Source of the DNA: Lacibacter sp. H407
GTDB taxonomy: Bacteria; Bacteroidota; Bacteroidia; Chitinophagales; Chitinophagaceae
NCBI RefSeq assembly: GCF_037892605.1
Contig: NZ_JBBKTU010000001.1
Location: 3,224,001-3,288,000, forward strand
Direction: 5' to 3'
Length of the DNA stretch: 64,000 nucleotides
Numbering within the stretch: the stretch's first letter is position 1; every line of letters begins with the position of its first letter. The notes under the pieces were generated by a model. The model saw nothing but the letters and a program-made list of their open reading frames with translations. It ran no database searches and had not been told where the DNA came from. Both the position numbers and the translations under genes were made by a program. Shown one piece after another: positions 1 to 64,000 of the stretch.

Positions 1-1
1 A

Positions 2-1342
2 CGTCCGTTTGGTGCGTTACTATTCGGACGGCTCGGCGATCTGATCGGACGTAAGTACACGTTTCTTTTAACACTTGTACTGATGGGCTCCTCTACATTT
101 TTGATCGGCCTTGTGCCCGGTTATAAAACAATTGGTGTGCTGGCTCCCATACTTGTGTTGTTACTTCGTTTGATTCAAGGATTGGCCTTGGGTGGAGAAT
201 ATGGTGGTGCTGCTACTTACGTGGCCGAACATGCGCCGTCGAACAAACGTGGTTTTTATACAAGCTGGATACAAACCACTGCAACACTTGGTTTATTTGT
301 TGCATTGGGTGTTATACTATTAGTAAAATCAAGTATGAGTGATGCGGCTTTTGACGCAGAGTGGGGTGGCTGGCGTTATCCTTTCTGGTTATCGATCGTG
401 TTGGTGGGTGTTTCTATTTATATCCGTATGAAGATGAAAGAATCGCCGCTGTTTGAAAAGCTGAAGCATGAAGGGAAAACATCTGTAAATCCATTGAAGG
501 AAAGTTTCAGTCACAAAGGAAATTTTAAAATGGTATTGCTGGCGTTATTTGGTGCTGTAATGGGGCAGGGGGTTATCTGGTACACAGGCCAGTTTTATGC
601 GCAAAGTTTTCTGGAAACAAAAGTGAATCTCAATTTTGAACAGAGCCGTACCATTTTATTGTGGGCTATTTTGTTTGCAACACCTTTCTTTGTGTTTTTT
701 GGTTGGTTGAGCGACAGGATCGGCCGAAAGTGGATCATGTTGATCGGTATGTTGCTGGGTGTAATTTTTTACCGGCCCATCTATCAAAGTTTTCTCGATA
801 GTGTTGATCATACAAAAATTGAATTCGTTGATCTGAAGGTTACAGCAAAACCAATAATTGAAGCAGCACCAATTGCCGGTACAAATGGTTTTGTTCGCTC
901 TGTTACTACATCGTATGCGTCAGCTAATGGCTGGGCATATACAGAAAAAGTAAAAGATACCGTACAACAGCAAGGGGATCTTATTATCAACAAACCCACA
1001 ACAACCTACAGCGACAGGCATTTGCCATCACCAGTGTTTTGGAAATTTGTGTGGCTGGTATTTGTGCAGATATTTTTTGTAACGATGGTGTACGGACCTG
1101 TGGCCGCATTTCTGGTAGAACTATTTCCAACCAAGATCCGTTATACGTCAATGTCGTTACCATATCATATCGGCAATGGTGTGTTTGGTGGATTGGTGCC
1201 GTTCATTGGTTTGCTGCTCACCACAAGTTTTCCTGCTGATCCGTTGGTGGGGCTTTGGTATCCGATTGGGGTAGCGGCCTTGTGTTTTGTAATTGGCGTT
1301 TTATATCTTAATAATAAAATTGATCCCAACGTAAACGATTAA
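2..1342 (+). CDS. MFS transporter, metabolite:H+ symporter type (5' end missing)
   Basis: A proton-coupled secondary transporter of the inner membrane. The reading frame is open from base 2, so the start and first helices lie outside the window; 446 residues are visible. The loop motif GRLGDLIGRKYT (visible residues 9-20) is the classical MFS loop 2-3 signature and a second copy, WLSDRIGRKW, sits near residue 240. RLIQGLALGGEYGGAATYVAEHAP is typical of the MHS (ProP/KgtP/ShiA) subfamily. About 11 hydrophobic helices follow. A hydrophilic stretch of roughly 75 residues near residues 260-340 interrupts the second half and is longer than in enterobacterial members. The substrate cannot be told from sequence. 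A small membrane protein gene follows after 3 bases. Confidence 0.9.
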   Translation, partial: RPFGALLFGRLGDLIGRKYTFLLTLVLMGSSTFLIGLVPGYKTIGVLAPILVLLLRLIQGLALGGEYGGAATYVAEHAPSNKRGFYTSWIQTTATLGLFVALGVILLVKSSMSDAAFDAEWGGWRYPFWLSIVLVGVSIYIRMKMKESPLFEKLKHEGKTSVNPLKESFSHKGNFKMVLLALFGAVMGQGVIWYTGQFYAQSFLETKVNLNFEQSRTILLWAILFATPFFVFFGWLSDRIGRKWIMLIGMLLGVIFYRPIYQSFLDSVDHTKIEFVDLKVTAKPIIEAAPIAGTNGFVRSVTTSYASANGWAYTEKVKDTVQQQGDLIINKPTTTYSDRHLPSPVFWKFVWLVFVQIFFVTMVYGPVAAFLVELFPTKIRYTSMSLPYHIGNGVFGGLVPFIGLLLTTSFPADPLVGLWYPIGVAALCFVIGVLYLNNKIDPNVND

Positions 1343-1345
1343 TAT

Positions 1346-1597
1346 ATGAACAACTTGAAACGATATGCCGGTATAGTTTGGATGATCATGGGTCCTGCTG
1401 TTTTTGTATTACTGTTACTCGCAGCCTGGTATAATATTGACAGTGCAGGAACAAAGGATATTAACAAGCCCATTCCGTGGATCATTATCATAACTATTTT
1501 TTCACCGATTGTAGTTGGGCTCGTGATCTTTGGATGGTATGCATTTAAAGGTGAGTACGATCATTTACCGGAAGATTCTACTGAACTGACTGATTAA
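1346..1597 (+). CDS. Small two-helix membrane protein
   Basis: An 83-residue protein of unknown function. Two hydrophobic helices (about residues 9-29 and 45-66) are separated by a short polar loop containing a D-I-N-K-P-I-P segment; the C-terminus is acidic. Its ATG lies 3 bases after the MFS stop codon, so it is almost certainly co-transcribed and probably co-translated with the transporter. It may be an accessory subunit of that transporter, but this rests on position alone. A strong terminator follows 25 bases downstream. Confidence 0.75.
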   Translation: MNNLKRYAGIVWMIMGPAVFVLLLLAAWYNIDSAGTKDINKPIPWIIIITIFSPIVVGLVIFGWYAFKGEYDHLPEDSTELTD

Positions 1598-1622
1598 TGA
1601 AACGAAAACATGTTATAAAAAC

Positions 1623-1655
1623 AAAACACTGAGTAACTGCTCAGTGTTTTGCTTT
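1623..1655 (+). terminator. Intrinsic terminator of the MFS operon
   Basis: AAAACACTGAG (1623-1633) pairs perfectly with CTCAGTGTTTT (1640-1650) across a 6-base loop and is followed by GCTTTT. It closes the transporter operon and may also serve the convergent dodecin gene. Confidence 0.85.
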
Positions 1656-1671
1656 TCAGTTGTATAATATC

Positions 1672-1872
1672 TTACTCAAGCCTGAACGATATTTTACAAA
1701 CGCATCCAAACGTTGTTACTTTCCCGTCTTTTACATGTGCTTTAATATCCTGTACATACACCGAATCAATATTCCGAACGGTTTTAGATGCTTCGGCAAC
1801 GGCCTGTTGAATGGCGTCGTCAATTCCTTTTTCAGATGAAGCGATCACTTCAATTACTTTAACAATTGGCAT
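1672..1872 (-). CDS. Dodecin family protein
   Basis: A 66-residue protein with the dodecin pattern: MPIVKVIEVIASSEKG, a single helix (residues 17-31, D-D-A-I-Q-Q-A-V-A-E-A), then three strands ending in KISFRLE. Dodecins form hollow cytoplasmic dodecamers that store flavins or CoA. The Trp that stacks on flavin in the haloarchaeal and mycobacterial proteins is not evident; the corresponding strand reads IDSVYVQDIKAHV with a Tyr nearby, and two Cys (GCVCK) lie in the last strand. Flavin binding is therefore likely from the family but not certain. It stands alone and is convergent with the transporter operon. Confidence 0.88.
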   Translation of the reverse strand: MPIVKVIEVIASSEKGIDDAIQQAVAEASKTVRNIDSVYVQDIKAHVKDGKVTTFGCVCKISFRLE

Positions 1873-2291
1873 AGCTGTAAGTTTTTTGATGTTTAAAATT
1901 GGTTTACTCCTTTAAGGTAGAGAAACTATTCCGTAACATCAATAGTATCATTGTTTCATATTTTAGATGTGTTGCAACAGAATGCTGTCAATAAAAGATT
2001 ATTCTCACAGTTTTTGTAAGTAGAAATATGTACTAATCAAAAAAATATATGTGAAGTATCCTCCAGCACCAATAAATGGTTGTTGAAACAACGAGTTTTG
2101 CAGTACAGAAAGGAAATAAGCTGCATCGATCGTTGCTTGATCTTCTCTCCTGTAGAACAATCCCACCTGAACCAACTGTTTTTACCGGCACTAAGTAGAA
2201 ATCCTTAGAACCTGAAAAAGTAAGCTATAACAGAAATCCTGTTACAAAAAAGTGTACGTAAGTGATTGAATTAATTATCTCCGTGCCCAAT
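1873..2291. other. Intergenic region, no gene seen
   Basis: 419 bases between the divergent dodecin and GAF genes. It is AT-rich with no convincing ORF. The only structure noted is TAACAG-AAATC-CTGTTA (2228-2244), a 6-base inverted repeat about 50 bases before the GAF gene that could be an operator or a weak hairpin. Both promoters should lie here. Confidence 0.5.
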
Positions 2292-3488
2292 ATGAATACT
2301 ATGATCATCGCTCAAATACCCCGTTCGGAAGAAATACGACTTGCAGATATTCAGTTGTACGATATCCTTGATACAGAACCGGAAACTGCATTTGATGAAT
2401 TGCGTGAACTGGCAGCGCAGATCTGCAATTGCCCTGTATCGTTGATAACGTTGATCGATAAAGACCGACAGTGGTTCAAATCAAAACAAGGAATTGATAA
2501 TGACATTTCCGAAACAAGCCGGGACCTTTCTTTCTGTTCACATGCGATATTAAATACAGATGTAATGATCGTTGACGATCTGTCAAAAGACGAACGTTTT
2601 TTCGACAATCCATTTGTAGCTGGTGAAATGAATGTTCGCTTTTATGCGGGTGCTCCAATCGTTTCACCCACCGGACAAAACCTCGGAACCATTTGTGTGC
2701 TTGACACCAAGCCCCGTACACTCAGCCCAATGCAGGAACGTGCGTTGGAGCTATTGTCGAACCAGGTAACCATGTTACTGGAGTTACGGTTAAAATCAAA
2801 AGTGATCGAACAACGCTCTGCTGAATTGATCAAACTGAAAAACCAGGCCATGAGCCATCTCATACGGGAGCAGGATGAAGAAAATTTATCGGTTGCGAGA
2901 GAGTTGCATGAAAATATTGCGCAGGAACTTGCTGCCGGGCGATTGTATCTGAATATGGCAGCCGATAGTGAAAATAACAGGTTGGAAAATATTCAGGAAG
3001 CAAGCAATGCGATCACCAGTGCGTTGAACGATGTAAAAAATCTATCGTACAACATCAGCCCTACTACTTTGAATCAAGTACCGATACGTGTACTGATGGA
3101 AGACTTTCTGTATCAAAAACAGGAAACATATTCATTTACCGTTCAGCTGAAAATAGTTGGCGATACAGAAACAGTTGATTTTGCCCAGTCAATGAACTGT
3201 GCGAAAATTGCTGAATCATGGTTGCAGGTATTACAGGCCGATAACGAGATCCGGCATGTTACGATCCGGTTACATATTACAAATCAAATCGAAATTTGTA
3301 TTGAAGATGATGCAAGCAAACGTTTTGTAAAACAACGGGAGAAAGATCTGATCAGTAATATCGTGTATTATCGTGTTGTGAGTATGAATGGAGTGATACA
3401 TTTCAGCGAGGCCGATACAAAAACAAACAGGTTTTGTGTAACATTTCCGTTGATGAAAAAGGAACAGTCTGCAATAGTTAATCCCTGA
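2292..3488 (+). CDS. GAF-domain protein with degenerate histidine-kinase module
   Basis: A 398-residue cytoplasmic protein. Residues about 12-160 form a GAF domain of the type found in front of bacterial sensor kinases (RLADIQLYDILDTEPE at the start, APIVSPTGQNLGTICVLD near its end). A coiled stretch leads to an H-box-like segment, SVARELHENIAQELAAGRL (about residue 207), of the HisKA_3 class. The ATPase part is eroded: the N-box Asn and the DxGxG and GxGL glycine motifs are not visible, and the end reads RFCVTFPL. It may act as a pseudokinase or partner of another kinase. The longer frame begins with GTG at 2262; ATG 2292 (or 2301) is a better start. Its last 11 bases overlap the convergent CvpA-CAP gene. 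Confidence 0.8.
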   Translation: MNTMIIAQIPRSEEIRLADIQLYDILDTEPETAFDELRELAAQICNCPVSLITLIDKDRQWFKSKQGIDNDISETSRDLSFCSHAILNTDVMIVDDLSKDERFFDNPFVAGEMNVRFYAGAPIVSPTGQNLGTICVLDTKPRTLSPMQERALELLSNQVTMLLELRLKSKVIEQRSAELIKLKNQAMSHLIREQDEENLSVARELHENIAQELAAGRLYLNMAADSENNRLENIQEASNAITSALNDVKNLSYNISPTTLNQVPIRVLMEDFLYQKQETYSFTVQLKIVGDTETVDFAQSMNCAKIAESWLQVLQADNEIRHVTIRLHITNQIEICIEDDASKRFVKQREKDLISNIVYYRVVSMNGVIHFSEADTKTNRFCVTFPLMKKEQSAIVNP

Positions 3489-4410
3489 ACTCCTGCGAGA
3501 TCATCAAGCCATTTTTTCCACCATCAACAATACCGATGCCAATTCGGCCAAATGATTTGTTGAGAATAGCTCCACGGTGGCTGGGCGAATTCATCAATCC
3601 TTTGTGTGCTTCTGTAAGGGTGGAAGCATACGCAAGATTTTCACCTGCTTTTTTATAGGTAATGCCCGCCTGCCTCATCCTGTGAAACGGATCTTTACCC
3701 TCAGGTGTCATGTGCGAAAAATATCCTCTCGTCAACATATCGGCCGAATGTGCTCTTGCTACTTTTTTGAGGTCTTCGTCAATATTCAATAATTTCAACC
3801 CTTTCTTTTTTCGTTCGGCATTAACCAGCAGCAGCATTTGATATTCCAGATCTGGTCGAACAGAAAAATACTCAGTTGCATGAACTGTATTTTCAGTTGC
3901 TGCTTTTTTTGAATCATGAATGATAGCAGGCAAATAATTATTGAGAAGCGGAGTGATCATTGTTTCTGCATCGCTTGTGTAAGGCGAAAGAGCGGCAGCA
4001 ATTTTACTCTTGTCTGCTTCTGCACTGATGTTCTCAAAAACAGAAAGTGAAAGTAAACGGGCTGTAATGGCAACCACAACAATTCCTGTTAACAAACCGG
4101 GGATCAGTCCTGTGATTTTATCGGCAAGATGAATATTGGAGTTGCCTCTTAGCATCAATCGCTGTATAAATGACAACAGTAAATAGGAAAGGATAAAGAT
4201 GACCGGAATACTGATGGGTAAGTACCACTCTTTGAGTTCAGGAACCTGTTGCAGCATTTCATTCACCGTTACTGAGTAGAACAATACAGCAAGAGCAGCC
4301 GAACCTGCCCATTTGATCAATTCAAAAAATAAACGCATGGCTCCATACCGGTAGCCGATAAAAGTTGACAGTAGTAATAATGTTGCTAAAAACAGATCAA
4401 CTGCGTTCAT
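3478..4410 (-). CDS. CvpA-like membrane domain fused to a CAP/SCP domain
   Basis: A 310-residue protein with two modules. Residues 1-165 resemble CvpA/colicin V production proteins: four membrane helices beginning MNAVDLFLATLLLLSTFIGYR. Residues about 190-310 are a CAP (SCP/PR1-like) domain with HSADMLTRGYFSHMTPEG, GENLAYAS and SPSHRGAILN, the motifs carrying the two conserved His and Glu that form the CAP cleft. The CAP part is expected on the periplasmic face. The substrate is unknown; CAP domains have been linked to metal, lipid and peptide binding, and CvpA to envelope homeostasis. It overlaps the convergent GAF gene by 11 bases. Confidence 0.88.
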   Translation of the reverse strand: MNAVDLFLATLLLLSTFIGYRYGAMRLFFELIKWAGSAALAVLFYSVTVNEMLQQVPELKEWYLPISIPVIFILSYLLLSFIQRLMLRGNSNIHLADKITGLIPGLLTGIVVVAITARLLSLSVFENISAEADKSKIAAALSPYTSDAETMITPLLNNYLPAIIHDSKKAATENTVHATEYFSVRPDLEYQMLLLVNAERKKKGLKLLNIDEDLKKVARAHSADMLTRGYFSHMTPEGKDPFHRMRQAGITYKKAGENLAYASTLTEAHKGLMNSPSHRGAILNKSFGRIGIGIVDGGKNGLMISQEFRD

Positions 4411-4490
4411 AGAAAATAGATTGCTATAAAAAAGCGGAGATCAACATGAATACAAGTGACCTCCGCTGGTATTAACGTACAGGCAGCTTT

Positions 4491-4907
4491 CTAATTGCCC
4501 TGTTTCTTATCAATAGACTTACCAATAACATAACCGCCACCGGCTCCCAATACACCACCTACCAACACACCGGCAACACGATTCTTTTTACTTACAACAC
4601 CGCCAATTACGGCACCACTTGCACCACCAATAACAGCGCCTTTTGTGGCATTACTCCATTTCTTTTTAGCAGGAGTTGTATTTTGATAAACAACAGGAGC
4701 TGCGGTTGTTTGTTTGCGTTCAACATATCGAACAGTATTTGCGGCCTGCATCTTTTTCATTTCCTGTTCTTCTTTCCATTCCTGGAAAGCAGCAAACTCG
4801 GCTGAATCTAAGGCAGATAATACTTTCGTTTGATCTGTTGTTTCAACTTTTGACTTGCAGGATACCATGATCACTGCGAACGATAAAAGAGTAAATACTT
4901 GTTTCAT
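4491..4907 (-). CDS. Glycine-zipper lipoprotein
   Basis: A 138-residue lipoprotein. MKQVFTLLSFAVIMVSC ends in a lipobox with Cys17. A charged helical region follows (residues 30-75), then a Gly-rich hydrophobic region (about 88-132) with repeated GxxxG spacing, as in GGASGAVIGGVVSKK and GGVLGAGGGYVIGKS, the YMGG-like glycine zipper. Such domains pack against or insert into membranes. The C-terminus is basic. It is a single-gene unit; the function is unknown beyond an envelope role. Confidence 0.82.
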   Translation of the reverse strand: MKQVFTLLSFAVIMVSCKSKVETTDQTKVLSALDSAEFAAFQEWKEEQEMKKMQAANTVRYVERKQTTAAPVVYQNTTPAKKKWSNATKGAVIGGASGAVIGGVVSKKNRVAGVLVGGVLGAGGGYVIGKSIDKKQGN

Positions 4908-5217
4908 AATTTCTGGCTTTTCAGGTTTAAAAAATTGTTTCGAACCATACCGGGTACAATAGAAAAAGCATGCCAGAAAAATTTGAAATTGTTAATGAAA
5001 TCTTGCAAATGAATAAAAACTACCTGATTTTCAGCGGCACTGTTGTTGATTTGTTTTAACAACTCCAAACTGAATGATGCTGCTCTTAACATACGATTAA
5101 GAACTCAGCGAATGGTATTTTTAAAGCAATCAGCACGATCCGGCGAATAAAAAATCCCGGCTGTATCAGTTTTTCATGTCGATAAGCCGGGAGTATAGAG
5201 AAAGAAGCTTTGTACGC
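4908..5217. other. Intergenic region, terminator only
   Basis: 310 bases between two minus-strand lipoprotein genes. It holds the terminator at 5149-5192 and presumably the promoter of the glycine-zipper gene. A 62-codon frame (4904-5092, minus) that ends in an ATGA overlap with that gene has no recognisable protein character and is not called. Confidence 0.5.
5149..5192 (-). terminator. Intrinsic terminator of the 5218-5982 lipoprotein gene
   Basis: TCCCGGCT (5155-5162) pairs with AGCCGGGA (5185-5192) around a 22-base loop. On the minus strand the stem is followed by TTTTTTATT, so it acts on the gene that ends at 5218. Confidence 0.75.
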
Positions 5218-5982
5218 TTATTGTGCTGCTGTAAATGTTGCAGCAGGTGCTGAAGCAGGAGGTGCAATATCAAATGGTTCAGATGATGATTGCGGTACCG
5301 GTGCGTTGGAAAACAACTGAAGCGTTCCGTTTGCCGTTTGTGCAGCATTGCGAATACGCACGGTTATTTTTGGTAACGATGATGTTGAACCGTCGGTGCG
5401 TTCTGTTACTGCCAATACATCAAATGCTACAATGCCGAGATTGGCACCTTGTAAATTTCCGGTTAATGGTGAATAGTTGGTGCTGATGTCGCCATCATAT
5501 ACAACTGCCAGCACTGTTTTGCCAATCAACATCGTTAACCCTGTTGCACGCAATGGTGTTATGTCAGGAATTTTATCCAGCAATACTTCTTTATCATCTT
5601 CACCGCCGCCAAGTTTTGGACCTGCCTGTAAAAAATTGCGTGCTCCATTGGGTGTGGGTCCGGTGCTGATCCAGCTCGAAGGAATTGTTTTGAGTGCATG
5701 CCATCCTTCATCACCAACCTGACCGGTGTACAGATCAATTGTTTTTCCAACATTATTCTGGAAGTAGCGGAGCTGTTGGCGCAAACCAACAGTAGCCAGT
5801 TGATCGTTCACATCATTGGCTGAAAAATTATTGGGCTCATTGCCGTTGTCAATGCTTTCTTCATCAATGATGAGAAATACGGGACTTGAGCCATCGCTTT
5901 CATTGTTGGGATTGTTTTGTCGTTCGCAGGCGGTGTTGCCTAGAAGCAATACGAACACAACTGCATAGCTGGTAAGTTTCAT
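5218..5982 (-). CDS. Hypothetical lipoprotein
   Basis: A 254-residue protein of a family I do not recognise. MKLTSYAVVFVLLLGNTAC carries a lipobox (Cys19), followed by a flexible N/S-rich linker. Residues 35-50 are acidic and Asn-rich (DEESIDNGNEPNN). The body contains Trp- and Gly-rich segments and a C-terminal tail rich in Pro, Ala and Ser that ends AATFTAAQ. It is probably an outer-membrane-anchored periplasmic protein. It is transcribed alone with its own terminator. Confidence 0.7.
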   Translation of the reverse strand: MKLTSYAVVFVLLLGNTACERQNNPNNESDGSSPVFLIIDEESIDNGNEPNNFSANDVNDQLATVGLRQQLRYFQNNVGKTIDLYTGQVGDEGWHALKTIPSSWISTGPTPNGARNFLQAGPKLGGGEDDKEVLLDKIPDITPLRATGLTMLIGKTVLAVVYDGDISTNYSPLTGNLQGANLGIVAFDVLAVTERTDGSTSSLPKITVRIRNAAQTANGTLQLFSNAPVPQSSSEPFDIAPPASAPAATFTAAQ

Positions 5983-6153
5983 GATCGGTGGTTGATTTTC
6001 ACGTTGAATAGATGTAAGATGGACGATGATGTATCGTTGTTAGAAAATATCAAAAATCAAACCAAAGAAAGTAATGCTGTTATGAATTTTTTTTTGTTAA
6101 GCGTTTGTTCGTACACATGTTTTGATCGCTAAACAAGGGTTGTTAATGTGTAT

Positions 6154-7446
6154 CTAAACAGGAAATGAAACATTCACGCTGCACCCTTTGCCCGGCGATG
6201 TGGAAAGCTCCATGTGTCCGTTATAAAGTTGTAACCTGCTTTGCATATTCCGGAAGCCAAGCCCTGCTTTCATTTGTTTTTTATCGAATCCCTTTCCATC
6301 ATCCCGTATAGAAAGATGAACCTGTTCGTTGATTGTTTGCAGCTTGATGTCAATTTGTTTTGCTTCAGCATATTTCAAAATATTGTTCAGTTGTTCCTGC
6401 ACAATACGATAGATCATCAGCAGTTGTTCATCTTTCAGTTCGCTTTCGTTGAATTCAGCAGATGCAAAATGAATGGACGTGTTTTTTACACGATTGATAT
6501 CAGCGATCAGTTTTTCGATCGATTGCTGTAGAGTCATCAATGAAAATTGGGGCGGCTTGATGGTAGCCGACAGCATCCTGATCTCCTGTTGTGCTTCGGT
6601 AACGATCTGTTTTGCCTGGCTGATCATGGAGATATTTTTCTCCTGCGTTACTACTGTATTACTGAGGTACAGGTTCACGACTGTGAGCAGTTGCGATACA
6701 TTGTCGTGCAGTTCTTCGGCCCAACGGTTCCGTTCATTTTCCTGTGCTTTAATAATGGTGCTGGCCAAACGTTGTTTGTGTTTTAACCGCTGGTTGAAAT
6801 AATCAGCCTGCAAATTCCGTAACTGTGTAATGTCCTGGATCTCGCCAACCATACGTTGGGTCTTATTTGTTTTCGCATCACGCAACAGAAACAAACTGCT
6901 GATCACAGAATAATAAATTCCATCAATTCCAAGTAGCTTGTATTCTGTTGTCCATATATCCTGGCTGGACTCGATAGCTGTTTGACACTCTGCAGTGATG
7001 CGTGCACGATCAGTTTTATGAATACGTTCAAGGAACAACGCATAGAAATTATCAATCGTGGTTTTTTTGCCCGGAATAAAGAAGCTCATCTTTTCGTTGA
7101 TGATCGCCGTATTTGTTTCAGTATCATAATCGATCATTCCGCCACGTGCTGCAACGTTGAGCGCTTCAAATTTTTGCTCTAAGGTTGTTTTTCTTTTATC
7201 GGAGTGCCGCAAACGTTCGAAGAGGCTGTAGCTGATGATGAAAAGAAGGATACTTGACAATACAACAAAAGCAATTCCTTTTTGATTCTGCAGATGAACC
7301 AATAAGGTAGCATTGTTGTGGGCAAGTTGTTCGGCCAATGCATCGCTCCAAAGTATCCAGATGATACTGAGCGTAAGATAAATACAGGTGATGAGTAAGG
7401 CGGAACCATATTTCGACAGATTCAAATGGTTGGTGTTTGGGTGCAT
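6154..7446 (-). CDS. Membrane sensor histidine kinase, HisKA_3 type with PAS
   Basis: A 430-residue kinase. Two membrane helices (about residues 13-33 and 54-74) enclose a short periplasmic loop. A PAS-like domain spans about 85-205. The dimerisation domain has the HisKA_3 H-box ERNRWAEELHDNVSQLLTVV, and the ATPase domain has an intact N-box (EQLNNILKYAEA), DDGKGFD and GLGFRNMQSRL. NarL/LuxR-type regulators are the usual partners of this class, but no response regulator is encoded nearby, so it is an orphan here. In contrast to the GAF protein at 2.3 kb all catalytic motifs are present. Confidence 0.92.
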   Translation of the reverse strand: MHPNTNHLNLSKYGSALLITCIYLTLSIIWILWSDALAEQLAHNNATLLVHLQNQKGIAFVVLSSILLFIISYSLFERLRHSDKRKTTLEQKFEALNVAARGGMIDYDTETNTAIINEKMSFFIPGKKTTIDNFYALFLERIHKTDRARITAECQTAIESSQDIWTTEYKLLGIDGIYYSVISSLFLLRDAKTNKTQRMVGEIQDITQLRNLQADYFNQRLKHKQRLASTIIKAQENERNRWAEELHDNVSQLLTVVNLYLSNTVVTQEKNISMISQAKQIVTEAQQEIRMLSATIKPPQFSLMTLQQSIEKLIADINRVKNTSIHFASAEFNESELKDEQLLMIYRIVQEQLNNILKYAEAKQIDIKLQTINEQVHLSIRDDGKGFDKKQMKAGLGFRNMQSRLQLYNGHMELSTSPGKGCSVNVSFPV

Positions 7447-7631
7447 GATCTTGATTTGTCGACAAACGTACAGTTGACGTTATAAGGTTGGAATGAGTAT
7501 AAATAGCAATTAAGCTGACGACAATCATAATTTCATACAAAAAGTTGCAAGGCATTGTGTTAAACTTTTATAGTTGATGATTGTTTTGATTTCCTGTTAC
7601 TTTGTTTTTTTAACTCAATAAAGTGAAGCGT

Positions 7632-8036
7632 ATGAAGCAACTATCTATCCTCTCTGTTCTGTTGTTAGCCATTATTTCCTGCAGCCCGAAACTTGCTCCC
7701 GATCATAATTGGGATATGAAACGGTGGACCTTGTATGAACTCAAAACTGTACCTGTTCAATTGAGCGGTACCGAAAAAGATGCGAATCTCTTATTTGTCC
7801 CTTCACAAAAACAATTCAACGGCACCGGAGGCTGCAACCGCATTTCAGGCAGTTATACATTACCAAAGAAAGGAAGTATTACATTTTCAAATGTGATCTC
7901 TACAAAAATGATGTGTGGCGATCAGGCATTTGAAAATCGCTTTCTGGAAGTATTGAAAGAAGTAGATGGGTACGAAGTTGAGAATAACAGCATGTTACTG
8001 AAAAAAGGAAAAGAAATAGTAATGCGGTTACGATAA
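7632..8036 (+). CDS. META-domain lipoprotein (HslJ-like)
   Basis: A 134-residue lipoprotein. MKQLSILSVLLLAIISC gives a lipobox Cys at residue 17. The rest is a META domain: W-T-L-Y-E-L near the start, the hallmark FNGTGGCNRISGSYTL, then ISTKMMCGDQAFENRFLEVL. This is the family of E. coli HslJ, a heat-inducible outer-membrane protein; the biochemical role is unknown. ATG 7632 is preferred over GTG 7623 because it starts directly at the signal peptide. TTACTTTG shortly upstream resembles a Bacteroidota -7 box with one base missing. Confidence 0.88.
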   Translation: MKQLSILSVLLLAIISCSPKLAPDHNWDMKRWTLYELKTVPVQLSGTEKDANLLFVPSQKQFNGTGGCNRISGSYTLPKKGSITFSNVISTKMMCGDQAFENRFLEVLKEVDGYEVENNSMLLKKGKEIVMRLR

Positions 8037-8102
8037 ATATCTAAGCGATAGGAGCGTGAAAAGTTGAATTAGAAATTTTCAAACTGAGATAGTGTTATAA
8101 AG

Positions 8103-8133
8103 AAACATCCCGCAGTTGCGGGATGTTTTCTTT
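8103..8133. terminator. Bidirectional intrinsic terminator
   Basis: AAACATCCCGC (8103-8113) pairs with GCGGGATGTTT (8118-8128) over a 4-base loop and is followed by TTCTTTAT on the plus strand; the minus strand tail is TTCTTTAT as well. It lies between the convergent META and M28 genes. Confidence 0.88.
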
Positions 8134-8143
8134 ATGATCTTTT

Positions 8144-9688
8144 TTAATCTAAACCACCTCTGCGGGTTGGTTTGGTTTGCGCAGGCCATCTGCCCGGTTC
8201 ACCTGTTCTTGGATTTACCGGTAATACAATTCGCTCACGTGAGGTTTTAGTTTCATCTTCACAAGCCATGTACACAAGTATAGCAGTAAGGATGGCGTTG
8301 CTTTGCACATCATCAAACACGATCTTGTCATAAGTATCACGGTTAGTATGCCATGTATATGAACCATACGACCAACTGAGTGAACTTAATGAAAAAGCAG
8401 GAACACCGGCTGCAACAAACGATGCGTAATCAGATCCGCCACCACCCGGATTACCGGGAAATCTTGTTTCAATCTGCTGACGGATATTGTTGGGCACTTT
8501 TGCCAACCAACGACCGATATAATCGTATGCATGCAAAAAACCTTGTCCGGAAATATTCGCTACACGTCCTGTTCCGTTATCCTGGTTAAAGAGTGCCTGA
8601 ATATTCGGAACAATTTCAGGATGATCTTCTACAAATGCACGTGAACCGTTCAAACCTTGTTCTTCACTTCCCCAATGGCCAACAAGGATCGTACGTTTTG
8701 GATTTGGATATAATACTTTCAGGATACGTATCGCTTCCATCATCACCAATGTGCCGGTTCCGTTATCGGTTGCACCTGTACCACCATCCCAGGAATCGAA
8801 GTGTGCCGACAGCATCACATATTCATTTGGTTTTTCGGTTCCTTTTATTTCAGCAACCGTATTGTATGTGGGAACTACACCATTTTCTTTTGAATCGGCA
8901 CGTACACTCAGCCTTGGAATATTTCCAGCTTCGGTTAGGCGATACAGTAAGCCATAATCTTCCAGTGCAATATCAATGGTGGGAACTTTTTTTGTGTTGG
9001 CACCAAAAATTTTATTTACACCAAAGCCTGCACTCCAGTTACTCATGATCACGCCAACAGCTCCTGCATTTTCCAACGCTGCAGGTAATGTTCTTGTAGT
9101 GTAGCCTGTTTTGCTGATTCGTTTGCTCCATGCAGATGACGCTTCAGTGCGTTCTTTTTTCATTTTCTCAATCGATTCCTTTGTACCAAACTCATCCCAG
9201 TTATAATCGGGGCGGCCGGTTGGTTGCAACATGGAGATCAATACAAATTTTCCTTTTACAGTTGGTAACCATTTTTGAAACGCAGCTGAATCGGCGAGGT
9301 CCGGAATCAATACTACATCAGCCGTAACAGTTTTACCGCCGGTGTTGGGGCTCCATGCCAATTGCATGCCTTCCAATGTTTTTACACGTGGATGAATCAT
9401 ATCCACATGTGTAATACCACGCTGCCATCCACGCCACTCGCCCCATTTTTCGTTGCGTGCAGTTATTCCCCAGCTCATGTATTTGGCTACTGCCCAATCA
9501 TGCGCCTGTTGCATTTGCGGACTACCCACCAAACGTGGCCCGATGCCATCCATTAATTCCTGTCCCAGTTTTTTTAAATGTGAATTGTCGGTAGCCTCTT
9601 TGATAATGCGGCTCACCATCACAGAATCTTTTTGCTGTGCAAAGCCAACAGTGCTGAGCAGCAGCAACGCAAATAATAATCGGATCAT
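8144..9688 (-). CDS. Secreted M28 family metallopeptidase
   Basis: A 514-residue exported peptidase with signal peptide MIRLLFALLLLSTVGFAQQ. The M28 di-zinc centre is visible: SAHFDSWDGGTGATDNGTGT (first His, bridging Asp), SEEQGLNGS (catalytic and metal Glu), NQDNGTG (Asp) and YTWHTNRDTYD (last His). A PA-like inserted domain lies around residues 130-250. The arrangement resembles carboxypeptidase Q-type enzymes (blood plasma glutamate carboxypeptidase group), which cut dipeptides or N-terminal residues. It is probably periplasmic and used for peptide nutrition. Single gene with terminator at 8103. Confidence 0.93.
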   Translation of the reverse strand: MIRLLFALLLLSTVGFAQQKDSVMVSRIIKEATDNSHLKKLGQELMDGIGPRLVGSPQMQQAHDWAVAKYMSWGITARNEKWGEWRGWQRGITHVDMIHPRVKTLEGMQLAWSPNTGGKTVTADVVLIPDLADSAAFQKWLPTVKGKFVLISMLQPTGRPDYNWDEFGTKESIEKMKKERTEASSAWSKRISKTGYTTRTLPAALENAGAVGVIMSNWSAGFGVNKIFGANTKKVPTIDIALEDYGLLYRLTEAGNIPRLSVRADSKENGVVPTYNTVAEIKGTEKPNEYVMLSAHFDSWDGGTGATDNGTGTLVMMEAIRILKVLYPNPKRTILVGHWGSEEQGLNGSRAFVEDHPEIVPNIQALFNQDNGTGRVANISGQGFLHAYDYIGRWLAKVPNNIRQQIETRFPGNPGGGGSDYASFVAAGVPAFSLSSLSWSYGSYTWHTNRDTYDKIVFDDVQSNAILTAILVYMACEDETKTSRERIVLPVNPRTGEPGRWPAQTKPTRRGGLD

Positions 9689-9809
9689 GTTGATACAGTT
9701 GAAATTTAGTAATGAATAGCCCGAAAATAAGGAATGATGGCCGATGGAAAAGCCCGGAATTGCAGAATGTGATGAGTGGAAAATGAAACAGGCCCATTCA
9801 GCCGGAGTA

Positions 9810-10790
9810 TCAGTTTTTTTCTTGAATGGATCGCAGAATTTTTAATGCATGCTCCCGTGAATTTTCAATAAACAGACGGGAAGTGTTCATGCCGCCGCAA
9901 ATAACACCGGCGAGATAAATATTGGGCACATTTGTTTGATGGGTTTCTTCGTTGTAATCAGGCTTGCGTACATCATCATTTGATAATGCAATCCCCATCT
10001 TTTCTAAGAAACGCAAGTTGGGTTGATAGCCGGTTGCCGCAATTACCCAATCGTTTGGAATTGTTTTGATACCATCAGGTGTTTGAATGATCACTTCGTG
10101 TTCTTTTATTTCAATGATCGATGAATCATAATAAGCTTTGATGGATCCTTCTTCAATACGGTTCACTACATCAGGACGAACCCAATACTTTACACGTTCG
10201 CCCACTTCTTTTTCACGGATCATCATTGTAACATCAGCGCCTTTGCGCCATGTTTCCAAAGCAGCATCCACTGCCGAATTATTTGCACCCACAACCATTA
10301 CTTTTTGAAAGGCATAAAAGTGAGGGTCTTTGTAGTAGTGTGTTACTTTCGGTAAGTCTTCGCCTTTTACATTGAGTAAATAAGGAATATCATAAAAGCC
10401 TGATGCAATGATGATATGATCAGCAGTATAGTTTTGTTTGGTACTTTGAATAGAAAAATTATTTGCTGATCGTTCAACTTGTTTTACTTCTTCAAATAAG
10501 TTGATGTTGAGTTTGTAAGCAACTGTAACTCTCCTGTAATACTCCAATGCTTCTGCTCTTGTTGGTTTTGCATTTACTGATACAAACGGCACATCCCCGA
10601 TTTCCAAACGTTCAGAAGTGGAGAAGAACGTCATGTTGGAAGGATAGTTGTACAACGAATTCACCAAACATCCTTTTTCTAAAATAAGATAGGGGATACC
10701 TGCTTTCTTTGCTTCAATGCCGCAGGCCAAACCAATGGGCCCGCCGCCGATGATGATGATGGGATAATGTGTTGTTTGCATGAACAACAA
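9810..10790 (-). CDS. ypdA: YpdA family bacillithiol disulfide reductase-like flavoprotein
   Basis: A 326-residue FAD/NAD(P)H oxidoreductase. The FAD fold is at the N-terminus (IIIIGGGPIGLACGIEAKKAG), the second dinucleotide fold at about residue 165 (VMVGANNSAVDAALE), and the FAD-closing motif near the end (NIYLAGVICGG). No CxxC redox pair is present, as in YpdA/Bdr, which reduces bacillithiol disulfide with NADPH. The conserved N-terminal region LVNSLYNYPSNMTFFSTSERLEIG is typical of YpdA. Start may be ATG 10790 or ATG 10781. It lies 23 bases after the rRNA methyltransferase gene and is probably in the same operon. Confidence 0.9.
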   Translation of the reverse strand: MLFMQTTHYPIIIIGGGPIGLACGIEAKKAGIPYLILEKGCLVNSLYNYPSNMTFFSTSERLEIGDVPFVSVNAKPTRAEALEYYRRVTVAYKLNINLFEEVKQVERSANNFSIQSTKQNYTADHIIIASGFYDIPYLLNVKGEDLPKVTHYYKDPHFYAFQKVMVVGANNSAVDAALETWRKGADVTMMIREKEVGERVKYWVRPDVVNRIEEGSIKAYYDSSIIEIKEHEVIIQTPDGIKTIPNDWVIAATGYQPNLRFLEKMGIALSNDDVRKPDYNEETHQTNVPNIYLAGVICGGMNTSRLFIENSREHALKILRSIQEKN

Positions 10791-10813
10791 ATATACGGCA
10801 GGGTAGGATTGGT

Positions 10814-11992
10814 CTACTCCACAACCTTCGCTTCCCTTCTGCTGCCACTATACAATTCATATTCCAGCAAACGACAATCGATGGTACTGTTGTAAAATTC
10901 AATTCTGCGTTTCGCTTTCAGTCCGATCTTTTTTGCAAGTTCCATATTACCGGTAAATACATAACCGAAATAACCGCCGCATTTCTGTTTCATAAAATCA
11001 CCAATGCGTGCATAGGTGGCTTCCAGTTCCTGTATATCACCCAGTCGTTCACCATATTCCGGATTCACCATCATGATGCCTTTTGCATCAGCAGGAACTT
11101 CTGTATCAGCAAAATCACAAACAGCAAATTCAATTAACTTTTGCACGCCTGCTGCGATCGCATTCTTCTTTGCATTCTCAATTGCTTTCGGACTATAATC
11201 AGTCGCAATAATTTTCAAATCAGGCACATCAATGATCTGTTCTTCCAGCAACGCATCTTCTTTCACATACACACTCTCATCATAACCCTGCACATGCATG
11301 AATGCATAATTGGTGCGGTACAAACCCGGTCTGCGGTTTGTAGCGATCAGCGCTGCTTCGATCGCCAGCGTACCCGAACCACACATCGGATTAATGAATG
11401 GCGACACACGATCCCACACACTTGCATAAATCGTAGCTGATGCCAACCCTTCCAACATTGGTGCAAGACCGGGGATTTTTCGGTAACCATGCCTCGCCAA
11501 TGAATCACCCGATGTATCAACAAACACTTCGGCATCTTCATTCTTCCAGAACAAATGAATCACAGTGCCGGTTAACTCAGCACCTGTTGATGGACGTGTA
11601 CCTCTGATGTCACGAAGACGATCAACAATGGCATCCTTCACCCGCAGGTTGGCAAACATGCTGTTGTTAATGGTTGGATTGTTTACATTACTCGTCACCG
11701 AAAAATAACCGGGATCAGGTAAAATGTTTTCCCATGCGTAATCTTTCAAATTCTTGTATACATCATCGCCATCATTGGCTTCAAACTGTTTTAAACTGTA
11801 CAACACCTGGCTCGCACAACGCAAATTCAAATTGAGTTTAATACAATCGTTGATGGTGCCCGTCAACTTTACACCGGTAACAAATGCTTCATCAATGGCA
11901 AAGCCCAATTCCTTTACTTCATTTTCAAGATAAGGAGCAATGCGTTTATGGCAAGTGATGATGATGGAGGAGGGAGTAGTGAACAAGTTCAT
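10814..11992 (-). CDS. rlmL: THUMP-domain 23S rRNA guanine-N2 methyltransferase (RlmL-like)
   Basis: A 392-residue class I SAM methyltransferase of the COG0116 group. Residues about 45-155 form the THUMP RNA-binding domain; the SAM-binding core begins with FINPMCGSGTLAIEAALIA (about 205) and continues with the ATDYSPKAIENAKKN segment. E. coli RlmL modifies G2445 of 23S rRNA; this protein matches only the RlmL half and lacks the RlmK half. The catalytic tetrapeptide reads NPEY (NPEYGERLG) where the family usually has NPPY. Start codon at 11992 adjoins a short ATGGTTAATGG-type word tract. Confidence 0.87.
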   Translation of the reverse strand: MNLFTTPSSIIITCHKRIAPYLENEVKELGFAIDEAFVTGVKLTGTINDCIKLNLNLRCASQVLYSLKQFEANDGDDVYKNLKDYAWENILPDPGYFSVTSNVNNPTINNSMFANLRVKDAIVDRLRDIRGTRPSTGAELTGTVIHLFWKNEDAEVFVDTSGDSLARHGYRKIPGLAPMLEGLASATIYASVWDRVSPFINPMCGSGTLAIEAALIATNRRPGLYRTNYAFMHVQGYDESVYVKEDALLEEQIIDVPDLKIIATDYSPKAIENAKKNAIAAGVQKLIEFAVCDFADTEVPADAKGIMMVNPEYGERLGDIQELEATYARIGDFMKQKCGGYFGYVFTGNMELAKKIGLKAKRRIEFYNSTIDCRLLEYELYSGSRREAKVVE

Positions 11993-12063
11993 GGTTAATG
12001 GTTGATGGTTAAGAGAATGCAGAGTGGCTCAGGGTATTTGCCCTAAGCCCTACAACTTCAACC

Positions 12064-13392
12064 TTATTTTGCGACTGCAATTTTCACTTTCTTCCCTTTG
12101 ATCTTTTGATCTTTAATTAAGTGAAGTGTGTGGTTGGCTTTTATTTTTTTCACGGCAACAAAGGCAAAAAAATCTTTTACTTCAATCAAACCGATATCTT
12201 CTTTTTTCAATTCACCTTTCTGACTCAGGAAGCCAACAATATCCACCTTGTTCACCTTATCTTTTTTACCGGCAGCAATAAACAACGTACTCCATTTTGG
12301 TTTTTCCGGAATTTCTGCAGTTTCAGGTAATTCAATTTGTTCTGCATCAGCAGGAATATACGCCGGCATTTTTTCATCCGGACCAAGAATTACAATAGCA
12401 GTGCCGCTTGCATCCATCCGTGCGGTACGTCCGTTGCGATGCGTAAACGCATCTTCTGTATGTGGTAAATGATAATGAACAATGTAACGGATATGTGCAA
12501 TGTCCAAACCTCTTGCAGCAAGATCAGTGGTAACCAAAATATTCGATGTGCCGTTTCTGAATTTACACAAGGCCGCATCACGTTCCTGTTGTTCCATGGC
12601 ACCATGATAAAATACATTGAGAATATCACGTTCTTTCAACAGTTCGCTGGTGCGTTCTACTGATTCACGATGATTGCAGAAAATGATCGTTGAACGGTTG
12701 CCCAACATACATACTAAGCGAAACAATGTTTCGAGTTTATCTTTTTCCGGACTGTGTAATGTTTTAATGGCAAGTCCGGTATCCGAATCTTCGTTGCCGC
12801 TGAGGAAATCAAGTTTCACCGGTTCGTTCAAACCAACAAACGAAGGAATTTCTTCCAGGTTGGTGGCCGACGTCAGCACCCGTTTTTTTATGGAAGGCAG
12901 TGAACCGATAATGAAACTCATTTCTTCCTGGAAACCCAGCTCCAGCGATTTATCAAATTCATCCAGCACCAATGTTTCAATACTGGCCACGGTAATATTT
13001 CCACGGCGGATATGATCAGCCAAACGGCCGGGTGTACCAATGAGCAAAGTGGGCGCCTGCTTTAAATTGTTTTCTTCGATCTCCCGTTTATGACCACCAT
13101 AGCAACAACTCACTTTCAGATTGAGCTGCATGCTTTTAAACACATGCTCGATCTGGATGGCCAGCTCACGTGACGGCACAATGATCATTGCTTTTGTTTG
13201 ATTGCCTGCCGCCTGTAACTGTTCCACCAGGGGTAACAGAAAGGCGAGTGTTTTACCTGAGCCTGTTGCAGATAACAGGATAATGTCTTTTTCTGATGCC
13301 TGTGCTTCCATGGAAGCCACCTGCATTTCGTTTAACGCTTTGATTTTTACGTTTGTCAGGACCTCTTCCAGCCAAACCGGTTTTTGTTGCAT
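12064..13392 (-). CDS. dbpA: DEAD-box-like RNA helicase with DbpA RNA-binding domain
   Basis: A 442-residue ATP-dependent RNA helicase. Visible motifs are the Q-motif region, Walker A SATGSGKT, PSRELAIQI, TPGRLADH, motif II as DEFD instead of DEAD, TSATN for motif III, and in domain 2 TTDLAARGLDIA and HRNGRTARM. The C-terminal 75 residues (STLFIAAGKKDKVNKVDIVGFL ... IKGKKVKIA) form a DbpA-type RNA-binding domain, which in E. coli DbpA recognises helix 92 of 23S rRNA. Role: ribosome assembly. The upstream TTG at 13410 extends the frame but ATG 13392 (MQQKPVW) is the natural start. Confidence 0.9.
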   Translation of the reverse strand: MQQKPVWLEEVLTNVKIKALNEMQVASMEAQASEKDIILLSATGSGKTLAFLLPLVEQLQAAGNQTKAMIIVPSRELAIQIEHVFKSMQLNLKVSCCYGGHKREIEENNLKQAPTLLIGTPGRLADHIRRGNITVASIETLVLDEFDKSLELGFQEEMSFIIGSLPSIKKRVLTSATNLEEIPSFVGLNEPVKLDFLSGNEDSDTGLAIKTLHSPEKDKLETLFRLVCMLGNRSTIIFCNHRESVERTSELLKERDILNVFYHGAMEQQERDAALCKFRNGTSNILVTTDLAARGLDIAHIRYIVHYHLPHTEDAFTHRNGRTARMDASGTAIVILGPDEKMPAYIPADAEQIELPETAEIPEKPKWSTLFIAAGKKDKVNKVDIVGFLSQKGELKKEDIGLIEVKDFFAFVAVKKIKANHTLHLIKDQKIKGKKVKIAVAK

Positions 13393-13627
13393 AGCGGCGA
13401 AGGTAATCAATTGTGGGGAGGTGGGTGTTTAGGGCAAGAATATTGAGTATAATAACTGAGTTGTCAACCATGAATAAGTGGCTATTAACTATCAAAACAC
13501 AGTTATTGATGTTGGTGGTTGTACTAACAACAATACAAAAAATTGAATAATAAGTAATTGATATACAGGTTTTGTTAATTGGGAGATGTTGCGTATAATA
13601 GCAGAAATATAAGTGTTGGCTGATATT

Positions 13628-14791
13628 ATGAAAACCCTGCTATCAATATCATATTTCCTACTCTGTGCAAATTGCTTTGGACAGACAAAGCTCCAAAAAC
13701 TTATTGTCGCAGAATATAGAATAGACAGTCCACGAATTGGAAACTTTACCTATCTCGTTTCTTACAATTTTTCGAATGGAATTTTGCTTTCAAAAGACAC
13801 AATACTTGGCGTGCCTACCAATAGAAAAGGTATTGCAGGCTCATATGTTAGGTATGATCTTGGAATAAATTTTATTTATAAAAATAGGTATGTAATATCA
13901 GGTATAGGAAATGTAATTGACATTAAAACTAAGTCGTTTGTCATGGAAGAAAGCGACGACTTTATATCAGCACAGGGCGACACTTTAATTTTTCACAGGG
14001 ATAATATATTTACTGGTACTGGTTACTTAATGCTGGATTTAAAATCAAGACAATACAAATTTATCAATCAAGATAAATTGGATAAAGACAAAAACAGGGG
14101 AAGTTCCCCAGACAAATTACATTATCTCTCAATAGACCAATCAAAACTTCCATACAAAATATGGTTATACAATTCCAACAGTAAAAAGAAATTGGTAGTT
14201 CAGGATGCTGGACACGGACCTAACATAATGTACTCAAGTCAGTTCCCAACAATAGAAACAACTTGGCTAAACAATCATGCTTTTCTCTATGCCGTACATG
14301 AGACTAAGTTTGACGATGAGAAAAAAGATTATTCAAAAGTTACATTTCGTCAATATGACATAACCACTAATTCTGACCAAGTATTCTTTGTTCTGGATTC
14401 AGTCAGCAATGGAAAAACAAATGGAAGATTTTTTATTGACAATGTTGGACAATTAATTTATAGAAGTAGTGGATGGTCTTATCATTTAGTAGATACAGTG
14501 AATCGACTTTTAATAGATTATCCTTTTTATGAATTAGGCTTTGGATTTTCGACAGCCAATAAAGCAGAACAAGACGGAACGGTTCTAAAATACAATAACA
14601 TAGACATAGGTAAACTTTGGTGTTCAAATGAAGTAGTCGGTGAAGATGTAATTGCTGTAGAGTTTGGTGACATTGGTTCTAATCTTGCATATCCAAAAGG
14701 ATTTATGACTTGGTCAAAACAAACAAATAAATGGACGACAATAAGCATTCCTTGGCTTTCAAATCTCATCGGTTGGGTGAACGAAGAATAA
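13628..14791 (+). CDS. Hypothetical secreted protein, possibly beta-propeller
   Basis: A 387-residue protein of unknown family. MKTLLSISYFLLCANCFGQ is a signal peptide with the A-x-C-F-G-Q style cleavage site common in this phylum. The mature part alternates short hydrophobic strands with turns (YLVSYNFSNGILLSKD, GYLMLDLKSRQYKF, KIWLYNSNSKKKLVVQD), which suggests a WD40/TolB-like propeller. Base composition is AT-rich and codon use (AAA, ATA, TTA) differs from the flanking helicase and thiolase genes, suggesting acquisition. ATG 13628 is chosen over GTG 13613. The spacer behind it is an imperfect palindrome (see 14806-14980). Confidence 0.72.
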   Translation: MKTLLSISYFLLCANCFGQTKLQKLIVAEYRIDSPRIGNFTYLVSYNFSNGILLSKDTILGVPTNRKGIAGSYVRYDLGINFIYKNRYVISGIGNVIDIKTKSFVMEESDDFISAQGDTLIFHRDNIFTGTGYLMLDLKSRQYKFINQDKLDKDKNRGSSPDKLHYLSIDQSKLPYKIWLYNSNSKKKLVVQDAGHGPNIMYSSQFPTIETTWLNNHAFLYAVHETKFDDEKKDYSKVTFRQYDITTNSDQVFFVLDSVSNGKTNGRFFIDNVGQLIYRSSGWSYHLVDTVNRLLIDYPFYELGFGFSTANKAEQDGTVLKYNNIDIGKLWCSNEVVGEDVIAVEFGDIGSNLAYPKGFMTWSKQTNKWTTISIPWLSNLIGWVNEE

Positions 14792-14805
14792 CATCAGTCA
14801 ACATT

Positions 14806-14995
14806 GGTATTGCCAATAGTGGGGCTTGACATTGGAACAATCAGCAGCGGTAATTATGCCGTACATTTGTTCGGGATATGACCATATAGCCCAGCTTTAG
14901 TTCTTAATATTTAACTTTCTCAAAAGCAAGGCAGTTGTTCTAGGCGGACGAATATAAAATTCCCCACCATTGGCAATACCTGCTCGTTGTATGCC
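14806..14995. repeat. Palindromic spacer after the 13628 gene
   Basis: GGTATTGCCAATAGTGGGG (14806-14824) is the inverted copy, 18 of 19 bases, of CCCCACCATTGGCAATACC (14962-14980). Immediately after the right arm, CTGCTCGTTGTATGCC (14980-14995) is the inverted copy, 15 of 16 bases, of GGCATACAACAAGCAG at 15565-15580, so the next gene is itself bracketed by inverted repeats. The arms enclose about 137 bases of AT-rich sequence without an ORF. Confidence 0.75.
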
Positions 14996-15016
14996 ACTTT
15001 ATCGGACACCCCACAA

Positions 15017-15553
15017 ATGACAAGAAGACAAACTCTAAGGCTAATTTTTCATAAAGACACAATCGCATTACTTGCTTCATTGGTTTTTTTATGGTTTACA
15101 ATAGGATTGCTGGATGACATTAATTATCGTTTTGAAGACTTGACTAAACACAGCGGACAATTAGTGAAAATTGACAGTGTGATTACGAGGGTTAAGGACA
15201 AACCACTTTTCAAAGAAATCACAAAAGAGTTGAGACTAACAATTGACACAGATAACAAATACTTTACTTCTATAACGACAAAAGACTTTGGTTATATTAC
15301 AGGCAATGTTTCAATAGGCGACACAGTACATATTTTTACAAAGAAAAAACTGTGGGGAATTTTTGGAATGAAAAAGGCAAGAGACATAAGCCATTTAGCA
15401 AAAGGCGACATAGTTATAGTTGACTTTGAAAAATACCAACAATCATTATCAGGTGTTTTTCTTGTTACTTTAGTTGCTGCAATCGGGTTTTTCATTTATT
15501 ATTTCGTTAGGACAAAACGACGATATTATTTCGATATGCATAGTAAACTTTGA
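15017..15553 (+). CDS. Hypothetical two-helix membrane protein
   Basis: A 178-residue protein I cannot assign. MTRRQTLRLIFHKDTIALLASLVFLWFTIG places one membrane helix at about residues 16-36, and a second is near the C-terminus (about 140-160, VFLVTLVAAIGFFIYYFV) before a basic tail. The 100 residues between carry alternating strands (KIDSVITRVKD, RLTIDTDNKYFTSI) and would be extracytoplasmic. ATG 15017 is better than TTG 14987. AT-rich like its neighbours and bracketed by the inverted 16-mers at 14980 and 15565. Confidence 0.65.
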   Translation: MTRRQTLRLIFHKDTIALLASLVFLWFTIGLLDDINYRFEDLTKHSGQLVKIDSVITRVKDKPLFKEITKELRLTIDTDNKYFTSITTKDFGYITGNVSIGDTVHIFTKKKLWGIFGMKKARDISHLAKGDIVIVDFEKYQQSLSGVFLVTLVAAIGFFIYYFVRTKRRYYFDMHSKL

Positions 15554-15564
15554 TGACAAAAAGC

Positions 15565-15768
15565 GGCATACAACAAGCAGTTTTGCAGCAGCGGGGGCGA
15601 CGCAAAGCGTCGGTCATCACCTGTAATTCTATTTAGCTTTTTTAACGGTTGACATTTATCTATTTGGCTTTTGAATAAAAATTTATCTTTAGTGTCAGAG
15701 TTCAGCACTCGTCGCCAGATGCGACGTAAAAGAATGCCCCCTACCGCAAAGCTGTGAACATTGTAGGC
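15565..15768. repeat. Palindromic spacer after the 15017 gene
   Basis: The left arm (15565-15598; GGCATACAAC, GCAGTTTTGCAGCA, GCGGGGGC) is an imperfect inverted copy of the right arm (15736-15768; GCCCCC, ACCGCAAAGCTG, TTGTAGGC). Smaller hairpins lie inside each arm: CGACGC-AAA-GCGTCG and GTCGC-CAGAT-GCGAC. The right end TTGTAGGC resembles TTGTATGCC at the end of the previous spacer. No ORF is present. Confidence 0.7.
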
Positions 15769-15839
15769 AATACAGTTCGACATTACCGCCTAAATGAAAT
15801 GACAATCACTAACCATATCAATTGACACTTTATTAATTC

Positions 15840-16247
15840 ATGAGAAGAACATATATTTTTTTGCATTGGGGTTTGACACTTTTACTTGCGCCATTTACAT
15901 CACAAGCCATTCTCTACATCTGGGGGACAAACCCACGTCAAGTAGTCGGACTATTAGAAGTTTATCCAATTACTTTAATATTTAGTATTCTTTTCTCTTT
16001 ACCAACTTTTATAGTTTACTTGACAAGCTTTTATATCTTATCAAAATATAATATTAGTTCGACTATTTCTAAACTAATACTAGTTGGAATAGCTGTTCTG
16101 GGTGTTTTTGTAACAATGACAATAATCAAAGGCAGCATGAGTCAAGACATCACAATCGCTTATTGTTTGACAGCTTTTGTAGTGGGACTTAGTCTAAAAC
16201 TAAAAACTGTCAATTTAAAAGCTCAAAACAAATCTATCATGACATGA
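15840..16247 (+). CDS. Hypothetical four-helix membrane protein
   Basis: A 135-residue protein, mostly hydrophobic, with four predicted helices (about residues 5-26, 44-67, 80-98 and 104-120) and a short polar basic tail. No family is recognised. It is strongly AT-rich. It lies in the same orientation as the two preceding orphan genes and follows the second palindromic spacer by about 70 bases. A 9-base hairpin (AAGCAATGT at 16268, ACATTGCTT at 16289) lies 20 bases after the stop but lacks a T-tract. Confidence 0.65.
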   Translation: MRRTYIFLHWGLTLLLAPFTSQAILYIWGTNPRQVVGLLEVYPITLIFSILFSLPTFIVYLTSFYILSKYNISSTISKLILVGIAVLGVFVTMTIIKGSMSQDITIAYCLTAFVVGLSLKLKTVNLKAQNKSIMT

Positions 16248-16445
16248 AGTGCTGTCTTCTTTTTTCTAAGCAATGTCTCCCGCAGGGCACATTGCTTACT
16301 ACGGTGCAAAACGTAACATCCCTTTCAGGAGAATAACTACGAATAAGTTTAATTTGAGTCACAAGCGAGATGTCTGGCCAAATTATAGTAATCACAAAGG
16401 GATCATTTAGAAAGGCCTGATTAATAAACTTAATACAGTAAAATT

Positions 16446-17024
16446 GTGTACGAACAAGTTACCAGCCAACTGATAAAATTAATTAATCTTGATAAAAGTG
16501 AGACATCACATTTTATAAGCAAGCTGCAAATAAAACAGTTTCAAAAAAAAGAGATCGTTTTAAAAGAGGGGGCTATTTGTAAGTTTTCTTTCTTTATAAA
16601 CAAAGGCTGTTTCAGATATTTTTACAATATCAATGGCACAGAGAATACCGGACAGTTTTTCTTTGAAAATAGTTGGTATACAGATTACGATAGCTACCTC
16701 TCAGGAAAACCTTCTAAGCAAACGATTGAAACATTAGAAAAATCAGAAATAATTCTCCTGGCAAAATCTGATTTGCAGCAGCTGTTTCATGATATACCAA
16801 AGTTTGAAAAGTTTGGCCGCATCATGGCTGAAAATGCTTTTTTGGGTTTGCGTAACAGAAATGAGATGTTAACGAATCAAACGGCAGAAGAAAGATACCT
16901 CAACCTTATAAAAGAGCGGCCGAAAGTATTTGAAAGAGTTCCGCAACATTACATCGCTTCGTATTTAGGAATAAAGCCCCCTTCTTTAAGCCGTATTCGA
17001 AAAAGAATTGTTGAAGCAAAGTGA
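16446..17024 (+). CDS. Crp/Fnr family transcriptional regulator
   Basis: A 192-residue cytoplasmic regulator. Residues about 10-120 form a cyclic-nucleotide-binding-type beta barrel (FQKKEIVLKEGAICKFSFFINKGCFRYFY), without the RxSxxAxL signature of cAMP binding and without Fnr cysteines. The C-terminal winged helix (about 140-190) includes RVPQHYIASYLGIKPPSLSRIRKRI. Many Bacteroidota members of this group control a neighbouring gene. Here the downstream outer-membrane barrel gene, 74 bases away on the same strand, is the obvious candidate. The start is a GTG. Confidence 0.88.
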   Translation: MYEQVTSQLIKLINLDKSETSHFISKLQIKQFQKKEIVLKEGAICKFSFFINKGCFRYFYNINGTENTGQFFFENSWYTDYDSYLSGKPSKQTIETLEKSEIILLAKSDLQQLFHDIPKFEKFGRIMAENAFLGLRNRNEMLTNQTAEERYLNLIKERPKVFERVPQHYIASYLGIKPPSLSRIRKRIVEAK

Positions 17025-17098
17025 TTTCTTAACCTGGGTGAACGTTATAAGGAAATAGACGAAACATCTTTGTAGTGAAAAAAATAAGCATTACAAAA

Positions 17099-17746
17099 AT
17101 GAAAAAGTCATTCGTAGCTCTTGCAGTGAGCATAGCCTGCATTGTTGTTCAATTTGCAAATGCGCAGATGTCAACTACCTCAAAAACAAAATTCCCTGTG
17201 TATGGAGAGTTGGGTTTAGGTTTTGGACAGACGCTCTTTTTTGGTGATATGAAAGCGCAACTTACACAGTCGTATGGCGGCAGCTTTAACCCGGGTGTAG
17301 GTAACAATTTAATGATGGGTTTTTATATTTCACCTGTTCATTGGAAGGGCTTGGGTATTGGCTCAAGAATTAAGGGAACGTTTGGTACTTCTGTAAAAGG
17401 CGATAATGACGATAGTTATATTTTCAATTATTATAACCTTGCAGTTAGCGCAAAGTATTATGCCATAAGCGGTCAATTTAACAAAGGTATTTATGTACGT
17501 GGTAGTTTTGGTTTTGGTCAGTTTACAACCAAGCGGGTTAATGAAGCAAGTAATTTATACAAACATCAGTACGCAATCGGAACATCCTTGATGGGCGGCG
17601 TTGGCTATACTATTCCATTCAAAAAAATAGCATTAAGTGTTGAAACAGAATTTGATTATTCAAATCGTAATGGAACTATTGATGGAAAAGGAGATGCGGG
17701 TTATAAAAGTGGACAGATTGGTGGAAACGTTATTTTGTCGTTTTAG
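17099..17746 (+). CDS. Outer-membrane beta-barrel protein
   Basis: A 215-residue secreted protein with signal peptide MKKSFVALAVSIACIVVQFANAQ. The mature part alternates amphipathic strands rich in Gly and aromatic residues (YGELGLGFGQTLFFGD, KGIYVRGSFGFGQFTT, IALSVETEFDYSNRNG) and ends GGNVILSF with a terminal Phe, as expected for a barrel inserted by BamA. It fits the 8-10 strand OmpW/OMP_b-brl class. A GTG at 17075 would extend the frame by 8 residues, but ATG 17099 begins at the signal peptide. Probably linked to the Crp/Fnr gene. Confidence 0.8.
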   Translation: MKKSFVALAVSIACIVVQFANAQMSTTSKTKFPVYGELGLGFGQTLFFGDMKAQLTQSYGGSFNPGVGNNLMMGFYISPVHWKGLGIGSRIKGTFGTSVKGDNDDSYIFNYYNLAVSAKYYAISGQFNKGIYVRGSFGFGQFTTKRVNEASNLYKHQYAIGTSLMGGVGYTIPFKKIALSVETEFDYSNRNGTIDGKGDAGYKSGQIGGNVILSF

Positions 17747-17789
17747 AGTGGTTTTTCTACAGAAAGCCAGGTGGAACTTACCTTTTCTG

Positions 17790-17887
17790 GCGCAGGTCTC
17801 TGACCTGTTGTCATCCGTTACTAAACCAATCCTTCACACTGCTAAATTTAGTAACACAAATGCACAGGTCGGAAGACCTGCGCATTT
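17790..17887. repeat. REP-like palindrome pair, AGGTC family
   Basis: CAGGTC-TCT-GACCTG (17793-17807) and AAATGC-A-CAGGTC-GGAA-GACCTG-C-GCATTT (17858-17887). The two are in inverted orientation to each other (both read GCGCAGGTCT outward), the BIME-like arrangement of REP elements. They lie between the convergent barrel and cupin genes and could also end transcription. Confidence 0.7.
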
Positions 17888-17904
17888 GAAAATTGAGTGA
17901 AAAA

Positions 17905-18459
17905 TTATTTACGAACAGGCACAGGTGCTTGTTCAAAGTGTTTGTATTTGCCCAACAGTTTGCCGATGAAACAGGTAACTGGCATGATCACTTTTTTTAC
18001 AAACGAAGGAATACTATCGATATCAAATTCAGATTTATAACGGGTAATGAGATAGGCACCATCAAATACTTCGGGCTGTGCTTTCCCCGATTTGTTTTGT
18101 GCCGCAAAAATGGACGAAAGAAAAAATACAATGTTATGTGCCGGGTAGATCCATCCTTTGCAATGCAGTTCATCATTACCTGCATTCCAGAAGCGATGCG
18201 ATACACCACGTTTGAAGAGAACGCTTTCACCCGGTCCGGCAAATTGTTCGGTGCCTCCTTTTACAATATAACCGATACGTCCGCTTACAACTGTGAGGCA
18301 TTCGTCTTGCAGCCAGTGTGTATGCATGATTGGCCCAAAGCCGGGACCAACAAAATTTTCAACGATTAATTTATCACCTTCTTTTCCTTTTTCGGTAGAG
18401 AGAAACACTAGTTTTTCTCCGTGAATATTTTTAATCGTGTGAGGCAACGAGTAGTTCAT
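17905..18459 (-). CDS. Cupin domain protein
   Basis: A 184-residue protein with a cupin beta-barrel in residues about 25-105: motif 1 FGPIMHTHWLQDECLTVVSGRIGYIV (His45, His47, Glu52 as probable metal ligands) and motif 2 PGESVLFKRGVSHRFWNAG (His86). A C-terminal region with a hydrophobic segment (FVKKVIMPVTCFIGKLLG) follows. The substrate cannot be inferred. Convergent with the outer-membrane barrel gene and transcribed alone. Confidence 0.82.
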   Translation of the reverse strand: MNYSLPHTIKNIHGEKLVFLSTEKGKEGDKLIVENFVGPGFGPIMHTHWLQDECLTVVSGRIGYIVKGGTEQFAGPGESVLFKRGVSHRFWNAGNDELHCKGWIYPAHNIVFFLSSIFAAQNKSGKAQPEVFDGAYLITRYKSEFDIDSIPSFVKKVIMPVTCFIGKLLGKYKHFEQAPVPVRK

Positions 18460-18614
18460 GATGTTTTATTTTTCATCAAAACTAGTTTGCGCTTATCAAC
18501 GGCAAAACAGGAGGATGCATGTAACGTTAGAAACGATGGATCAATTGCAGGAAATGATCAATGAGCAGGAAAGCCAACATAGCTTTCCCTGCTCAACGAT
18601 TTACGATTCAAGCC

Positions 18615-18674
18615 AAGGTTCGTGTACCCACGAACCTTTGTAAAATATTTCCGGTTCGTGAGACACGAATCCGG
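18615..18674. repeat. REP-like palindrome pair, TTCGTG family
   Basis: AAGGTTCGTG-TACC-CACGAACCTT (18615-18638, perfect 10-base stem) and CCGGTTCGTG-AGA-CACGAATCCGG (18651-18674, one bulge). The two hairpins share the GGTTCGTG core and sit 12 bases apart, just behind the broken small gene. Confidence 0.75.
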
Positions 18675-18712
18675 GGCGTAGGAAAGAGAAGCAATGTTCC
18701 TTCTTCAACGAT

Positions 18713-18940
18713 TTATGATTTGCCTTTTCCGCTTTTGAGAAGGGCAACCAATAATAAAATAAATACGGCGCCACCAACAACCCACACCTACGGCTGTGTA
18801 AAGAAATTGGAATCATTTCCTTTTGTATTAATGTCGATATCCAGTTTTTTGGTTTCCTGTGCAAAACTGAAAACGGTCATTACAAGGCAAGTTACCAGGA
18901 ACGATAATTTACCTGCCAACTTCGGGTTAAGAAAATTCAT
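18713..18940 (-). pseudogene. Small secreted/membrane protein interrupted by an amber codon
   Basis: Reading the minus strand from ATG 18940 gives MNFLNPKLAGKLSFLVTC...FAQ, a signal peptide, then a short polar segment ending NSNFFTQP, a TAG at 18788-18790, and in the same frame VWVVGGAVFILLLVALLKSGKGKS and TAA (18713-18715). Both halves make one sensible 75-residue protein: export signal, polar linker, single C-terminal membrane helix. From memory, short Bacteroidota proteins of this kind read Q-P-W-V-W-V at the junction, so TAG would be a single-base change from a TGG Trp codon. It is called a nonsense pseudogene; a sequencing error is possible. Function of the family is unknown. Confidence 0.65.
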
Positions 18941-19080
18941 GTTTGTTTTTTTAGTTGATCTGTTTTTTTCATCTGTTTGTGTAACAGATACAGGGGTTGA
19001 AGTTGATTGATTTTCGGCAAACCGTTGTTGTATAACTATGGTTCAGATTTACATGTTTCCCACGTTTTTCCGGTTTGTTA

Positions 19081-19101
19081 GCGCAAGCGTCCCGCTTGTG
19101 C
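19081..19101. repeat. REP-like palindrome, GCGCAAGCG family
   Basis: GCGCAAGCG-TCC-CGCTTGTGC, a 9-base stem with one G-T wobble, located 92 bases before the HopJ-like gene. A third palindrome family in this neighbourhood. Confidence 0.7.
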
Positions 19102-19192
19102 CATGAAAATCAAAACCTCAAATTTTTCTTATCCGTATTCACGCATTTCTTTTCATCTTCGCAGCTATTTTATTATTCAAATTTTTTCTGTC

Positions 19193-19537
19193 ATGCACAT
19201 CGAAGATTTTCTACACAAACTCCGTACACAACCCGAACGCATTTTGTTTACAGATACCATGGAAACAATTGAAGCGAATTATGAGTTTACTCCGGTTCGT
19301 TTTACGAACGGTAATGCTGTAAACGAAGAAGGCGCCAATTCAGGTTCATGTAAATTATTTTCATTTGCTAAATTGCAACAGTTAAGCAAGGATGAAACGC
19401 TGGCCTGCTTTGGTGATTACTATCGGGTGGATGTGCTGCAACATCCTGATGCAACCAATCATGCCAACATCCGCAATTTTATGATGACAGGTTGGGAAGG
19501 TATAGGCTTTGATGAAGAAGCATTGCAGCCAAAGTAA
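19193..19537 (+). CDS. HopJ-type effector family protein
   Basis: A 114-residue protein of the HopJ type III effector family: MHIEDFLHKLRTQPERILF, DTMETIEANYEFTPVRFTNG, ANSGSCKLFSFAKLQ, then a HPDATNHANIRNFMMTGWEGI segment near the C-terminus. Despite the family name it has no secretion signal visible and occurs in many non-pathogenic bacteria; the function is unknown. The frame is open back to 19103, but ATG 19193 begins exactly at the conserved N-terminus. Flanked by REP-like palindromes on both sides. Confidence 0.85.
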   Translation: MHIEDFLHKLRTQPERILFTDTMETIEANYEFTPVRFTNGNAVNEEGANSGSCKLFSFAKLQQLSKDETLACFGDYYRVDVLQHPDATNHANIRNFMMTGWEGIGFDEEALQPK

Positions 19538-19547
19538 AAGGGGCGTA

Positions 19548-19612
19548 AGGGTTGCCAACCTTCTGCAAGCTGTAAAACAAATAGCGGGGAGTAAGAAAAG
19601 GTTGGCAACCCT
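19548..19612. repeat. Inverted repeat of GGTTGCCAACC-type palindromes
   Basis: AGGGTTGCCAACCTT (19548-19562) and AAGGTTGGCAACCCT (19598-19612) are perfect 15-base inverted copies, and each is itself palindromic (GGTTG-C-CAACC). They enclose 35 bases right behind the HopJ-like gene. Confidence 0.8.
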
Positions 19613-19662
19613 GTATCAGCATCGGCGTCATCCGCCTTAACTTTACTAAATTTTTGCAGTTA

Positions 19663-20094
19663 ATGGTTGAAGCAAACTATTCTTTCAAAAATATTCAGGA
19701 CTTGGTTGTAAGTAAAACGGGTTGTAATGAAGAGGACGTTACACTTGATTGTGATATTGTAGATGATCTGGGTTGCGTCGGCGATGATCTTGATGAGTTG
19801 TTATCTGAATACTCCAGCCGTTTCAATGTTCAAATGGATTCATATTTGTGGTATTTTCATTCTGAAGATGAAGCACATTTAGGCAATATAGGACGGCATT
19901 TCTTTAAGCCACCTTACGAACGAGTACTGCATATTCCGGTTACACCAAGAATGTTATTGCAATCAGCGAAAGAAGGGAAATGGCTGGTGGCATATCCTGA
20001 ACATACCTTGCCCAAACGGCGATACGATGTCTTTATAAGTTGGGGAATTGGTCTCGTGGTAATTCTTTTTTCATTTTTTACCTGTTCCTCTTAA
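19663..20094 (+). CDS. DUF1493-like protein with C-terminal membrane helix
   Basis: A 143-residue protein. Residues about 5-55 look like the acyl-carrier-like DUF1493 fold (VTLDCDIVDDLGCVGDDLDELLSEYSSRFNV), with the D-D-L-G region aligned to the carrier-protein DSL site but without its Ser. The middle has LHIPVTPRMLLQSAKEGKW, and a membrane helix (WGIGLVVILFSFFTC) ends the chain. ATG 19663 is chosen over TTG 19654. The function is unknown; DUF1493 genes elsewhere often sit near small hypothetical genes, as here beside a HopJ-like gene. Confidence 0.7.
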   Translation: MVEANYSFKNIQDLVVSKTGCNEEDVTLDCDIVDDLGCVGDDLDELLSEYSSRFNVQMDSYLWYFHSEDEAHLGNIGRHFFKPPYERVLHIPVTPRMLLQSAKEGKWLVAYPEHTLPKRRYDVFISWGIGLVVILFSFFTCSS

Positions 20095-20138
20095 CAAATA
20101 AAGATCACCGACCCAGTAGCCAGCCGTTCTCCCCAATG

Positions 20139-20248
20139 TGTCAAACTCTTTGCGAGATGTCAGGCACGTAGCCTTAGCCGTACCTCGTACTTAGTATTTC
20201 GTAGTTCAAATGGATCAAACGCTCTGCGAAACGTCGGACACTTACAAT
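20139..20248. repeat. Diverged direct repeat before the thiolase gene
   Basis: TCAAACTCTTTGCGAGATGTCAGGCAC (about 20140-20166) and TCAAACGCTCTGCGAAACGTCGGACAC (about 20215-20241) share about 20 of 27 bases in direct orientation, 75 bases apart. No ORF explains them. They may be remnants of another dispersed repeat family. Confidence 0.5.
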
Positions 20249-20251
20249 CGT

Positions 20252-20259
20252 TATCTTTG
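20252..20259 (+). promoter_or_regulatory. Candidate -7 box of the thiolase gene
   Basis: TATCTTTG fits the Bacteroidota TAnnTTTG -7 element, 21 bases before the ATG. No clear TTG -33 element is seen at the usual distance. Confidence 0.35.
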
Positions 20260-20280
20260 CTCCTCAAATTAATTTGCCAA

Positions 20281-21465
20281 ATGAAGGAAGTATATGTTAT
20301 CTCCGCCGTTCGCACACCAATGGGTAGTTTCGGCGGCAATTTAAAAAGTTTAACCGCTACACAGTTAGGAGCCATTGCCATTAAAGGTGCTTTGCAAAAA
20401 GCAGGCGTTGATGCAAGCAAAGTTCAGGACGTATTAATGGGCTGTGTGATCCAGGCCAATTTGGGTCAAGCGCCTGCACGACAAGCTGCAAAATTTGCCG
20501 GCTTACCCAACGAAGTAAATTGTACAACAGTAAATAAAGTATGCGCTAGTGGTATGAAAGCCATTGCGCAGGCTGCACAAAGCATCATGCTCGGTGATGC
20601 AGATGTTGTAATTGCCGGTGGTATGGAAAGCATGAGCAATGTGCCGTTTTATGTGGATAGTATGCGTTGGGGAAATAAATACGGCAATACCAACATGATC
20701 GATGGCTTGGCAAAAGATGGCTTAACAGATGTTTACGATGGTAAGGCCATGGGCAATGCTGCAGAATTATGTGCAAAGGAATGCGGCATCAGCCGTGAAG
20801 ACCAGGATGCGTTTGCGATTGAAAGTTATAAACGTTCACAGGCTGCATGGGAAAAAGGGTTGTTTGATAACGAAATTGTTCCTGTTGAAATCCCACAACG
20901 CAAAGGCGATCCCATTGTGTTTGCAAAAGATGAAGAACCTTACAATGTAAAGTTTGATAAAATACCAACACTCAATCCGGCTTTCCAGAAAGATGGAACT
21001 GTAACTGCTGCCAATGCAAGTACGATGAACGATGGCGCAGCAGCCTTGCTGTTGATGAGTAAAGAAAAAGCAGATGAATTAGGATTGAAACCAATTGCAA
21101 AAATCAAATCGTATGCTGATGCGGAACAGGCTCCTGAATGGTTTACAACCACTCCGTCTTTAGCGGTGCCCAAGGCAGTTGCCAAAGCCGGTTTGCAAAT
21201 GAGTGATATCTCTTATTGGGAACTCAACGAAGCATTTGCAGTGGTTGGTATTGAAAACAGCAAGCGTATGCAGCTCGATCCAGCTAAAGTAAATGTGCAT
21301 GGTGGTGCAGTATCATTGGGTCATCCGTTGGGAGCAAGTGGTGCAAGGATCATTGTTACGCTCATTAATGTATTGAAAGCAAATAACGCCAAGTATGGTG
21401 CGGCAGGCATTTGCAACGGTGGGGGTGGTGCCAGTGCAATGGTGATAGAAAATACAACCCTCTAA
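20281..21465 (+). CDS. Acetyl-CoA C-acyltransferase (thiolase)
   Basis: A 394-residue thiolase, close to the usual length. Conserved sites are the nucleophilic Cys in NKVCASGMKA (about residue 88), the substrate region ANASTMNDGAAALLLMS, the catalytic His in GGAVSLGHPLGASGARI (about 350), and the second Cys in GICNGGGGASAMVIE. It catalyses reversible condensation/cleavage of acyl-CoA with acetyl-CoA, for beta-oxidation or acetoacetyl-CoA formation. No other fatty-acid gene adjoins. ATG 20281 chosen; the frame is open upstream to a TTG. Confidence 0.95.
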   Translation: MKEVYVISAVRTPMGSFGGNLKSLTATQLGAIAIKGALQKAGVDASKVQDVLMGCVIQANLGQAPARQAAKFAGLPNEVNCTTVNKVCASGMKAIAQAAQSIMLGDADVVIAGGMESMSNVPFYVDSMRWGNKYGNTNMIDGLAKDGLTDVYDGKAMGNAAELCAKECGISREDQDAFAIESYKRSQAAWEKGLFDNEIVPVEIPQRKGDPIVFAKDEEPYNVKFDKIPTLNPAFQKDGTVTAANASTMNDGAAALLLMSKEKADELGLKPIAKIKSYADAEQAPEWFTTTPSLAVPKAVAKAGLQMSDISYWELNEAFAVVGIENSKRMQLDPAKVNVHGGAVSLGHPLGASGARIIVTLINVLKANNAKYGAAGICNGGGGASAMVIENTTL

Positions 21466-21524
21466 ATCTCCTTAAAGCGAAACTTGCAAAACACAGTTTT
21501 ATCTTGTTTAAACGTATCTATAAT

Positions 21525-21560
21525 AGAAAGCTCTCCAATTTTCGGAGAGCTTTCTATTTG
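21525..21560 (+). terminator. Intrinsic terminator of the thiolase gene
   Basis: AGAAAGCTCTCC (21525-21536) pairs perfectly with GGAGAGCTTTCT (21544-21555), 7-base loop, followed by ATTTG. A related small palindrome CTCTCC-TT-GGAGAG lies at 21598-21611, just after the end of the convergent gene. Confidence 0.8.
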
Positions 21561-21624
21561 TAAACACTTGTATTTAGAGAGGGCTGTACAGCAGACACTC
21601 TCCTTGGAGAGACGGAGAGGGTTT

Positions 21625-22410
21625 TTAATTCGACACTACTTTCACAATCCTGTAAATAACCCTTGCACTTTGGTGCGTTCTCATTTTGTCAATCATGTCA
21701 AGGTTGTCAGGCACTACAAGATCGGTAGCCCAGGGCGTAAGCAATGCATCCTGTAACGTGCGGAACAGATCGTATGAAATGGTATTGAACTTCATATCGC
21801 CACCTGTTGGAGAAAGTACGCTGGCATTACCCCAGCCAATTTGCTGGGTTTGTTTTTTATCCATGGCTGTTTGAAGAAAAGGTTTCCAGATTGTTTTTTC
21901 TGCATTAATAAAAGCTCCCGGATTTTCAGAGAGGTGATAGTTCATCACTACGTAATTAAAATCTTTTTCCGGGTTCACGCCTTTTGCTTCTGCCCAATCT
22001 TCTGTTTTTAAAAAGATCTGACTGGTTACGGTTGTAAACGAACCGGTTTCCATTTGTGCCATTGAAATTTTTGGAAATAGTTTTGAAGGATCAAATGTAT
22101 CGCCACTCCATGCAGAATCAATATTGGAAAATCCGTTAATGAATAAAAAATTGGAAGAATTAGTCAAATCGTATCCGCCCACTTTTTCAAACAAACCCCA
22201 GAAGTTCATCTTCTTTGCATCAATGGCTTTTTGTGCAACCTTGCTCCAGTAAGTTGTTTCCCGTTTAATGAATTCTTCAACTTTATCAGCAGGCACATGG
22301 CGGTATTGATATACTGATACCTGTGCATGCAGTTGCTGCAAAGTGATCAGAAATACAAATAGTAGTAAACTTAACAAGGTCGTTTTGTATATGGAAGAAA
22401 TCTGTTTCAT
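21625..22410 (-). CDS. Hypothetical secreted protein, probable alpha/beta-barrel family
   Basis: A 261-residue protein with signal peptide ending LQQLHAQ. It starts with a strand-helix pattern (VYQYRHVPADKVEEFIKRETTYWSKVAQKAI) like the dimeric ferredoxin-like alpha/beta barrels, and a second similar unit appears in the C-terminal half (VMNYHLSENPGAFINAEKTIWKPFLQTAM). It is more diverged but is arranged like the two proteins encoded just upstream, with which it may form an operon (48 bases apart). No catalytic residues recognised. Confidence 0.7.
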   Translation of the reverse strand: MKQISSIYKTTLLSLLLFVFLITLQQLHAQVSVYQYRHVPADKVEEFIKRETTYWSKVAQKAIDAKKMNFWGLFEKVGGYDLTNSSNFLFINGFSNIDSAWSGDTFDPSKLFPKISMAQMETGSFTTVTSQIFLKTEDWAEAKGVNPEKDFNYVVMNYHLSENPGAFINAEKTIWKPFLQTAMDKKQTQQIGWGNASVLSPTGGDMKFNTISYDLFRTLQDALLTPWATDLVVPDNLDMIDKMRTHQSARVIYRIVKVVSN

Positions 22411-22458
22411 TGTATTGATTATTTAATAAAAGAAAATTGTTTAGGAAAAAACGGTTCA

Positions 22459-23178
22459 TTATTTTGAACTTAAATCTGCTCTGTAGCTTAATAGTTCACT
22501 CCATACTTTATCCAGATAGTTTCTTTGAACATCTACCCAGCTATCCCATGAATCAGAACCATTAATGGCTTCATAACGTTCTTTCATTGGCTTACGGAAA
22601 TTTGGCGCTCTTTCTTTCAGACCCTGTTTGTAACGTGTAACTACAGCAAATTGCATTGAACCCGATGAGCTAGAAGAATAGCCAGCCATTGTTTCGCCAC
22701 CTGCCAGCCAGGCTTTTCTTAAATTTCTGATGCCTTCATATACTTTGCCTCCCCAACCGATTTTTGGAAAATAATGTGTGATGTTAATTTTATCGGAATA
22801 ATCACCAATGGCAACTGTGCTCAGTGAATCAATAAAAGCATAATAAGCACTGGAACCTCTATCGGTTAAATGAATGGCCACACTTCTGTTCCAGTCATTA
22901 TTATGTTCTGTTCCAAGGTTACCTCTGCCATCAATTGCTTCCCAACTGGTTGGACCTTCTGTGATATGATAGCCGCCTGCATCGGGCCCTGTTGTAATTT
23001 CAAATACACGCCAGCGCCAATCGCCTGTATGATATTTTTGAGCATGTGTAGCTAATGCTTTTTCAAATTCCAGCACCTTGTCAACTTTTGGAAACACACG
23101 GTTGACGTTTACGATATTTTTTGGCTGACTAATTCCAATAACAGGAATAAGCAGGCAAATAAGAAAAATCTTTCTCAT
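22459..23178 (-). CDS. Hypothetical secreted protein, paralogue of the next gene
   Basis: A 239-residue protein with signal peptide MRKIFLICLLIPVIGISQ. It contains FPKVDKVLEFEKALATHAQKYHTGDWRWRVFEITTGPDAGGYHITEGP, matched almost residue for residue in the protein encoded upstream, and ends in RADLSSK like that protein. Two alpha/beta-barrel-like units are likely (N- and C-terminal halves). Function unknown; the conserved Trp, His and Gly residues suggest a ligand pocket. About 100 bases separate it from its paralogue. Confidence 0.78.
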   Translation of the reverse strand: MRKIFLICLLIPVIGISQPKNIVNVNRVFPKVDKVLEFEKALATHAQKYHTGDWRWRVFEITTGPDAGGYHITEGPTSWEAIDGRGNLGTEHNNDWNRSVAIHLTDRGSSAYYAFIDSLSTVAIGDYSDKINITHYFPKIGWGGKVYEGIRNLRKAWLAGGETMAGYSSSSSGSMQFAVVTRYKQGLKERAPNFRKPMKERYEAINGSDSWDSWVDVQRNYLDKVWSELLSYRADLSSK

Positions 23179-23281
23179 TGTTATTTATTTAAAATGTGAT
23201 TGGAAAAAAATGCAGCGATCGCTGTTTATTTTTTTGATAAAAAGGGATCGTTGATTTTTATAATGAAAAGGGGCGCAAAAA

Positions 23282-23998
23282 TTATTTTGAACTGAGATCT
23301 GCACGCAGGCTCAACATTTCAATCCAGCGGCTTTCGATTGCTTTCGCATAATCTGCCAGATAATAATTCCAGGCTCCTGCGCCATGTACTTCATCAAAAC
23401 GTTCTGCCATTGGTTTACGAAAACCCGGGCTCAATTCTTTCAATCCATTTTTTAATCGGTTAACCGTTACAATTTGGGGCGGACCGGAAAAACTTACATT
23501 GTAAACGGCCACGCTTTCATTACTGGCGGCCCATACTTTTTTTAATTTTCGTACCAGGTCGCCTGCTTCTCTGATCATTCCCGGTTTAATGAACATATGT
23601 GTGATGATGATCTTGTTACTGTAATCCGTGATGGCAACGTTACTCAGTTCGGTGTTGTAAACGGAATAGCCGGTTGTACCACGTTCGCTTGTATGTGGCG
23701 AAACATTTTTTGCCCAGTCAAGTGTGTGTTCTGCACTCAGGTCGCCACGTTGATCAAACTGGTCCCAACTCAACGGCCCTTCTGTTACATGAAAACCACC
23801 GGCATCTGGTCCCGTTTCAATATAGAACACCCGCCACTTCCAGTCGCCGCTATGATACTTCTGCACATGCGACGTTAATGCTTTTTCAAACTCCAGTAAT
23901 TTGTCTGTTTTTGGGAAAACTCTGAATGTACTAACCACGTTGTTCTGGCTCATTCCAATAACAGGAACAAGCAGGCAGAGAAGGAAGATCTTTCTCAT
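23282..23998 (-). CDS. Hypothetical secreted protein, paralogue of the 22459 gene
   Basis: A 238-residue protein with signal peptide MRKIFLLCLLVPVIGMSQ, only a few changes from its neighbour. The shared core FPKTDKLLEFEKALTSHVQKYHSGDWKWRVF and the tail LRADLSSK show a tandem duplication. The frame is open to 24085, but ATG 23998 starts the signal peptide. It is the first gene of a probable three-gene minus-strand unit. Confidence 0.8.
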   Translation of the reverse strand: MRKIFLLCLLVPVIGMSQNNVVSTFRVFPKTDKLLEFEKALTSHVQKYHSGDWKWRVFYIETGPDAGGFHVTEGPLSWDQFDQRGDLSAEHTLDWAKNVSPHTSERGTTGYSVYNTELSNVAITDYSNKIIITHMFIKPGMIREAGDLVRKLKKVWAASNESVAVYNVSFSGPPQIVTVNRLKNGLKELSPGFRKPMAERFDEVHGAGAWNYYLADYAKAIESRWIEMLSLRADLSSK

Positions 23999-24270
23999 GT
24001 TTTGTTGTTTTAAAATGTAAATAAAGAGAGGGTAGTGTTGAGATAGGATGGGAATTGACATTAAGTTAGAGCTATTCCCAGCCAAATCAAAGGAGAAAGA
24101 TTTGCATTATTTCGTAAAGATGGAACGGGAAACGTTTCACTAACGGTAAGCAACAGGTTGAGAAGGGAAGATACAAAGCACAAGAGAAAAGAATGAATGT
24201 ACAAGCTATAAGACATAAGGTACAAGATGCAAAGCAGAGGTAGGAAAACTCATAACCTTTAAACCATAAG

Positions 24271-25017
24271 TCATAACTTTCTGGCTACACACATCCAATC
24301 CCATGGATATGGTTCTGCCAACCATTTGGGTGGGTTGTTGAATTCAGTTTTCCAGGTGTAGTTGATCTTTTCAACCCGGTCAACGGTAAACCCGTCAAGC
24401 GTCAGCAGCAGTTCAAGTTCTTCTTTCAGATAATGTTTGGTAGGAACGTTATCAATATCAGTAACACCTTGTTTGATATTTTTTGCAAGCGCATAGGCTT
24501 TCTCCACCGATTCAATTTTTTCTTTATTGTCATCATCCACATTCCAGCGGTGTGCAATAATGTTGCTGTAGAGTTTTGATTCGAGTGAAGGAACAACAAG
24601 GATCAATGTGCCGCCCTGATTCAAACATATATTGAGCGATTGAAAAAAGTTGATACGTTTTTTTAAATTATCAGTAAGGATGGCGTTGATGCATACGGCC
24701 ACATCACACGGAGTAACGGTTAACGTATAAGCGCTCATATCCATGCGCTGGTATTCCACGTTGGGATAGTCTTTGCATTTCTCTTTGGCAATGTCGAGAT
24801 TAATGGCTGAGATATCAGTTGCCACAACATATTTGAATGCAGTTGCCAGTAAAGGGATCCATTTGCCAATGGCACAGCCAATGTCGGTAACTGTTTTTTC
24901 TTTTGATGCCACTTCTTCAATAGCGCCAACGATCTTGCCACTGGTGTCGTTCTTAAGTACATCAAAAATTTCTTCACTGTAATTTGGTGCAATGCGTTCC
25001 CAATAATTTCTGTCCAT
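24271..25017 (-). CDS. Class I SAM-dependent methyltransferase
   Basis: A 248-residue protein. Motif I is TVTDIGCAIGKWIPLLA (about residues 43-58), the acidic motif II is VVATDISAINLDIAKEKC, and post-motif segments RMDMSAY and LNQGGTLILVVPS follow. The Gly-rich loop has an A-I-G-K reading in place of GxGxG. Substrate unknown. It is divergent from a GNAT gene with an 84-base gap that must hold both promoters. The 270 bases downstream contain only low-complexity word tracts. Confidence 0.82.
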   Translation of the reverse strand: MDRNYWERIAPNYSEEIFDVLKNDTSGKIVGAIEEVASKEKTVTDIGCAIGKWIPLLATAFKYVVATDISAINLDIAKEKCKDYPNVEYQRMDMSAYTLTVTPCDVAVCINAILTDNLKKRINFFQSLNICLNQGGTLILVVPSLESKLYSNIIAHRWNVDDDNKEKIESVEKAYALAKNIKQGVTDIDNVPTKHYLKEELELLLTLDGFTVDRVEKINYTWKTEFNNPPKWLAEPYPWDWMCVARKL

Positions 25018-25101
25018 TTGATAAATGAGTCTTTCGCTAAAGATAATTTTTTGTTGCTGATTGAAATGTATTCCTGTAACTTAACTTCTCAACAAAAAGC
25101 C

Positions 25102-25611
25102 ATGAGTTTAATCACAATACGATATGCCGATGCCGCTGATGCCGAGCTGATCGCTGATATGAGCCGCACTTCTTTTTACGAAGCATTTGCAAAAGACAAT
25201 ACAAAAGAAGACATGGATATTTTCATGAGCGAGCAGTTTGCCAAAGAGGAGCTGATGAAAGAGGTGGAATTAAGTGAAGGCATTTTTATGCTTGCTTATA
25301 TTGATGAAGAACCGGTTGGTTATGCACGGTTACGTGTTAAGAATAACCTTGCACATGAGCAGGCTATTGAAATTGCACGCATCTATGCACTAAATAAAGC
25401 CATTGGCAAAGGAGTGGGGAAGGCGTTGATGCAGGAGTGTATCAACAAAGCAAATGAGTTGCAGATGAAGTCGATCTGGTTGGGTGTGTGGGAACACAAT
25501 GAACGGGCCATTGCTTTTTACCAACGCTGGGGCTTTGAACGTTTTGGAGATCACCAGTTCTTGTTGGGTACAGATCTGCAAACAGATTGGCTACTGAAAA
25601 AACCGCTGTAA
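25102..25611 (+). CDS. GNAT family N-acetyltransferase
   Basis: A 169-residue acetyltransferase. It begins MSLITIRYADAADAELIADMSRTSF; the acetyl-CoA-binding motif A is ARIYALNKAIGKGVGKALMQECINKA (K-G-V-G-K variant of Q/RxxGxG/A) and motif B is WLGVWEHNERAIAFYQRWGFERFG. Closest in style to the PaiA/YkkB-type small-molecule acetyltransferases. Upstream in-frame starts exist at 25018 and 25066 but ATG 25102 marks the conserved start. Confidence 0.9.
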   Translation: MSLITIRYADAADAELIADMSRTSFYEAFAKDNTKEDMDIFMSEQFAKEELMKEVELSEGIFMLAYIDEEPVGYARLRVKNNLAHEQAIEIARIYALNKAIGKGVGKALMQECINKANELQMKSIWLGVWEHNERAIAFYQRWGFERFGDHQFLLGTDLQTDWLLKKPL

Positions 25612-25730
25612 TACATCGTATTTCTACGGGAGTTTGTAGTACAGTCTATGAAAACCCCTGTAAATACAATGATTTCAGCCAAAATGCTTTATATTAGCAT
25701 TATTCCAATAACTATTAAAAACATAATTCT

Positions 25731-25850
25731 ATGAAACGATTTGAAAAAACACTTCCGGTTTACAATCGCAAAGACGTTCCACTTATTTTATTTATTGTAT
25801 TTTTTTCGCTGGCACTCATCCTGAGTATGTGTATCAGTGCATATAAATAA
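25731..25850 (+). CDS. 39-residue single-pass membrane peptide
   Basis: An ORF of 40 codons: MKRFEKTLPVYNRKDVPL followed by a hydrophobic helix (LILFIVFFSLALILSM, residues 19-34) and CISAYK. It has a basic amphipathic start, one membrane helix with the N-terminus likely inside, and ends 48 bases before a strong bidirectional terminator, which supports its being expressed. The 120 bases before it are AT-rich and could hold a promoter. Family not recognised; an inner-membrane microprotein is the likely type. Confidence 0.65.
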   Translation: MKRFEKTLPVYNRKDVPLILFIVFFSLALILSMCISAYK

Positions 25851-25895
25851 TTGCTGCCTGTTGCAGTAAAAGGCCGAAACCAAAACCTACTGTTC

Positions 25896-25930
25896 AAAAA
25901 AATGCCTCCCGTTTGCGGGAGGCATTTTTA
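25896..25930. terminator. Bidirectional intrinsic terminator
   Basis: AATGCCTCCCG and CGGGAGGCATT form a perfect stem around TTTG, flanked by A7 on the left and T5 on the right, so it works for the small membrane ORF (plus) and for the transglutaminase-like gene ending at 25932 (minus). Confidence 0.92.
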
Positions 25931-25931
25931 G

Positions 25932-27833
25932 TTATTGTTTTTTCAGTACCAGTTTTTGCAACTCATCTTTTTTAATGAGCTCGAAACTTTCGGCCACTTC
26001 ATTAAACTTCGATGGAGGAATGATGTGTTTGTGCAGTTGCAGCTCGGTGATCACATGCAGTTCATTACTGTCTTCTTTTACATTGATCGTGTTCTTATAC
26101 CGTACATAATCGTTTGTCACTTCTTTTGTGGCAGGAATACTTTCCCGTGCAAACCCCGCCGGTAGTTTGTAGGTGATGTTATCGGTTTTCAGATACGGGT
26201 AATCAAATAAAAAATCAAACTGTCTGCTTTCTGCAGGTTTAATGGTTTCGTCGTTTAGTTTGTATTGCCGCTGCGGATAAAAATATTTACTGCCGGCTTT
26301 AAAATCGAAGAACTGCGAGTAAGCAAGTTTAATATCCACCAAATGACCATCAGCTGAATCAGCAAGAATTTTTACTTCCAGGTCGTCGGGTGTTTTGTAG
26401 CCGAAAGCGTTGACCAATGCTTTTTTTACCTGTTCTTTATTTTGACCGTCGAAGTATGCATTTACAGCTTCCCACATTTCACCTGTAACGTATACACGGC
26501 TAAGTAAGATGGCGCTCCCATCATCATACAATTCTGCGTTGGTAGTGGCACGCCATTGGTTGAGCGTGCTTTTGCTTCTTGGCGTTTTAGCGATCACACC
26601 TCCGTTTTCTGTAAGTAGTAAGGCGTTTCTGTTTTCTGTAAATGTTCCCAATACACCCGGCAGTGTTTGTTTACTGGTGCACTCCAGCCAAACAGAATCG
26701 TTCTTCAACGGCACGCAAAGTATTACATGATTGAAGATGCTTGATGCAAACGTTGGATCTACAGGAAATTCATTCGTGCCTGCATTGATCAATGCAGCAT
26801 ATGCTTTAATGCCCACTGCATTCAGCATGTTCTTCATGTAATGTGTTAAGCCTTTGCAATCACCATATTTCTTCTGCTCGGCAAACGAAACCGGAAAAGG
26901 TTTAAAACCACCAATACCAAATTGGATACTCACATAACGGAATTCTTTTTGCATATACCGGTAAAGGATCGCAATTTTTTCCTGATCTGTGGCTGCATCT
27001 TTTATTAATGATTTAAAAAATTCAACACGTTCCGGTTTAAACGGGTTTTCTTCTTCATAAAACGGGTAGGTCCATTTGCCAAACTCTTTCCAGTTTTCCA
27101 ATGAGCCGGGATAACCATCATAACTGAATTGAGTAGGAGATACATCTACCCATGGAAGTGAAACCCAGGCGCCATACGATGATGTTTCTTTTGCAGGCAC
27201 AGGTTTGTTATTCAGCTCCCATGTATAAACCGTTTTTTTATCCTCTTTTGTAAGGGTTGGCTCCTGCTTAAAATTGTAAACTTTGTATTTAACAGGGATG
27301 GCAGATTTTATTACGTACCTGCTTTTTTTATACGATTCTGTAGTACTTCCAAAAAACCATGGTTGAAGGTCAAGGATTCCTGTGCAGTTGATCTCATATT
27401 CTGTTTCGATGGTACAGGGGGTTCCGGGTACAGGAAAATCAAGTTCATACAGTTTGTTATCTGATGCAAGTGTAATACCATCGTAAGTGCCTTCCAGTTT
27501 AAAATCCTTTTTCTTGAACCGGGAAACTTCAATGCCCAGTTCATTATACACTTTAATGGTTATTTCTTCCAGCTTACGAAATTTGTCAACGCCAATACGC
27601 ACAACCGAATGTCGTAAGCCTGCCTTTGTAAGCACAGTAACAATGTTGTGAGAACGAATTGTCATTTTGGAAGGCGATTCAATGTCGATCTCGCTTTCTT
27701 CTAAATGATAGACTGCATCGGCATCTTTCTTTAAACTATCCGGCAATGTGATGGACGAGTAGTTTAGAAGTGATTGAGAAGCTGCTGTGTACTGCAGCAA
27801 AACGATAAAAAGAAGTGTCAGTAGGTTTCTCAT
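25932..27833 (-). CDS. DUF3857 / transglutaminase-like secreted protein
   Basis: A 633-residue protein with signal peptide MRNLLTLLFIVLLQYTAASQS. Residues about 40-250 form a DUF3857 beta domain (LPDSLKKDADAVYHLEESEIDIES); the transglutaminase-like core spans about 270-400, with the nucleophile in KYGDCKGLTHYMKNML, the His in FNHVILCVPL, and a WLECTSKQ segment where the third triad residue is expected. A C-terminal beta domain follows. Family members are usually periplasmic; the substrate is unknown. Its ATG overlaps the stop of the upstream DUF3857 gene by 4 bases, so the two are translationally coupled. Confidence 0.9.
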   Translation of the reverse strand: MRNLLTLLFIVLLQYTAASQSLLNYSSITLPDSLKKDADAVYHLEESEIDIESPSKMTIRSHNIVTVLTKAGLRHSVVRIGVDKFRKLEEITIKVYNELGIEVSRFKKKDFKLEGTYDGITLASDNKLYELDFPVPGTPCTIETEYEINCTGILDLQPWFFGSTTESYKKSRYVIKSAIPVKYKVYNFKQEPTLTKEDKKTVYTWELNNKPVPAKETSSYGAWVSLPWVDVSPTQFSYDGYPGSLENWKEFGKWTYPFYEEENPFKPERVEFFKSLIKDAATDQEKIAILYRYMQKEFRYVSIQFGIGGFKPFPVSFAEQKKYGDCKGLTHYMKNMLNAVGIKAYAALINAGTNEFPVDPTFASSIFNHVILCVPLKNDSVWLECTSKQTLPGVLGTFTENRNALLLTENGGVIAKTPRSKSTLNQWRATTNAELYDDGSAILLSRVYVTGEMWEAVNAYFDGQNKEQVKKALVNAFGYKTPDDLEVKILADSADGHLVDIKLAYSQFFDFKAGSKYFYPQRQYKLNDETIKPAESRQFDFLFDYPYLKTDNITYKLPAGFARESIPATKEVTNDYVRYKNTINVKEDSNELHVITELQLHKHIIPPSKFNEVAESFELIKKDELQKLVLKKQ

Positions 27834-29749
27834 GGTTTGGGGATTGTTTTGCGTTTGAATACGATCTGCTCATTCAGCATTTCAAACAGTTTGGCGTAGA
27901 ATGTTTTGAAATCGAGATACTCATCCACATAATAGGTTGGACGTTTTATTTCCAATGTATAACGCATCGAAACAGTGTTCTCATTTTTGTTTACGAAGCG
28001 CTGTAGAACAATACTGGTGTCGGGCATGATCATCCGGATATTTTTCGGCAATTCTTCCGGTACAAGATTATTCGGAAAACGTATGGTGGTAAACATGTTG
28101 TAGTACTGCGTGTATCCAAACTCAATATCTGTAAATCGTTTGTCTGAAATAAAATCATTCGTTTCGAGTTCCATTAAAAAGTTAGGGGAGTAGAAAAGAT
28201 ATTCACCGCTGCTGTTGAGTGTACCTTGAAATTGTACAAGGTTTTCTAATGGCAGGCTATCGTTTTTCTCATTCTTATACGTGAGTGAATCAAACTTAAA
28301 CTCCGGATGCGGGTTGTTGAAATAATCATCCTTGTATTGTTTTTCGCCTCGGCGGAGTGAACGCATCCGTTCATTTTTTGCATAGTCATGTGCAATAATA
28401 TTGGCACTGCCTTTTAATTTTCCTTCTGCATCAATTTCACCTAATACAGATGTTATTAAACGGAAGCGGTGCTTCATATCGCCCATTACAATGAATTGTG
28501 CCAGGTCTTTATCAACTAAATATCCTTCTGTAAACTGAACATCCCATGGCGTAATAAACGGAGGATTGGTATAATTAGTAGCGTCCAATATGTACGGTTT
28601 TTGATCTACTTCTGCATATACATACACATCATTGAATTGATAAAGGAATGGATAGGCTGTATTTACTTTTCCATTTGTACGGGTGCTTACTAACACAGGA
28701 TAGGCTTTAATATCTGCATCACGCAGCAGGTTTACCAATAATAAATTCATGTCTGCACTGTTACCGCTGTGTTTTTCCAATGCATTTTTTACACCTGCAT
28801 CGCTCCATCTGCTTGTTTGTCCGTTCCACGTTACTTCTTTTTTTACAAAATTTAAAACGGTGACCATGCGTTGGTACGGATCGGTGATCGTTTTCAGATC
28901 GCTTTGCAAACTGGTTCCTTTAAATACATTTTTGCGTAGTTGTGCACCAAAGTATTCGTTCTCCAGCAGTTGTTCGGTTAGCTGCGGCCATGTAGTCATT
29001 CTTGGTTTGCCGTCAATAGCCCGTAACTGAAAATCGATTCGCTGCAAATAATCTTTTGCACTGCTCATATAAGGTTCACGATCCAATCCGGGAATATTGG
29101 TCATTACAAATCGTTTCACTTTGTTGATGCCTTCGGTAGTTTCTTTTACAGGTAATGTTCTGCGGATGAGATACGTAAACTCAAGTACTTCCGGAATTTC
29201 TACATTGTATTCGCTGTAACGAACAGGATGGGCACGTTGAAAGGTCCAGTCTTCAATTTCAATTGAATTACGTTTGCTGTCTTCAAATCTGTATTCAATA
29301 ATACTTCCCACTTTTACATTGGGCAATGTAAATACCATCATCTCTGATTCACTGCCCAGCTTTTGTTCCATCACCGCTTTCTTTTCCAGCTTGGTGGTTT
29401 CCACTTCACCATTTGCGTTGAGGTTATAGGTATAGCCTTCAATATTGCGGATACGTTGTGCAGTTCCAACACTGTAATAGGGAATGCGTACGTTGGCAAG
29501 GTCCACCGCTTTTTCATTCAATATTTTAATGCGGATGCGATTGGTAGTTTCGTTTACAAAATCAGATGATGTGAAATAATATCTCACCTCCGCAACATCA
29601 AGCAGGTATTCTGCAATCGCTTCTTTATCATAGCTGCATTCTTTCGATTCAAATTCAGCTTTATCAATTTTTCCGAACGAAGGAATTTTTTGTGCGTTGG
29701 ATTGTAAACAAAAGAAGATTGCTGACAGCAATGTGAAAAGGGTTCTCAT
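27830..29749 (-). CDS. DUF3857 protein with inactive transglutaminase domain
   Basis: A 639-residue secreted protein (signal peptide MRTLFTLLSAIFFCLQSNAQ) organised like its downstream partner: DUF3857 domain (residues about 40-250) then a transglutaminase-like fold (about 270-400). The catalytic region reads GNSADMNLLLVNLL where the partner has YGDCKGLTHYMKNML, and the His region reads FNDVYVYAEV, so Cys and His are both lost while the LDATN Asp is kept. It is probably a structural or binding partner of the active protein. ATG 29749 starts the signal peptide; the frame is open further upstream. A TATACTTG sequence about 30 bases upstream could be its -7 box. Confidence 0.88.
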   Translation of the reverse strand: MRTLFTLLSAIFFCLQSNAQKIPSFGKIDKAEFESKECSYDKEAIAEYLLDVAEVRYYFTSSDFVNETTNRIRIKILNEKAVDLANVRIPYYSVGTAQRIRNIEGYTYNLNANGEVETTKLEKKAVMEQKLGSESEMMVFTLPNVKVGSIIEYRFEDSKRNSIEIEDWTFQRAHPVRYSEYNVEIPEVLEFTYLIRRTLPVKETTEGINKVKRFVMTNIPGLDREPYMSSAKDYLQRIDFQLRAIDGKPRMTTWPQLTEQLLENEYFGAQLRKNVFKGTSLQSDLKTITDPYQRMVTVLNFVKKEVTWNGQTSRWSDAGVKNALEKHSGNSADMNLLLVNLLRDADIKAYPVLVSTRTNGKVNTAYPFLYQFNDVYVYAEVDQKPYILDATNYTNPPFITPWDVQFTEGYLVDKDLAQFIVMGDMKHRFRLITSVLGEIDAEGKLKGSANIIAHDYAKNERMRSLRRGEKQYKDDYFNNPHPEFKFDSLTYKNEKNDSLPLENLVQFQGTLNSSGEYLFYSPNFLMELETNDFISDKRFTDIEFGYTQYYNMFTTIRFPNNLVPEELPKNIRMIMPDTSIVLQRFVNKNENTVSMRYTLEIKRPTYYVDEYLDFKTFYAKLFEMLNEQIVFKRKTIPKP

Positions 29750-29811
29750 GTTGATTGTGGTTTCAATTATACTACAAGTATAAAAAAACAATACCAACAA
29801 GCCTTCATATG

Positions 29812-29854
29812 TTTAAAAAAAGATCCCTCTTATTCTTGTAAAATAAGAGGGATC
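29812..29854 (-). terminator. Intrinsic terminator of ndk
   Basis: GATCCCTCTTATT (29822-29834) pairs with AATAAGAGGGATC (29842-29854); on the minus strand it is followed by T7, immediately downstream of ndk. Confidence 0.9.
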
Positions 29855-29875
29855 ACCTACTGAAAAACTCAACGA

Positions 29876-30292
29876 TTAATTTTGTTCTAATCCACTGAAG
29901 AAAAAGTTTCCTTCAATTTTTGCATTCTCATCACTGTCGCTTCCATGTACTGCATTTTCACCAACAGATGTTGCAAACAATTTACGGATGGTTCCTTCAT
30001 CTGCTTTTGCTGGATCAGTTGCACCAATAAGTGTGCGGAAATCAGACACAGCATTGTCTTTTTCAAGAATAGCTGCGATAATAACACCGCTGCTCATAAA
30101 CTCAACCAGCTCTCCGTAAAACGGACGCTCTTTATGTATTGCGTAAAATTCGCCGGCTCTTTCAGCCGAAAGTTTTGTTTGTTTCAATGCTACTACACGG
30201 AAACCTGCTTTAATAATTTTGTCTAAAATAGCACCGGCATGACCATTCTTCATTGCGTCGGGCTTGATCATTGTAAACGTACGATTGCTCAT
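29876..30292 (-). CDS. ndk: Nucleoside diphosphate kinase
   Basis: A 138-residue enzyme that transfers the gamma phosphate between NTPs and NDPs through a phospho-His. Landmarks are [15 protein letters not shown] at the N-terminus, the Kpn-loop region [33 protein letters not shown], and the active-site His in [12 protein letters not shown] (about residue 119). The length is normal. ATG 30292 starts the conserved N-terminus; the frame is open further upstream. Confidence 0.97.
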
Positions 30293-30314
30293 GATTTTCT
30301 TTGTTTTTGCGGCG

Positions 30315-30344
30315 CAAAGATAAGGGAGAAGGAGTAAGGCACAA
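30315..30344 (-). promoter_or_regulatory. Candidate sigma-ABfr-type promoter of ndk
   Basis: On the minus strand TTG (30344-30342) and TATCTTTG (30322-30315) are separated by 19 bases, matching the Bacteroidota TTTG / TAnnTTTG promoter spacing, 22 bases before the ndk ATG. Confidence 0.5.
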
Positions 30345-30424
30345 GGATAAAGGCACAAGACACCCGTAACCCATAACTCTTACCTCATAACTTATCCATT
30401 TCCCCTACATTTGCAACCGTCTTT

Positions 30425-31438
30425 ATGCAAGAAATCAACGAATTATATCCATTATTGAGCACGCCCGCCAAGGTTGTGATCACCACCCACCAAAAGCCCG
30501 ATCCTGATGCAATGGGCTCGTCGCTGGGTCTTTACCATTTATTAACGCAACTCGGTCATACAGTTCAGGTGATATCACCTACCAACTGGGCGGCCTTTCT
30601 CGACTGGATGCCCGGCTGTGAAACAGTGTTGAATTACGAGATCACCATTGATAAGAGTAATACAATTATAAATGATGCAGATTTGATCTTTTGTCTCGAC
30701 TTCAATGCCCTGAACCGTGTTAAACGCATGGCGCAGGTAATTGAGCAGGCAAAGGGGCAACGTATTTTGATCGATCACCACCGTGAACCGCAAACAGAAG
30801 TGTTTGCTTATGGCGTTAGTGATACAACGAAAAGCTCCACCTGTGAGATGGTGTACGATTTTATTGTAAAAAGCGGACATGCTGATAAGTTGAACATGGA
30901 CATGATGCGCTGCCTGTATGCCGGTGTAATTGGCGATACCGGTAGTTTCCGTTTTGCCGCTGCATCTGCAAGTGTGTTTGAAATGGTGGCCGATTTTAAG
31001 CGTCGTGGCCTGGAGCATACCCAAATTCACGAAAATATTTACGATAACTTCCTCGAAAACCGGTTCCGCTTTATCGGGCATGTGCTTACCAACCGGATGG
31101 AGATCGACTACCAGTTGAATACAGCACTTATTTGGGTAACCAAGCAGGATTTGCTTCGCTACCAGATCAAAACCGGCGATACAGAAGGTTTGGTGAACTA
31201 TCCGTTGGGAATACAAGGCATTAAATTGGCCTGTATTGTGATAGACAGGGACGAAAAAAGAAAATGGAGCTTCCGCAGCAAAGGTGACTTTGATTGCAAT
31301 ACATTTGCCCGGCAATATTTTAACGGGGGTGGGCATTTCAACGCAGCAGGCGGGGAAACAGATGATAGCCTGGATACAACCTTACGCAAATTCAAAGATG
31401 TTATTCAAGAATATAAATCGCAGTTAGAAACGTTTTAA
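30425..31438 (+). CDS. nrnA: DHH/DHHA1 phosphoesterase, NrnA-like
   Basis: A 337-residue manganese-dependent phosphoesterase. DHH-domain motifs are THQKPDPDAMGSSLGL (residues about 22-36), LDFNALNR, LIDHHREP and GDTGSFRF; the DHHA1 domain carries GGGHFNAAGGETDD near the C-terminus. NrnA degrades nano-RNA oligonucleotides and dephosphorylates 3'-phosphoadenosine 5'-phosphate. It lies 9 bases before the FKBP lipoprotein gene and is probably co-transcribed with it. TACATTTG 12 bases before the ATG resembles a -7 box, which would imply a very short leader. Confidence 0.92.
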   Translation: MQEINELYPLLSTPAKVVITTHQKPDPDAMGSSLGLYHLLTQLGHTVQVISPTNWAAFLDWMPGCETVLNYEITIDKSNTIINDADLIFCLDFNALNRVKRMAQVIEQAKGQRILIDHHREPQTEVFAYGVSDTTKSSTCEMVYDFIVKSGHADKLNMDMMRCLYAGVIGDTGSFRFAAASASVFEMVADFKRRGLEHTQIHENIYDNFLENRFRFIGHVLTNRMEIDYQLNTALIWVTKQDLLRYQIKTGDTEGLVNYPLGIQGIKLACIVIDRDEKRKWSFRSKGDFDCNTFARQYFNGGGHFNAAGGETDDSLDTTLRKFKDVIQEYKSQLETF

Positions 31439-31447
31439 AAACAAACA

Positions 31448-32368
31448 ATGAAGACAATTCAATCAATTTTTGTAGCCATGCTGGCGGTAGTGGTGCTGGC
31501 AAGTTGCGGTGGCGGCTCTTTCAAAAAAGCAAAGAGCGGTTTGCTGTACAAGATCATTTCTGATGGAAAAGGTGCACCGTTGAAAGCGGGTACATTCATC
31601 AAATTCAACGCTATTGTAAAACAAAAAGATTCTGTTACCTATAATTCATATGGTAAGATCCCTGCGTTTACAGCTGTTGACAGTGCAGGTCGTCCGTATG
31701 ATCTTTCTGAAATTATTCCAATGATGAAAGCAGGCGATAGTGCTGTAATTGTGCAAAGTGCCGATTCAATTGCAAAATTGAATATGGGTCAAATGCCTCC
31801 GGGTATGAAGAAAGGTGATAAGATCACCATCACCATCCGCATTACAAAGGTGATGAAAGACATTACTGAAGCGCAGAATGAATTTAACGCTGAGATGGAA
31901 GCGCAGAAAACAAGAGAGTTTAAGGATGTAGAAGCTTACCTGAAATCGAAGAATGTAACTGCTACTAAAACTGCCTTGGGTACTTATGTTGAAGTGTTGA
32001 ATGCAGGTACTGGCGCAAAACCAGACAGCGGTCAGCAGGTAATGGTAAAGTATACCGGAATGAATTTCGACGGAACTAAGTTTGATTCAAACGTAGATAC
32101 AAGTTTTGGTCACGTTGATCCATTGCCATTGGTAATTGGTCAGCAGGGAAGTATTCCTGGTTTTGAAGATGCAGTAAAACAAGTAGCTGTTGGTGGTAAA
32201 GTGAAAGCTTATATCCCTTCTATGCTTGCTTACGGAATGCAGGGCTCACCTCCCAAGATCAAGCCTTACGATAACCTGATCTTCGAAATTGAAGTGTTGA
32301 GCATTGGTGCTCCAACGCCGCCTGCTCCACAGCAGATGCCTCAACAAAACCCGAACGGACAACAATAA
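31448..32368 (+). CDS. FKBP-type peptidyl-prolyl isomerase lipoprotein
   Basis: A 306-residue lipoprotein (lipobox VVLASC, Cys20). The C-terminal FKBP domain (residues about 175-290) is complete: TGAKPDSGQQVMVKYTGMNFDG, LVIGQQGSIPGFEDAVKQVAVGGK and PSMLAYGMQGSPPKIKPYDNLIFEIEVL. The preceding region (about 30-140) has the same strand order in weaker form (GTFIKFNAIVKQKDS, MMKAGDSAVIV), so it is probably a degenerate second FKBP unit. The tail is Pro/Gln rich. Role: folding of envelope proteins. Confidence 0.9.
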   Translation: MKTIQSIFVAMLAVVVLASCGGGSFKKAKSGLLYKIISDGKGAPLKAGTFIKFNAIVKQKDSVTYNSYGKIPAFTAVDSAGRPYDLSEIIPMMKAGDSAVIVQSADSIAKLNMGQMPPGMKKGDKITITIRITKVMKDITEAQNEFNAEMEAQKTREFKDVEAYLKSKNVTATKTALGTYVEVLNAGTGAKPDSGQQVMVKYTGMNFDGTKFDSNVDTSFGHVDPLPLVIGQQGSIPGFEDAVKQVAVGGKVKAYIPSMLAYGMQGSPPKIKPYDNLIFEIEVLSIGAPTPPAPQQMPQQNPNGQQ

Positions 32369-32389
32369 GATTCGATCTTAAATGAATAG

Positions 32390-32423
32390 AGAAAGGAGAC
32401 AGTTTACTGTCTCCTTTCTTATT
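32390..32423 (+). terminator. Intrinsic terminator of the nrnA-FKBP unit
   Basis: AGAAAGGAGACAG (32390-32402) and CTGTCTCCTTTCT (32407-32419) form a perfect 13-base stem over TTTA, followed by TATTTT. Confidence 0.9.
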
Positions 32424-32453
32424 TTCTGAAATAGTTGATCGGTTTTTTTTCGG

Positions 32454-33281
32454 CTATGCGTTACTGTAAGCTTCGTATAGTTTGATAGCTTCTACTGCTT
32501 CCCTTACATCGTGCACCCGTAGAATAGATGCACCTTTTGTCAGCGCAAGTGTATTTAGTACTGTTGTTCCGTTCAATGCTTCTTCCGGTGTAACATGCAA
32601 TGTTTTCCAGATGGTTGATTTGCGGCTTAGCCCTGCCAATACCGGTAGCTGAAACAGATGAAACACTTCCATCTGCTTCAGTAATTGAAAATTATGATTG
32701 ATAGTTTTGCCGAAACCAAAACCCGGATCGATGATGATATCTGTTATACCCGCCGCTTTGCATGCCGCTGTTTTTTGAATGAAATAATCCACCACTTCTT
32801 TTGCAATATTATCGTAGGTGGGTTTGTCCTGCATGGTATCAGGTGTGCCTTGCATATGCATGGCAATAAACGGAATATTTAAAGAAGCAACTGTTGAAAG
32901 CATGTTTGTATCCATATCACCGGCACTGATGTCGTTTACCAGATCAACTCCTGCAGCAACGGTTTCTTTTGCTACAGTTGCATGATAGGTGTCGATCGAT
33001 AAAAAAACAGATGGATAATTTTCTTTGATGCTTTTGATGGCGGGCAGTACTCTGTTCAACTCCTCAGCTGCTGTTAAACGATCGCTGCCCGGCCTTGTGC
33101 TTTGTCCGCCAATATCCAGGATTGTGGCACCTTCGTCAATCATTTGTCCTGCTTTCTGTAACACATCGGTTTGTTCCACACGGCTTCCGCTGTAAAATGA
33201 ATCGGGTGTAATGTTGAGAATGCCCATTACCACCGGTTTATCCAGCACCAATAATCTTCCTTTGCAGTTGAGTGTGTACAT
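32454..33281 (-). CDS. folP: Dihydropteroate synthase
   Basis: A 275-residue folate enzyme joining p-aminobenzoate to the pterin pyrophosphate; the target of sulfonamides. Signature segments are VVMGILNITPDSFYSGSR (pterin site, residues 18-35), GATILDIGGQSTRPGSD, LSIDTYHATVAKETVAAGVDLVNDIS, IIDPGFGFGKTINHN, PVLAGLSRKSTI and the final ILRVHDVREAVEAI. It is divergent from the DUF1599 gene with a 61-base gap. Confidence 0.97.
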   Translation of the reverse strand: MYTLNCKGRLLVLDKPVVMGILNITPDSFYSGSRVEQTDVLQKAGQMIDEGATILDIGGQSTRPGSDRLTAAEELNRVLPAIKSIKENYPSVFLSIDTYHATVAKETVAAGVDLVNDISAGDMDTNMLSTVASLNIPFIAMHMQGTPDTMQDKPTYDNIAKEVVDYFIQKTAACKAAGITDIIIDPGFGFGKTINHNFQLLKQMEVFHLFQLPVLAGLSRKSTIWKTLHVTPEEALNGTTVLNTLALTKGASILRVHDVREAVEAIKLYEAYSNA

Positions 33282-33342
33282 TGTATTTTTGGGAACTTAG
33301 CTGAAGTTCAGCACGAATTAACGAAACAATTTTCAACCGTTC

Positions 33343-33891
33343 ATGAATACGATCGAGCAATATACGCAGGCAGTAAATCAGTGCAGGGATATCTTTAAGA
33401 AAAAGACGAGTGACTATGGTACTTCATGGCGGGTTTATCGAACTATTTCCATTGTTGATCAGATCTATATCAAAGCCAAACGTATACGCACCATCCAGGA
33501 AAAACAGGAACAGAAGATCGGTGATACCATTGCTTCTGAATTTAAAGGTATCTTGAACTATGCGGTGATGGGGTTGATCCAGTTGGAGCTTCCTCCCAGT
33601 GAAAATGATGAGTTATCTGTTGAAAAAGTAATGGAGCTGTACAACGATAAAATTGCAAAGGCCCAATTGCTCATGCTCGATAAGAATCATGATTACGGTG
33701 AGGCATGGCGTGAGATGAGCCAGGAAAGTTTTGTTGACCTGATGCTGGCCAAGCTGCAACGCATCCGCCAGATATTGCAGAACGATGGCAAAACCTTGGT
33801 GAGTGAAGGAATTGATGCCAACTATTACGACATCATCAACTATGCAATTTTTGGTTTGATCCTGATTGAAGAAGGAACGCACAAGAGATGA
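33343..33891 (+). CDS. DUF1599 protein with two repeats
   Basis: A 182-residue protein built from two copies of the same unit: CRDIFKKKTSDYGTSWRVYR ... IKAKRIRTIQE ... ILNYAVMGLIQLE, and AQLLMLDKNHDYGEAWREM ... LAKLQRIRQIL ... IINYAIFGLILIEE. The KxxDYG..W and KxxRI patterns resemble phage nucleotide-modifying DUF1599 members, but the cellular role is unknown. In Bacteroidota the gene usually lies with folP and a DoxX/BT_3928 gene, as here, which suggests a link to nucleotide or folate metabolism. Confidence 0.88.
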   Translation: MNTIEQYTQAVNQCRDIFKKKTSDYGTSWRVYRTISIVDQIYIKAKRIRTIQEKQEQKIGDTIASEFKGILNYAVMGLIQLELPPSENDELSVEKVMELYNDKIAKAQLLMLDKNHDYGEAWREMSQESFVDLMLAKLQRIRQILQNDGKTLVSEGIDANYYDIINYAIFGLILIEEGTHKR

Positions 33892-33999
33892 TGTCTGATG
33901 TAGGATTTCGGATTTTAGATTGGCGATTGCAGATTATTTGCCTATTAACTGTTGACCATTGCCAATTGGTAACTGCTATTCACTACAACAATTCACAAC

Positions 34000-35109
34000 A
34001 TGAATAAATCGCTTACACTTGCCCGTTGGTTCGTTGGTATTCTGTTTATCTTTTCCGGATTGGTAAAAGCCAATGATCCACTTGGATTGAGTTATAAGAT
34101 GCAGGAGTTTTTTGAAGCATGGCAATTATCAGGCTTTCATGATTATACATTGGGAATGTCAATCCTCATGAATGCGTTTGAAATTATTGCAGGTGTTGCT
34201 GTAATTGTTGGATGGCGCATGAAACTCTTCAGCTGGTTGTTGTTATTGCTGATCGTGTTTTTCACATTCTTAACGGGCTATGCATGGCTGGCTACCAATC
34301 CCGACGGGACAGCCAAGTTTGCTTCCTGTGGTTGCTTTGGCGATTGCCTTCCACTTACACCACAACAATCGTTTTTGAAAGATCTATTACTCTTGGTTCT
34401 GATTGGTTATATTTTCAAACATCGCAATAGCATTCAGCCAATGTTTAAAAAGGAGATCATGAACTTCATTTTTGTTTTAGATGCAGCGGTGCTTTCATTG
34501 GCTTTTCAATGGTTCACGTTGAAATATTTGCCGGTAGTGGATTGTCTGCCATTTAAAAAAGGTAATAACATTCTTGAATTACGGAAAGTTCCGGCTGATG
34601 CGGTACCTGATAAATACGAATACAAGTTCAAATACAAAAAAGACGGGAAGGAGCAGGAGTTTGCAATGAGTAACCTGCCGGATAGCACATGGGAATTTGT
34701 TGAACGTAAACAAACTTTGGTAGCGAAAGGAAAAAACAATGAGCCGAAGATCAAAGATTTTGATCTGAAGACGATGGATGGCGCTGATATATCGGGCGAC
34801 ATATTGGAACAAAAAGGCGAATACTATTTGTTATTTGTGCAAAGCTTTAATGACTTGAAAACAACTGATGAATGGATAAAGCAAGTATCGGAGCTGGCGA
34901 AAACAAAAAAATTATTACTTGTTACCAGTGTGCCTGATGCAGCAAAAGATTTTTTTGCATCAGATGTTATATTGGGTCAGTTGGATATTATTACATGCGA
35001 TGTAACAGCGATCAAAACAGCAGCACGGGCTATTCCAACATTGTATAAAATGAATGGACCGGTGGTGATGAAGAAATGGAGTGCAGCGTCATTCAACAAA
35101 TTGAACTAA
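34000..35109 (+). CDS. BT_3928-type DoxX/MauE membrane protein with thioredoxin-like tail
   Basis: A 369-residue protein. Residues 1-165 form a four-helix DoxX-like domain starting LARWFVGILFIFSGLVKANDPLG, with a CGCFGDC motif after the third helix, as in MauE/DoxX redox proteins. Residues about 235-369 look like a thioredoxin-fold domain (IKDFDLKTMDGADIS, YYLLFVQSFND, RAIPTLYKMNGPVV) that has lost the CxxC. A role in quinone- or disulfide-linked redox chemistry at the membrane is likely from the family. Its end overlaps the permease frame by 34 bases. Confidence 0.87.
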   Translation: MNKSLTLARWFVGILFIFSGLVKANDPLGLSYKMQEFFEAWQLSGFHDYTLGMSILMNAFEIIAGVAVIVGWRMKLFSWLLLLLIVFFTFLTGYAWLATNPDGTAKFASCGCFGDCLPLTPQQSFLKDLLLLVLIGYIFKHRNSIQPMFKKEIMNFIFVLDAAVLSLAFQWFTLKYLPVVDCLPFKKGNNILELRKVPADAVPDKYEYKFKYKKDGKEQEFAMSNLPDSTWEFVERKQTLVAKGKNNEPKIKDFDLKTMDGADISGDILEQKGEYYLLFVQSFNDLKTTDEWIKQVSELAKTKKLLLVTSVPDAAKDFFASDVILGQLDIITCDVTAIKTAARAIPTLYKMNGPVVMKKWSAASFNKLN

Positions 35110-36176
35110 TCAATACAACCGATCATTTGGGTGCTTATCTTCTTCGCAAATTATTTTATGGTCTGCTCGTTTTAATGGGCGTGGTTACCGTTGTGTTCTG
35201 GATGTTCCAGGGCTTTGGTGATCCTGCCCGTTTGGTGATGGGACAAACCGGCGATAGTGCTACCATCGCCAATATCAAAAAAGAACTGTACCTCGATCAA
35301 CCCAAATGGAAACAGTTCCTGTTGTATGTAAATGATGTGTCGCCCATTGCCGTACACAGCAAAGAAGAAATTGAAAAAAAACAACTTCAAGGTTTGTTTA
35401 TTGGCGGAGAAAGGAATTTAGCAATTAAGCTACCTTACCTGCGTCGCAGTTATCAAACAAAAAAACAAGTAGGTGAGTTGTTGATGGAAGCACTACCGGG
35501 CACCATTATGCTGGCGGTAGCGGCCATGTTGCTGGCAACTATATTGGGAGTGTTTCTTGGTGTAGTTGCTGCGGTTAAAAAAGATACATGGATGGATACC
35601 TCTGCTGTGTTTACCAGCATCATCGGTATTTCTGCACCCTCTTTCTTTATGGGAATTTTGATTGCGTATGTGTTTGGTTTTTTATTGAGTAAGTACACCG
35701 GGCTTAACATGACGGGCAGTTGGTTTGATATTGATGTACAAACCGGCGAACATTATTATACATTGCAAAATCTCATTTTACCTGCTATTACATTGGGCAT
35801 TCGTCCATTGGCAATCATTACACAGCTTACACGAAGTTCAATGCTGGATGTGCTCAACCAGGATTATGTGCGTACTGCTTATGCAAAAGGATTGAGCAAA
35901 CAAACGGTGATCTGGAAACATGCATTACGCAACGCATTGAATCCGGTTATAACAGCGGTGACAGGTTGGTTTGCGGAATTACTGGCTGGTGCCTTTTTTG
36001 TTGAATATATTTTTGGATGGAAGGGCATTGGAAAAGTAACTGTGGAAGCATTAGAGAAATTAGATTATCCCGTTGTGATGGGTAGTGTGCTGATCAGTGC
36101 GTTTATTTTTGTGTTGATCAATATGCTGGCAGATGTGTTGTATGCAGTTGTTGATCCGAGAGTGAGAGTAGGGTGA
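35076..36176 (+). CDS. DppB-type ABC transporter permease
   Basis: A 366-residue inner-membrane permease of the peptide/nickel ABC class. The first helix (FYGLLVLMGVVTVVFWMF) is followed by a periplasmic insert of about 100 residues, longer than in DppB, then five helices. The EAA loop for docking the ATPase is KHALRNALNPVITAVTGWFAELLAGAFFVE. No second permease, ATPase or binding protein is nearby. The ATG at 35076 overlaps the DoxX gene by 34 bases; a later non-ATG start near 35127 is possible. Confidence 0.88.
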   Translation: MECSVIQQIELINTTDHLGAYLLRKLFYGLLVLMGVVTVVFWMFQGFGDPARLVMGQTGDSATIANIKKELYLDQPKWKQFLLYVNDVSPIAVHSKEEIEKKQLQGLFIGGERNLAIKLPYLRRSYQTKKQVGELLMEALPGTIMLAVAAMLLATILGVFLGVVAAVKKDTWMDTSAVFTSIIGISAPSFFMGILIAYVFGFLLSKYTGLNMTGSWFDIDVQTGEHYYTLQNLILPAITLGIRPLAIITQLTRSSMLDVLNQDYVRTAYAKGLSKQTVIWKHALRNALNPVITAVTGWFAELLAGAFFVEYIFGWKGIGKVTVEALEKLDYPVVMGSVLISAFIFVLINMLADVLYAVVDPRVRVG

Positions 36177-36259
36177 TGATATGTACGATGTTATATGTAC
36201 GATGTACGCACACTCCGACAGATGGATATTTGGAAACTGTAAGTTTAAAACAAAACCAT

Positions 36260-37276
36260 ATGCGTTCAATTCTGCTTTCTTCATTCATTCTTTGCTTGTT
36301 TTCCTGCACGGAAAAGCCAACAGCGCCAACCGTTGCTGACTATTTTAATTACGGCGACAGCGGTGTACAAACTGCCGGGGTACGTATGATTCCCATCAAA
36401 ACACCTGTAGGTGAATTCAAGGTGTGGACAAAACGATTCGGTAATAATCCACGCATTAAAGTATTGTTATTGCATGGTGGTCCGGCAATGACGCATGAAT
36501 ACATGGAATGCTTTGAAAGTTTTTTTCCGAAAGAAGGTTTTGAGTTTTATGAATATGATCAATTGGGTTCTTATTACAGCGATCAACCAAAAGATAGCAG
36601 TCTTTGGACCACCGAGCGCTTTGTTGAAGAAGTGGAACAGGTACGTCAGGCTATTGGTGCTGATAGCACGAATTTTTATGTGCTCGGTAATTCATGGGGT
36701 GGTATTCTGGCAATGGAGTATGCACTCAAGTATCAACAACATTTAAAAGGTTTGCTGGTCGCCAATATGATGGCGAGTGCACCCGAGTATGGAAAATATG
36801 CGCAGGAAGTATTAGCAAAGCAAATGGATTCTTTTGTGCTTGCGGAGATACGGGCAATTGAAGCAAAAGCTGATTTTGCAAATCCTCGCTACATGGAATT
36901 GTTGTTGCCGAATTTTTATAAGCAGCACTTATGTCGCCTGGAAGAATGGCCCGATGGATTCAATCGCACCATGAAGCATGTGAACGGTGAAGTGTACACG
37001 ATGATGCAAGGCCCAAGTGAGTTTGGTGTTGGTGGACGATTGGCAAAATGGGATATCAAAGCAAGGTTAAAAGAAATAAAAGTGCCAACGCTCATGATCG
37101 GAGCAAAACATGATACAATGGATCCGGCGGCCATGGAAGAGCAAAGTAAGCTGGTGCAGAAGGGCCGCTATCTCTATTGCCCCAACGGAAGTCACTTAGC
37201 AATGTGGGACGATCAACATGTGTTCATGACAGGTGTCATCGATTTTATTAAAGATGTAGATGAAGGCAGATTCTGA
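36260..37276 (+). CDS. Proline iminopeptidase-family lipoprotein (S33)
   Basis: A 338-residue alpha/beta hydrolase anchored as a lipoprotein (MRSILLSSFILCLFSC). The oxyanion loop is LLLHGGPAMTHEYME, the nucleophile elbow is VLGNSWGGILAMEYA, the acid lies in GAKHDTMDPAAM and the His in PNGSHLAMWDD. It resembles proline iminopeptidase / tricorn-interacting factor F1, which remove N-terminal residues from short peptides. The frame is open to 36173, where the spacer has a TATGTACGATGT word tract; ATG 36260 starts the signal peptide. Confidence 0.9.
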   Translation: MRSILLSSFILCLFSCTEKPTAPTVADYFNYGDSGVQTAGVRMIPIKTPVGEFKVWTKRFGNNPRIKVLLLHGGPAMTHEYMECFESFFPKEGFEFYEYDQLGSYYSDQPKDSSLWTTERFVEEVEQVRQAIGADSTNFYVLGNSWGGILAMEYALKYQQHLKGLLVANMMASAPEYGKYAQEVLAKQMDSFVLAEIRAIEAKADFANPRYMELLLPNFYKQHLCRLEEWPDGFNRTMKHVNGEVYTMMQGPSEFGVGGRLAKWDIKARLKEIKVPTLMIGAKHDTMDPAAMEEQSKLVQKGRYLYCPNGSHLAMWDDQHVFMTGVIDFIKDVDEGRF

Positions 37277-37296
37277 TTGCTGCCTCTATAAAATTC

Positions 37297-37326
37297 AAGA
37301 GCTGCCTGGAAAGGCAGCTCTTTTAA
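37297..37326 (+). terminator. Intrinsic terminator of the S33 peptidase gene
   Basis: AAGAGCTGCC (37297-37306) pairs with GGCAGCTCTT (37313-37322), 6-base loop, followed by TTAA. Confidence 0.85.
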
Positions 37327-37370
37327 CGATTAACAGCTGACCGATTGCACAGCCAGTATTTTTATGTGGA

Positions 37371-37751
37371 TCACATCCATTTTGTGAGATAGAGTTTGAA
37401 CTCATCTCTTAATTCATTGATCACTTTTTCAAATACATCAAACTCTTCTTTTACTTTTCCGTGTTCAAGTATTTGTTTCGTTTCAACTCTTCCGCCGTGG
37501 TCTTTGGCATCAAGCATGGTTTTATGAACATGCTCATTGATGTTATGCCGTAACTCATCAATGGTATTTCGCTGAATGATAAATTGATTTTGAAAATGTT
37601 CAACGCCTTTCATGGCATCGATGCCGGTATTTTTTGTTGCTACCTCTGTCAGTCGTTTTTCCAGAATGTCAAGTTCATTGTCATAAAAGTCAATTGCTTT
37701 TAACCAATCCTGGTGCTCGGTGCTGAGATGTGGTACTGAAGTATAGCTCAT
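37371..37751 (-). CDS. Hypothetical helical protein
   Basis: A 126-residue soluble protein with no family recognised. It is almost entirely helical and charged (LDILEKRLTEVATKN, GRVETKQILEHGKVKEEFDVFEKVINELRDEF) and contains scattered His and Glu residues (HLSTEHQDWLKAIDFYDNELD), which recall but do not match the hemerythrin pattern. A coiled-coil bundle is the likely fold. Transcribed alone, convergent with the S33 peptidase gene. Confidence 0.7.
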   Translation of the reverse strand: MSYTSVPHLSTEHQDWLKAIDFYDNELDILEKRLTEVATKNTGIDAMKGVEHFQNQFIIQRNTIDELRHNINEHVHKTMLDAKDHGGRVETKQILEHGKVKEEFDVFEKVINELRDEFKLYLTKWM

Positions 37752-37884
37752 GGGATTCCGTTTTAATTGTTTCTGTATCTGTTGACGGTTTCAAAGTTTC
37801 GTCAGATCAGGCAACTAAAAAATGATGGAAGTCAGCAGAAAAGATGAGAGTTTTCAGTGAGAAGGTGAATGAGCTGTGTACCTG

Positions 37885-38166
37885 TTACTTAATGATCACT
37901 TCTTTCACCGCATGTTCATCGAACATTTCGTTGATGCGGTTACGGATCTTTTCTTTTTGAAAAAGAAGTTCCTGTTTGAGTGGAGCTACGCTGGTGGTAA
38001 TGATGAGCTGTTGATTGATGAGTTTAATATCGTCGGTGTACTTGGCAATGGTGGTGCCCATCAACTCGGCCCACACGTCTTTAATTTCCAGTGCACGCAC
38101 CCGTTGCTTGAGTTTGCTCTGACTCAAAAACTGTTGCATTGCTTCCTGTAAACTCATCTCGCCCAT
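37885..38166 (-). CDS. DUF721 (DciA-like) protein
   Basis: A 93-residue protein of the DUF721 family: SLQEAMQQFLSQSKLKQRVRALEIKDVWAELMG, then VAPLKQELLFQKEKIRNRINEM. DciA members load the replicative helicase in bacteria without DnaC. Its place right behind recF, as in many genomes, supports a replication role. ATG 38166 (MGEMSLQ) or 38157 could be the start; the longer frame to 38286 reads through a quasi-repetitive spacer and is unlikely. Confidence 0.87.
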   Translation of the reverse strand: MGEMSLQEAMQQFLSQSKLKQRVRALEIKDVWAELMGTTIAKYTDDIKLINQQLIITTSVAPLKQELLFQKEKIRNRINEMFDEHAVKEVIIK

Positions 38167-38278
38167 AGTACGAAGGTAATTGAAATTGGTGAGTGGTGAA
38201 TGGGCAATGGTCAATAGGCAAAAATGAAGTCTCAGGTTGCTTGTTGTTCTTTGCCGATTGCATATTGCCTGTTTTATT

Positions 38279-39364
38279 CTAAACAAGTTCGATCAATTGC
38301 ACCTTTTTGCCCAGTGCTTCAAACGCTGTTGTAATACGGTTGGGGTGAGGGTCGGTTAAGAATACCTGTCCGCCAAACTGCGTACACACATAGTCCAATA
38401 AGTTGTGCATTCGGCTGTCGTCTAATTTCTCAAACACATCATCAAGCAACAAAAGCGGGGCAAAGCCTTTGTGTTGTTTCAGTTCTTCTGCTTCTGCCAG
38501 TTTTAAACTGAAGAGCAAACTCTTTCGTTGCCCTTGTGAAGCCGTTTGCTTAAATGGTTCTCCGTTCAATTCAAACAAAAGATCATCTTTATGAATACCA
38601 ATAGAAGTGCGTTGCAGTAAATAATCCTTCTCCCTGTTTTGTAACAACAACTGATCAAACGACTGTTGCAATAACTGACTTTCATACTTCACTGAAACAG
38701 GTTCAGCTTTTCCTGCAATTGCTTGATAAAAACGAATGACCTGCTCATTAAACTCCGGCAAAAAATTTTTTCGTTGTGTGTGGATAGCATTGCCTGCAGT
38801 GATTAATTGTTCATCCAATACATCAAGCAGTGCATTATTTCTTGTTTGTGTTTGTGCGCAAGATTTGAGGAAGCTGTTACGCTGCTGCATCACTTTTGTA
38901 TAGATAATGAGTTGTTGCAGATAAGCAGCATCCATTTGCGACAGCAGTGTGTCTAAAAATTTGCGACGCTCTTCACTTCCTCCAATGATCAGTTCCACAT
39001 CGTCTGGTGCAATAACTACGCAGGGGTATTTGCCGATATGCTGTGAAAATTTTTCATATGCAGCACCATTACAACTCACTTCTTTTTTTCCTGTTTCACG
39101 TAGTACAATACTCACCGGAATATCCTGTCCGTTATCATCCAGCAAACCTTCTACACGAAAACCAACTACACCATGCTGCACATTGTTGGCATCAACCGAA
39201 TTAAAATAACTTTTGGTAAAGCAGAGATAGTGAATGGCATCCAGTAAATTGGTTTTGCCAATGCCGTTTGCGCCTGTTATTGCAACAATCGGCGCATCAA
39301 ACGTAAAACGTTGATGGCTGTAGTTTTTAAATTGTGTAAGTGCAATGGATCTCAGAAACAACAT
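38279..39364 (-). CDS. recF: DNA replication/repair protein RecF
   Basis: A 361-residue SMC-like ATPase that helps load RecA at gaps. Walker A is GANGIGKTNLLDAIHYLC (residues about 30-47), the ABC signature is ASQGQRKSLLFSLKLAEAE (about 285), and Walker B is PLLLLDDVFEKLDDSRM. The length is normal. ATG 39364 begins MLFLRSIALTQFKNY, the usual start; the frame is open to 39409. Followed by the DUF721 gene after 112 bases. Confidence 0.96.
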   Translation of the reverse strand: MLFLRSIALTQFKNYSHQRFTFDAPIVAITGANGIGKTNLLDAIHYLCFTKSYFNSVDANNVQHGVVGFRVEGLLDDNGQDIPVSIVLRETGKKEVSCNGAAYEKFSQHIGKYPCVVIAPDDVELIIGGSEERRKFLDTLLSQMDAAYLQQLIIYTKVMQQRNSFLKSCAQTQTRNNALLDVLDEQLITAGNAIHTQRKNFLPEFNEQVIRFYQAIAGKAEPVSVKYESQLLQQSFDQLLLQNREKDYLLQRTSIGIHKDDLLFELNGEPFKQTASQGQRKSLLFSLKLAEAEELKQHKGFAPLLLLDDVFEKLDDSRMHNLLDYVCTQFGGQVFLTDPHPNRITTAFEALGKKVQLIELV

Positions 39365-39498
39365 CAGCTGCAAGATAAGAAGCGGACGGTTGTAATGTTC
39401 AGCCGTCATCGGCTTTTTGATAACAAAATGGTAAGAATGAAACCGTTTTATTGTTGTAACTTAACCAACGCCTTTTTTAACAATAAAAACTTACAACA

Positions 39499-39789
39499 AT
39501 GGAAGAGAACAAAAGCACCCAGACAACCGATTCTGAAAAGCAAAGTTGGACCGACAAAGCACAGGATACGTTACAGGACCTGAAAGCAAAAGCGTCGGAG
39601 TATGCCGATAAAGCGGAAGACAAGCTTGAAGAACTGAAAGACAAAGCCGAAGATAAATTTGAAGAATTCAAGGATAAGGCAGAAGATGTGGTGGATGATC
39701 TGAAAGAAAAAGCCACCGGGCTTTGGGACAAAGTAAAAGATAAGTTTGATGGCGATGATGAGCCAGCGAAACAGAACCCCGGCGTTTAA
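39499..39789 (+). CDS. LEA-like amphipathic repeat protein
   Basis: A 96-residue, highly charged protein without a signal peptide. Residues about 20-85 consist of an 11-residue repeat, visible as KAEDKLEELKD, KAEDKFEEFKD, KAEDVVDDLKE and KATGLWDKVKD. The pattern matches group 3 LEA and apolipoprotein-like amphipathic helices. Such proteins are linked to desiccation, osmotic or membrane stress. Monocistronic with its own terminator. Confidence 0.82.
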   Translation: MEENKSTQTTDSEKQSWTDKAQDTLQDLKAKASEYADKAEDKLEELKDKAEDKFEEFKDKAEDVVDDLKEKATGLWDKVKDKFDGDDEPAKQNPGV

Positions 39790-39800
39790 ATCGTTCAACA

Positions 39801-39830
39801 GGCTGCAACACATTGCAGCCTTTTTTCTTT
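39801..39830 (+). terminator. Intrinsic terminator of the LEA-like gene
   Basis: GGCTGCAA (39801-39808) and TTGCAGCC (39813-39820) over a 4-base loop, followed by T6CTTTC. Confidence 0.9.
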
Positions 39831-39839
39831 CTTTGCGGT

Positions 39840-40433
39840 ATGGACTATCTTTTTTTACAACATGATCTGCATGCAATTGAAACCAAGGTGTGGGAGTTGT
39901 TGCAGGAGTCAGTTTCATCTTTTAAAGCTCCCTTTCATACAGGTGTAGTAGCTACGATGGATCAACAACAACCACAAGTACGGACGGTTGTATTGAGACA
40001 TGCAGATGCCACGCAAAAGAAATTGTTTTTCCATACCGATATACGTTCTCCAAAAGTGCATCAGTTGCAGAAGCAGGCGCAAATGAGTTGGTTGTTTTAT
40101 GATAAAGACATCCGGATGCAGCTTCGCTTAAATGCTACGGCAATTGTTCATCTGGATGACGAGGTTGCTGACAAAGCATGGGAAGAGTCGAGGCTCTCCA
40201 GCAGATTAACGTATACTACATCGTCAGCTTCGGGTACAACTCTTTCAACACCAGAGTTGATTGATCTCAATCAAAAACAAGTAGAGCCGGAACTGATTGA
40301 TATTGCTTGGAAAAATTTCTGCGTTATTGAAACAACGATACAACAAATGGATTGGACATTTCTTCATCACAGCGGTAACCGCCGTGCTTTGTTTCAATAC
40401 AACTCAAAACAATTTCAATGGATACAGGTATGA
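39840..40433 (+). CDS. Pyridoxamine 5'-phosphate oxidase-family protein
   Basis: A 197-residue FMN-binding split-barrel protein. KAPFHTGVVATMDQQQPQVRTVVLRHAD, LFFHTDIRSPKVHQL and MSWLFYDKDIRMQLRLNATAIVH match the PNPOx N-terminal domain; the C-terminal FCVIETTIQQMDWTFLHHSGNRRALF lacks the dimerisation tail of true PdxH. It is probably an alternative FMN flavoprotein of the Alr4036 type rather than PdxH. ATG 39840 is preferred over a start at 39813 inside the terminator. Confidence 0.85.
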   Translation: MDYLFLQHDLHAIETKVWELLQESVSSFKAPFHTGVVATMDQQQPQVRTVVLRHADATQKKLFFHTDIRSPKVHQLQKQAQMSWLFYDKDIRMQLRLNATAIVHLDDEVADKAWEESRLSSRLTYTTSSASGTTLSTPELIDLNQKQVEPELIDIAWKNFCVIETTIQQMDWTFLHHSGNRRALFQYNSKQFQWIQV

Positions 40434-40933
40434 GTTTGTCAGCTGCTGATTATGTTGAGCAATTAAAATTGCAACCACATCCGGAAGGTGGTTTTTACAG
40501 TCGCACCTACGAAAGCGAAGAACAGATACCTGCTGCTGCATTGCCTGTACGGTTTGGTGCAGATCGATTGATATCAACTGCTATTTATTTCCTGTTGGAA
40601 GGAACTGATTACTCTGCTTTTCATCGTATCAAAAGCGATGAGCTCTGGCATTTTTATGCAGGTGGCGGGTTGCAGATATATGTGATACATCCCGATGGGA
40701 AAGGAGAGATCTTATTGCTCGGTAATGATCTGAACAACGGTTATCGTTTTCAGCAACTGGTAAAAGCAGGTTGCTGGTTTGCATCAAAACCCGCAAACGA
40801 ACAAAGTTTTGCTTTGGTTGGTTGCACAGTTGCTCCAGGCTTTGATTTTGCTGATTTTGAAATGGCGAAACAAGAAGAATTGTTGAAGATATATCCGCAA
40901 TACCAGCATTGGATTCAACAGTTGTGCAGGTGA
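40430..40933 (+). CDS. DUF985 cupin protein
   Basis: A 167-residue cupin of the DUF985 (Cupin_5) family: LQPHPEGGFYSRTY, STAIYFLLEGTDYSAFHRIKSDELWHFYAGG with the metal-site His and Glu, and WFASKPANEQSFALVGCTVAPGFDFADFEM. The enzyme activity is unknown. ATG 40430 gives an ATGA overlap with the PNPOx gene, so the pair is translationally coupled; ATG 40418 would overlap by 16 bases. Confidence 0.88.
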   Translation: MSLSAADYVEQLKLQPHPEGGFYSRTYESEEQIPAAALPVRFGADRLISTAIYFLLEGTDYSAFHRIKSDELWHFYAGGGLQIYVIHPDGKGEILLLGNDLNNGYRFQQLVKAGCWFASKPANEQSFALVGCTVAPGFDFADFEMAKQEELLKIYPQYQHWIQQLCR

Positions 40934-41011
40934 GCTTTTAGCTTGATTTTTTTTTGATAAAAGACAACCGTTCTTCTCATTAATTCGTTAATATATCAAA
41001 CAAACATTATT

Positions 41012-41536
41012 ATGAGAAAGAATTTGCAAGCCATTGCACTCTTTTTGAGTGCAGGTTTTATCGTTGCATCCTGCTCTAAGTATGCCGATCAAAAATCAGA
41101 AGTTAAAGCAAGCCTCAGTGAAAGCCAGCTTTCAGCAGAAGCCAATCTTGGGAGTCATGAAATGGACAATGATCCCATTGTGTTTACACAAGTAGTGCAA
41201 TTAGAGGGCGCACAGGAAGTTCCCGCTGTACAAACAGATACAAAAGGAATTGCTATTTTACGTGTTTCAAAAAGTAAGAAATTGTATTCCAAGATCATCA
41301 TCCAGAAATTGGCAGAAGGTGATGCGTTACGTTTCGCTCACGTACACGCAGGAATGGCTGGTATGAATGGGCCTGTACGTATTGGTCTTGCCGATAACGC
41401 TTCACAGTTTGGAATTAATAAAGTGATCCAGTTAAATGATATGCAGTACACATTAATTACGGAGGGCGCTGCGTATGTAAATGCACACTCCAATTTTTTT
41501 CCTGGTGGTATTGTTAGGGGACAAATCGTCCGGTAG
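41012..41536 (+). CDS. CHRD-domain lipoprotein
   Basis: A 174-residue lipoprotein (MRKNLQAIALFLSAGFIVASC, Cys21). Residues about 60-174 are a CHRD domain: VVQLEGAQEVPAVQTDTKGIAILRVS, RFAHVHAGMAGMNGPVRIGL, and the closing AYVNAHSNFFPGGIVRGQIVR. CHRD domains occur in chordin and in many bacterial surface proteins; the ligand is not known. Terminated by the hairpin at 41561. Confidence 0.88.
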   Translation: MRKNLQAIALFLSAGFIVASCSKYADQKSEVKASLSESQLSAEANLGSHEMDNDPIVFTQVVQLEGAQEVPAVQTDTKGIAILRVSKSKKLYSKIIIQKLAEGDALRFAHVHAGMAGMNGPVRIGLADNASQFGINKVIQLNDMQYTLITEGAAYVNAHSNFFPGGIVRGQIVR

Positions 41537-41560
41537 TTGAGGTGATGATAATAAAAAGGG

Positions 41561-41612
41561 AAGGCTTTGATCGAACCTGTATTTTGCATACGGAATTGAT
41601 CAAAGCCTTTGT
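41561..41612. terminator. Long-stem hairpin between convergent genes
   Basis: AAGGCTTTGATC (41561-41572) pairs perfectly with GATCAAAGCCTT (41598-41609) around a 25-base loop; TTG TTT follows. It separates the CHRD gene (plus) from the AraC-type gene (minus). Confidence 0.7.
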
Positions 41613-41631
41613 TTATCGAAGATTGAGGATG

Positions 41632-42192
41632 TTAAAAATTCTGGATGGTCATTCTTCGCTTTTCTTTCAGCTGTTTAAAGTGGGTAGGAGTAAGACCGGT
41701 TGCTTTTTTAAATTGAGTTGAGAGGTGCGCCACACTGCTGTAATGTAATTTGTACGCAATTTCTGAAAGTGTAGCTTCATCAAATAAGATCAGTTCTTTG
41801 ATGCGTTCGATTTTTAAAGAGATCAGGTATTGTTCAATTGTTGTTGCTTCCACTTCCGAAAAAAAGTTGGCAAGATAGCCATAGCTGTGATTTAGTTTTT
41901 CACTCAAAATTGTAGAGAAATTTTTCACAGGCTTTTCATCACTGTTGTAAACATAATCGATCATAACAGTTCTGATCTTCTCAATAAGCACACCGTTTTT
42001 TTTATCAAGTAACTCAAGTCCGGCTATTTTAATTTTTTTGCTCAAACGCTCTTTGTCTTCGTCTGATACATCATGTTTTGTTTGAATTTCTCCTAACTCA
42101 ACTTTGTATGTTTCAATTTCTAATTCTTCCAATGCCTGCGTTACAACTACTTTGCAGCTTTCGCAAGCCATATTCTTTACATAAATGATCAT
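41632..42192 (-). CDS. HMA-like domain fused to AraC-family DNA-binding domain
   Basis: A 186-residue protein. Residues 1-40 look like a heavy-metal-associated domain with the metal-site pattern in MIIYVKNMACESCKVVV (Cys10 and Cys13). Residues 90-186 are an AraC helix-turn-helix pair: IEQYLISLKIERIKELIL, LSEIAYKLHYSSVAHLSTQFKKATGLTPTHFKQ. The family is found in Bacteroidota near copper or mercury genes; metal sensing is a likely but unproven role. No metal efflux gene adjoins. Preceded by a 400-base spacer. Confidence 0.85.
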   Translation of the reverse strand: MIIYVKNMACESCKVVVTQALEELEIETYKVELGEIQTKHDVSDEDKERLSKKIKIAGLELLDKKNGVLIEKIRTVMIDYVYNSDEKPVKNFSTILSEKLNHSYGYLANFFSEVEATTIEQYLISLKIERIKELILFDEATLSEIAYKLHYSSVAHLSTQFKKATGLTPTHFKQLKEKRRMTIQNF

Positions 42193-42591
42193 TTGTCGTT
42201 TTTCCCTTACTTACTGAAAAGTATTTGTTTTACCTGTTTGAATGGCGTACATTTTGCAACGCTTTACTCACAAGCTAAGCTTATTAAGCCGATTGTGCCG
42301 AAATGCTTTGCCAGCGATACGGAGCACTTTGTATAGAATAGTTCAATTGTTGCTTGCTAATGAGGGATAGATGCATGAAGTTGATGTAGTTACGGCTTAA
42401 TGATTCAGCAGGTATCCTTACGAATGAAGCGTGTTTCAAGAAGTGGGCACACCAAATAGTTTTCGTTCGCACAGCATACACACTTTGCTGATCGCTTTGT
42501 TTTCGGGTTTAAATATTGTGTTTTAGCGATCTGAAAAAATGGGACAGCTATTCTCAATTACAATCATGAAATGATCAAGTGAGGGGGAGCT
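42193..42591. other. Intergenic region, no gene seen
   Basis: 399 bases between two minus-strand genes. A 65-codon minus frame (42284-42481) has no recognisable features. AAGCTAAGCTTATTAAGCC near 42275 is partly palindromic. The promoter and any operator of the HMA-AraC gene are expected within the first 150 bases. Confidence 0.5.
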
Positions 42592-44004
42592 TTATTGCAG
42601 CAATCCGGAATCTCCGGCGTAATCCGGATCTCCGTTAACTTTAATTATTAATGGGCAAGACGTTCTGCCAACACCATTTAGTAAAAAACGCCATTTCTCA
42701 TTTCCATTGGCTGCGTCAAATGCATAAAAGTAACGTGTGCCACCACCACCTACATATACAATGTTGTCCGATACCGCAGGGCTCGCAGAGTTTGGTAGAA
42801 TTTCTTTTTGCCAAATGCTTGTGCCTGTTGCAGCATTCATCGCATGAATCTTCATATCATCAGCAGTAATATAGACAATTCCGTTTGCTACTGTTGGACT
42901 TGAACTTACACCTGTATTACTCAATTGTTTCCAAACCAGTTGCCCGGTAGTTGCATTTATTGCATAGAAGCAACCTTTTTCCGAAGTTGAAATATTGTAC
43001 CATGCACCTATGTAAACAATGTTATTTGCAACTGTTGGCGATGATTGCTCAAGTGAAATTTCGTTTGCGTAAAATCTCCATACAAGGCTTCCGTTTGATG
43101 CATTAATAGCATACAGGTAACTGTCACGACTGCCGACATAAATAACGCCATTAACCAATGCAGGCCCCGATTGATTAATCATAGCCCCGGTTTGATACTG
43201 CCATTTCAGTTCTCCTGTTGATGCATTCAATGCATACAATTTTCCGTCGGAGCTTCCAAAGTAAACAGCTCCATTCCAAACAGTGGGACTTGCACTCACA
43301 TTTGCGCCAGTGCGGAAACGCCATTTCTCATTTCCATTGGCTGCATCTAAGGCATATAAATAATCATCGTTTGTGCCAACATAAATTGTACCATCAACAA
43401 AAACTGCATCTGATTCAATGCCCGTTGTGGCAATTGTTTTTTCCCATCTCACCGCTCCCGTTTTAGCATTAAAAGCATATACTTTGTTGTCGATACCGCC
43501 AACGTAAATTGTTTCATTTGAGTAAGTGGCACTTGAATAAGCAAAGGATGCGTTGCTTTCATATTTCCACGCAAGTTTTCCGGTTACAGCTTCCAATGCG
43601 TAAAACGTATTATCATTCCCAAAATAGACAAATCCCGGCGGGGGATTATTTGGTTTAACAACCACCGTATAAATTCTTTTCGTTTGGTCCTGAGCAGTAA
43701 CCGTGTATTGTACCGGTACATTGAAATTTTGCGCTACACCGCTTGCGGGAAGTATGGTTAAACCTGTAATTGTGAAATAGGGCGTTAATGGGTTCCTGTT
43801 GGTGTTGTATGGAACTGTTACAATTACTGAATCCTGAAAGATTTTAATAGCAACTTCACCCGGTTGGAACGATGTGCCATCCGATTTTTTTAAATCAAAT
43901 GAAACAATCTCTTTGAATGAATTTGGCGTGGGCGGTTTTTCGCAACTGAAAAGAAAGCATAATATAATGAGGAGCAGATTGCCTTTATAGTGTTGCGTTT
44001 TCAT
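42592..44004 (-). CDS. PQQ-like beta-propeller lipoprotein
   Basis: A 470-residue lipoprotein (MKTQHYKGNLLLIILCFLFSC). Residues about 25-120 form a DUF5018-like beta domain (VPYNTNRNPLTPYFTITGLTILPASG); the rest is a propeller of about eight PQQ-type repeats with A-x-x-G-x-x-x-W (LYALDAANGNEKWRF, LYAINASNGSLVWRF, HAMNAATGTSIWQKE). No dehydrogenase active site is seen, so it is probably a binding or scaffold protein as in BamB-like propellers. Repeats are so alike that CGCCATTTCTCATTTCCATT occurs twice in the DNA. ATG 44004 starts the signal peptide. Confidence 0.87.
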   Translation of the reverse strand: MKTQHYKGNLLLIILCFLFSCEKPPTPNSFKEIVSFDLKKSDGTSFQPGEVAIKIFQDSVIVTVPYNTNRNPLTPYFTITGLTILPASGVAQNFNVPVQYTVTAQDQTKRIYTVVVKPNNPPPGFVYFGNDNTFYALEAVTGKLAWKYESNASFAYSSATYSNETIYVGGIDNKVYAFNAKTGAVRWEKTIATTGIESDAVFVDGTIYVGTNDDYLYALDAANGNEKWRFRTGANVSASPTVWNGAVYFGSSDGKLYALNASTGELKWQYQTGAMINQSGPALVNGVIYVGSRDSYLYAINASNGSLVWRFYANEISLEQSSPTVANNIVYIGAWYNISTSEKGCFYAINATTGQLVWKQLSNTGVSSSPTVANGIVYITADDMKIHAMNAATGTSIWQKEILPNSASPAVSDNIVYVGGGGTRYFYAFDAANGNEKWRFLLNGVGRTSCPLIIKVNGDPDYAGDSGLLQ

Positions 44005-44194
44005 GTTGGAAAGATAAGATTTTCTGCGAAATGCCACATAACAGGAATGCTTTTGCAGCCTTAGCAGGTTGCTCGGCAATAAGCCCCCAATAATGTTTGT
44101 GGTTTTGTTTATTCGCTAAGTTTAAAATGAAATACCGTTTGCAGGTGCTGGTAGTAATGTTTATCGTTTGATCCAACAGGTTTTGAGCCGGTTA

Positions 44195-44650
44195 TTATTG
44201 CATTGTTACATTGTTCACTTCTATCCAATAGCCATCCGGGTCTTGAAAAAATATTTGTTTAATACCATCAGCACGTATGTTCACTGTGTTTGATTTACCC
44301 GGCCAATCGCTATACGGAATTTTTAAACGCTTGAGATTTTCAAGAAACGCATCAAAGTTGCCACTCGTTAAACCTGCATGAATGGCTTTGTTGGTAATAA
44401 CCGGTTCTTTAATTACCGAAATAAGATGCAGTTCTCTATCATCACTTAAGGCAAACCAGCGGATACCTTCAATAGCCGAGCGGTTGGTGATTTCCTTTAG
44501 TCGTAAAACTTCTTTATAAAAAGTAGCTGAACGGTTTACATCTTTCACCGATAAGGCCAGGTGGTTAAATGCAAATTTGAAAGAACTTGTATCCTGTGCG
44601 TGTAACTGTAGGTAGCAAAGAAGGATCAATACAGTAATTATTTGTTTCAT
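44195..44650 (-). CDS. Secreted VOC/glyoxalase-fold protein
   Basis: A 151-residue protein with signal peptide MKQIITVLILLCYLQLHAQ. The mature part is one vicinal-oxygen-chelate domain: FNHLALSVKDVNRSATFYKEVL, the middle LHLISVIKEP, and IKQIFFQDPDGYWIEVNN, in which His, His and Glu are the expected metal ligands. Dioxygenase, glyoxalase and resistance proteins share this fold; the substrate is unknown. Export of a VOC protein is less common. Confidence 0.85.
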   Translation of the reverse strand: MKQIITVLILLCYLQLHAQDTSSFKFAFNHLALSVKDVNRSATFYKEVLRLKEITNRSAIEGIRWFALSDDRELHLISVIKEPVITNKAIHAGLTSGNFDAFLENLKRLKIPYSDWPGKSNTVNIRADGIKQIFFQDPDGYWIEVNNVTMQ

Positions 44651-44780
44651 TTTGATGTCTTTATGCTTTACAAACCTTGTGGATTTTTATTGCTGAGTAT
44701 CACACGAATTTTTACAGAGTGATTAGTTGAAGGTATCGTTTTTCAGGAAAAGGCAATCGATTTCGCTTCGACGATATTTA

Positions 44781-45137
44781 TCACCCGTTCCTCATTTTAT
44801 AAATCACCAGAAAAGCCAGCACAATCAACACCAAAATCAAAAAAGTTGTAATGATGATCAATGATTGATTTGGCACGGGCTTGTGTTTCCGTTTGCGGCG
44901 TTGCTGCTGGAGTTGCAGCGAAAGTTTTTTGTTGAGATCGGCAACAGCATGGTTCATTTTTGATTCATCGGCCATGCGCAAACCTTCTTCGGCATCGCTC
45001 ATCATTTCCGATGCGGCCAGTCGTTGTTCTACTGCATTGCGTTCTTCGGGCGTAAGTGTTCCCTGCAGGTATTGGAGTAATTCCTGTTCGGTGAGGTCGT
45101 CCCGCTCGTTTAATATGTCGAGTAACTTATCGCTCAT
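44781..45137 (-). CDS. Anti-sigma-like membrane protein
   Basis: A 118-residue protein. The first 50 residues (LTEQELLQYLQGTLTPEERNAVEQRLAAS) resemble the N-terminal anti-sigma segment of putative zinc-finger-like anti-sigma factors, though no HxxxCxxC is present. A basic stretch (QQRRKRKHK) precedes one membrane helix (IIITTFLILVLIVLAFLVIY). It overlaps the ECF sigma gene by 11 bases, the usual layout for a cognate sigma/anti-sigma pair, and would hold the sigma factor at the membrane until a signal arrives. Confidence 0.8.
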   Translation of the reverse strand: MSDKLLDILNERDDLTEQELLQYLQGTLTPEERNAVEQRLAASEMMSDAEEGLRMADESKMNHAVADLNKKLSLQLQQQRRKRKHKPVPNQSLIIITTFLILVLIVLAFLVIYKMRNG

Positions 45138-45696
45138 GTTTTTGTTGTTTGAGCAAAACCATTTTCAAGTTACGTTTTCCGTTTTGAATATAGCTTTTTA
45201 CCTGCATCAGTGTAAAACCGGTGCCGGTTGCAATATCGGTATAGCTTTTTTTCTCTAAGTAAAACTGTTCAATGCAGATGCGTTGTTCAGGTATCAGTTC
45301 GCTAACGGCCTGGCGTAGCTGTTCCAGCAGTTCATCTTTCTGCCAATGCTCTGTATGGTTAATGTCTTCGGCGGGAGTGGTGATCATTTGCTCCTTTAAT
45401 TCCTTGGGCAGTTTGCCTTTATCCCGCAGTTGCATGAGGCAGTGGTTTTTGGCCACCATGTAGATCCAGCTTTTAAAATAATCTACCTTGTATTTACCAA
45501 GCTCTTTAATACTTTTTTCAAACACTTGCTGTACCGCATCTTTGGCTTCTTCTTCATTCTTTAAATATTTCATACACACACCAAACAGCAGCAGGGTATA
45601 ACGTTGCAGGAGCAGGCCCAGCCATTTATTATCGCCATCATGGTAAAAGCGTTGGAGTAATTCCTGGTCGGGTATGGTGGAGTAGGATGCGTTCAC
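45127..45696 (-). CDS. ECF-type sigma-70 family sigma factor
   Basis: A 189-residue sigma factor. Region 2 is RYTLLLFGVCMKYLKNEEEAKDAVQQVFEKS and KVDYFKSWIYMVAKNHCLMQLR; region 4 is EQRICIEQFYLEKKSYTDIATGTGFTLMQVKSYIQNGKRNLK with the helix-turn-helix. The start at 45696 is supported by the complete region 2. It would direct transcription under control of the overlapping anti-sigma gene. Target genes are not evident in the window. Confidence 0.93.
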   Translation of the reverse strand: MNASYSTIPDQELLQRFYHDGDNKWLGLLLQRYTLLLFGVCMKYLKNEEEAKDAVQQVFEKSIKELGKYKVDYFKSWIYMVAKNHCLMQLRDKGKLPKELKEQMITTPAEDINHTEHWQKDELLEQLRQAVSELIPEQRICIEQFYLEKKSYTDIATGTGFTLMQVKSYIQNGKRNLKMVLLKQQKHER

Positions 45697-45784
45697 AAAC
45701 AGGATTGTACGGTCAAGTTAGTTATTTTACTCAAGAGATGCACAGGCTCATAAAATTCCATATATTCATTCAAATGTTTTTCAA

Positions 45785-46549
45785 ATGAATAACGCCCTTT
45801 GTGTTGTTCCGGTTGCCCCACTCCGTAAGGAGCCCCGGCATGAAGCGGAAATTACATCCCAATTATTATTTGGCGAAGCCGTAGAACTGCTGGCATCCCA
45901 TGGCGAATGGGTTGAACTGGTTTGCCTCTACGACGGTTATACGGGTTATTGTATGCGGAACCAACTCACCGAAGTAAGCGAAGCGATTGCGTTGCAGGAT
46001 CAGGTTGCATTGGTGAGTACATGGAGTGGGGTAATGATGGTGAATGATCTTCCCATGCATGTGCCTTTTGGCAGTGCAGTTCCGGGTTTACAAAACGGCG
46101 AAGCCATGTGGGGCGACACGAAAATAAAAAGCAGCAGTAAGTTGGTAATGGAAGGAGCGCATGTGTTTGATGAAGAGAGTATTCGTCAGTTGGCTTTTAC
46201 GTATTTGAATTCAGCTTATCTCTGGGGCGGACGTTCGGTGTTTGGAATTGATTGCAGCGGATTTGTACAGGGGCTGATGCGCTTTGTTGGAAAGAAAATG
46301 CCACGTGATGCTGCACATCAGTCGATGATGGGAGAAGATCTTGGATTTTTACAGGAAGCCCGTTGCGGCGATCTTGTTTTTTTTGATAATGAAGAAGGGA
46401 AAATCATTCATGTTGGCCTGTTGCTGAACGATCATGAAATTGTACATGCAGCAGGTAAAGTGCGTGTTGATAATATCGATGGTGCAGGAATTCTTCATAG
46501 CCAAACGGGTGAGCGAACGCATCGGCTCCGGGTGATAAAGAGAGTGTAA
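45785..46549 (+). CDS. Cytoplasmic-type C40 (NlpC/P60) peptidase with SH3 domains
   Basis: A 254-residue protein. Two SH3b-like modules occupy residues about 1-125 (VVPVAPLRKEPRHEAEITSQLLFGEAVELL). The NlpC/P60 domain (130-254) has the catalytic Cys in FGIDCSGFVQGLM, the His in IIHVGLLL and a third polar residue in HAAGKVRV. The family member dipeptidyl-peptidase VI cleaves murein stem peptides. There is no signal peptide, so it may recycle peptides in the cytosol. Divergent from the sigma factor gene. Confidence 0.92.
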   Translation: MNNALCVVPVAPLRKEPRHEAEITSQLLFGEAVELLASHGEWVELVCLYDGYTGYCMRNQLTEVSEAIALQDQVALVSTWSGVMMVNDLPMHVPFGSAVPGLQNGEAMWGDTKIKSSSKLVMEGAHVFDEESIRQLAFTYLNSAYLWGGRSVFGIDCSGFVQGLMRFVGKKMPRDAAHQSMMGEDLGFLQEARCGDLVFFDNEEGKIIHVGLLLNDHEIVHAAGKVRVDNIDGAGILHSQTGERTHRLRVIKRV

Positions 46550-46646
46550 GAATGCTACGAGCTAATAGCTTCGAGCTGTGAGCGAATAGAAGAAACTCTT
46601 GTGCAATAATCATCATTTGCATCATTCACTATCACATCATCAACGG

Positions 46647-47057
46647 TCAACTCTTGAACCAACCGACTACAACTTTCTCCCAGCCAATCATTTTAAACGC
46701 CGTATAAAATAAAAGAATCGCAAAAAATTTCTTCACTGTTTCCTGTGGTAAACTCAAACTCCACTTACTGCCGAAGTAACTTCCCACTACAAATCCAATT
46801 GCCAGTAATCCCACTACTTTAAAATCAACATGGCCTGCTTTGTAATAATTCATCATACCAAACAAAGCAACGGGTAATACCAATAAGCCCAATGAAGTGC
46901 CTTGAGCTGAGTGTTGACTAAAGCCCAGAAAGTAAACCAATGCCGGCACTACAATTAAGCCACCACCTACACCCACCATGCCACCAAGAATACCTGCGGC
47001 GAGCCCAATAATGAGCACTGCAATAATGATTGTTGTATCCATTTTTTTTGTTTGCAT
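46647..47057 (-). CDS. Half-size TauE/SafE-type membrane protein
   Basis: A 136-residue membrane protein with four helices and the TauE/SafE signature GLAAGILGGMVGVGGGLIVVPALVYFLG, followed by HSAQGTSLGLLVLPVALFGMMNYY and SYFGSKWSLSLP. Classical TauE/SafE proteins have two such halves (about 250 residues); this one has a single half and would need to dimerise. Substrate is unknown (sulfite or other anions in the family). Only 6 bases behind ppa, so probably co-transcribed. Start at 47057 or 47042. Confidence 0.85.
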   Translation of the reverse strand: MQTKKMDTTIIIAVLIIGLAAGILGGMVGVGGGLIVVPALVYFLGFSQHSAQGTSLGLLVLPVALFGMMNYYKAGHVDFKVVGLLAIGFVVGSYFGSKWSLSLPQETVKKFFAILLFYTAFKMIGWEKVVVGWFKS

Positions 47058-47063
47058 GGTGAA

Positions 47064-47612
47064 TTAAAGTTTCTCTCGGTATTTCTCTTTGTAAAACTCG
47101 ATGGCTTCATTAATAATTTTGTAAGCCTCTTCTTTTGGTTGAAACTTATCAATTTCAACTACTTTGTTCTCCAGTACTTTGTATTGCTCAAAATATTGTT
47201 TCAGTTCATTGAAAAAATGTTCGGGCATTTCGCTTACATCCTTGATGTGTTTCACCATCGGATCGTTACTTGCTACGGCAATAATTTTATCATCATGTTC
47301 GCCTTGGTCAATCATTTGCATATTACCAATAACTGTTGCTTCTACCAAACAAAGTGGCTGAATAGCTTGCGAACACAACACTAAAATGTCCAACGGATCA
47401 CTATCCTGACCAAGTGTTTGTGGAATAAAACCGTAGTTGACCGGATACATGAACGATGAATAAATCACCCGGTCGAGGCGAAGCAAACCGGTGTCTTTAT
47501 CAATTTCATATTTACTGCGACTTCCTTGCGAAATTTCAATGAGTGCATTTACACGCTCAGGAGCTTTTGGACCATAATGAGCGCCATGCCAGGGATGAAG
47601 AACTGTGATCAT
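47064..47612 (-). CDS. ppa: Inorganic pyrophosphatase
   Basis: A 182-residue soluble family I pyrophosphatase that hydrolyses PPi from biosynthesis. Metal-site residues are visible in LGQDSDPLDILVLC (the DxDPLD pattern), and IYSSFMYPVNYGFIPQTL and DDKIIAVASNDP are typical. ATG 47612 (MITVLHPWHG) is chosen; the frame runs on upstream without protein character. Precedes the half-size TauE gene by 6 bases. Confidence 0.95.
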   Translation of the reverse strand: MITVLHPWHGAHYGPKAPERVNALIEISQGSRSKYEIDKDTGLLRLDRVIYSSFMYPVNYGFIPQTLGQDSDPLDILVLCSQAIQPLCLVEATVIGNMQMIDQGEHDDKIIAVASNDPMVKHIKDVSEMPEHFFNELKQYFEQYKVLENKVVEIDKFQPKEEAYKIINEAIEFYKEKYREKL

Positions 47613-47683
47613 ATACTGAGTAATGAAGTGATGAGCAATTTTTTCTAATGCCGAAGTTAGGGAGTTTTTAAATGGATGGTAAA

Positions 47684-47719
47684 AAGAAAAGCAGTGCAAA
47701 GAAACTCTGCACTGCTTTT
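47684..47719 (-). terminator. Intrinsic terminator of the 47819 gene
   Basis: AAAAGCAGTGCA (47687-47698) pairs with TGCACTGCTTTT (47708-47719) over a 9-base loop; on the minus strand the tail is CTTTTT. It lies between the 47819 gene and ppa. Confidence 0.75.
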
Positions 47720-47818
47720 TCAAAACGGACAATTAATAAGGATGTTTTTTTCGATAGGAGAGAAGCAGACTTCCATGTTTTCCTGCAAATTCTTATCAAA
47801 TCATTGAACTGAATCTTA

Positions 47819-48880
47819 TCAATTTATTGGCATCAGAAACCGGTCTGATTTTAAGGTCAATTTATTGTTTGATGCCGTGAATAGTTTGTTTAAATTGTAA
47901 TAAGGAATGATTTTGGTTCCATGTGTGCTATGTAGTGTTCCGTCTGGTTGTTTAAATTCCAGTATAACATCAATTCGCTCCACCTTCCATGCATCCATAA
48001 AGAAATTCGGAGAATAATAAACATCAATTATAAGACCTGAGCGGGTTATTCTGTTAAGTGAAACCTCATCTGGCATATAATCTGCTTCCTTTCCGTTGCC
48101 ACAAGGATAGTAGATCATACCCGCAGGCACTGTTACATTGCTATTTGCTTTGAACTCGTATTTCAGGTCAGATTGTTGACCATTTGTGCTGCCAATTAAA
48201 GAAGGGTTGCTGCTCTCGTACAAAGAAGCTGCTCCTGGTATTGAGCAATTTATTGAAACCATTGATGGTGCTTCTTTACTGTCATTGCCTGTATAAAAAA
48301 TCAGCTTCGTGGAAATAAGATAATATTCTTCATAATCAGTTCTATCGCATCTGAAGTTTTTCACCGGTGGATTTTTTGTGGCCGATGGCGGAGGCGTGGT
48401 AGAAGTTGTGTTATTCGTAGTTGGTGGTTGCACATTTGTTTGAGTAATGCGAGTAGTATTTTGAATGGTTGAAGTTTTTAAAGAGGTGGTGCTTTGTTTT
48501 GAAACAACCCATATTCCTTGGCCTTTTACGTTTGCCCCGGCACCTAACGTACATGTAAGTTTATTGCTTGGGGCATCAAAAGAACCGGAAAAGGAATATG
48601 TTTCATTATTGCTGAACTGTTTAAAGGTTCCTTCTATAGTATTGTTGTTAATTACATATTTCCCCTTGGCAGCAGATCCCATAATAAATTCTCCAGTGGC
48701 AGTTAGTTCAAAGTTTACTGCTTGAGTTCGTTGGCCCAGATCGTTTGTTTGCACGCCCGTCCAAATTCCTGCGAAAGATATTGAAGTATTGGTGGGGAGA
48801 GTCTTGATAGTGGTAATTTGGGCATGTGCCGAACTGAACAGAAGGGCAGAAAGTACAAGTATCTTTTTCATGTGCTTCAT
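47819..48880 (-). CDS. Hypothetical secreted protein
   Basis: A 353-residue protein with signal peptide MKKILVLSALLFSSAHAQ (ATG 48880 or 48871). An N-terminal unit of about 110 residues reads like a lipocalin/avidin-type strand set (FAGIWTGVQTNDLGQRTQAVNFELTATGEF). A Thr/Pro linker (about 125-165, with TTTPPPS) separates it from a C-terminal domain with Cys, Tyr and Asp-rich segments (FRCDRTDYEEYYLISTK). No function recognised. Divergent from the tail-sheath-like gene with a 190-base spacer. Confidence 0.72.
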   Translation of the reverse strand: MKHMKKILVLSALLFSSAHAQITTIKTLPTNTSISFAGIWTGVQTNDLGQRTQAVNFELTATGEFIMGSAAKGKYVINNNTIEGTFKQFSNNETYSFSGSFDAPSNKLTCTLGAGANVKGQGIWVVSKQSTTSLKTSTIQNTTRITQTNVQPPTTNNTTSTTPPPSATKNPPVKNFRCDRTDYEEYYLISTKLIFYTGNDSKEAPSMVSINCSIPGAASLYESSNPSLIGSTNGQQSDLKYEFKANSNVTVPAGMIYYPCGNGKEADYMPDEVSLNRITRSGLIIDVYYSPNFFMDAWKVERIDVILEFKQPDGTLHSTHGTKIIPYYNLNKLFTASNNKLTLKSDRFLMPIN

Positions 48881-49071
48881 TTTAGTAAACAAATATATTT
48901 ATAAACACAAGGGTGAGGTATCCCTGAAAACGATGATATTCCGAAGGAAAAATCCTGTAAAAAGGGGAGGCGCATTTATAAAACAGATGATTTTTTTGTA
49001 GAGTGACAGTTAGCGTATATGCTAAATTTAAAACAACAGAAATTGTTCTTTAATTATACATTAGCGTAACC

Positions 49072-49545
49072 ATGAAATGGATATTTTGGATAATGTTGTT
49101 TAGCGTTCCTGTTGCAAGTTTGGCACAGGACACTGTTCAACCTATTAAACTGTTAGAATCACAAAAAACACGTCTTTTATCATCAGCTTCTATTGCGAAA
49201 TTACCTGTAACAACTTCGCAAAGGATCTATGGGCGTATTCATCACTTTCTTGATTCAATGGTTGCTACCGCCGATAAAAGCGCTCTATTTATAAAAAAAA
49301 TCAAAACAGGCGTTTCTGAAATTCTGAATGAATTTTGGAAGGCCGGTTTTTTATTGGGCGATAAAACAAGCAACTCTTTTTATGTGATCTGTGGTGCGCA
49401 AACTATGACTGCAAAAGATATCGCAGAGGGAAGGTTAGTGATTATTGTTGGATATGCTTTAACTAAAATTGGCGAGTTTGAAATCAAACGCTTTGAACGA
49501 ATGTTGATCAATAAAACTCCATTGCAATACGCTTCCAATTTTTGA
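49072..49545 (+). CDS. Secreted protein resembling a contractile tail sheath C-terminal domain
   Basis: A 157-residue protein with signal peptide MKWIFWIMLFSVPVASLAQ. From residue about 45 on it follows the C-terminal domain of phage tail sheath proteins (PF17482 type): RIYGRIHHFLDSM, then VSEILNEFWKAGFLLGD, SFYVICGAQTMTAKDIAEGRLVIIVGYA and FEIKRFERM. The family pattern is W-x-x-G-x-L-x-G, F-x-V-x-C, T-M-T-x-x-D-I-x-x-G-R-L and P-A-E-F; here F-W-K-A-G-F-L-L-G, F-Y-V-I-C, T-M-T-A-K-D-I-A-E-G-R-L and G-E-F are visible. The large sheath N-terminal domain is absent and no tail or injection gene is nearby. A domesticated surface or periplasmic protein is the inference. Confidence 0.78.
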   Translation: MKWIFWIMLFSVPVASLAQDTVQPIKLLESQKTRLLSSASIAKLPVTTSQRIYGRIHHFLDSMVATADKSALFIKKIKTGVSEILNEFWKAGFLLGDKTSNSFYVICGAQTMTAKDIAEGRLVIIVGYALTKIGEFEIKRFERMLINKTPLQYASNF

Positions 49546-49548
49546 GGG

Positions 49549-50814
49549 TTATTCAAAATCTTTATAGATCAAATGCCGTTTCCGTATTGCTTTAAATTTC
49601 TGTAAGCCCGGCTCCCAACTTTTGCGAATTTCTTCTTCTGTTTTTCCTTCTTTGATTTGTTGCATCAACGTACTGTTGCCGGCCAGTTTATTAAAGAAAA
49701 AATCAACGGGTTTGCCACTGGCTGGCGCAAGAAAGAATTCATCTTTTTTCGGAAAAAGTTGATAAGCTTCCAGTAGCCATTTCACCTGTACTTTACTTCC
49801 TGCGGTATAAAATACTTTGTCCTTTGGTCCGCTCAAATCCCAGCCATAACATAGCTGATCTTTCAGCTTCGGATCTTTTGCGCCATCTCTGCTGCGTGGT
49901 GTAAACGATTTTAATGTTTTCGGTAATAAGGGATGTCCGAATATCTGAAATGGAATATTCGTGCCACGCCCTTCACTCAACACAGTGCCTTCAAAAAAAC
50001 AAGTGGAAGGGTAGAGGTAAATGGATTGAATGTCGGGTAAGTTGGGTGAAGGTTTGATGGGCAGTTCGTATTTTGTATTATGTGTGTAATTGTTGCAGGG
50101 AATTACGCTTAATTCAAACTTGCCATGCTTGCCTGCAATTTCATACAATCTCGGATCGATCCATTCTTCATCAAAGATCATTTGTGCATATTCGCCAATC
50201 GTCATACCATACACGATCGGGATGGGCTGCATACCTACAAATGATTTGTATGCAGGTTCAAGCACAGGGCCATCAACATAATGTCCATTGGGGTTTGGAC
50301 GATCCAGCACGATCATATACTTGCCATATTCCATTGCCGCTTCCATGTAATATTCCAGCGATGAAATGAATGTATAAAACCGCACACCTACATCCTGTAT
50401 ATCAAACAGCATCACATCCACATCTTTGAGATCTTCTTTGGATGGTTTGCGTTTGCTGCCGTATAACGATATTACTTGAATGCCTGTTTTTGGATCTTTG
50501 TAATTGCCGATTTTTTCACCGGCATCTGCCGTACCACGAAAACCATGTTCCGGTCCAAAGATCACTTTGATGTTTACGCCCAGTTTTCGCAACGTATCCA
50601 CCAGGTGTGTTTTGCCAACAATTGAAGTTTGATTTGCAAAGATGGCAACGCCTTTACCTTTCAACAAATGCAGGTATTGCCCCATATTTTCGGCACCGGT
50701 CTGGAATTCCCTGTTTTTGATGGAACCACGGTTGTAGCCGGATCGTTTGTTTTTTTGTTGCGCCTGGGCCATCAACACCGCCGAAAAAGCCAATAATAAT
50801 AGGAGTTGCTTCAT
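49549..50814 (-). CDS. namZ: Exo-beta-N-acetylmuramidase NamZ-like (DUF1343)
   Basis: A 421-residue secreted enzyme (signal peptide MKQLLLLLAFSAVLMAQAQ). DUF1343 landmarks are KGKGVAIFANQTSIVGKTHLVDTL, FGPEHGFRGTADAGE, MLFDIQDVGVRFYTFISSLEYYMEAA, DRPNPNGHYVDGP and FEGTVLSEGRGTNIPFQIFGHP. NamZ from Tannerella and Bacillus removes N-acetylmuramic acid from the non-reducing end of murein chains. ATG 50814 starts the signal peptide. It ends 3 bases after the convergent tail-sheath-like gene. Confidence 0.92.
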   Translation of the reverse strand: MKQLLLLLAFSAVLMAQAQQKNKRSGYNRGSIKNREFQTGAENMGQYLHLLKGKGVAIFANQTSIVGKTHLVDTLRKLGVNIKVIFGPEHGFRGTADAGEKIGNYKDPKTGIQVISLYGSKRKPSKEDLKDVDVMLFDIQDVGVRFYTFISSLEYYMEAAMEYGKYMIVLDRPNPNGHYVDGPVLEPAYKSFVGMQPIPIVYGMTIGEYAQMIFDEEWIDPRLYEIAGKHGKFELSVIPCNNYTHNTKYELPIKPSPNLPDIQSIYLYPSTCFFEGTVLSEGRGTNIPFQIFGHPLLPKTLKSFTPRSRDGAKDPKLKDQLCYGWDLSGPKDKVFYTAGSKVQVKWLLEAYQLFPKKDEFFLAPASGKPVDFFFNKLAGNSTLMQQIKEGKTEEEIRKSWEPGLQKFKAIRKRHLIYKDFE

Positions 50815-50915
50815 TACAAGTGGTTTGTAGCTCAAAGTTGCACAAATAGTGCGGTAAAAAAAATTTATTGGCAGGGCTGGCATTTGCCAGTAATTTTGGC
50901 GGAAATTTTAAAATT

Positions 50916-51368
50916 ATGCAGCAGGCAAAAAAAGGTGATACCGTACGTGTGCATTACACCGGTAAATTGACAACAGGTGAGCAGTTTGATTCAAGTGCGG
51001 GTCGTGAGCCGCTTGAGTTTGAAGTGGGTGCCGGTATGATGATCAAAGGATTTGATGATGCCGTGGTAGGTATGGTTATCGGAGATAAAAAAACAATCAA
51101 CATTCCTCCTAATGAGGCATATGGCGAACGCAATGAGCAAATGATCATTGAGTTTCCACGTACAAATTTCCCCGACGATATGACGCCGGAAATTGGGATG
51201 CAGTTAATGATGAACAACAGTGCCGGTCAGCAATTTCCTGTTACCATTACAGAAGTACAGGAAGAAATTGTAGTGTTGGATGCAAATCATATGTTGGCGG
51301 GTAAAGAATTGGTGTTTGATATTGAAATGGTCGAGATCGATTCCAAAGGATTGATCATTATGCCGTAA
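50916..51368 (+). CDS. SlyD-like FKBP peptidyl-prolyl isomerase
   Basis: A 150-residue soluble FKBP of the SlyD class: KGDTVRVHYTGKLTTGEQFDSSAGREPLEFEVGAGMMIKGFDDAVVGM, the IF (insert-in-flap) domain about 70-120, and VLDANHMLAGKELVFDIEMVEI, in which N-H-x-L-A-G-K-x-L is typical. The metal-binding His-rich tail of E. coli SlyD is absent. ATG 50916 starts MQQAKKGDTV; the frame is open to 50868. Confidence 0.92.
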   Translation: MQQAKKGDTVRVHYTGKLTTGEQFDSSAGREPLEFEVGAGMMIKGFDDAVVGMVIGDKKTINIPPNEAYGERNEQMIIEFPRTNFPDDMTPEIGMQLMMNNSAGQQFPVTITEVQEEIVVLDANHMLAGKELVFDIEMVEIDSKGLIIMP

Positions 51369-51380
51369 TACAGTTGTAAA

Positions 51381-51589
51381 TTTTGAGTTGTGAGCCTGGC
51401 ATCGTTTCGTTGATCAGCTTCAAAGGCGTCGCACTCTTGTACATAAGTTCAATTGGCAGCAATTAAAAAAAACGGTTCGCATTTTGCGAACCGTTTTTTG
51501 TTGAATAGAATTCAGCTTGTACAAGAGTGCGACGCCAACACAGCAACATAATTGCACTGTTGCCAGTAACCACAATTTACAACTCAAAA
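51381..51589. repeat. Nested inverted-repeat element between convergent genes
   Basis: GGCGTCGCACTCTTGTACA (51425-51443) and TGTACAAGAGTGCGACGCC (51518-51536) are perfect 19-base inverted copies, extended inward by AAGTTCAATT / AATTCAGCTT with mismatches. TTTTGAGTTGT (51381-51391) and ACAACTCAAAA (51579-51589) form an outer 11-base pair. The inner part carries the terminator at 51465-51500. No ORF. Confidence 0.75.
51465..51500. terminator. Bidirectional intrinsic terminator inside the inverted-repeat element
   Basis: AACGGTTCGCA (51471-51481) and TGCGAACCGTT (51485-51495) over TTT, with A8 before and T5 after the stem; serves the FKBP gene (plus) and the 51593 gene (minus). Confidence 0.88.
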
Positions 51590-51592
51590 AAA

Positions 51593-52138
51593 CTACTTCC
51601 TCCTCATCCACCATCCCAACCATAATCCAATCAATCCCCAGGAGACAATAGCATCAACGAAGTATGCAGTAATATCATGCATTGGATACCAGATATGCCC
51701 TGTATAAACAGTATGGGTAAACGAAATAATGCCGATCAGAATACTGGAAATGAAGTAGGTGCCGAAACTTTGCGTACTCATTTTTGAAAAGATCCATACA
51801 AGAAAGCAAACAATAATGATATCAGCCAATGCGCCACGGGCCATATTCATACCCATGTTCATGTTCCAGGCTTTGTAATAACTAAGTCGTGCCCATGGTT
51901 TGCCTTCCACTTCTTTCATGAACTTTTCCATTTCTTCCGATGAATTTTCGTTTTGAAGACGGGGCATGTAATAGGTGCCTTCTTCTAAACCGGTGCTGTT
52001 GAGAAACTGCAGAATACTGTCTTGCTTTGAGGTGTATTCCTGTCCTTTGTCATGAAGATTAGCAATTGCGAAAGAAACTGTTTGCCATGCAAACAGTAAA
52101 ATGCCGCCTACAAGGCCGCCAATAAGAATCTTCTTCAT
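51593..52138 (-). CDS. Hypothetical four-helix membrane protein
   Basis: A 181-residue protein. A first helix (LIGGLVGGILLFAWQTVSF) is followed by an extracytoplasmic stretch of about 70 residues containing EEGTYYMPRLQNENSSEEME, then three helices (ALADIIIVCFLVWIF, YFISSILIGIISFT, FVDAIVSWGLIGLWLGWWM) and the basic tail MRRK. The layout (helix, polar domain, three helices) is found in Bacteroidota proteins of unknown role. Monocistronic. Confidence 0.72.
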   Translation of the reverse strand: MKKILIGGLVGGILLFAWQTVSFAIANLHDKGQEYTSKQDSILQFLNSTGLEEGTYYMPRLQNENSSEEMEKFMKEVEGKPWARLSYYKAWNMNMGMNMARGALADIIIVCFLVWIFSKMSTQSFGTYFISSILIGIISFTHTVYTGHIWYPMHDITAYFVDAIVSWGLIGLWLGWWMRRK

Positions 52139-52206
52139 GTTCGTTGGTTTTGATGAAGTAGTAAAGTAGACAAACTGTTTACTAATTGCAAGCCGCTTAT
52201 CAACAA

Positions 52207-53055
52207 TTATTCAACAGTTCCATTGTACTTGCGTTGGAACAGATTGAATAAAACAAGCGTCATCAATGCCATGGTAAATGTAGCCAGCCACGAAGCTTCC
52301 AAACCAAAGTCGCCACCCGTAAGTAATATCGAACCTTTGATATTTTGTTCGAGCAGTGTTGGAAGTTCCAATCCACTCACTTCAAAACCCAATACAGGGC
52401 CCTGGAAAAAGTTCCAGCTGAAATGAAAAAAGATCGCAAACCAAAGATTGCGTGTGTAGATATAATTGCAGCCAAGCAATACGCCGGCAATAAAAATATT
52501 GATGAATGCAATGAGATTAAAGTTGGGATTGAGAGAATGAAATCCTGCAAACAATAATGCCGATGTAAACAGCGCTGCCTGTTTGGGCATCGATTGCATC
52601 AGGTTGTTTAAAATGTACCCACGAAACACCATTTCTTCAGCAATACTTACAACCATCATGATCACTGTTACCAATACAAGATCGGGCAATTGTACTTCTG
52701 CAAAGAACCATTGCAGCAGTCCCATGCTCCATAAAACAGTTGCCATTACAGTAATGAGTAAAATGCCGGTAAGAAAACCTGCAGCCCGTTCATTTCCAAA
52801 ACCGTCCCACGTAAAACCGAGGCTTTTGAACGATCTGCGGTCAAATACTTTCCGGAAGGTGGAAACTAATACCAACGCAATAAAAAAATTAAGCAGAATG
52901 CTGCTGTAAAAGAGTGTTTCGTTGTTTTCATTCAGTCCCAGCAGTACGATCAATAATCCAAGTATGCTGTTGCCGAAGAAAATAAACAACAAGAAAGCGA
53001 TCATAAAAAGCAGAACCCTTAGCCAGCCTTTTTGTACCACAGGAGATGTTTGCAT
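52207..53055 (-). CDS. CPBP family intramembrane protease
   Basis: A 282-residue, eight-helix protein of the CPBP (Rce1/ABI) family. Motif 1 is AEEMVFRGYILNNLMQ with the catalytic Glu pair and Arg, motif 2 is FHSLNPNFNL, and motif 3 is HFSWNFFQGPV. Members cleave prenylated proteins or peptides in the membrane. The start at 53055 overlaps nothing; pepT starts 60 bases away on the other strand. Confidence 0.9.
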   Translation of the reverse strand: MQTSPVVQKGWLRVLLFMIAFLLFIFFGNSILGLLIVLLGLNENNETLFYSSILLNFFIALVLVSTFRKVFDRRSFKSLGFTWDGFGNERAAGFLTGILLITVMATVLWSMGLLQWFFAEVQLPDLVLVTVIMMVVSIAEEMVFRGYILNNLMQSMPKQAALFTSALLFAGFHSLNPNFNLIAFINIFIAGVLLGCNYIYTRNLWFAIFFHFSWNFFQGPVLGFEVSGLELPTLLEQNIKGSILLTGGDFGLEASWLATFTMALMTLVLFNLFQRKYNGTVE

Positions 53056-53115
53056 GCAGTTGGTTTTGGTATGTGCGATGAAACGCTGTTATTTTACAAC
53101 TTCAAAAATAAGCGT

Positions 53116-54366
53116 ATGGCAGTAGAAAACAAGTTTGGAGCAGCAGGTCGGTTGATGCGTTATGTACAGATCGATACACAGAGTGATCCGGAAAGCAACA
53201 GTTCGCCTACAACGGAGAAGCAAAAAGAGCTTTCCAAACTATTAACAGCGGAATTGCTGGCAATGGGAATTGAAGATGCCCACATGGATGAGTACGGATA
53301 TGTATACGCAACCATTCCTCCCACAACCGACAAAGATGTGCCGGTTGTTTGTTTTTGCAGTCATGTTGATACCGCACCTGATTGCAGCGGCACCAATGTA
53401 AAACCAATTCTGCATCAGAATTATAATGGAGAAGACATTGTGTTGCCCGATGATCCTACGCAGATCATCAGTTTATCTAAATACAGTTATCTCAAACAAC
53501 ATATCGGCAAAGATATTATTACAGCCAGCGGTAATACATTGTTAGGTGCTGATGATAAAGCAGGTGTAGCCATTATAATGAGTATGGCCAATTATCTAGT
53601 GCAACATCCTGAAGTAAAACACGGTACAATTAAACTATTGTTTACACCCGATGAAGAAGTAGGAAAAGGTACCGACAAAGTTGATCTCAAAAAATTAGGA
53701 GCAACCGTTGCTTATACTTTGGATGGTGGCGAGCTGGGTACCTTGGAAGATGAAACGTTTAGTGCAGATGGCGTAAAGATCATTGTGCATGGCGTAAGTG
53801 CACATCCCGGTTATGCAAAAGGAATTCTGGTGAATGCATTAAAGATCGCCGGAGAAATTTTAACGGCTCTTCCAAAAACAGAGTGGAGTCCTGAAACAAC
53901 AACAAAACGGGAAGGATTTGTACATCCGCTTAGTATCAATGGCATTGCTGAAAAGGCAACTATTGAATTCATTGTCCGGGATTTTACCGTAGAAGGTTTA
54001 TTGGCCCACGAAGCAAAACTCAAAGCTATTGCAGAAGGTATACTGAAACAATATTCAAACTGTACCATGGAGTTTGTGGTGAAGGAACAATACCGTAACA
54101 TGAAACAGATACTGGATCAGCATCCCGAAATAGTTGCCAATGCAGTGGAAGCTTACCAACGGTGTGGCTTAACCGTAGTAAAAGAGCCGATCCGTGGCGG
54201 AACCGACGGCAGCCGTTTAAGTTATATGGGATTGCCTTGCCCGAATTTATTTACAGGTATGCAGGCCATTCACAGCAAACACGAATGGATCGGCGTATAC
54301 GACATGGAACAAAGTGCTGCCATGTTAGTACAGTTGGTGCAAGTGTGGGAAGAGAAAGCTGGTTAA
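53116..54366 (+). CDS. pepT: Peptidase T (tripeptidase)
   Basis: A 416-residue M20B metallopeptidase that removes the N-terminal residue of tripeptides. Zinc and catalytic residues lie in FCSHVDTAPD, LLGADDKAGVAII, FTPDEEVGKGTDK, LDGGELGTLEDE and HSKHEWIGVYDM. Dimerisation-domain HGVSAHPGYAKG is also present. ATG 53116 begins the conserved start; the frame is open to 53032 across the CPBP promoter region, which is unlikely to be coding. Confidence 0.95.
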   Translation: MAVENKFGAAGRLMRYVQIDTQSDPESNSSPTTEKQKELSKLLTAELLAMGIEDAHMDEYGYVYATIPPTTDKDVPVVCFCSHVDTAPDCSGTNVKPILHQNYNGEDIVLPDDPTQIISLSKYSYLKQHIGKDIITASGNTLLGADDKAGVAIIMSMANYLVQHPEVKHGTIKLLFTPDEEVGKGTDKVDLKKLGATVAYTLDGGELGTLEDETFSADGVKIIVHGVSAHPGYAKGILVNALKIAGEILTALPKTEWSPETTTKREGFVHPLSINGIAEKATIEFIVRDFTVEGLLAHEAKLKAIAEGILKQYSNCTMEFVVKEQYRNMKQILDQHPEIVANAVEAYQRCGLTVVKEPIRGGTDGSRLSYMGLPCPNLFTGMQAIHSKHEWIGVYDMEQSAAMLVQLVQVWEEKAG

Positions 54367-54373
54367 TTTATTT

Positions 54374-54889
54374 TTACCAACCCCATCCCCAGGCACTAAA
54401 CACAATAACGAGATACGCAATAACAAGCAGGAGGTACACAAAGCCGACTATGCTTAAAATGAGGCCTATTTTCGCAAGTGTTTTGTTACTTGGTTCTAAA
54501 GTGCCGGGCGCTAATTTCTCTTTGTTTAATGCATTGTTTGAAAAAATGAAACCGGGGATTGACAGTAATGGAAATATTACTAAGGAAGCTATTCCGAATG
54601 CAAAACCAAGAACGGCTTTCGTGTTTGTCTTTTTCTGATCAGGATCTGTATTGGGAAGAGTTGTATAATACCAGAGGCCAAGCCGCTCCATCAACTTCAA
54701 TTTTCTACCCAGCTTTTTTTCTGTGGCTTTGCGAACACTTTTGAACGACGCCGGTTTTTCGTTTCTTGTAACGGGTTCGTTAACGGTTTCAGTTGTTACA
54801 ACAGACGCAGCAAGAGGAGCCGATGTAAATGCGTTGCTTTCAAATACAACTGCAAGTGAAAGAAAAAAGCTGAGCAGTGCAATTTTCAT
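54374..54889 (-). CDS. Hypothetical DUF4190-like membrane protein
   Basis: A 171-residue protein with signal peptide MKIALLSFFLSLAVVFESNA, a polar linker of about 60 residues, and two helices (KAVLGFAFGIASLVIFPLLSIPGF, LAKIGLILSIVGFVYLLLVIAYLVIV) arranged like DUF4190 (two helices linked by a short polar segment S-N-N-A-L-N-K). A tryptophan-rich tail AWGWGW ends it. Bacteroidota proteins of this type are common and uncharacterised. Transcribed alone. Confidence 0.75.
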   Translation of the reverse strand: MKIALLSFFLSLAVVFESNAFTSAPLAASVVTTETVNEPVTRNEKPASFKSVRKATEKKLGRKLKLMERLGLWYYTTLPNTDPDQKKTNTKAVLGFAFGIASLVIFPLLSIPGFIFSNNALNKEKLAPGTLEPSNKTLAKIGLILSIVGFVYLLLVIAYLVIVFSAWGWGW

Positions 54890-54952
54890 ATAATGATATT
54901 TTATGCAAATTAGCCGAAAAATGAAATGAAGCGTTTATTACGGAAGCTTCTT

Positions 54953-55333
54953 TTACATTTTTACAAAATTACTTTCCGGTTTCTCTTCGGGCCAAATGCG
55001 GATACCCCAGTAAATAGGATAGGCAATCGTACTTACAAAAATGAAAAGTAGTACCCAAATGATCCGTTCTTCATTCTTTACCCGTTTGTTGTTAATGGTA
55101 TGGATAATAAAATAGATCATGAGTGCCAGTTGCACAAACACCAGAATGATGATAGATGCTATAAAGCCCATCATATTGCCGAAGAAAAACTCAGGGGGCA
55201 CATCGCCATGCTCCTGTTCCATACGAAGTATTTCAGGAAAAAGTGTTGCAAAGAAATAAATCATAAATACGGCAGCCGACACAAGGGGCAGAAAGGCAAG
55301 TATGCCGATAATTACTTTTTTTGAGCGTGACAT
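54953..55333 (-). CDS. Hypothetical three-helix membrane protein
   Basis: A 126-residue membrane protein with helices at about residues 7-30, 52-77 and 88-108, resembling PLDc_N-type phospholipase D-nuclease N-terminal helices at the end (IIWVLLFIFVSTIAYPIYWGIRIWP). The loop between helices 1 and 2 is acidic (EQEHGDVPPEFF). Function unknown. Its start lies 92 bases from the divergent SPFH gene. Confidence 0.72.
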   Translation of the reverse strand: MSRSKKVIIGILAFLPLVSAAVFMIYFFATLFPEILRMEQEHGDVPPEFFFGNMMGFIASIIILVFVQLALMIYFIIHTINNKRVKNEERIIWVLLFIFVSTIAYPIYWGIRIWPEEKPESNFVKM

Positions 55334-55425
55334 GATGGTTGTTTTCAGAAAGATACTGAATCTTCTGTCGGTTTTTCATCCGTTTATCAAATGGAATATG
55401 GTAATTTGTAATAAATTTTACAACT

Positions 55426-56352
55426 ATGGATTTTCTTGCTAATTATTGGTTTGTTCTTGTTATCCTGATTATTTTCTTTGGCGGATTGTACACTGTTAAC
55501 CAGGGTACAATTGCTGTGGTAACCATGTTCGGCAAATACCGCCGGGTTGCCGGGCCGGGTTTAAAATTTAAAATACCATTGGTGGAGCAGGTGTTTCGTA
55601 GAATCAGTATTCAGAACCGTTCAGTGGAACTGGAGTTTCAGGCAGTAACCGTTGATCAGGCAAATGTGTATTTCAAAAGCATGTTGTTGTACAGCGTACA
55701 AAATGCAGATGAAGAAACCATCAAAAAAGTAGCGTTTAAATTTTTTAGTGATAAGGATCTGATGCAGGCGTTGGTAAGAACCATTGAAGGAAATATTCGC
55801 AGCTATGTTGCTACCAAGCGCCAGGCAGAAATTCTGGGTCAGCGTCGTGAGATCGTTGATTATGTAAAAGCAGAGATCGATCATTCATTGGAAGAGTGGG
55901 GTTACCATTTACAGGATTTGCAGATCAATGATATTACATTCGATCAGGTGATCATGGAAAGTATGAGCAGGGTAGTAGCCAGTCATAATTTAAAAGCAGC
56001 AGCTGAAAACGAAGGACAGGCATTGCTCATCACCAAAACAAAAGGTGCTGAAGCAGAAGGTAATGCCATCAAAATTTCGGCAGAAGCAGAACGTGAAGCC
56101 GCCCGTTTGCGTGGACAAGGTGTAGCACTTTTCCGTCAGGAAGTAGCCAAGGGTATGACGGAAGCAGCGGAGCAAATGAAACAAGCCAATCTTGATACCA
56201 ATGTGATCCTTTTCAGTATGTGGACTGAAGCGGTGAAGAACTTTGCAGAATATGGAAAAGGGAATATTATTTTCTTAGATGGCAGTGCAAGTGGAATGGA
56301 AGCAACCATGAAGCAGATACAGGCGCTGATGGTGAAGCAGGCAGGTCAGTAA
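55426..56352 (+). CDS. SPFH/Band 7 family membrane protein
   Basis: A 308-residue protein. One N-terminal helix (YWFVLVILIIFFGGLYTVN) is followed by the SPFH domain (GTIAVVTMFGKYRRVAGPGLKFKIPLVEQVFRRISIQNRSVELEFQ) to about residue 180, and then a coiled coil rich in Ala and Glu (AAAENEGQALLITKTKGAEAEGNAIKISAEAEREAARL). This is the flotillin/stomatin layout: oligomeric membrane-scaffold proteins that also surround FtsH in the HflKC case. Terminated by the hairpin at 56371. Confidence 0.93.
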   Translation: MDFLANYWFVLVILIIFFGGLYTVNQGTIAVVTMFGKYRRVAGPGLKFKIPLVEQVFRRISIQNRSVELEFQAVTVDQANVYFKSMLLYSVQNADEETIKKVAFKFFSDKDLMQALVRTIEGNIRSYVATKRQAEILGQRREIVDYVKAEIDHSLEEWGYHLQDLQINDITFDQVIMESMSRVVASHNLKAAAENEGQALLITKTKGAEAEGNAIKISAEAEREAARLRGQGVALFRQEVAKGMTEAAEQMKQANLDTNVILFSMWTEAVKNFAEYGKGNIIFLDGSASGMEATMKQIQALMVKQAGQ

Positions 56353-56370
56353 GTAACAGCTATTTATTTC

Positions 56371-56406
56371 AAAGGGGTCAGCAAACTTTGCTGACCCCTT
56401 TTTTAT
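56371..56406 (+). terminator. Intrinsic terminator of the SPFH gene
   Basis: AAAGGGGTCAGC (56371-56382) pairs with GCTGACCCCTTT (56390-56401), 7-base loop, followed by TTTTATTT. Confidence 0.9.
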
Positions 56407-56415
56407 TTGATGTGA

Positions 56416-56727
56416 TCAATTCAGATAATCAACCTTGTAATTGCCAATATTCTTTTCGCTGTCATCAATCATTTTCTTTTGACGGAAATAATTAATAATA
56501 CCTGTAACAAATAATCCAAACGAAGCGACGAAAAAAGAAATTTCAAAGATGTAACTGTGTTCAAGTTTAAGCAGGCTGTTGATACTTAAACCTGCGATGA
56601 GAAAATACAGAGCCGTGCGTACAAACGAAAGCAGTGTTGTTTGATTCGCCATTTTTGTACGTTGAATGGCGAGCCGTTCCCGAAGTATAAGATCTTTATT
56701 GAGGCTCTTTTCAACTGTTTCATTCAT
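56416..56727 (-). CDS. DUF202 membrane protein
   Basis: A 103-residue protein with an N-terminal charged segment (LILRERLAIQRTKMANQTTLLSFVRTAL) matching the DUF202 core, in which R-x-x-L-A-x-x-R-T and the L-S-F-x-R-T motif are conserved, and two membrane helices (FLIAGLSINSLLKL, FFVASFGLFVTGII). DUF202 proteins are small inner-membrane proteins without known function. Short monocistronic unit. Confidence 0.85.
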   Translation of the reverse strand: MNETVEKSLNKDLILRERLAIQRTKMANQTTLLSFVRTALYFLIAGLSINSLLKLEHSYIFEISFFVASFGLFVTGIINYFRQKKMIDDSEKNIGNYKVDYLN

Positions 56728-56785
56728 AGAATAAATATATCAAAATAATATTCAGCAGTGGTTATGTTCTCTCACTTTGTGATAT

Positions 56786-56816
56786 AAAAAAAGCCGACTT
56801 ATAGTCGGCTTTTTTT
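56786..56816 (-). terminator. Intrinsic terminator of the cytochrome c gene
   Basis: AGCCGACT (56792-56799) and AGTCGGCT (56803-56810) over a 3-base loop, flanked by A6 and T7; it follows the gene ending at 56824 directly and reads well on both strands. Confidence 0.88.
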
Positions 56817-56823
56817 GCTTCCG

Positions 56824-57417
56824 TTACATTGGCGGCGGAGGATTTATGATCGCCGTTGGCACTACATTCTTAACCGGTGATGTTGATTTAAGAAAAGCAA
56901 ATACTTTACTGATCTCTTCATCCGTTAAATTTTTGTACGCTTCCCATGGCATAGGCGGTAAGATGGGTCTTGTGTTATCCAATCCTTTATACTTTCCCTC
57001 ACGGAGTACTTTTTTAAACTGCTCTTCGCTCCACATGCCAATACCGGTTGAATCGCTGCTGATATTGCCTGCAAACGATTGCCCCCAAGGGCCGATAATA
57101 GAAGTGAAATCAGGTGCAAACAATGCCCAGCCTGCTTTTACTGTTTTTTCATCGTAAGGAGGAAGTTGCGTCCCTGCCTGATGACCGCCGAACCGAAGCT
57201 CAGGAATTATTTCAGGGCCTTTCGGTCCCATACGTTTGGGTGAATGACAGATCTCACAGTCGAGAGCTGCAACTAAGCGTTGCCCTTCTTTGATGTTGTC
57301 TTCAGCGCTTGGAGCTGTGGGAGTAGTTGCTGTTGTTTCGGTTGCCTCGTTGTTACAGGCATTGATGAATAAATAGCAGAGCAATACAGCTGCTGCAATT
57401 TTGAATGAATAGCGCAT
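56824..57417 (-). CDS. c-type cytochrome lipoprotein
   Basis: A 197-residue lipoprotein (MRYSFKIAAAVLLCYLFINAC, Cys21). The heme site is LDCEICHSPKRMGPKG (CxxCH, about residue 60) and the probable distal ligand is Met in LPPMPWEAYKNLTDEEI, where the last helix resembles cytochrome c class I. Between them SIIGPWGQSFAGNISSD and GMWSEEQFKKVLREG are typical of diheme-like cytochrome c domains, though only one CxxCH occurs. Role: periplasmic electron transfer, partner unknown. Confidence 0.9.
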   Translation of the reverse strand: MRYSFKIAAAVLLCYLFINACNNEATETTATTPTAPSAEDNIKEGQRLVAALDCEICHSPKRMGPKGPEIIPELRFGGHQAGTQLPPYDEKTVKAGWALFAPDFTSIIGPWGQSFAGNISSDSTGIGMWSEEQFKKVLREGKYKGLDNTRPILPPMPWEAYKNLTDEEISKVFAFLKSTSPVKNVVPTAIINPPPPM

Positions 57418-57734
57418 GATTGGTTGTTTGGGTTTATGGTGATGCCAGCGTGTAGCCGACGTTAATTACAATTGATGGGCCTTGTCAACCTCTGCTTAGT
57501 GCGGACTATTCTGGTATAGTGTGCATTTCGATTGTTAAAATAATCGCTTCTTTTAAGAATTCATAACTTTTCGGTAATTGATTGTTCACAACTAAAAAGC
57601 CTGCGTGTTACACGTATGTAAAAAAGGTGCTCTTTGATCGCAATCAGTACTATTGAGGTTGTTCTTTTAAAGACATGGATTCAAGCTATGGGAAATAGAA
57701 ACTCAATTGAACCGGGAAAGGATTACCTTGATCT
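57418..57734. other. Intergenic region, no gene seen
   Basis: 317 bases between the divergent cytochrome and NlpC/P60 genes. It contains CGTGT-T-ACACG (about 57604-57614), a short palindrome that could be an operator, and several AT-rich stretches suitable for promoters. A 81-codon plus frame beginning at 57634 overlaps the next gene in another frame and is not called. Confidence 0.5.
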
Positions 57735-58367
57735 GTGCTACGTACCATCTTTGTATTTCATTTCATCGCTTTTCTTTGTTATGCTATTGGCAGTTGTAGC
57801 TATTTTACAAGCAATGATACATTGGTTGAAAGTGATAGTGATTCCGTTGTTATCATTGAACCTTTACCTGGAGAGATAGCAAATGATACAACCATTTTTG
57901 ATCCTGTTATAGTTAGGAATGATGCCGATAAGTCAGCTGATACAGTAGAGGAAGTGTCGCCGGAACAACTGTTGGCTTATGCTAAAACTTTAATTGGTAC
58001 GACCTACAAATATGCTTCCATTGATCCCGCTGAAGGGTTAGACTGTTCCGGGTTCATCACCCATGTATTCAATCATTTTTCAATACAAGTGCCACGATCG
58101 TCAATTGATTTTACAAATTATGGAATAAACATCAGCACGGTTGAAGCAAAACCAGGCGATTTGATCTTATTTACCGGTACCGACACGTTGGTTGAAGTAG
58201 TTGGCCATATGGGTATTGTTTCAGCAGTTGGCGATGAGTTGTTGGAATTTATACATTCAACGTCGGGTAAGGCCTTTGGCGTAACCATCACTACTTTAAA
58301 TGAACATTACAGAAAGCGTTTTGTAAAAGTGATCCGCATCCCTTACATACCTACTGCGGATTTATAA
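57735..58367 (+). CDS. NlpC/P60 (C40) peptidase lipoprotein
   Basis: A 210-residue lipoprotein (FIAFLCYAIGSC lipobox, Cys21). The NlpC/P60 domain occupies residues about 80-205: LLAYAKTLIGTTYKYASIDPAEGLDCSGFITHVF with the catalytic Cys, VVGHMGIVSAVG with the His, and EFIHSTSGKAF. It probably cleaves murein stem peptides at the outer membrane. The start is a GTG; the 50 residues after the lipobox are an acidic D/V-rich linker. Compare the signal-less C40 protein at 45.8 kb. Confidence 0.9.
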   Translation: MLRTIFVFHFIAFLCYAIGSCSYFTSNDTLVESDSDSVVIIEPLPGEIANDTTIFDPVIVRNDADKSADTVEEVSPEQLLAYAKTLIGTTYKYASIDPAEGLDCSGFITHVFNHFSIQVPRSSIDFTNYGINISTVEAKPGDLILFTGTDTLVEVVGHMGIVSAVGDELLEFIHSTSGKAFGVTITTLNEHYRKRFVKVIRIPYIPTADL

Positions 58368-58370
58368 CGA

Positions 58371-59768
58371 TCAGGCAGGTTTTGCAACGGAGAAAAAGAA
58401 ATTACTTCCTCTACCGGGTTCTGATGTAAGCCAGATATCGCCGCCATGACGTTCAGCAATTTTTTTACACAAGGCTAAACCAATTCCTGTTCCCTTATGC
58501 GTTGTATTACTGTGCAGGCGCTGAAACATGCCGAATATTTTTTCGTAATATTTTGGATCAATTCCCTGGCCATTATCTTTTACAGAAAAGATCCAATGGG
58601 TGTTTGTAGTTGTTGCAGAGATATGGATTTGCGGTGCTGCTTCATTTCTGTATTTGATCGCATTGCCAACCAGGTTTTGGAATAGCTGCAGCATCTGCAT
58701 TTTGTTTGCTTTGATCGTTGGCAATTCAGAAAAGAAAATACCTGCTCCCGGTTCTTGCAGATCTTCTCGAAATGTTTTTTGAATATCTTCCAATACACCC
58801 GTAACGAGTACATCGCTGTAAGCAACGGTACTGCTGCTTGTTCGTGAATATTCAAGCAAGTCGTTGATCAACACTTTCATTCTGTTAGCGCCATCAACAG
58901 CATAATGAATATACGATTGGGCTTTTTCATCCAACTGTCCATCATATCGTTTTTGCAGCAATCCCATATAGGCCGATACCATCCGGAGAGGTTCCTGCAG
59001 ATCATGTGAAGCTGCATAGGTAAACTGCTCCAGCTCTTTATTGGTAGCATTGAGTTCTGTATTTTTTGCGGTTAATGCTTTTTCAGCAGCGATCTGATTG
59101 TTCAGCATTTTTACAGTAAACACAGCGATCACGCTTAAGAGTAAAAGGATCAAAAAGATATTTACAAACAGCAGATATCCGTTGATATCTCTGGCGGTTT
59201 CACCAAGTGCATTTGAAAAAGCACTTTCTTTTTCTGATAATTGCGATGAAATGTAGTTGATCTCTTTTACATTGTTCAACCGTGCATCTGCTGAAAGTTT
59301 CTCGCCCTGAATTTGTAAATGAATATTCTCACCAATTGTATCGAGTTTATTGATCAGCGGTTCAGCCGATGCCCAGATGTCAATAGCCCGTTTCATAAAC
59401 GATACATTATTGAACGTTTTGAACAGCCATATCATATTTGGAATATCGCTGATGTTATTTCTTCCCGTAAGAAAGCCTTGTTTTGCAATTTCGTCTTCTT
59501 TGTTTGCCAGCATACTGTTGCGTGCAATATTGTCTCCTTTTGGTACAGCGATCGCTTTTTTAAATGCATGCCAATAAGCAATGTTTTCTGATTCAACATA
59601 AGTGACCAGGTATAGTGTTGCATCTTTTTGCCCTTTGGAATACTCCGATTCGCCGTTTATATAGGCCCTTACAGCCGACAGCACTTTTATGGTGTAATAA
59701 TTAGTAACAATCAACAATAGTGAAACGAGGAGAATGGTCAGCAACAACAAAAATTTCTGTTTCTTCAT
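58371..59768 (-). CDS. Membrane sensor histidine kinase, phytochrome-like HisKA type
   Basis: A 465-residue kinase. Two helices (about residues 7-29 and 195-220) enclose a 165-residue periplasmic helical sensor domain; a short coiled coil leads to the H-box ELEQFTYAASHDLQEPLRMVSAYMG. ATPase motifs are LFQNLVGNAIKYRN, VKDNGQGID, FGMFQRLHS and HKGTGIGLALCKKIAERHGG, all intact. The ASHDLQEPLR form is shared with phytochrome-type kinases. No response regulator is next to it. ATG 59768 starts MKKQKFLLLL; the frame is open to 59831. Confidence 0.93.
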   Translation of the reverse strand: MKKQKFLLLLTILLVSLLLIVTNYYTIKVLSAVRAYINGESEYSKGQKDATLYLVTYVESENIAYWHAFKKAIAVPKGDNIARNSMLANKEDEIAKQGFLTGRNNISDIPNMIWLFKTFNNVSFMKRAIDIWASAEPLINKLDTIGENIHLQIQGEKLSADARLNNVKEINYISSQLSEKESAFSNALGETARDINGYLLFVNIFLILLLLSVIAVFTVKMLNNQIAAEKALTAKNTELNATNKELEQFTYAASHDLQEPLRMVSAYMGLLQKRYDGQLDEKAQSYIHYAVDGANRMKVLINDLLEYSRTSSSTVAYSDVLVTGVLEDIQKTFREDLQEPGAGIFFSELPTIKANKMQMLQLFQNLVGNAIKYRNEAAPQIHISATTTNTHWIFSVKDNGQGIDPKYYEKIFGMFQRLHSNTTHKGTGIGLALCKKIAERHGGDIWLTSEPGRGSNFFFSVAKPA

Positions 59769-59884
59769 ATTGGTTTGATAGCAAACCTCAAGATAAGTGT
59801 AATCCTGAATTGATGCAACAGCAACATGCATTTTCCAGACATTGTTTGTCCTTTATTCAGAATACTAGTAGAAAGTACTTAGAG

Positions 59885-60313
59885 TTAGTTGCTATGCGGC
59901 GTTGAAACAGTTACAGGCGCAATAATTTCCTTGATGATGAGGTCAAGCTGTTGTTGCAGATCGTCTGCACTTTTATAAATGATCCTGTAATCGCTGATGC
60001 CTGAAAGAGTGGTGGAATGTTCTGCTTCTTTATGACGGATATAAACAATTGGTTTGTTCAATGCTTTTGCATAACCGGCTTCAATGCCAATACCAATTCC
60101 TTTGTGTGAAGTTTCTGCAATGAGTAACTGGCAGTGGTCTAATTCGGAAATAGCAGCCGCCATCATTTCTTCTTCCTGGGTTGTATCAAATTTATAATGA
60201 TCTACAAATACAAATGGTTCAATACTCAACTCATCCAGCACGCTAACGATAGCTGTAAGTGCGGTGTTTAAGCTTTGCCTTTTGTGATAGCTGATGGAAA
60301 TATAGGCTTTCAT
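59885..60313 (-). CDS. Nucleoside 2-deoxyribosyltransferase-like protein
   Basis: A 142-residue protein of the nucleoside 2-deoxyribosyltransferase / RCL-like fold: AYISISYHKRQSLNTALTA at the start, ISELDHCQLLIAETSHKGIGIGIEAGYAKALNKPIVYIRHKE, in which the E-x-G-Y-A and K-P-I-V-Y pattern is the family's substrate pocket. It may transfer or hydrolyse deoxyribosyl groups; fine specificity is unknown. Stands alone. Confidence 0.82.
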   Translation of the reverse strand: MKAYISISYHKRQSLNTALTAIVSVLDELSIEPFVFVDHYKFDTTQEEEMMAAAISELDHCQLLIAETSHKGIGIGIEAGYAKALNKPIVYIRHKEAEHSTTLSGISDYRIIYKSADDLQQQLDLIIKEIIAPVTVSTPHSN

Positions 60314-60735
60314 GCATTCGCAATTTAAGCATTGTGTTTCATTTGGGGAGCAGCGAATTTTCCACGGGGTACAACAAGTAATTCACAAAACCATCGTTAG
60401 TTTCGGATGCCGGCAATTGAAATGGATGCGGGCAGTATCATTTGGCGATCTCATGCAAGAAACGGGTGCCGGTGTCGTCAAAAAAATTTATTCTGAACAA
60501 GCAGTCGATTTTCGGAATTGAATAAAAATGGATATCCCGAAGCACGTTTCTTCAACGCTTTACATCTGTAAATGATTGATTTGTTGCAGAATGAACATAT
60601 TTATAGATGTGTTGTTAGGAATGCTTACGAAAGTTAAAGTTTGCGGATGTGTAAAAAAAGCTTCCTTGTTTTTTGGGTAATTTGCCAATCCTTTTGAAAG
60701 CATGTTGTAACAGAAATGTATAAAAAAAGCGGATT
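60314..60735. other. Intergenic region, no gene seen
   Basis: 422 bases before the TonB-type receptor gene. A 69-codon plus frame (60312-60521) has no protein character. TGTAACAGAAATGTATAAAAAAAG (about 60706-60729) is similar to TAACAGAAATCCTGTTACAAAAAAG in front of the GAF gene at 2.23 kb and may be a shared leader or operator. Promoter expected here. Confidence 0.45.
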
Positions 60736-63141
60736 ATGAAGTGTTTGCCGATATTGATTCTATTGATTCATTTGACAGGAGTACTCCATGCGCAGACGAA
60801 TGCAGAAAAGAATTTTCGTATCAATGGCTCTGTAACCGATGAAAAAGGGAAAGCCGTCGCACTTGCTACTGTCAGTATTTATAAAATGAGCGATTCGTCG
60901 TTCGTTTCTGCTACAGCAACAGACGAAAAAGGAAAATTTGAATTGGCTGTTGTATCAGGCATCTATTCAATTGCTGTTACCTTTTTATCATACGATGAAT
61001 TAAGGGTTGATAATATTTCTGTGGATGGTAAAAATAGTAATGTTGGAAAGCTTGTTTTAAAACAGGGAGCGAAAGAAATGTCAGAGATCGTGATCACATC
61101 CGAAAAGAAGATGATGGAGTTGAAGCTGGATAAGCGGGTGTATAATGTAAATCAGGATGTAAGTAATATTGGTGCCAATGCATCGGAGATCCTTGGAAAC
61201 ATTCCTTCTGTTACGGTTGATGTGGATGGAAATGTGGCATTACGTGGCAGCCAGGGCGTTCGTATTTTGATTGATGGCAAACCCTCTGCTTTAACGGGTT
61301 TACGAAGTACAGATGCACTCCGTAATTTACAGGGAGCTATGATCGAACGTATAGAAGTGATCACCAACCCATCTTCCCGTTACGACGCTGCAGGCGAAAC
61401 CGGGATCATCAACATCATTCTCAAAAAAAATAAAACAAGAGGTTTCAACGGAAATCTTACAGGTACTGCAGGCTTCCCTTCAAATTTCAGCGGCGCATAC
61501 AGCATCAATTACCGTACACAGAAAATGAATCTGTTCTCCAGTTTTGGAAGCAACTATCGTCAGAATCCCGGCAACGGATCATCCACCCAACGAATTAACA
61601 ATAGCGATACCAGCTTTATTTATAATCAAACCAACAACCGTACACGAAGAGATTTTTCGGTGAACTTTATGGCAGGGATCGATTATTATATTTCTACCAA
61701 CACAACCTTTACCGGTTCTTTCTTGATCGATGGCGGCAAAGAAAATAATACAACGAATCTGTTGTATGAAAACTTCAATGAGGTTGGTTTATTAACAGGC
61801 AGTAGCTTGCGAACAGATCTTGAAACTGCGAATGAACGTGATACAGAAGTGTCGTTGAATTTAACCCGCAAGTTTCCCGGCGATCATGAACGTGAATGGA
61901 TCACCGATTTTAAATGGACCAATAGTGGTGAAACGGAGAGCTCTGACTATCTGCAAACATTTTCCGATGGCAGAAAACCTTCGTTGCAACGTTCAGGAAA
62001 TCCGGCTTACGAGGACAATGTGCTTTTGCAAACTGATTACATCCATGGCTTTGGGAAAGATGGAAAATTTGAAACTGGTTTGAAGGGTGCAATGCGTCGC
62101 ATTACTAATGAGTTTTTAGTGGAAGGACAGGATAGTGTATCATCAGTTTGGTCGCCACTTACAGGCTTTGATAATAACATGGAATTTACGGAGCAGGTAT
62201 ACGCAGTGTATGGTTTGCTTGGAAATAAAGTGAAGAAGTTTTCGTATCAGCTGGGGTTACGTGCCGAGTTAACAGCCATGCGTACCGGCTTAACCAAAAC
62301 CAATGAAGTAAATGAACGCACTTACTTCAATGTATTTCCATCTTCCAGTTTTTCGTATGAATTGAATGAAAAAAATACAATTCAATTCAGTTATAGTTAT
62401 CGCATCAACCGACCCAATTTCAGAAACCTGACACCGTTTGCAGATTTTTCTGATCCACTCGTTTATTTTGTTGGAAACCCAAATTTGAATCCTGAGTTCA
62501 CACATTCAATGGAAGCAGGTCATTTAGTTGACTGGGGTTCAGGGTCGTTACTTTCGGGTGTGTATTACCGTTATAAAACAGGTGTGGTAGAACGGATCCG
62601 CAGGGTCAAATCTGACACAAGTATTATTATTCCTGTAAATCTTTCTACACAACGGGAACTCGGACTTGAAATGACAGCTGCCATAAAGCTTGCAGAATGG
62701 TGGAGTGTAAACAGTACGGTCAATTTTTTCCGTGCAGTTGCAAATGGAAGATATGATACTACAATTCTGCAAAGCAAAACTGTTTCGTGGACAAACAGAA
62801 CCACTTCTAAAATGACCTTTTTTAAAGAACTGGATTTTCAGGCATCGGTGAATTATGAATCGCCACGTGTTACTACACAAGGAAGAACGTTGGCGATCTA
62901 TTCCATTGATCTGGGTTTGGTAAAAGATGTGTTTAAAGACAAAGGCACACTTACGTTTAACGTACGTGATCTGCTGAACAGTCGCAGAAGAAGATCGATC
63001 GTTGATATACCCGGCTATTATTCCAGTTCCGATTTTTTATGGCGTCCACGGCAAATGACATTGACGTTGAACTTTCGAATCAATCAACAAAAAGTACAAC
63101 GTGAAGAAAAAGGAAATGATGATGGCGGATTTGAAAATTAA
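60736..63141 (+). CDS. TonB-dependent receptor-like outer-membrane protein
   Basis: An 801-residue outer-membrane protein with signal peptide MKCLPILILLIHLTGVLHAQ. Residues about 27-110 form a carboxypeptidase-regulatory-like domain (INGSVTDEKGKAVALATVSIYK); about 115-235 is the plug (SEILGNIPSVTVDVDGNVALRGSQGVRILIDGKPSALTG, ERIEVITNPSSRYDAAGETGIINIILKK); the rest is a 22-strand barrel of the OMP_b-brl_3 type (SSSFSYELNEKNTIQFSYSYRINRPNFRNLTPFAD). It imports an unknown ligand with TonB energy. The end after the barrel is charged (REEKGNDDGGFEN), not a usual terminal aromatic. Confidence 0.92.
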   Translation: MKCLPILILLIHLTGVLHAQTNAEKNFRINGSVTDEKGKAVALATVSIYKMSDSSFVSATATDEKGKFELAVVSGIYSIAVTFLSYDELRVDNISVDGKNSNVGKLVLKQGAKEMSEIVITSEKKMMELKLDKRVYNVNQDVSNIGANASEILGNIPSVTVDVDGNVALRGSQGVRILIDGKPSALTGLRSTDALRNLQGAMIERIEVITNPSSRYDAAGETGIINIILKKNKTRGFNGNLTGTAGFPSNFSGAYSINYRTQKMNLFSSFGSNYRQNPGNGSSTQRINNSDTSFIYNQTNNRTRRDFSVNFMAGIDYYISTNTTFTGSFLIDGGKENNTTNLLYENFNEVGLLTGSSLRTDLETANERDTEVSLNLTRKFPGDHEREWITDFKWTNSGETESSDYLQTFSDGRKPSLQRSGNPAYEDNVLLQTDYIHGFGKDGKFETGLKGAMRRITNEFLVEGQDSVSSVWSPLTGFDNNMEFTEQVYAVYGLLGNKVKKFSYQLGLRAELTAMRTGLTKTNEVNERTYFNVFPSSSFSYELNEKNTIQFSYSYRINRPNFRNLTPFADFSDPLVYFVGNPNLNPEFTHSMEAGHLVDWGSGSLLSGVYYRYKTGVVERIRRVKSDTSIIIPVNLSTQRELGLEMTAAIKLAEWWSVNSTVNFFRAVANGRYDTTILQSKTVSWTNRTTSKMTFFKELDFQASVNYESPRVTTQGRTLAIYSIDLGLVKDVFKDKGTLTFNVRDLLNSRRRRSIVDIPGYYSSSDFLWRPRQMTLTLNFRINQQKVQREEKGNDDGGFEN

Positions 63142-63158
63142 GATCGCTTAAAGTTTAT

Positions 63159-63656
63159 TTATACATGCTTTTCATGAAACGACAGTTCAATGCTGTCGAT
63201 CTTTGATTCCACTTTCCGGTAACTGACACCAGCTGTTCCAAGCATCCGTTTCGATGCAAGTGATGCGTCGCTCTCAGCATATTTATCCGATAGAAAGATC
63301 ACTTCAGTAATGCCCGACTGTATGATGGCTTTTGCACATTCGTTACAGGGAAACAAAGCTGTATAAATTCTGCAGCCATGCAAGTCCATCCCGATATTAT
63401 TTAAAATTGCATTGAGTTCTGCGTGACATACGTAGGGATATTTTGTTTGCAGAAATTCACCTTGTTTCTCCCATGGAAATTCATCATCATCGCAACCGGC
63501 CGGTAACCCGTTATAACCTGCTCCCACAATTTTATTTTTGCTGTTTACAATGCAGGCGCCAACCTGTGTGGACGGATCCTTACTTCGTTTAGCCGACAAT
63601 AAGGCGACGCCCATAAAGTATTCATCCCAGGAAATATAATTGGTTCGTTTGCTCAT
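63159..63656 (-). CDS. dCMP deaminase family protein
   Basis: A 165-residue zinc deaminase. [38 protein letters not shown] starts the ComE/dCMP deaminase pattern, the zinc His and Glu lie in [13 protein letters not shown], and the Cys pair in [16 protein letters not shown]. dCMP deaminases convert dCMP to dUMP for thymidylate synthesis. Its length agrees with the family. Convergent with the receptor gene, 17 bases apart. Confidence 0.92.
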
Positions 63657-63906
63657 ATGTATAACTGCATTGCTTTAATAAGTTTCGCAAAAGGTGAAGG
63701 TAATATGAAACCTTGTTTTAAAATCAACAGGAAACTTCTTCGCCTGATGGTAACTGAAATTTTCACGAAAAAATTTGAATAACCCAAAGGGAAACAACTA
63801 CTTACATGCTAATCGTGTTTTTACTTAGTAGTTTGTCTATTTACTTAAAACCGAATTTTACTAGTTTTACATCGAATTAGTAAGTGTTTTTATCTATCCA
63901 ATCCCA

Positions 63907-63999
63907 ATGAAAATGAATAATTCCTCAGCGTTTACCCTTATTCAGTTTCATAAGTATTTACGGGATTCGATTAAAATGAACAAACCGAAAGGTGGCTGA
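63907..63999 (+). CDS. Possible 30-codon ORF at window end
   Basis: ATG 63907 opens a frame of 30 codons ending in TGA (63997-63999), starting MKMNNSSAFTLIQFHKYLRD. It follows an AT-rich stretch with several TTTACTTA-like words. The protein has no recognisable character, and it could be a leader peptide, or chance. No other gene is visible in the last 340 bases. Confidence 0.25.
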   Translation: MKMNNSSAFTLIQFHKYLRDSIKMNKPKGG

Positions 64000-64000
64000 T

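Follow-up and report, generated by a model that had tools for sequence, protein, structure and literature searches.

Known contractile sheaths are parts of machines built in the cytoplasm, and the strands within an assembled sheath are already paired. According to excerpts of two structural reports (PMC10457771, PMC8894135), the N- and C-termini of neighbouring subunits pair in a 'handshake' that extends the beta-sheet of the C-terminal domain of the subunit in the next ring, and gp25-like initiators use the same handshake platform. An excerpt of a sheath survey describes a common core built from N- and C-terminal parts (PMC9230969), and part of a further report (PMC8213781) describes LuxR-type (GerE) regulators that adjoin eCIS loci and are in some cases preceded by a kinase gene. 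Keyword searches of open-licence PubMed Central papers retrieved nothing on stand-alone sheath domains that are exported, or on exported Hcp in the setting considered here.

Here, we describe a gene of Lacibacter sp. H407 that encodes a single sheath C-terminal domain behind a signal-peptide-like start, located in a window of 64,000 nucleotides (the whole stretch of DNA analysed). Features that go beyond the first-pass annotation of this gene are its membership in a family that seems not to need a sheath, the linkage to a two-component system, the partial retention of a promoter, a shared upstream element and an Hcp-like companion.

Sheath homology of a short protein

The gene occupies positions 49072..49545 of the plus strand, and the translation of its 157-aa ORF contains all four motifs from which the first-pass annotation had proposed a secreted, stand-alone sheath C-terminal-like domain. 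This domain assignment is borne out by PDB searches, a family profile and a tree, and is firmer than the motifs alone allowed. In a single-sequence phmmer search against the PDB, eCIS sheaths ranked first, with All3325 (7b5h, E 4.3e-9) followed by 9ezm (1.7e-8), 7adz (1.9e-7) and Afp3 (6rao, 2.1e-7), all aligned within residues 68-143 of the window protein. Sheath or sheath-like chains made up 15 of the 18 rows up to E 10 (12 of these at E up to 0.01), the other three being HisF (E 0.09-1). A profile built from six relatives reached 16 distinct PDB sequences with E values no higher than 0.1, and its best match (2.3e-26) covered residues 370-464 of a sheath 466 residues long; this HMMER search, used in place of the HHpred run proposed earlier, matched sheath-type chains only. 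PHROG 17610 ('tail sheath') also matched the window protein (E 7.4e-6), as did the eCIS sheath of the same genome, with 36.6% identity over 71 residues (E 2.7e-9), and within the window this sheath matched only the 49072-49545 gene at E up to 0.01. PF17482 was not reached in the Pfam scan of the window protein, the sole row being a chance match to PF14381 (0.054), and the NCBIfam scan returned nothing. Judged from these sequence comparisons, homology to the sheath C-terminal domain is more than chance resemblance. The N-terminal sheath domains are missing, as already stated in the first-pass annotation: no PF04984 match was found by Pfam, and both the N-terminal arm and the subtilisin-like domain are absent from the 157-aa ORF.

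The sheath C-terminal-domain core spans residues 47-144 (49210..49503, plus strand), as delimited by PDB matches, a structure model and Foldseek, and is modelled as two long helices, three strands and two short helices. Its last strand (residues 137-144, 49480..49503, plus strand), assigned by DSSP on the model, aligns with the last strand of sheaths. The core is preceded by a linker (residues 19-46, 49126..49209, plus strand) that is mostly of low confidence in the model, inside which alignments revealed a conserved [KTQ][TNK][RKN][LI][LIM] segment at residues 32-36. Conservation is uneven along the domain. The family keeps 21 of the 30 sheath-conserved columns in residues 85-141 and only one of 15 in residues 47-83, a column being counted as kept when at least four of six stand-alone proteins carry the sheath residue; rows were trimmed before residue 47, so that earlier columns are uncounted. 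The AlphaFold2 model (mean pLDDT 74.9) has a confident core at about residues 48-145, with blocks in 51-140 at 78-96, its fold being partly given because the input alignment held sheath domains. With this model, the first 35 Foldseek matches were titled as contractile systems or sheath proteins; TM by query length was at most 0.49, and rmsd was near 10 Å for many matches and 2.8-5 Å for others. The large values may reflect a terminal strand that takes a different path in assembled sheaths.

A signal-peptide-like start

Signal peptides were judged by eye and with a crude hydropathy score. In the window protein, residues 1-18 (49072..49125, plus strand) form a predicted signal peptide with the N-terminus MKWIFWIMLFSVPVASLA|QDT, a hydrophobic stretch ending in ...SLA|QDT, where the bar marks the likely cut before Gln19. 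Similar starts were recognised by eye in all seven family members, in agreement with the signal peptide proposed earlier, and none was evident in 23 complete ordinary sheaths, each of which carries a [TS]PG[VI]Y arm near its start. The latter count derives from 42 loci, with six sheath rows cut by the locus end omitted and two loci (L023 and L081) giving no row. Hydropathy scores of the seven family members ranged from 1.8 to 3.5. For 22 of the 23 ordinary sheaths the range was 0.9-1.9, which overlaps at the G130 member (1.8); the remaining sheath (L033) scored 2.6 through an over-long start.

A Gln follows the likely cut in six of the seven family members (by eye), a pattern named the 'Bacteroidetes Q-rule' in an excerpt of PMC5837995. 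With its hydrophobic signal peptide, cleavable site and Gln at +1, the window protein fits, by eye and hydropathy, a Sec/SPI-exported Bacteroidota protein and is probably exported to the cell envelope. With regard to the T9SS, the Pfam scan shows no C-terminal T9SS signal domain, and the chain ends 13 residues past the sheath domain.

Distribution of the family and selection

Among 14 Lacibacter genomes, full-length short relatives were found in that of the window (G000), in G011 (an ortholog with 66% identity to the window protein), in G003 (36%) and in G002 (24%). A family-level scan of 294 genomes added two short members from other genera, in G130 and G229. The seventh member, of 483 aa, comes from G009; it has a signal-peptide-like start, ends in the sheath domain and matches PF17482 just under the cut-off (E 2.2e-5). 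The family thus comprises six short proteins in three genera and one 483-aa protein. The gene for the latter (L059:7893-9344, minus strand) lies near another TPR-kinase/LuxR pair, and the N-terminal part of its product has no assigned family. Order (396 genomes) and phylum (395 genomes) scans, which overlap with the family-level scan, yielded, in the matches that were listed, no additional stand-alone protein of full length. More members may exist, since the phylum scan had a threshold of E 1e-22 and only about ten first-look candidates per genome were scored.

Several weak short matches were rejected: a 292-aa protein without a signal peptide (G099), a protein with a signal-peptide-like start lacking the sheath pattern (G253), a frame opposite another gene (G119), a sheath in pieces (G136) and, in G017, a sheath C-terminal fragment without a signal peptide, encoded by a 111-aa ORF in a 160-aa open frame. 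The G017 fragment (L054:8021-8356, plus strand), the only match of that genome among those listed in the family and order scans, is possibly the remnant of a lost eCIS.

A tree was built from 40 hand-picked rows, comprising 7 family members, 26 sheaths (with that of the window genome among them) and 7 rows from other bacterial and viral contigs. It split the seven family members from the 33 other sheath-type domains with a branch support of 100/97. The root of this tree is arbitrary, and its inner order is unsafe because of long branches.

Comparison of the window gene with its G011 ortholog gave a pN of 0.23 for a pS of 0.75, with pN values of 0.22, 0.26 and 0.21 for residues 1-20, 21-74 and 75-157, respectively. 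The gene is under purifying selection and, given this ratio and the related family, encodes a selected protein. In-frame Met codons follow the window start at residues 8 and 63, and a start codon lying later had been named earlier as what would remove the signal peptide. Since pN is low relative to pS in residues 1-20 (which hold 11.5 synonymous sites only) and in 21-74, a later start, with its loss of the predicted signal peptide, is unlikely; a pseudogene was likewise rejected.

A kinase/regulator pair and a shared upstream element

In G011, G003 and G002, the sheath-domain gene comes directly after a pair formed by a kinase gene and then a LuxR-type regulator gene, the kinase being composed of TPR repeats, HisKA_3 and HATPase (domains scanned in G011). 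The pair lies within about 1 kb of the sheath-domain gene in G229 and about 5 kb in G130, and in G009 some 5 kb separate a related kinase/LuxR pair and the 483-aa gene. Within the stretches compared, kinase homologs occur at all six relatives' loci and the regulator at five of six, the G009 regulator lying just past its compared stretch. At the corresponding syntenic position, G004 and G005 contain the pair but no sheath-domain gene. No eCIS genes were recognised in the stretches with the sheath-domain/kinase loci. An astacin-like metallopeptidase gene was observed beside kinase pairs (L053:3386-4675, plus strand; PF01400, E 3.2e-6), and the products of L052:11727-13157 and L061:12499-13815 (both plus strand) fall in the same blastp cluster (single linkage, E up to 1e-4).

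In the window, the kinase and regulator are absent and the downstream neighbours are conserved, including the gene at 49549..50883 (minus strand) that anchors the syntenic position. On the other side lies a divergent gene (47819..48880, minus strand) with the promoter region in common; it encodes a 353-aa product with a signal-peptide-like start that belongs to one blastp cluster with the products of genes divergent from the kinase in sister genomes. Between the two, blastn and alignment identified a retained part of the region upstream of the sisters' kinase gene (48920..49012), with matches of 48920-49001 to L050 (E 1.7e-5), 48948-48970 to L061 (E 7e-4) and 48949-49012 to L051 (E 0.11). The simplest account would be a deletion in the window lineage that removed the pair and left the sheath-domain gene behind part of the old promoter.

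This retained region contains an operator-like element of 18 bp, ATCCTGTAAAAAGGGGAG, at 48952..48969 (plus strand), about 103 bp upstream of the start codon, and a degenerate first copy at 48920..48937 (plus strand). Several relatives have two copies, and several kinase promoters display ATCCCTTAAAAnnnGGAT followed about 37 bp on by a ATCATGTAAAAAGGGGAG-like copy. The element is palindrome-like and was searched with the pattern ATCMYKNWAAANNNGGAK, drawn without the instances at L052:4125, L104:12170, L102:5768, L100:2355 and L101:7435. In 21 stretches totalling 393,518 bases, window included, 22 matches were found for an expectation of about 0.3, calculated from the in-ORF rate in the window genome (4 per 4.87 Mb). 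All 20 intergenic matches are located 46-103 bp upstream of a gene: a kinase gene in 13 cases, a sheath-domain gene in three (at -103 in the window, -46 in G229 and -56 in G130) and another gene with a signal-peptide-like start in four. The other two (L052:11751 and L104:5156) lie in the over-long predicted start of the gene divergent from the kinase. Counted by kinase, the element is upstream of 11 of 14 close full-length genes (L050, L051, L061, L052 with two, L053, L099, L100, L101, L102, L103, L104, L106 and L117; the 3' part of the L102 kinase lies in L101, and the cut L105 kinase and more distant kinases are excluded), and is absent at the second L052 kinase and at those of L106 and L117. 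The pattern scan found no copy in L054, L055, L057, L058, L059, L060, L105, L106 and L117, which include an eCIS locus (L060), the G009 483-aa gene (L059) and the G011 Hcp-like/kinase locus (L117); in G009, neither the 483-aa gene nor the nearby kinase (L059, L106) has the element. Across the 4.87-Mb window genome, the pattern gave six matches versus one for a reversed-pattern control. Four of the six are inside ORFs and only two are intergenic, one before the window gene and one between an Hcp-like gene and a paralogous kinase on contig 2; these two are not independent finds because the pattern was drawn from instances including them. By its upstream element, the sheath-domain gene is a candidate member of a TPR-kinase/LuxR regulon, with the element as the presumed binding site of the regulator.

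A candidate role in the cell envelope

In the reading that we prefer, and to which we give middling confidence, a sheath domain was recruited to a two-component envelope regulon, where it would probably act by beta-strand pairing. The family would have taken its single domain, the C-terminal (handshake) one, from a contractile sheath of eCIS type and combined it with a Sec-type signal peptide, its most likely work site being the cell envelope, within a two-component regulon of exported proteins and not in a contractile machine. A membrane kinase, whose TPR part we infer to be periplasmic, and the LuxR-type regulator would act through a ATCCCTTAAAAnnGGGAT-like operator on the kinase pair itself, on the sheath-domain gene and on rows of genes for exported proteins, including an Hcp-like (tube-fold) protein. 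In the window, where the pair appears to have been lost and the gene to stand directly behind part of its old promoter, control could come from a paralogous pair encoded on another contig. The likeliest action would be beta-strand augmentation, in which the domain would pair with strands supplied by further copies of itself or by a different exported protein. What could permit such pairing is the retained second half of the sheath domain, last strand included, along with the short conserved segment that precedes the domain. The surface polymer suggested in the first-pass annotation would be one possible use. Since the N-terminal part is absent here, the common core described in the excerpt of PMC9230969 argues against the domain being used in unchanged form.

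The main rival, which we regard as unlikely, makes the protein a periplasmic accessory of the sensor kinase that binds its TPR part and tunes signalling, by feedback or as a ligand adaptor. Such a role would suit a gene placed directly downstream of the kinase and regulator in three Lacibacter genomes, a kinase that joins TPR repeats to HisKA_3 and the co-expression suggested by the shared element. However, the gene persists in the window despite the loss of the adjacent pair, the pair stands without this gene in G004 and G005, and in both G130 and G229 other genes intervene between the pair and a sheath-domain gene that is preceded by its own element copy.

An Hcp-like companion

The direct neighbour of the sheath-domain gene in G229 and G130 is a convergent Hcp-like gene whose product has a signal-peptide-like start and matches PF05638 (E 3e-9 and 1.5e-7, respectively). 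In both genomes, the sheath-domain gene has its own element copy, and the Hcp-like gene ends a row behind another copy, the same-strand rows headed by the elements at L052:4125 and L104:12170 each ending in an Hcp-like gene. A five-member Hcp-like profile matched 11 PDB sequences (best 7.8e-5), eight of which are named Hcp, hemolysin-coregulated or type VI proteins or fusions; the others are PA0085, presumably Hcp1, and two sequences named 'Fimbrial protein' (7fcf).

More distant Hcp-like copies, with PF05638 scores below the cut-off, occur in the window genome (L103:7427-7942, minus strand) and in G011 (L117:11983-12495, plus strand), both with signal-peptide-like starts and both divergent from TPR-kinase/LuxR pairs whose kinase is paralogous; in these two genomes, the Hcp-like and sheath-domain genes are at separate loci. 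The Hcp-like protein of the window genome was found by BLAST from its relatives. With PF05638 it scores only 0.0023, below the cut-off; it was not reached by the PF05638 genome scan, and a single-sequence PDB search returned nothing. Since G178 and G103 have an Hcp-like gene without a sheath-domain gene, the two do not form an obligate pair.

Other PF05638 proteins with signal-peptide-like starts were observed at L095, L096 and L097 (G178, G004 and G005), from which exported Hcp-like proteins may exceed the sheath-domain family in spread. Tandem proteins with signal-peptide-like starts precede the Hcp-like gene at L052:4207-7030, L104:9288-12106 and L105:3439-8891; they begin alike (F-D-[IL]-x-[ST]...W), and the one scanned (L052:5636-7027) matched no Pfam family above the cut-off.

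An exported sheath domain and an exported Hcp-like tube protein under one two-component system could be imagined to assemble into a non-contractile tube, ring or fibre in the periplasm or at the cell surface, an outcome that we consider quite unlikely. In that case, components of contractile injection machines would have been dismantled and put to new use beyond the cytoplasm.

Contractile machines in the carrier genomes

No tube, baseplate or spike gene had been noticed in the window by the first-pass annotation, and tblastn with 12 ORFs from the genome's own eCIS stretch and three Hcp-like proteins likewise gave no such match there. Its description of a protein without a machine needs to be qualified. 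The genome search that it had proposed for other sheath or tube genes uncovered an eCIS gene row on the same contig as the window and far away from it (C1, about 68-84 kb), the eCIS sheath being the only PF17482 match in the whole genome. In addition to the sheath, this row holds two gp19-type tube genes, CIS_tube/LysM, hub, PAAR, gp25 and Baseplate_J genes. Within L060 (G000:C1:68000-87999), the row extends from about 951 to 16253 and its sheath is of 689 aa (8 proteins scanned). What stands is that G003, assembled as one contig, and G130 carry the family gene and have no PF17482 match, 'no sheath' meaning here no PF17482 sheath; the family therefore seems not to need one, and its use need not involve a contractile machine. 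PF17482 sheaths are present in the other five of the seven carriers (G000, G002, G009, G011 and G229), and G005, G006 (a fragmented genome) and G010 have sheaths without the sheath-domain gene, so that family presence does not follow eCIS sheath presence.

These distributions bear on a further alternative, in which the protein is an accessory or decoy of contractile systems whose targets are the handshake strands of sheaths, be they from eCIS, tailocins or phages; it would assist the cell's own eCIS or jam incoming systems at the cell surface. The conserved columns and last strand kept in the second half of the domain would serve this purpose, PF17482 sheaths do occur in five of the seven carriers, and LuxR-type regulators, some with a kinase gene, stand beside eCIS loci in the excerpt of PMC8213781. 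It is nevertheless decidedly improbable, considering the two carriers that keep the gene without a PF17482 sheath, the three genomes with sheaths and no gene, the eCIS stretch L060 without an element copy and, in the excerpts of PMC10457771 and PMC8894135, the strands of assembled sheaths that are already paired.

Sheath initiators and sheath decay

Stand-alone versions of this fold exist naturally as gp25-like sheath initiators, and one of these could have gained a signal peptide, in which case the protein would not be sheath-derived. The 36th Foldseek match, 2ia7, bears the title 'putative tail lysozyme' and is presumably a gp25-like protein. XM1 gp15 is described in an excerpt of PMC10457771 as resembling the sheath C-terminal domain and holding the sheath N- and C-termini. 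Yet the window protein has no PF04965 or PF10934 match, the gp25 of its own genome scoring 2.4e-22 as a positive control, the 16 profile matches are sheath or sheath-like chains, and 35 fold matches with contractile-system or sheath titles come before 2ia7. A gp25-like identity was rejected on the absent Pfam matches and the sheath-only profile matches, and such an origin is highly improbable; the tree was built without gp25-like proteins.

That the gene is a decaying eCIS sheath fragment with a signal-peptide-like stretch in front by chance is scarcely credible: sheath fragments without a signal peptide do exist elsewhere (G017), but here pN/pS is about 0.3, without saturation correction, and full-length relatives in three genera group together.

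Comparison with known systems

If recruitment to an envelope regulon is the correct reading, an exported and selected sheath domain that does not need a machine would mean that handshake chemistry has been recruited for envelope work; considered alongside the Hcp-like protein, it would suggest that components of both sheath and tube can be used anew beyond the cytoplasm. With 157 aa, one gene and one operator, the module is compact and testable, and allows one to ask whether a lone sheath domain polymerises.

Compared with eCIS sheaths (All3325, the AlgoCIS sheath, Afp2/Afp3 and Pvc2/Pvc3; PF04984 plus PF17482), the window protein has a homologous C-terminal domain, with W-x-x-G-x-L-x-G, F-Y-V, T-M-T-x-x-D-I and G-x-A...E-F in common. 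In contrast to these sheaths, it has no subtilisin-like or N-terminal sheath domains and no TPGVY arm, does not retain, in the first half of its domain, most of the columns conserved in sheaths, begins with a signal-peptide-like start and is encoded outside a machine locus. The gp25-like initiators (PF04965, PF10934; AlgoCIS Alg9, XM1 gp15) are, like the window protein, small and stand-alone, with the fold of the sheath C-terminal domain, and mimic the handshake as described in excerpts of PMC10457771 and PMC8894135; they are part of the baseplate of a machine and are not the closest to the window protein by sequence. The Hcp-like neighbours match the T6SS Hcp family (PF05638) and, unlike T6SS Hcp, have a signal-peptide-like start; T6SS genes were not systematically sought nearby, and none was recognised. 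Finally, a LuxR-type (GerE) regulator and a kinase are found here as they are beside eCIS loci but, unlike the eCIS-adjacent pairs, the pair described here adjoins a single sheath domain and genes with signal-peptide-like starts.
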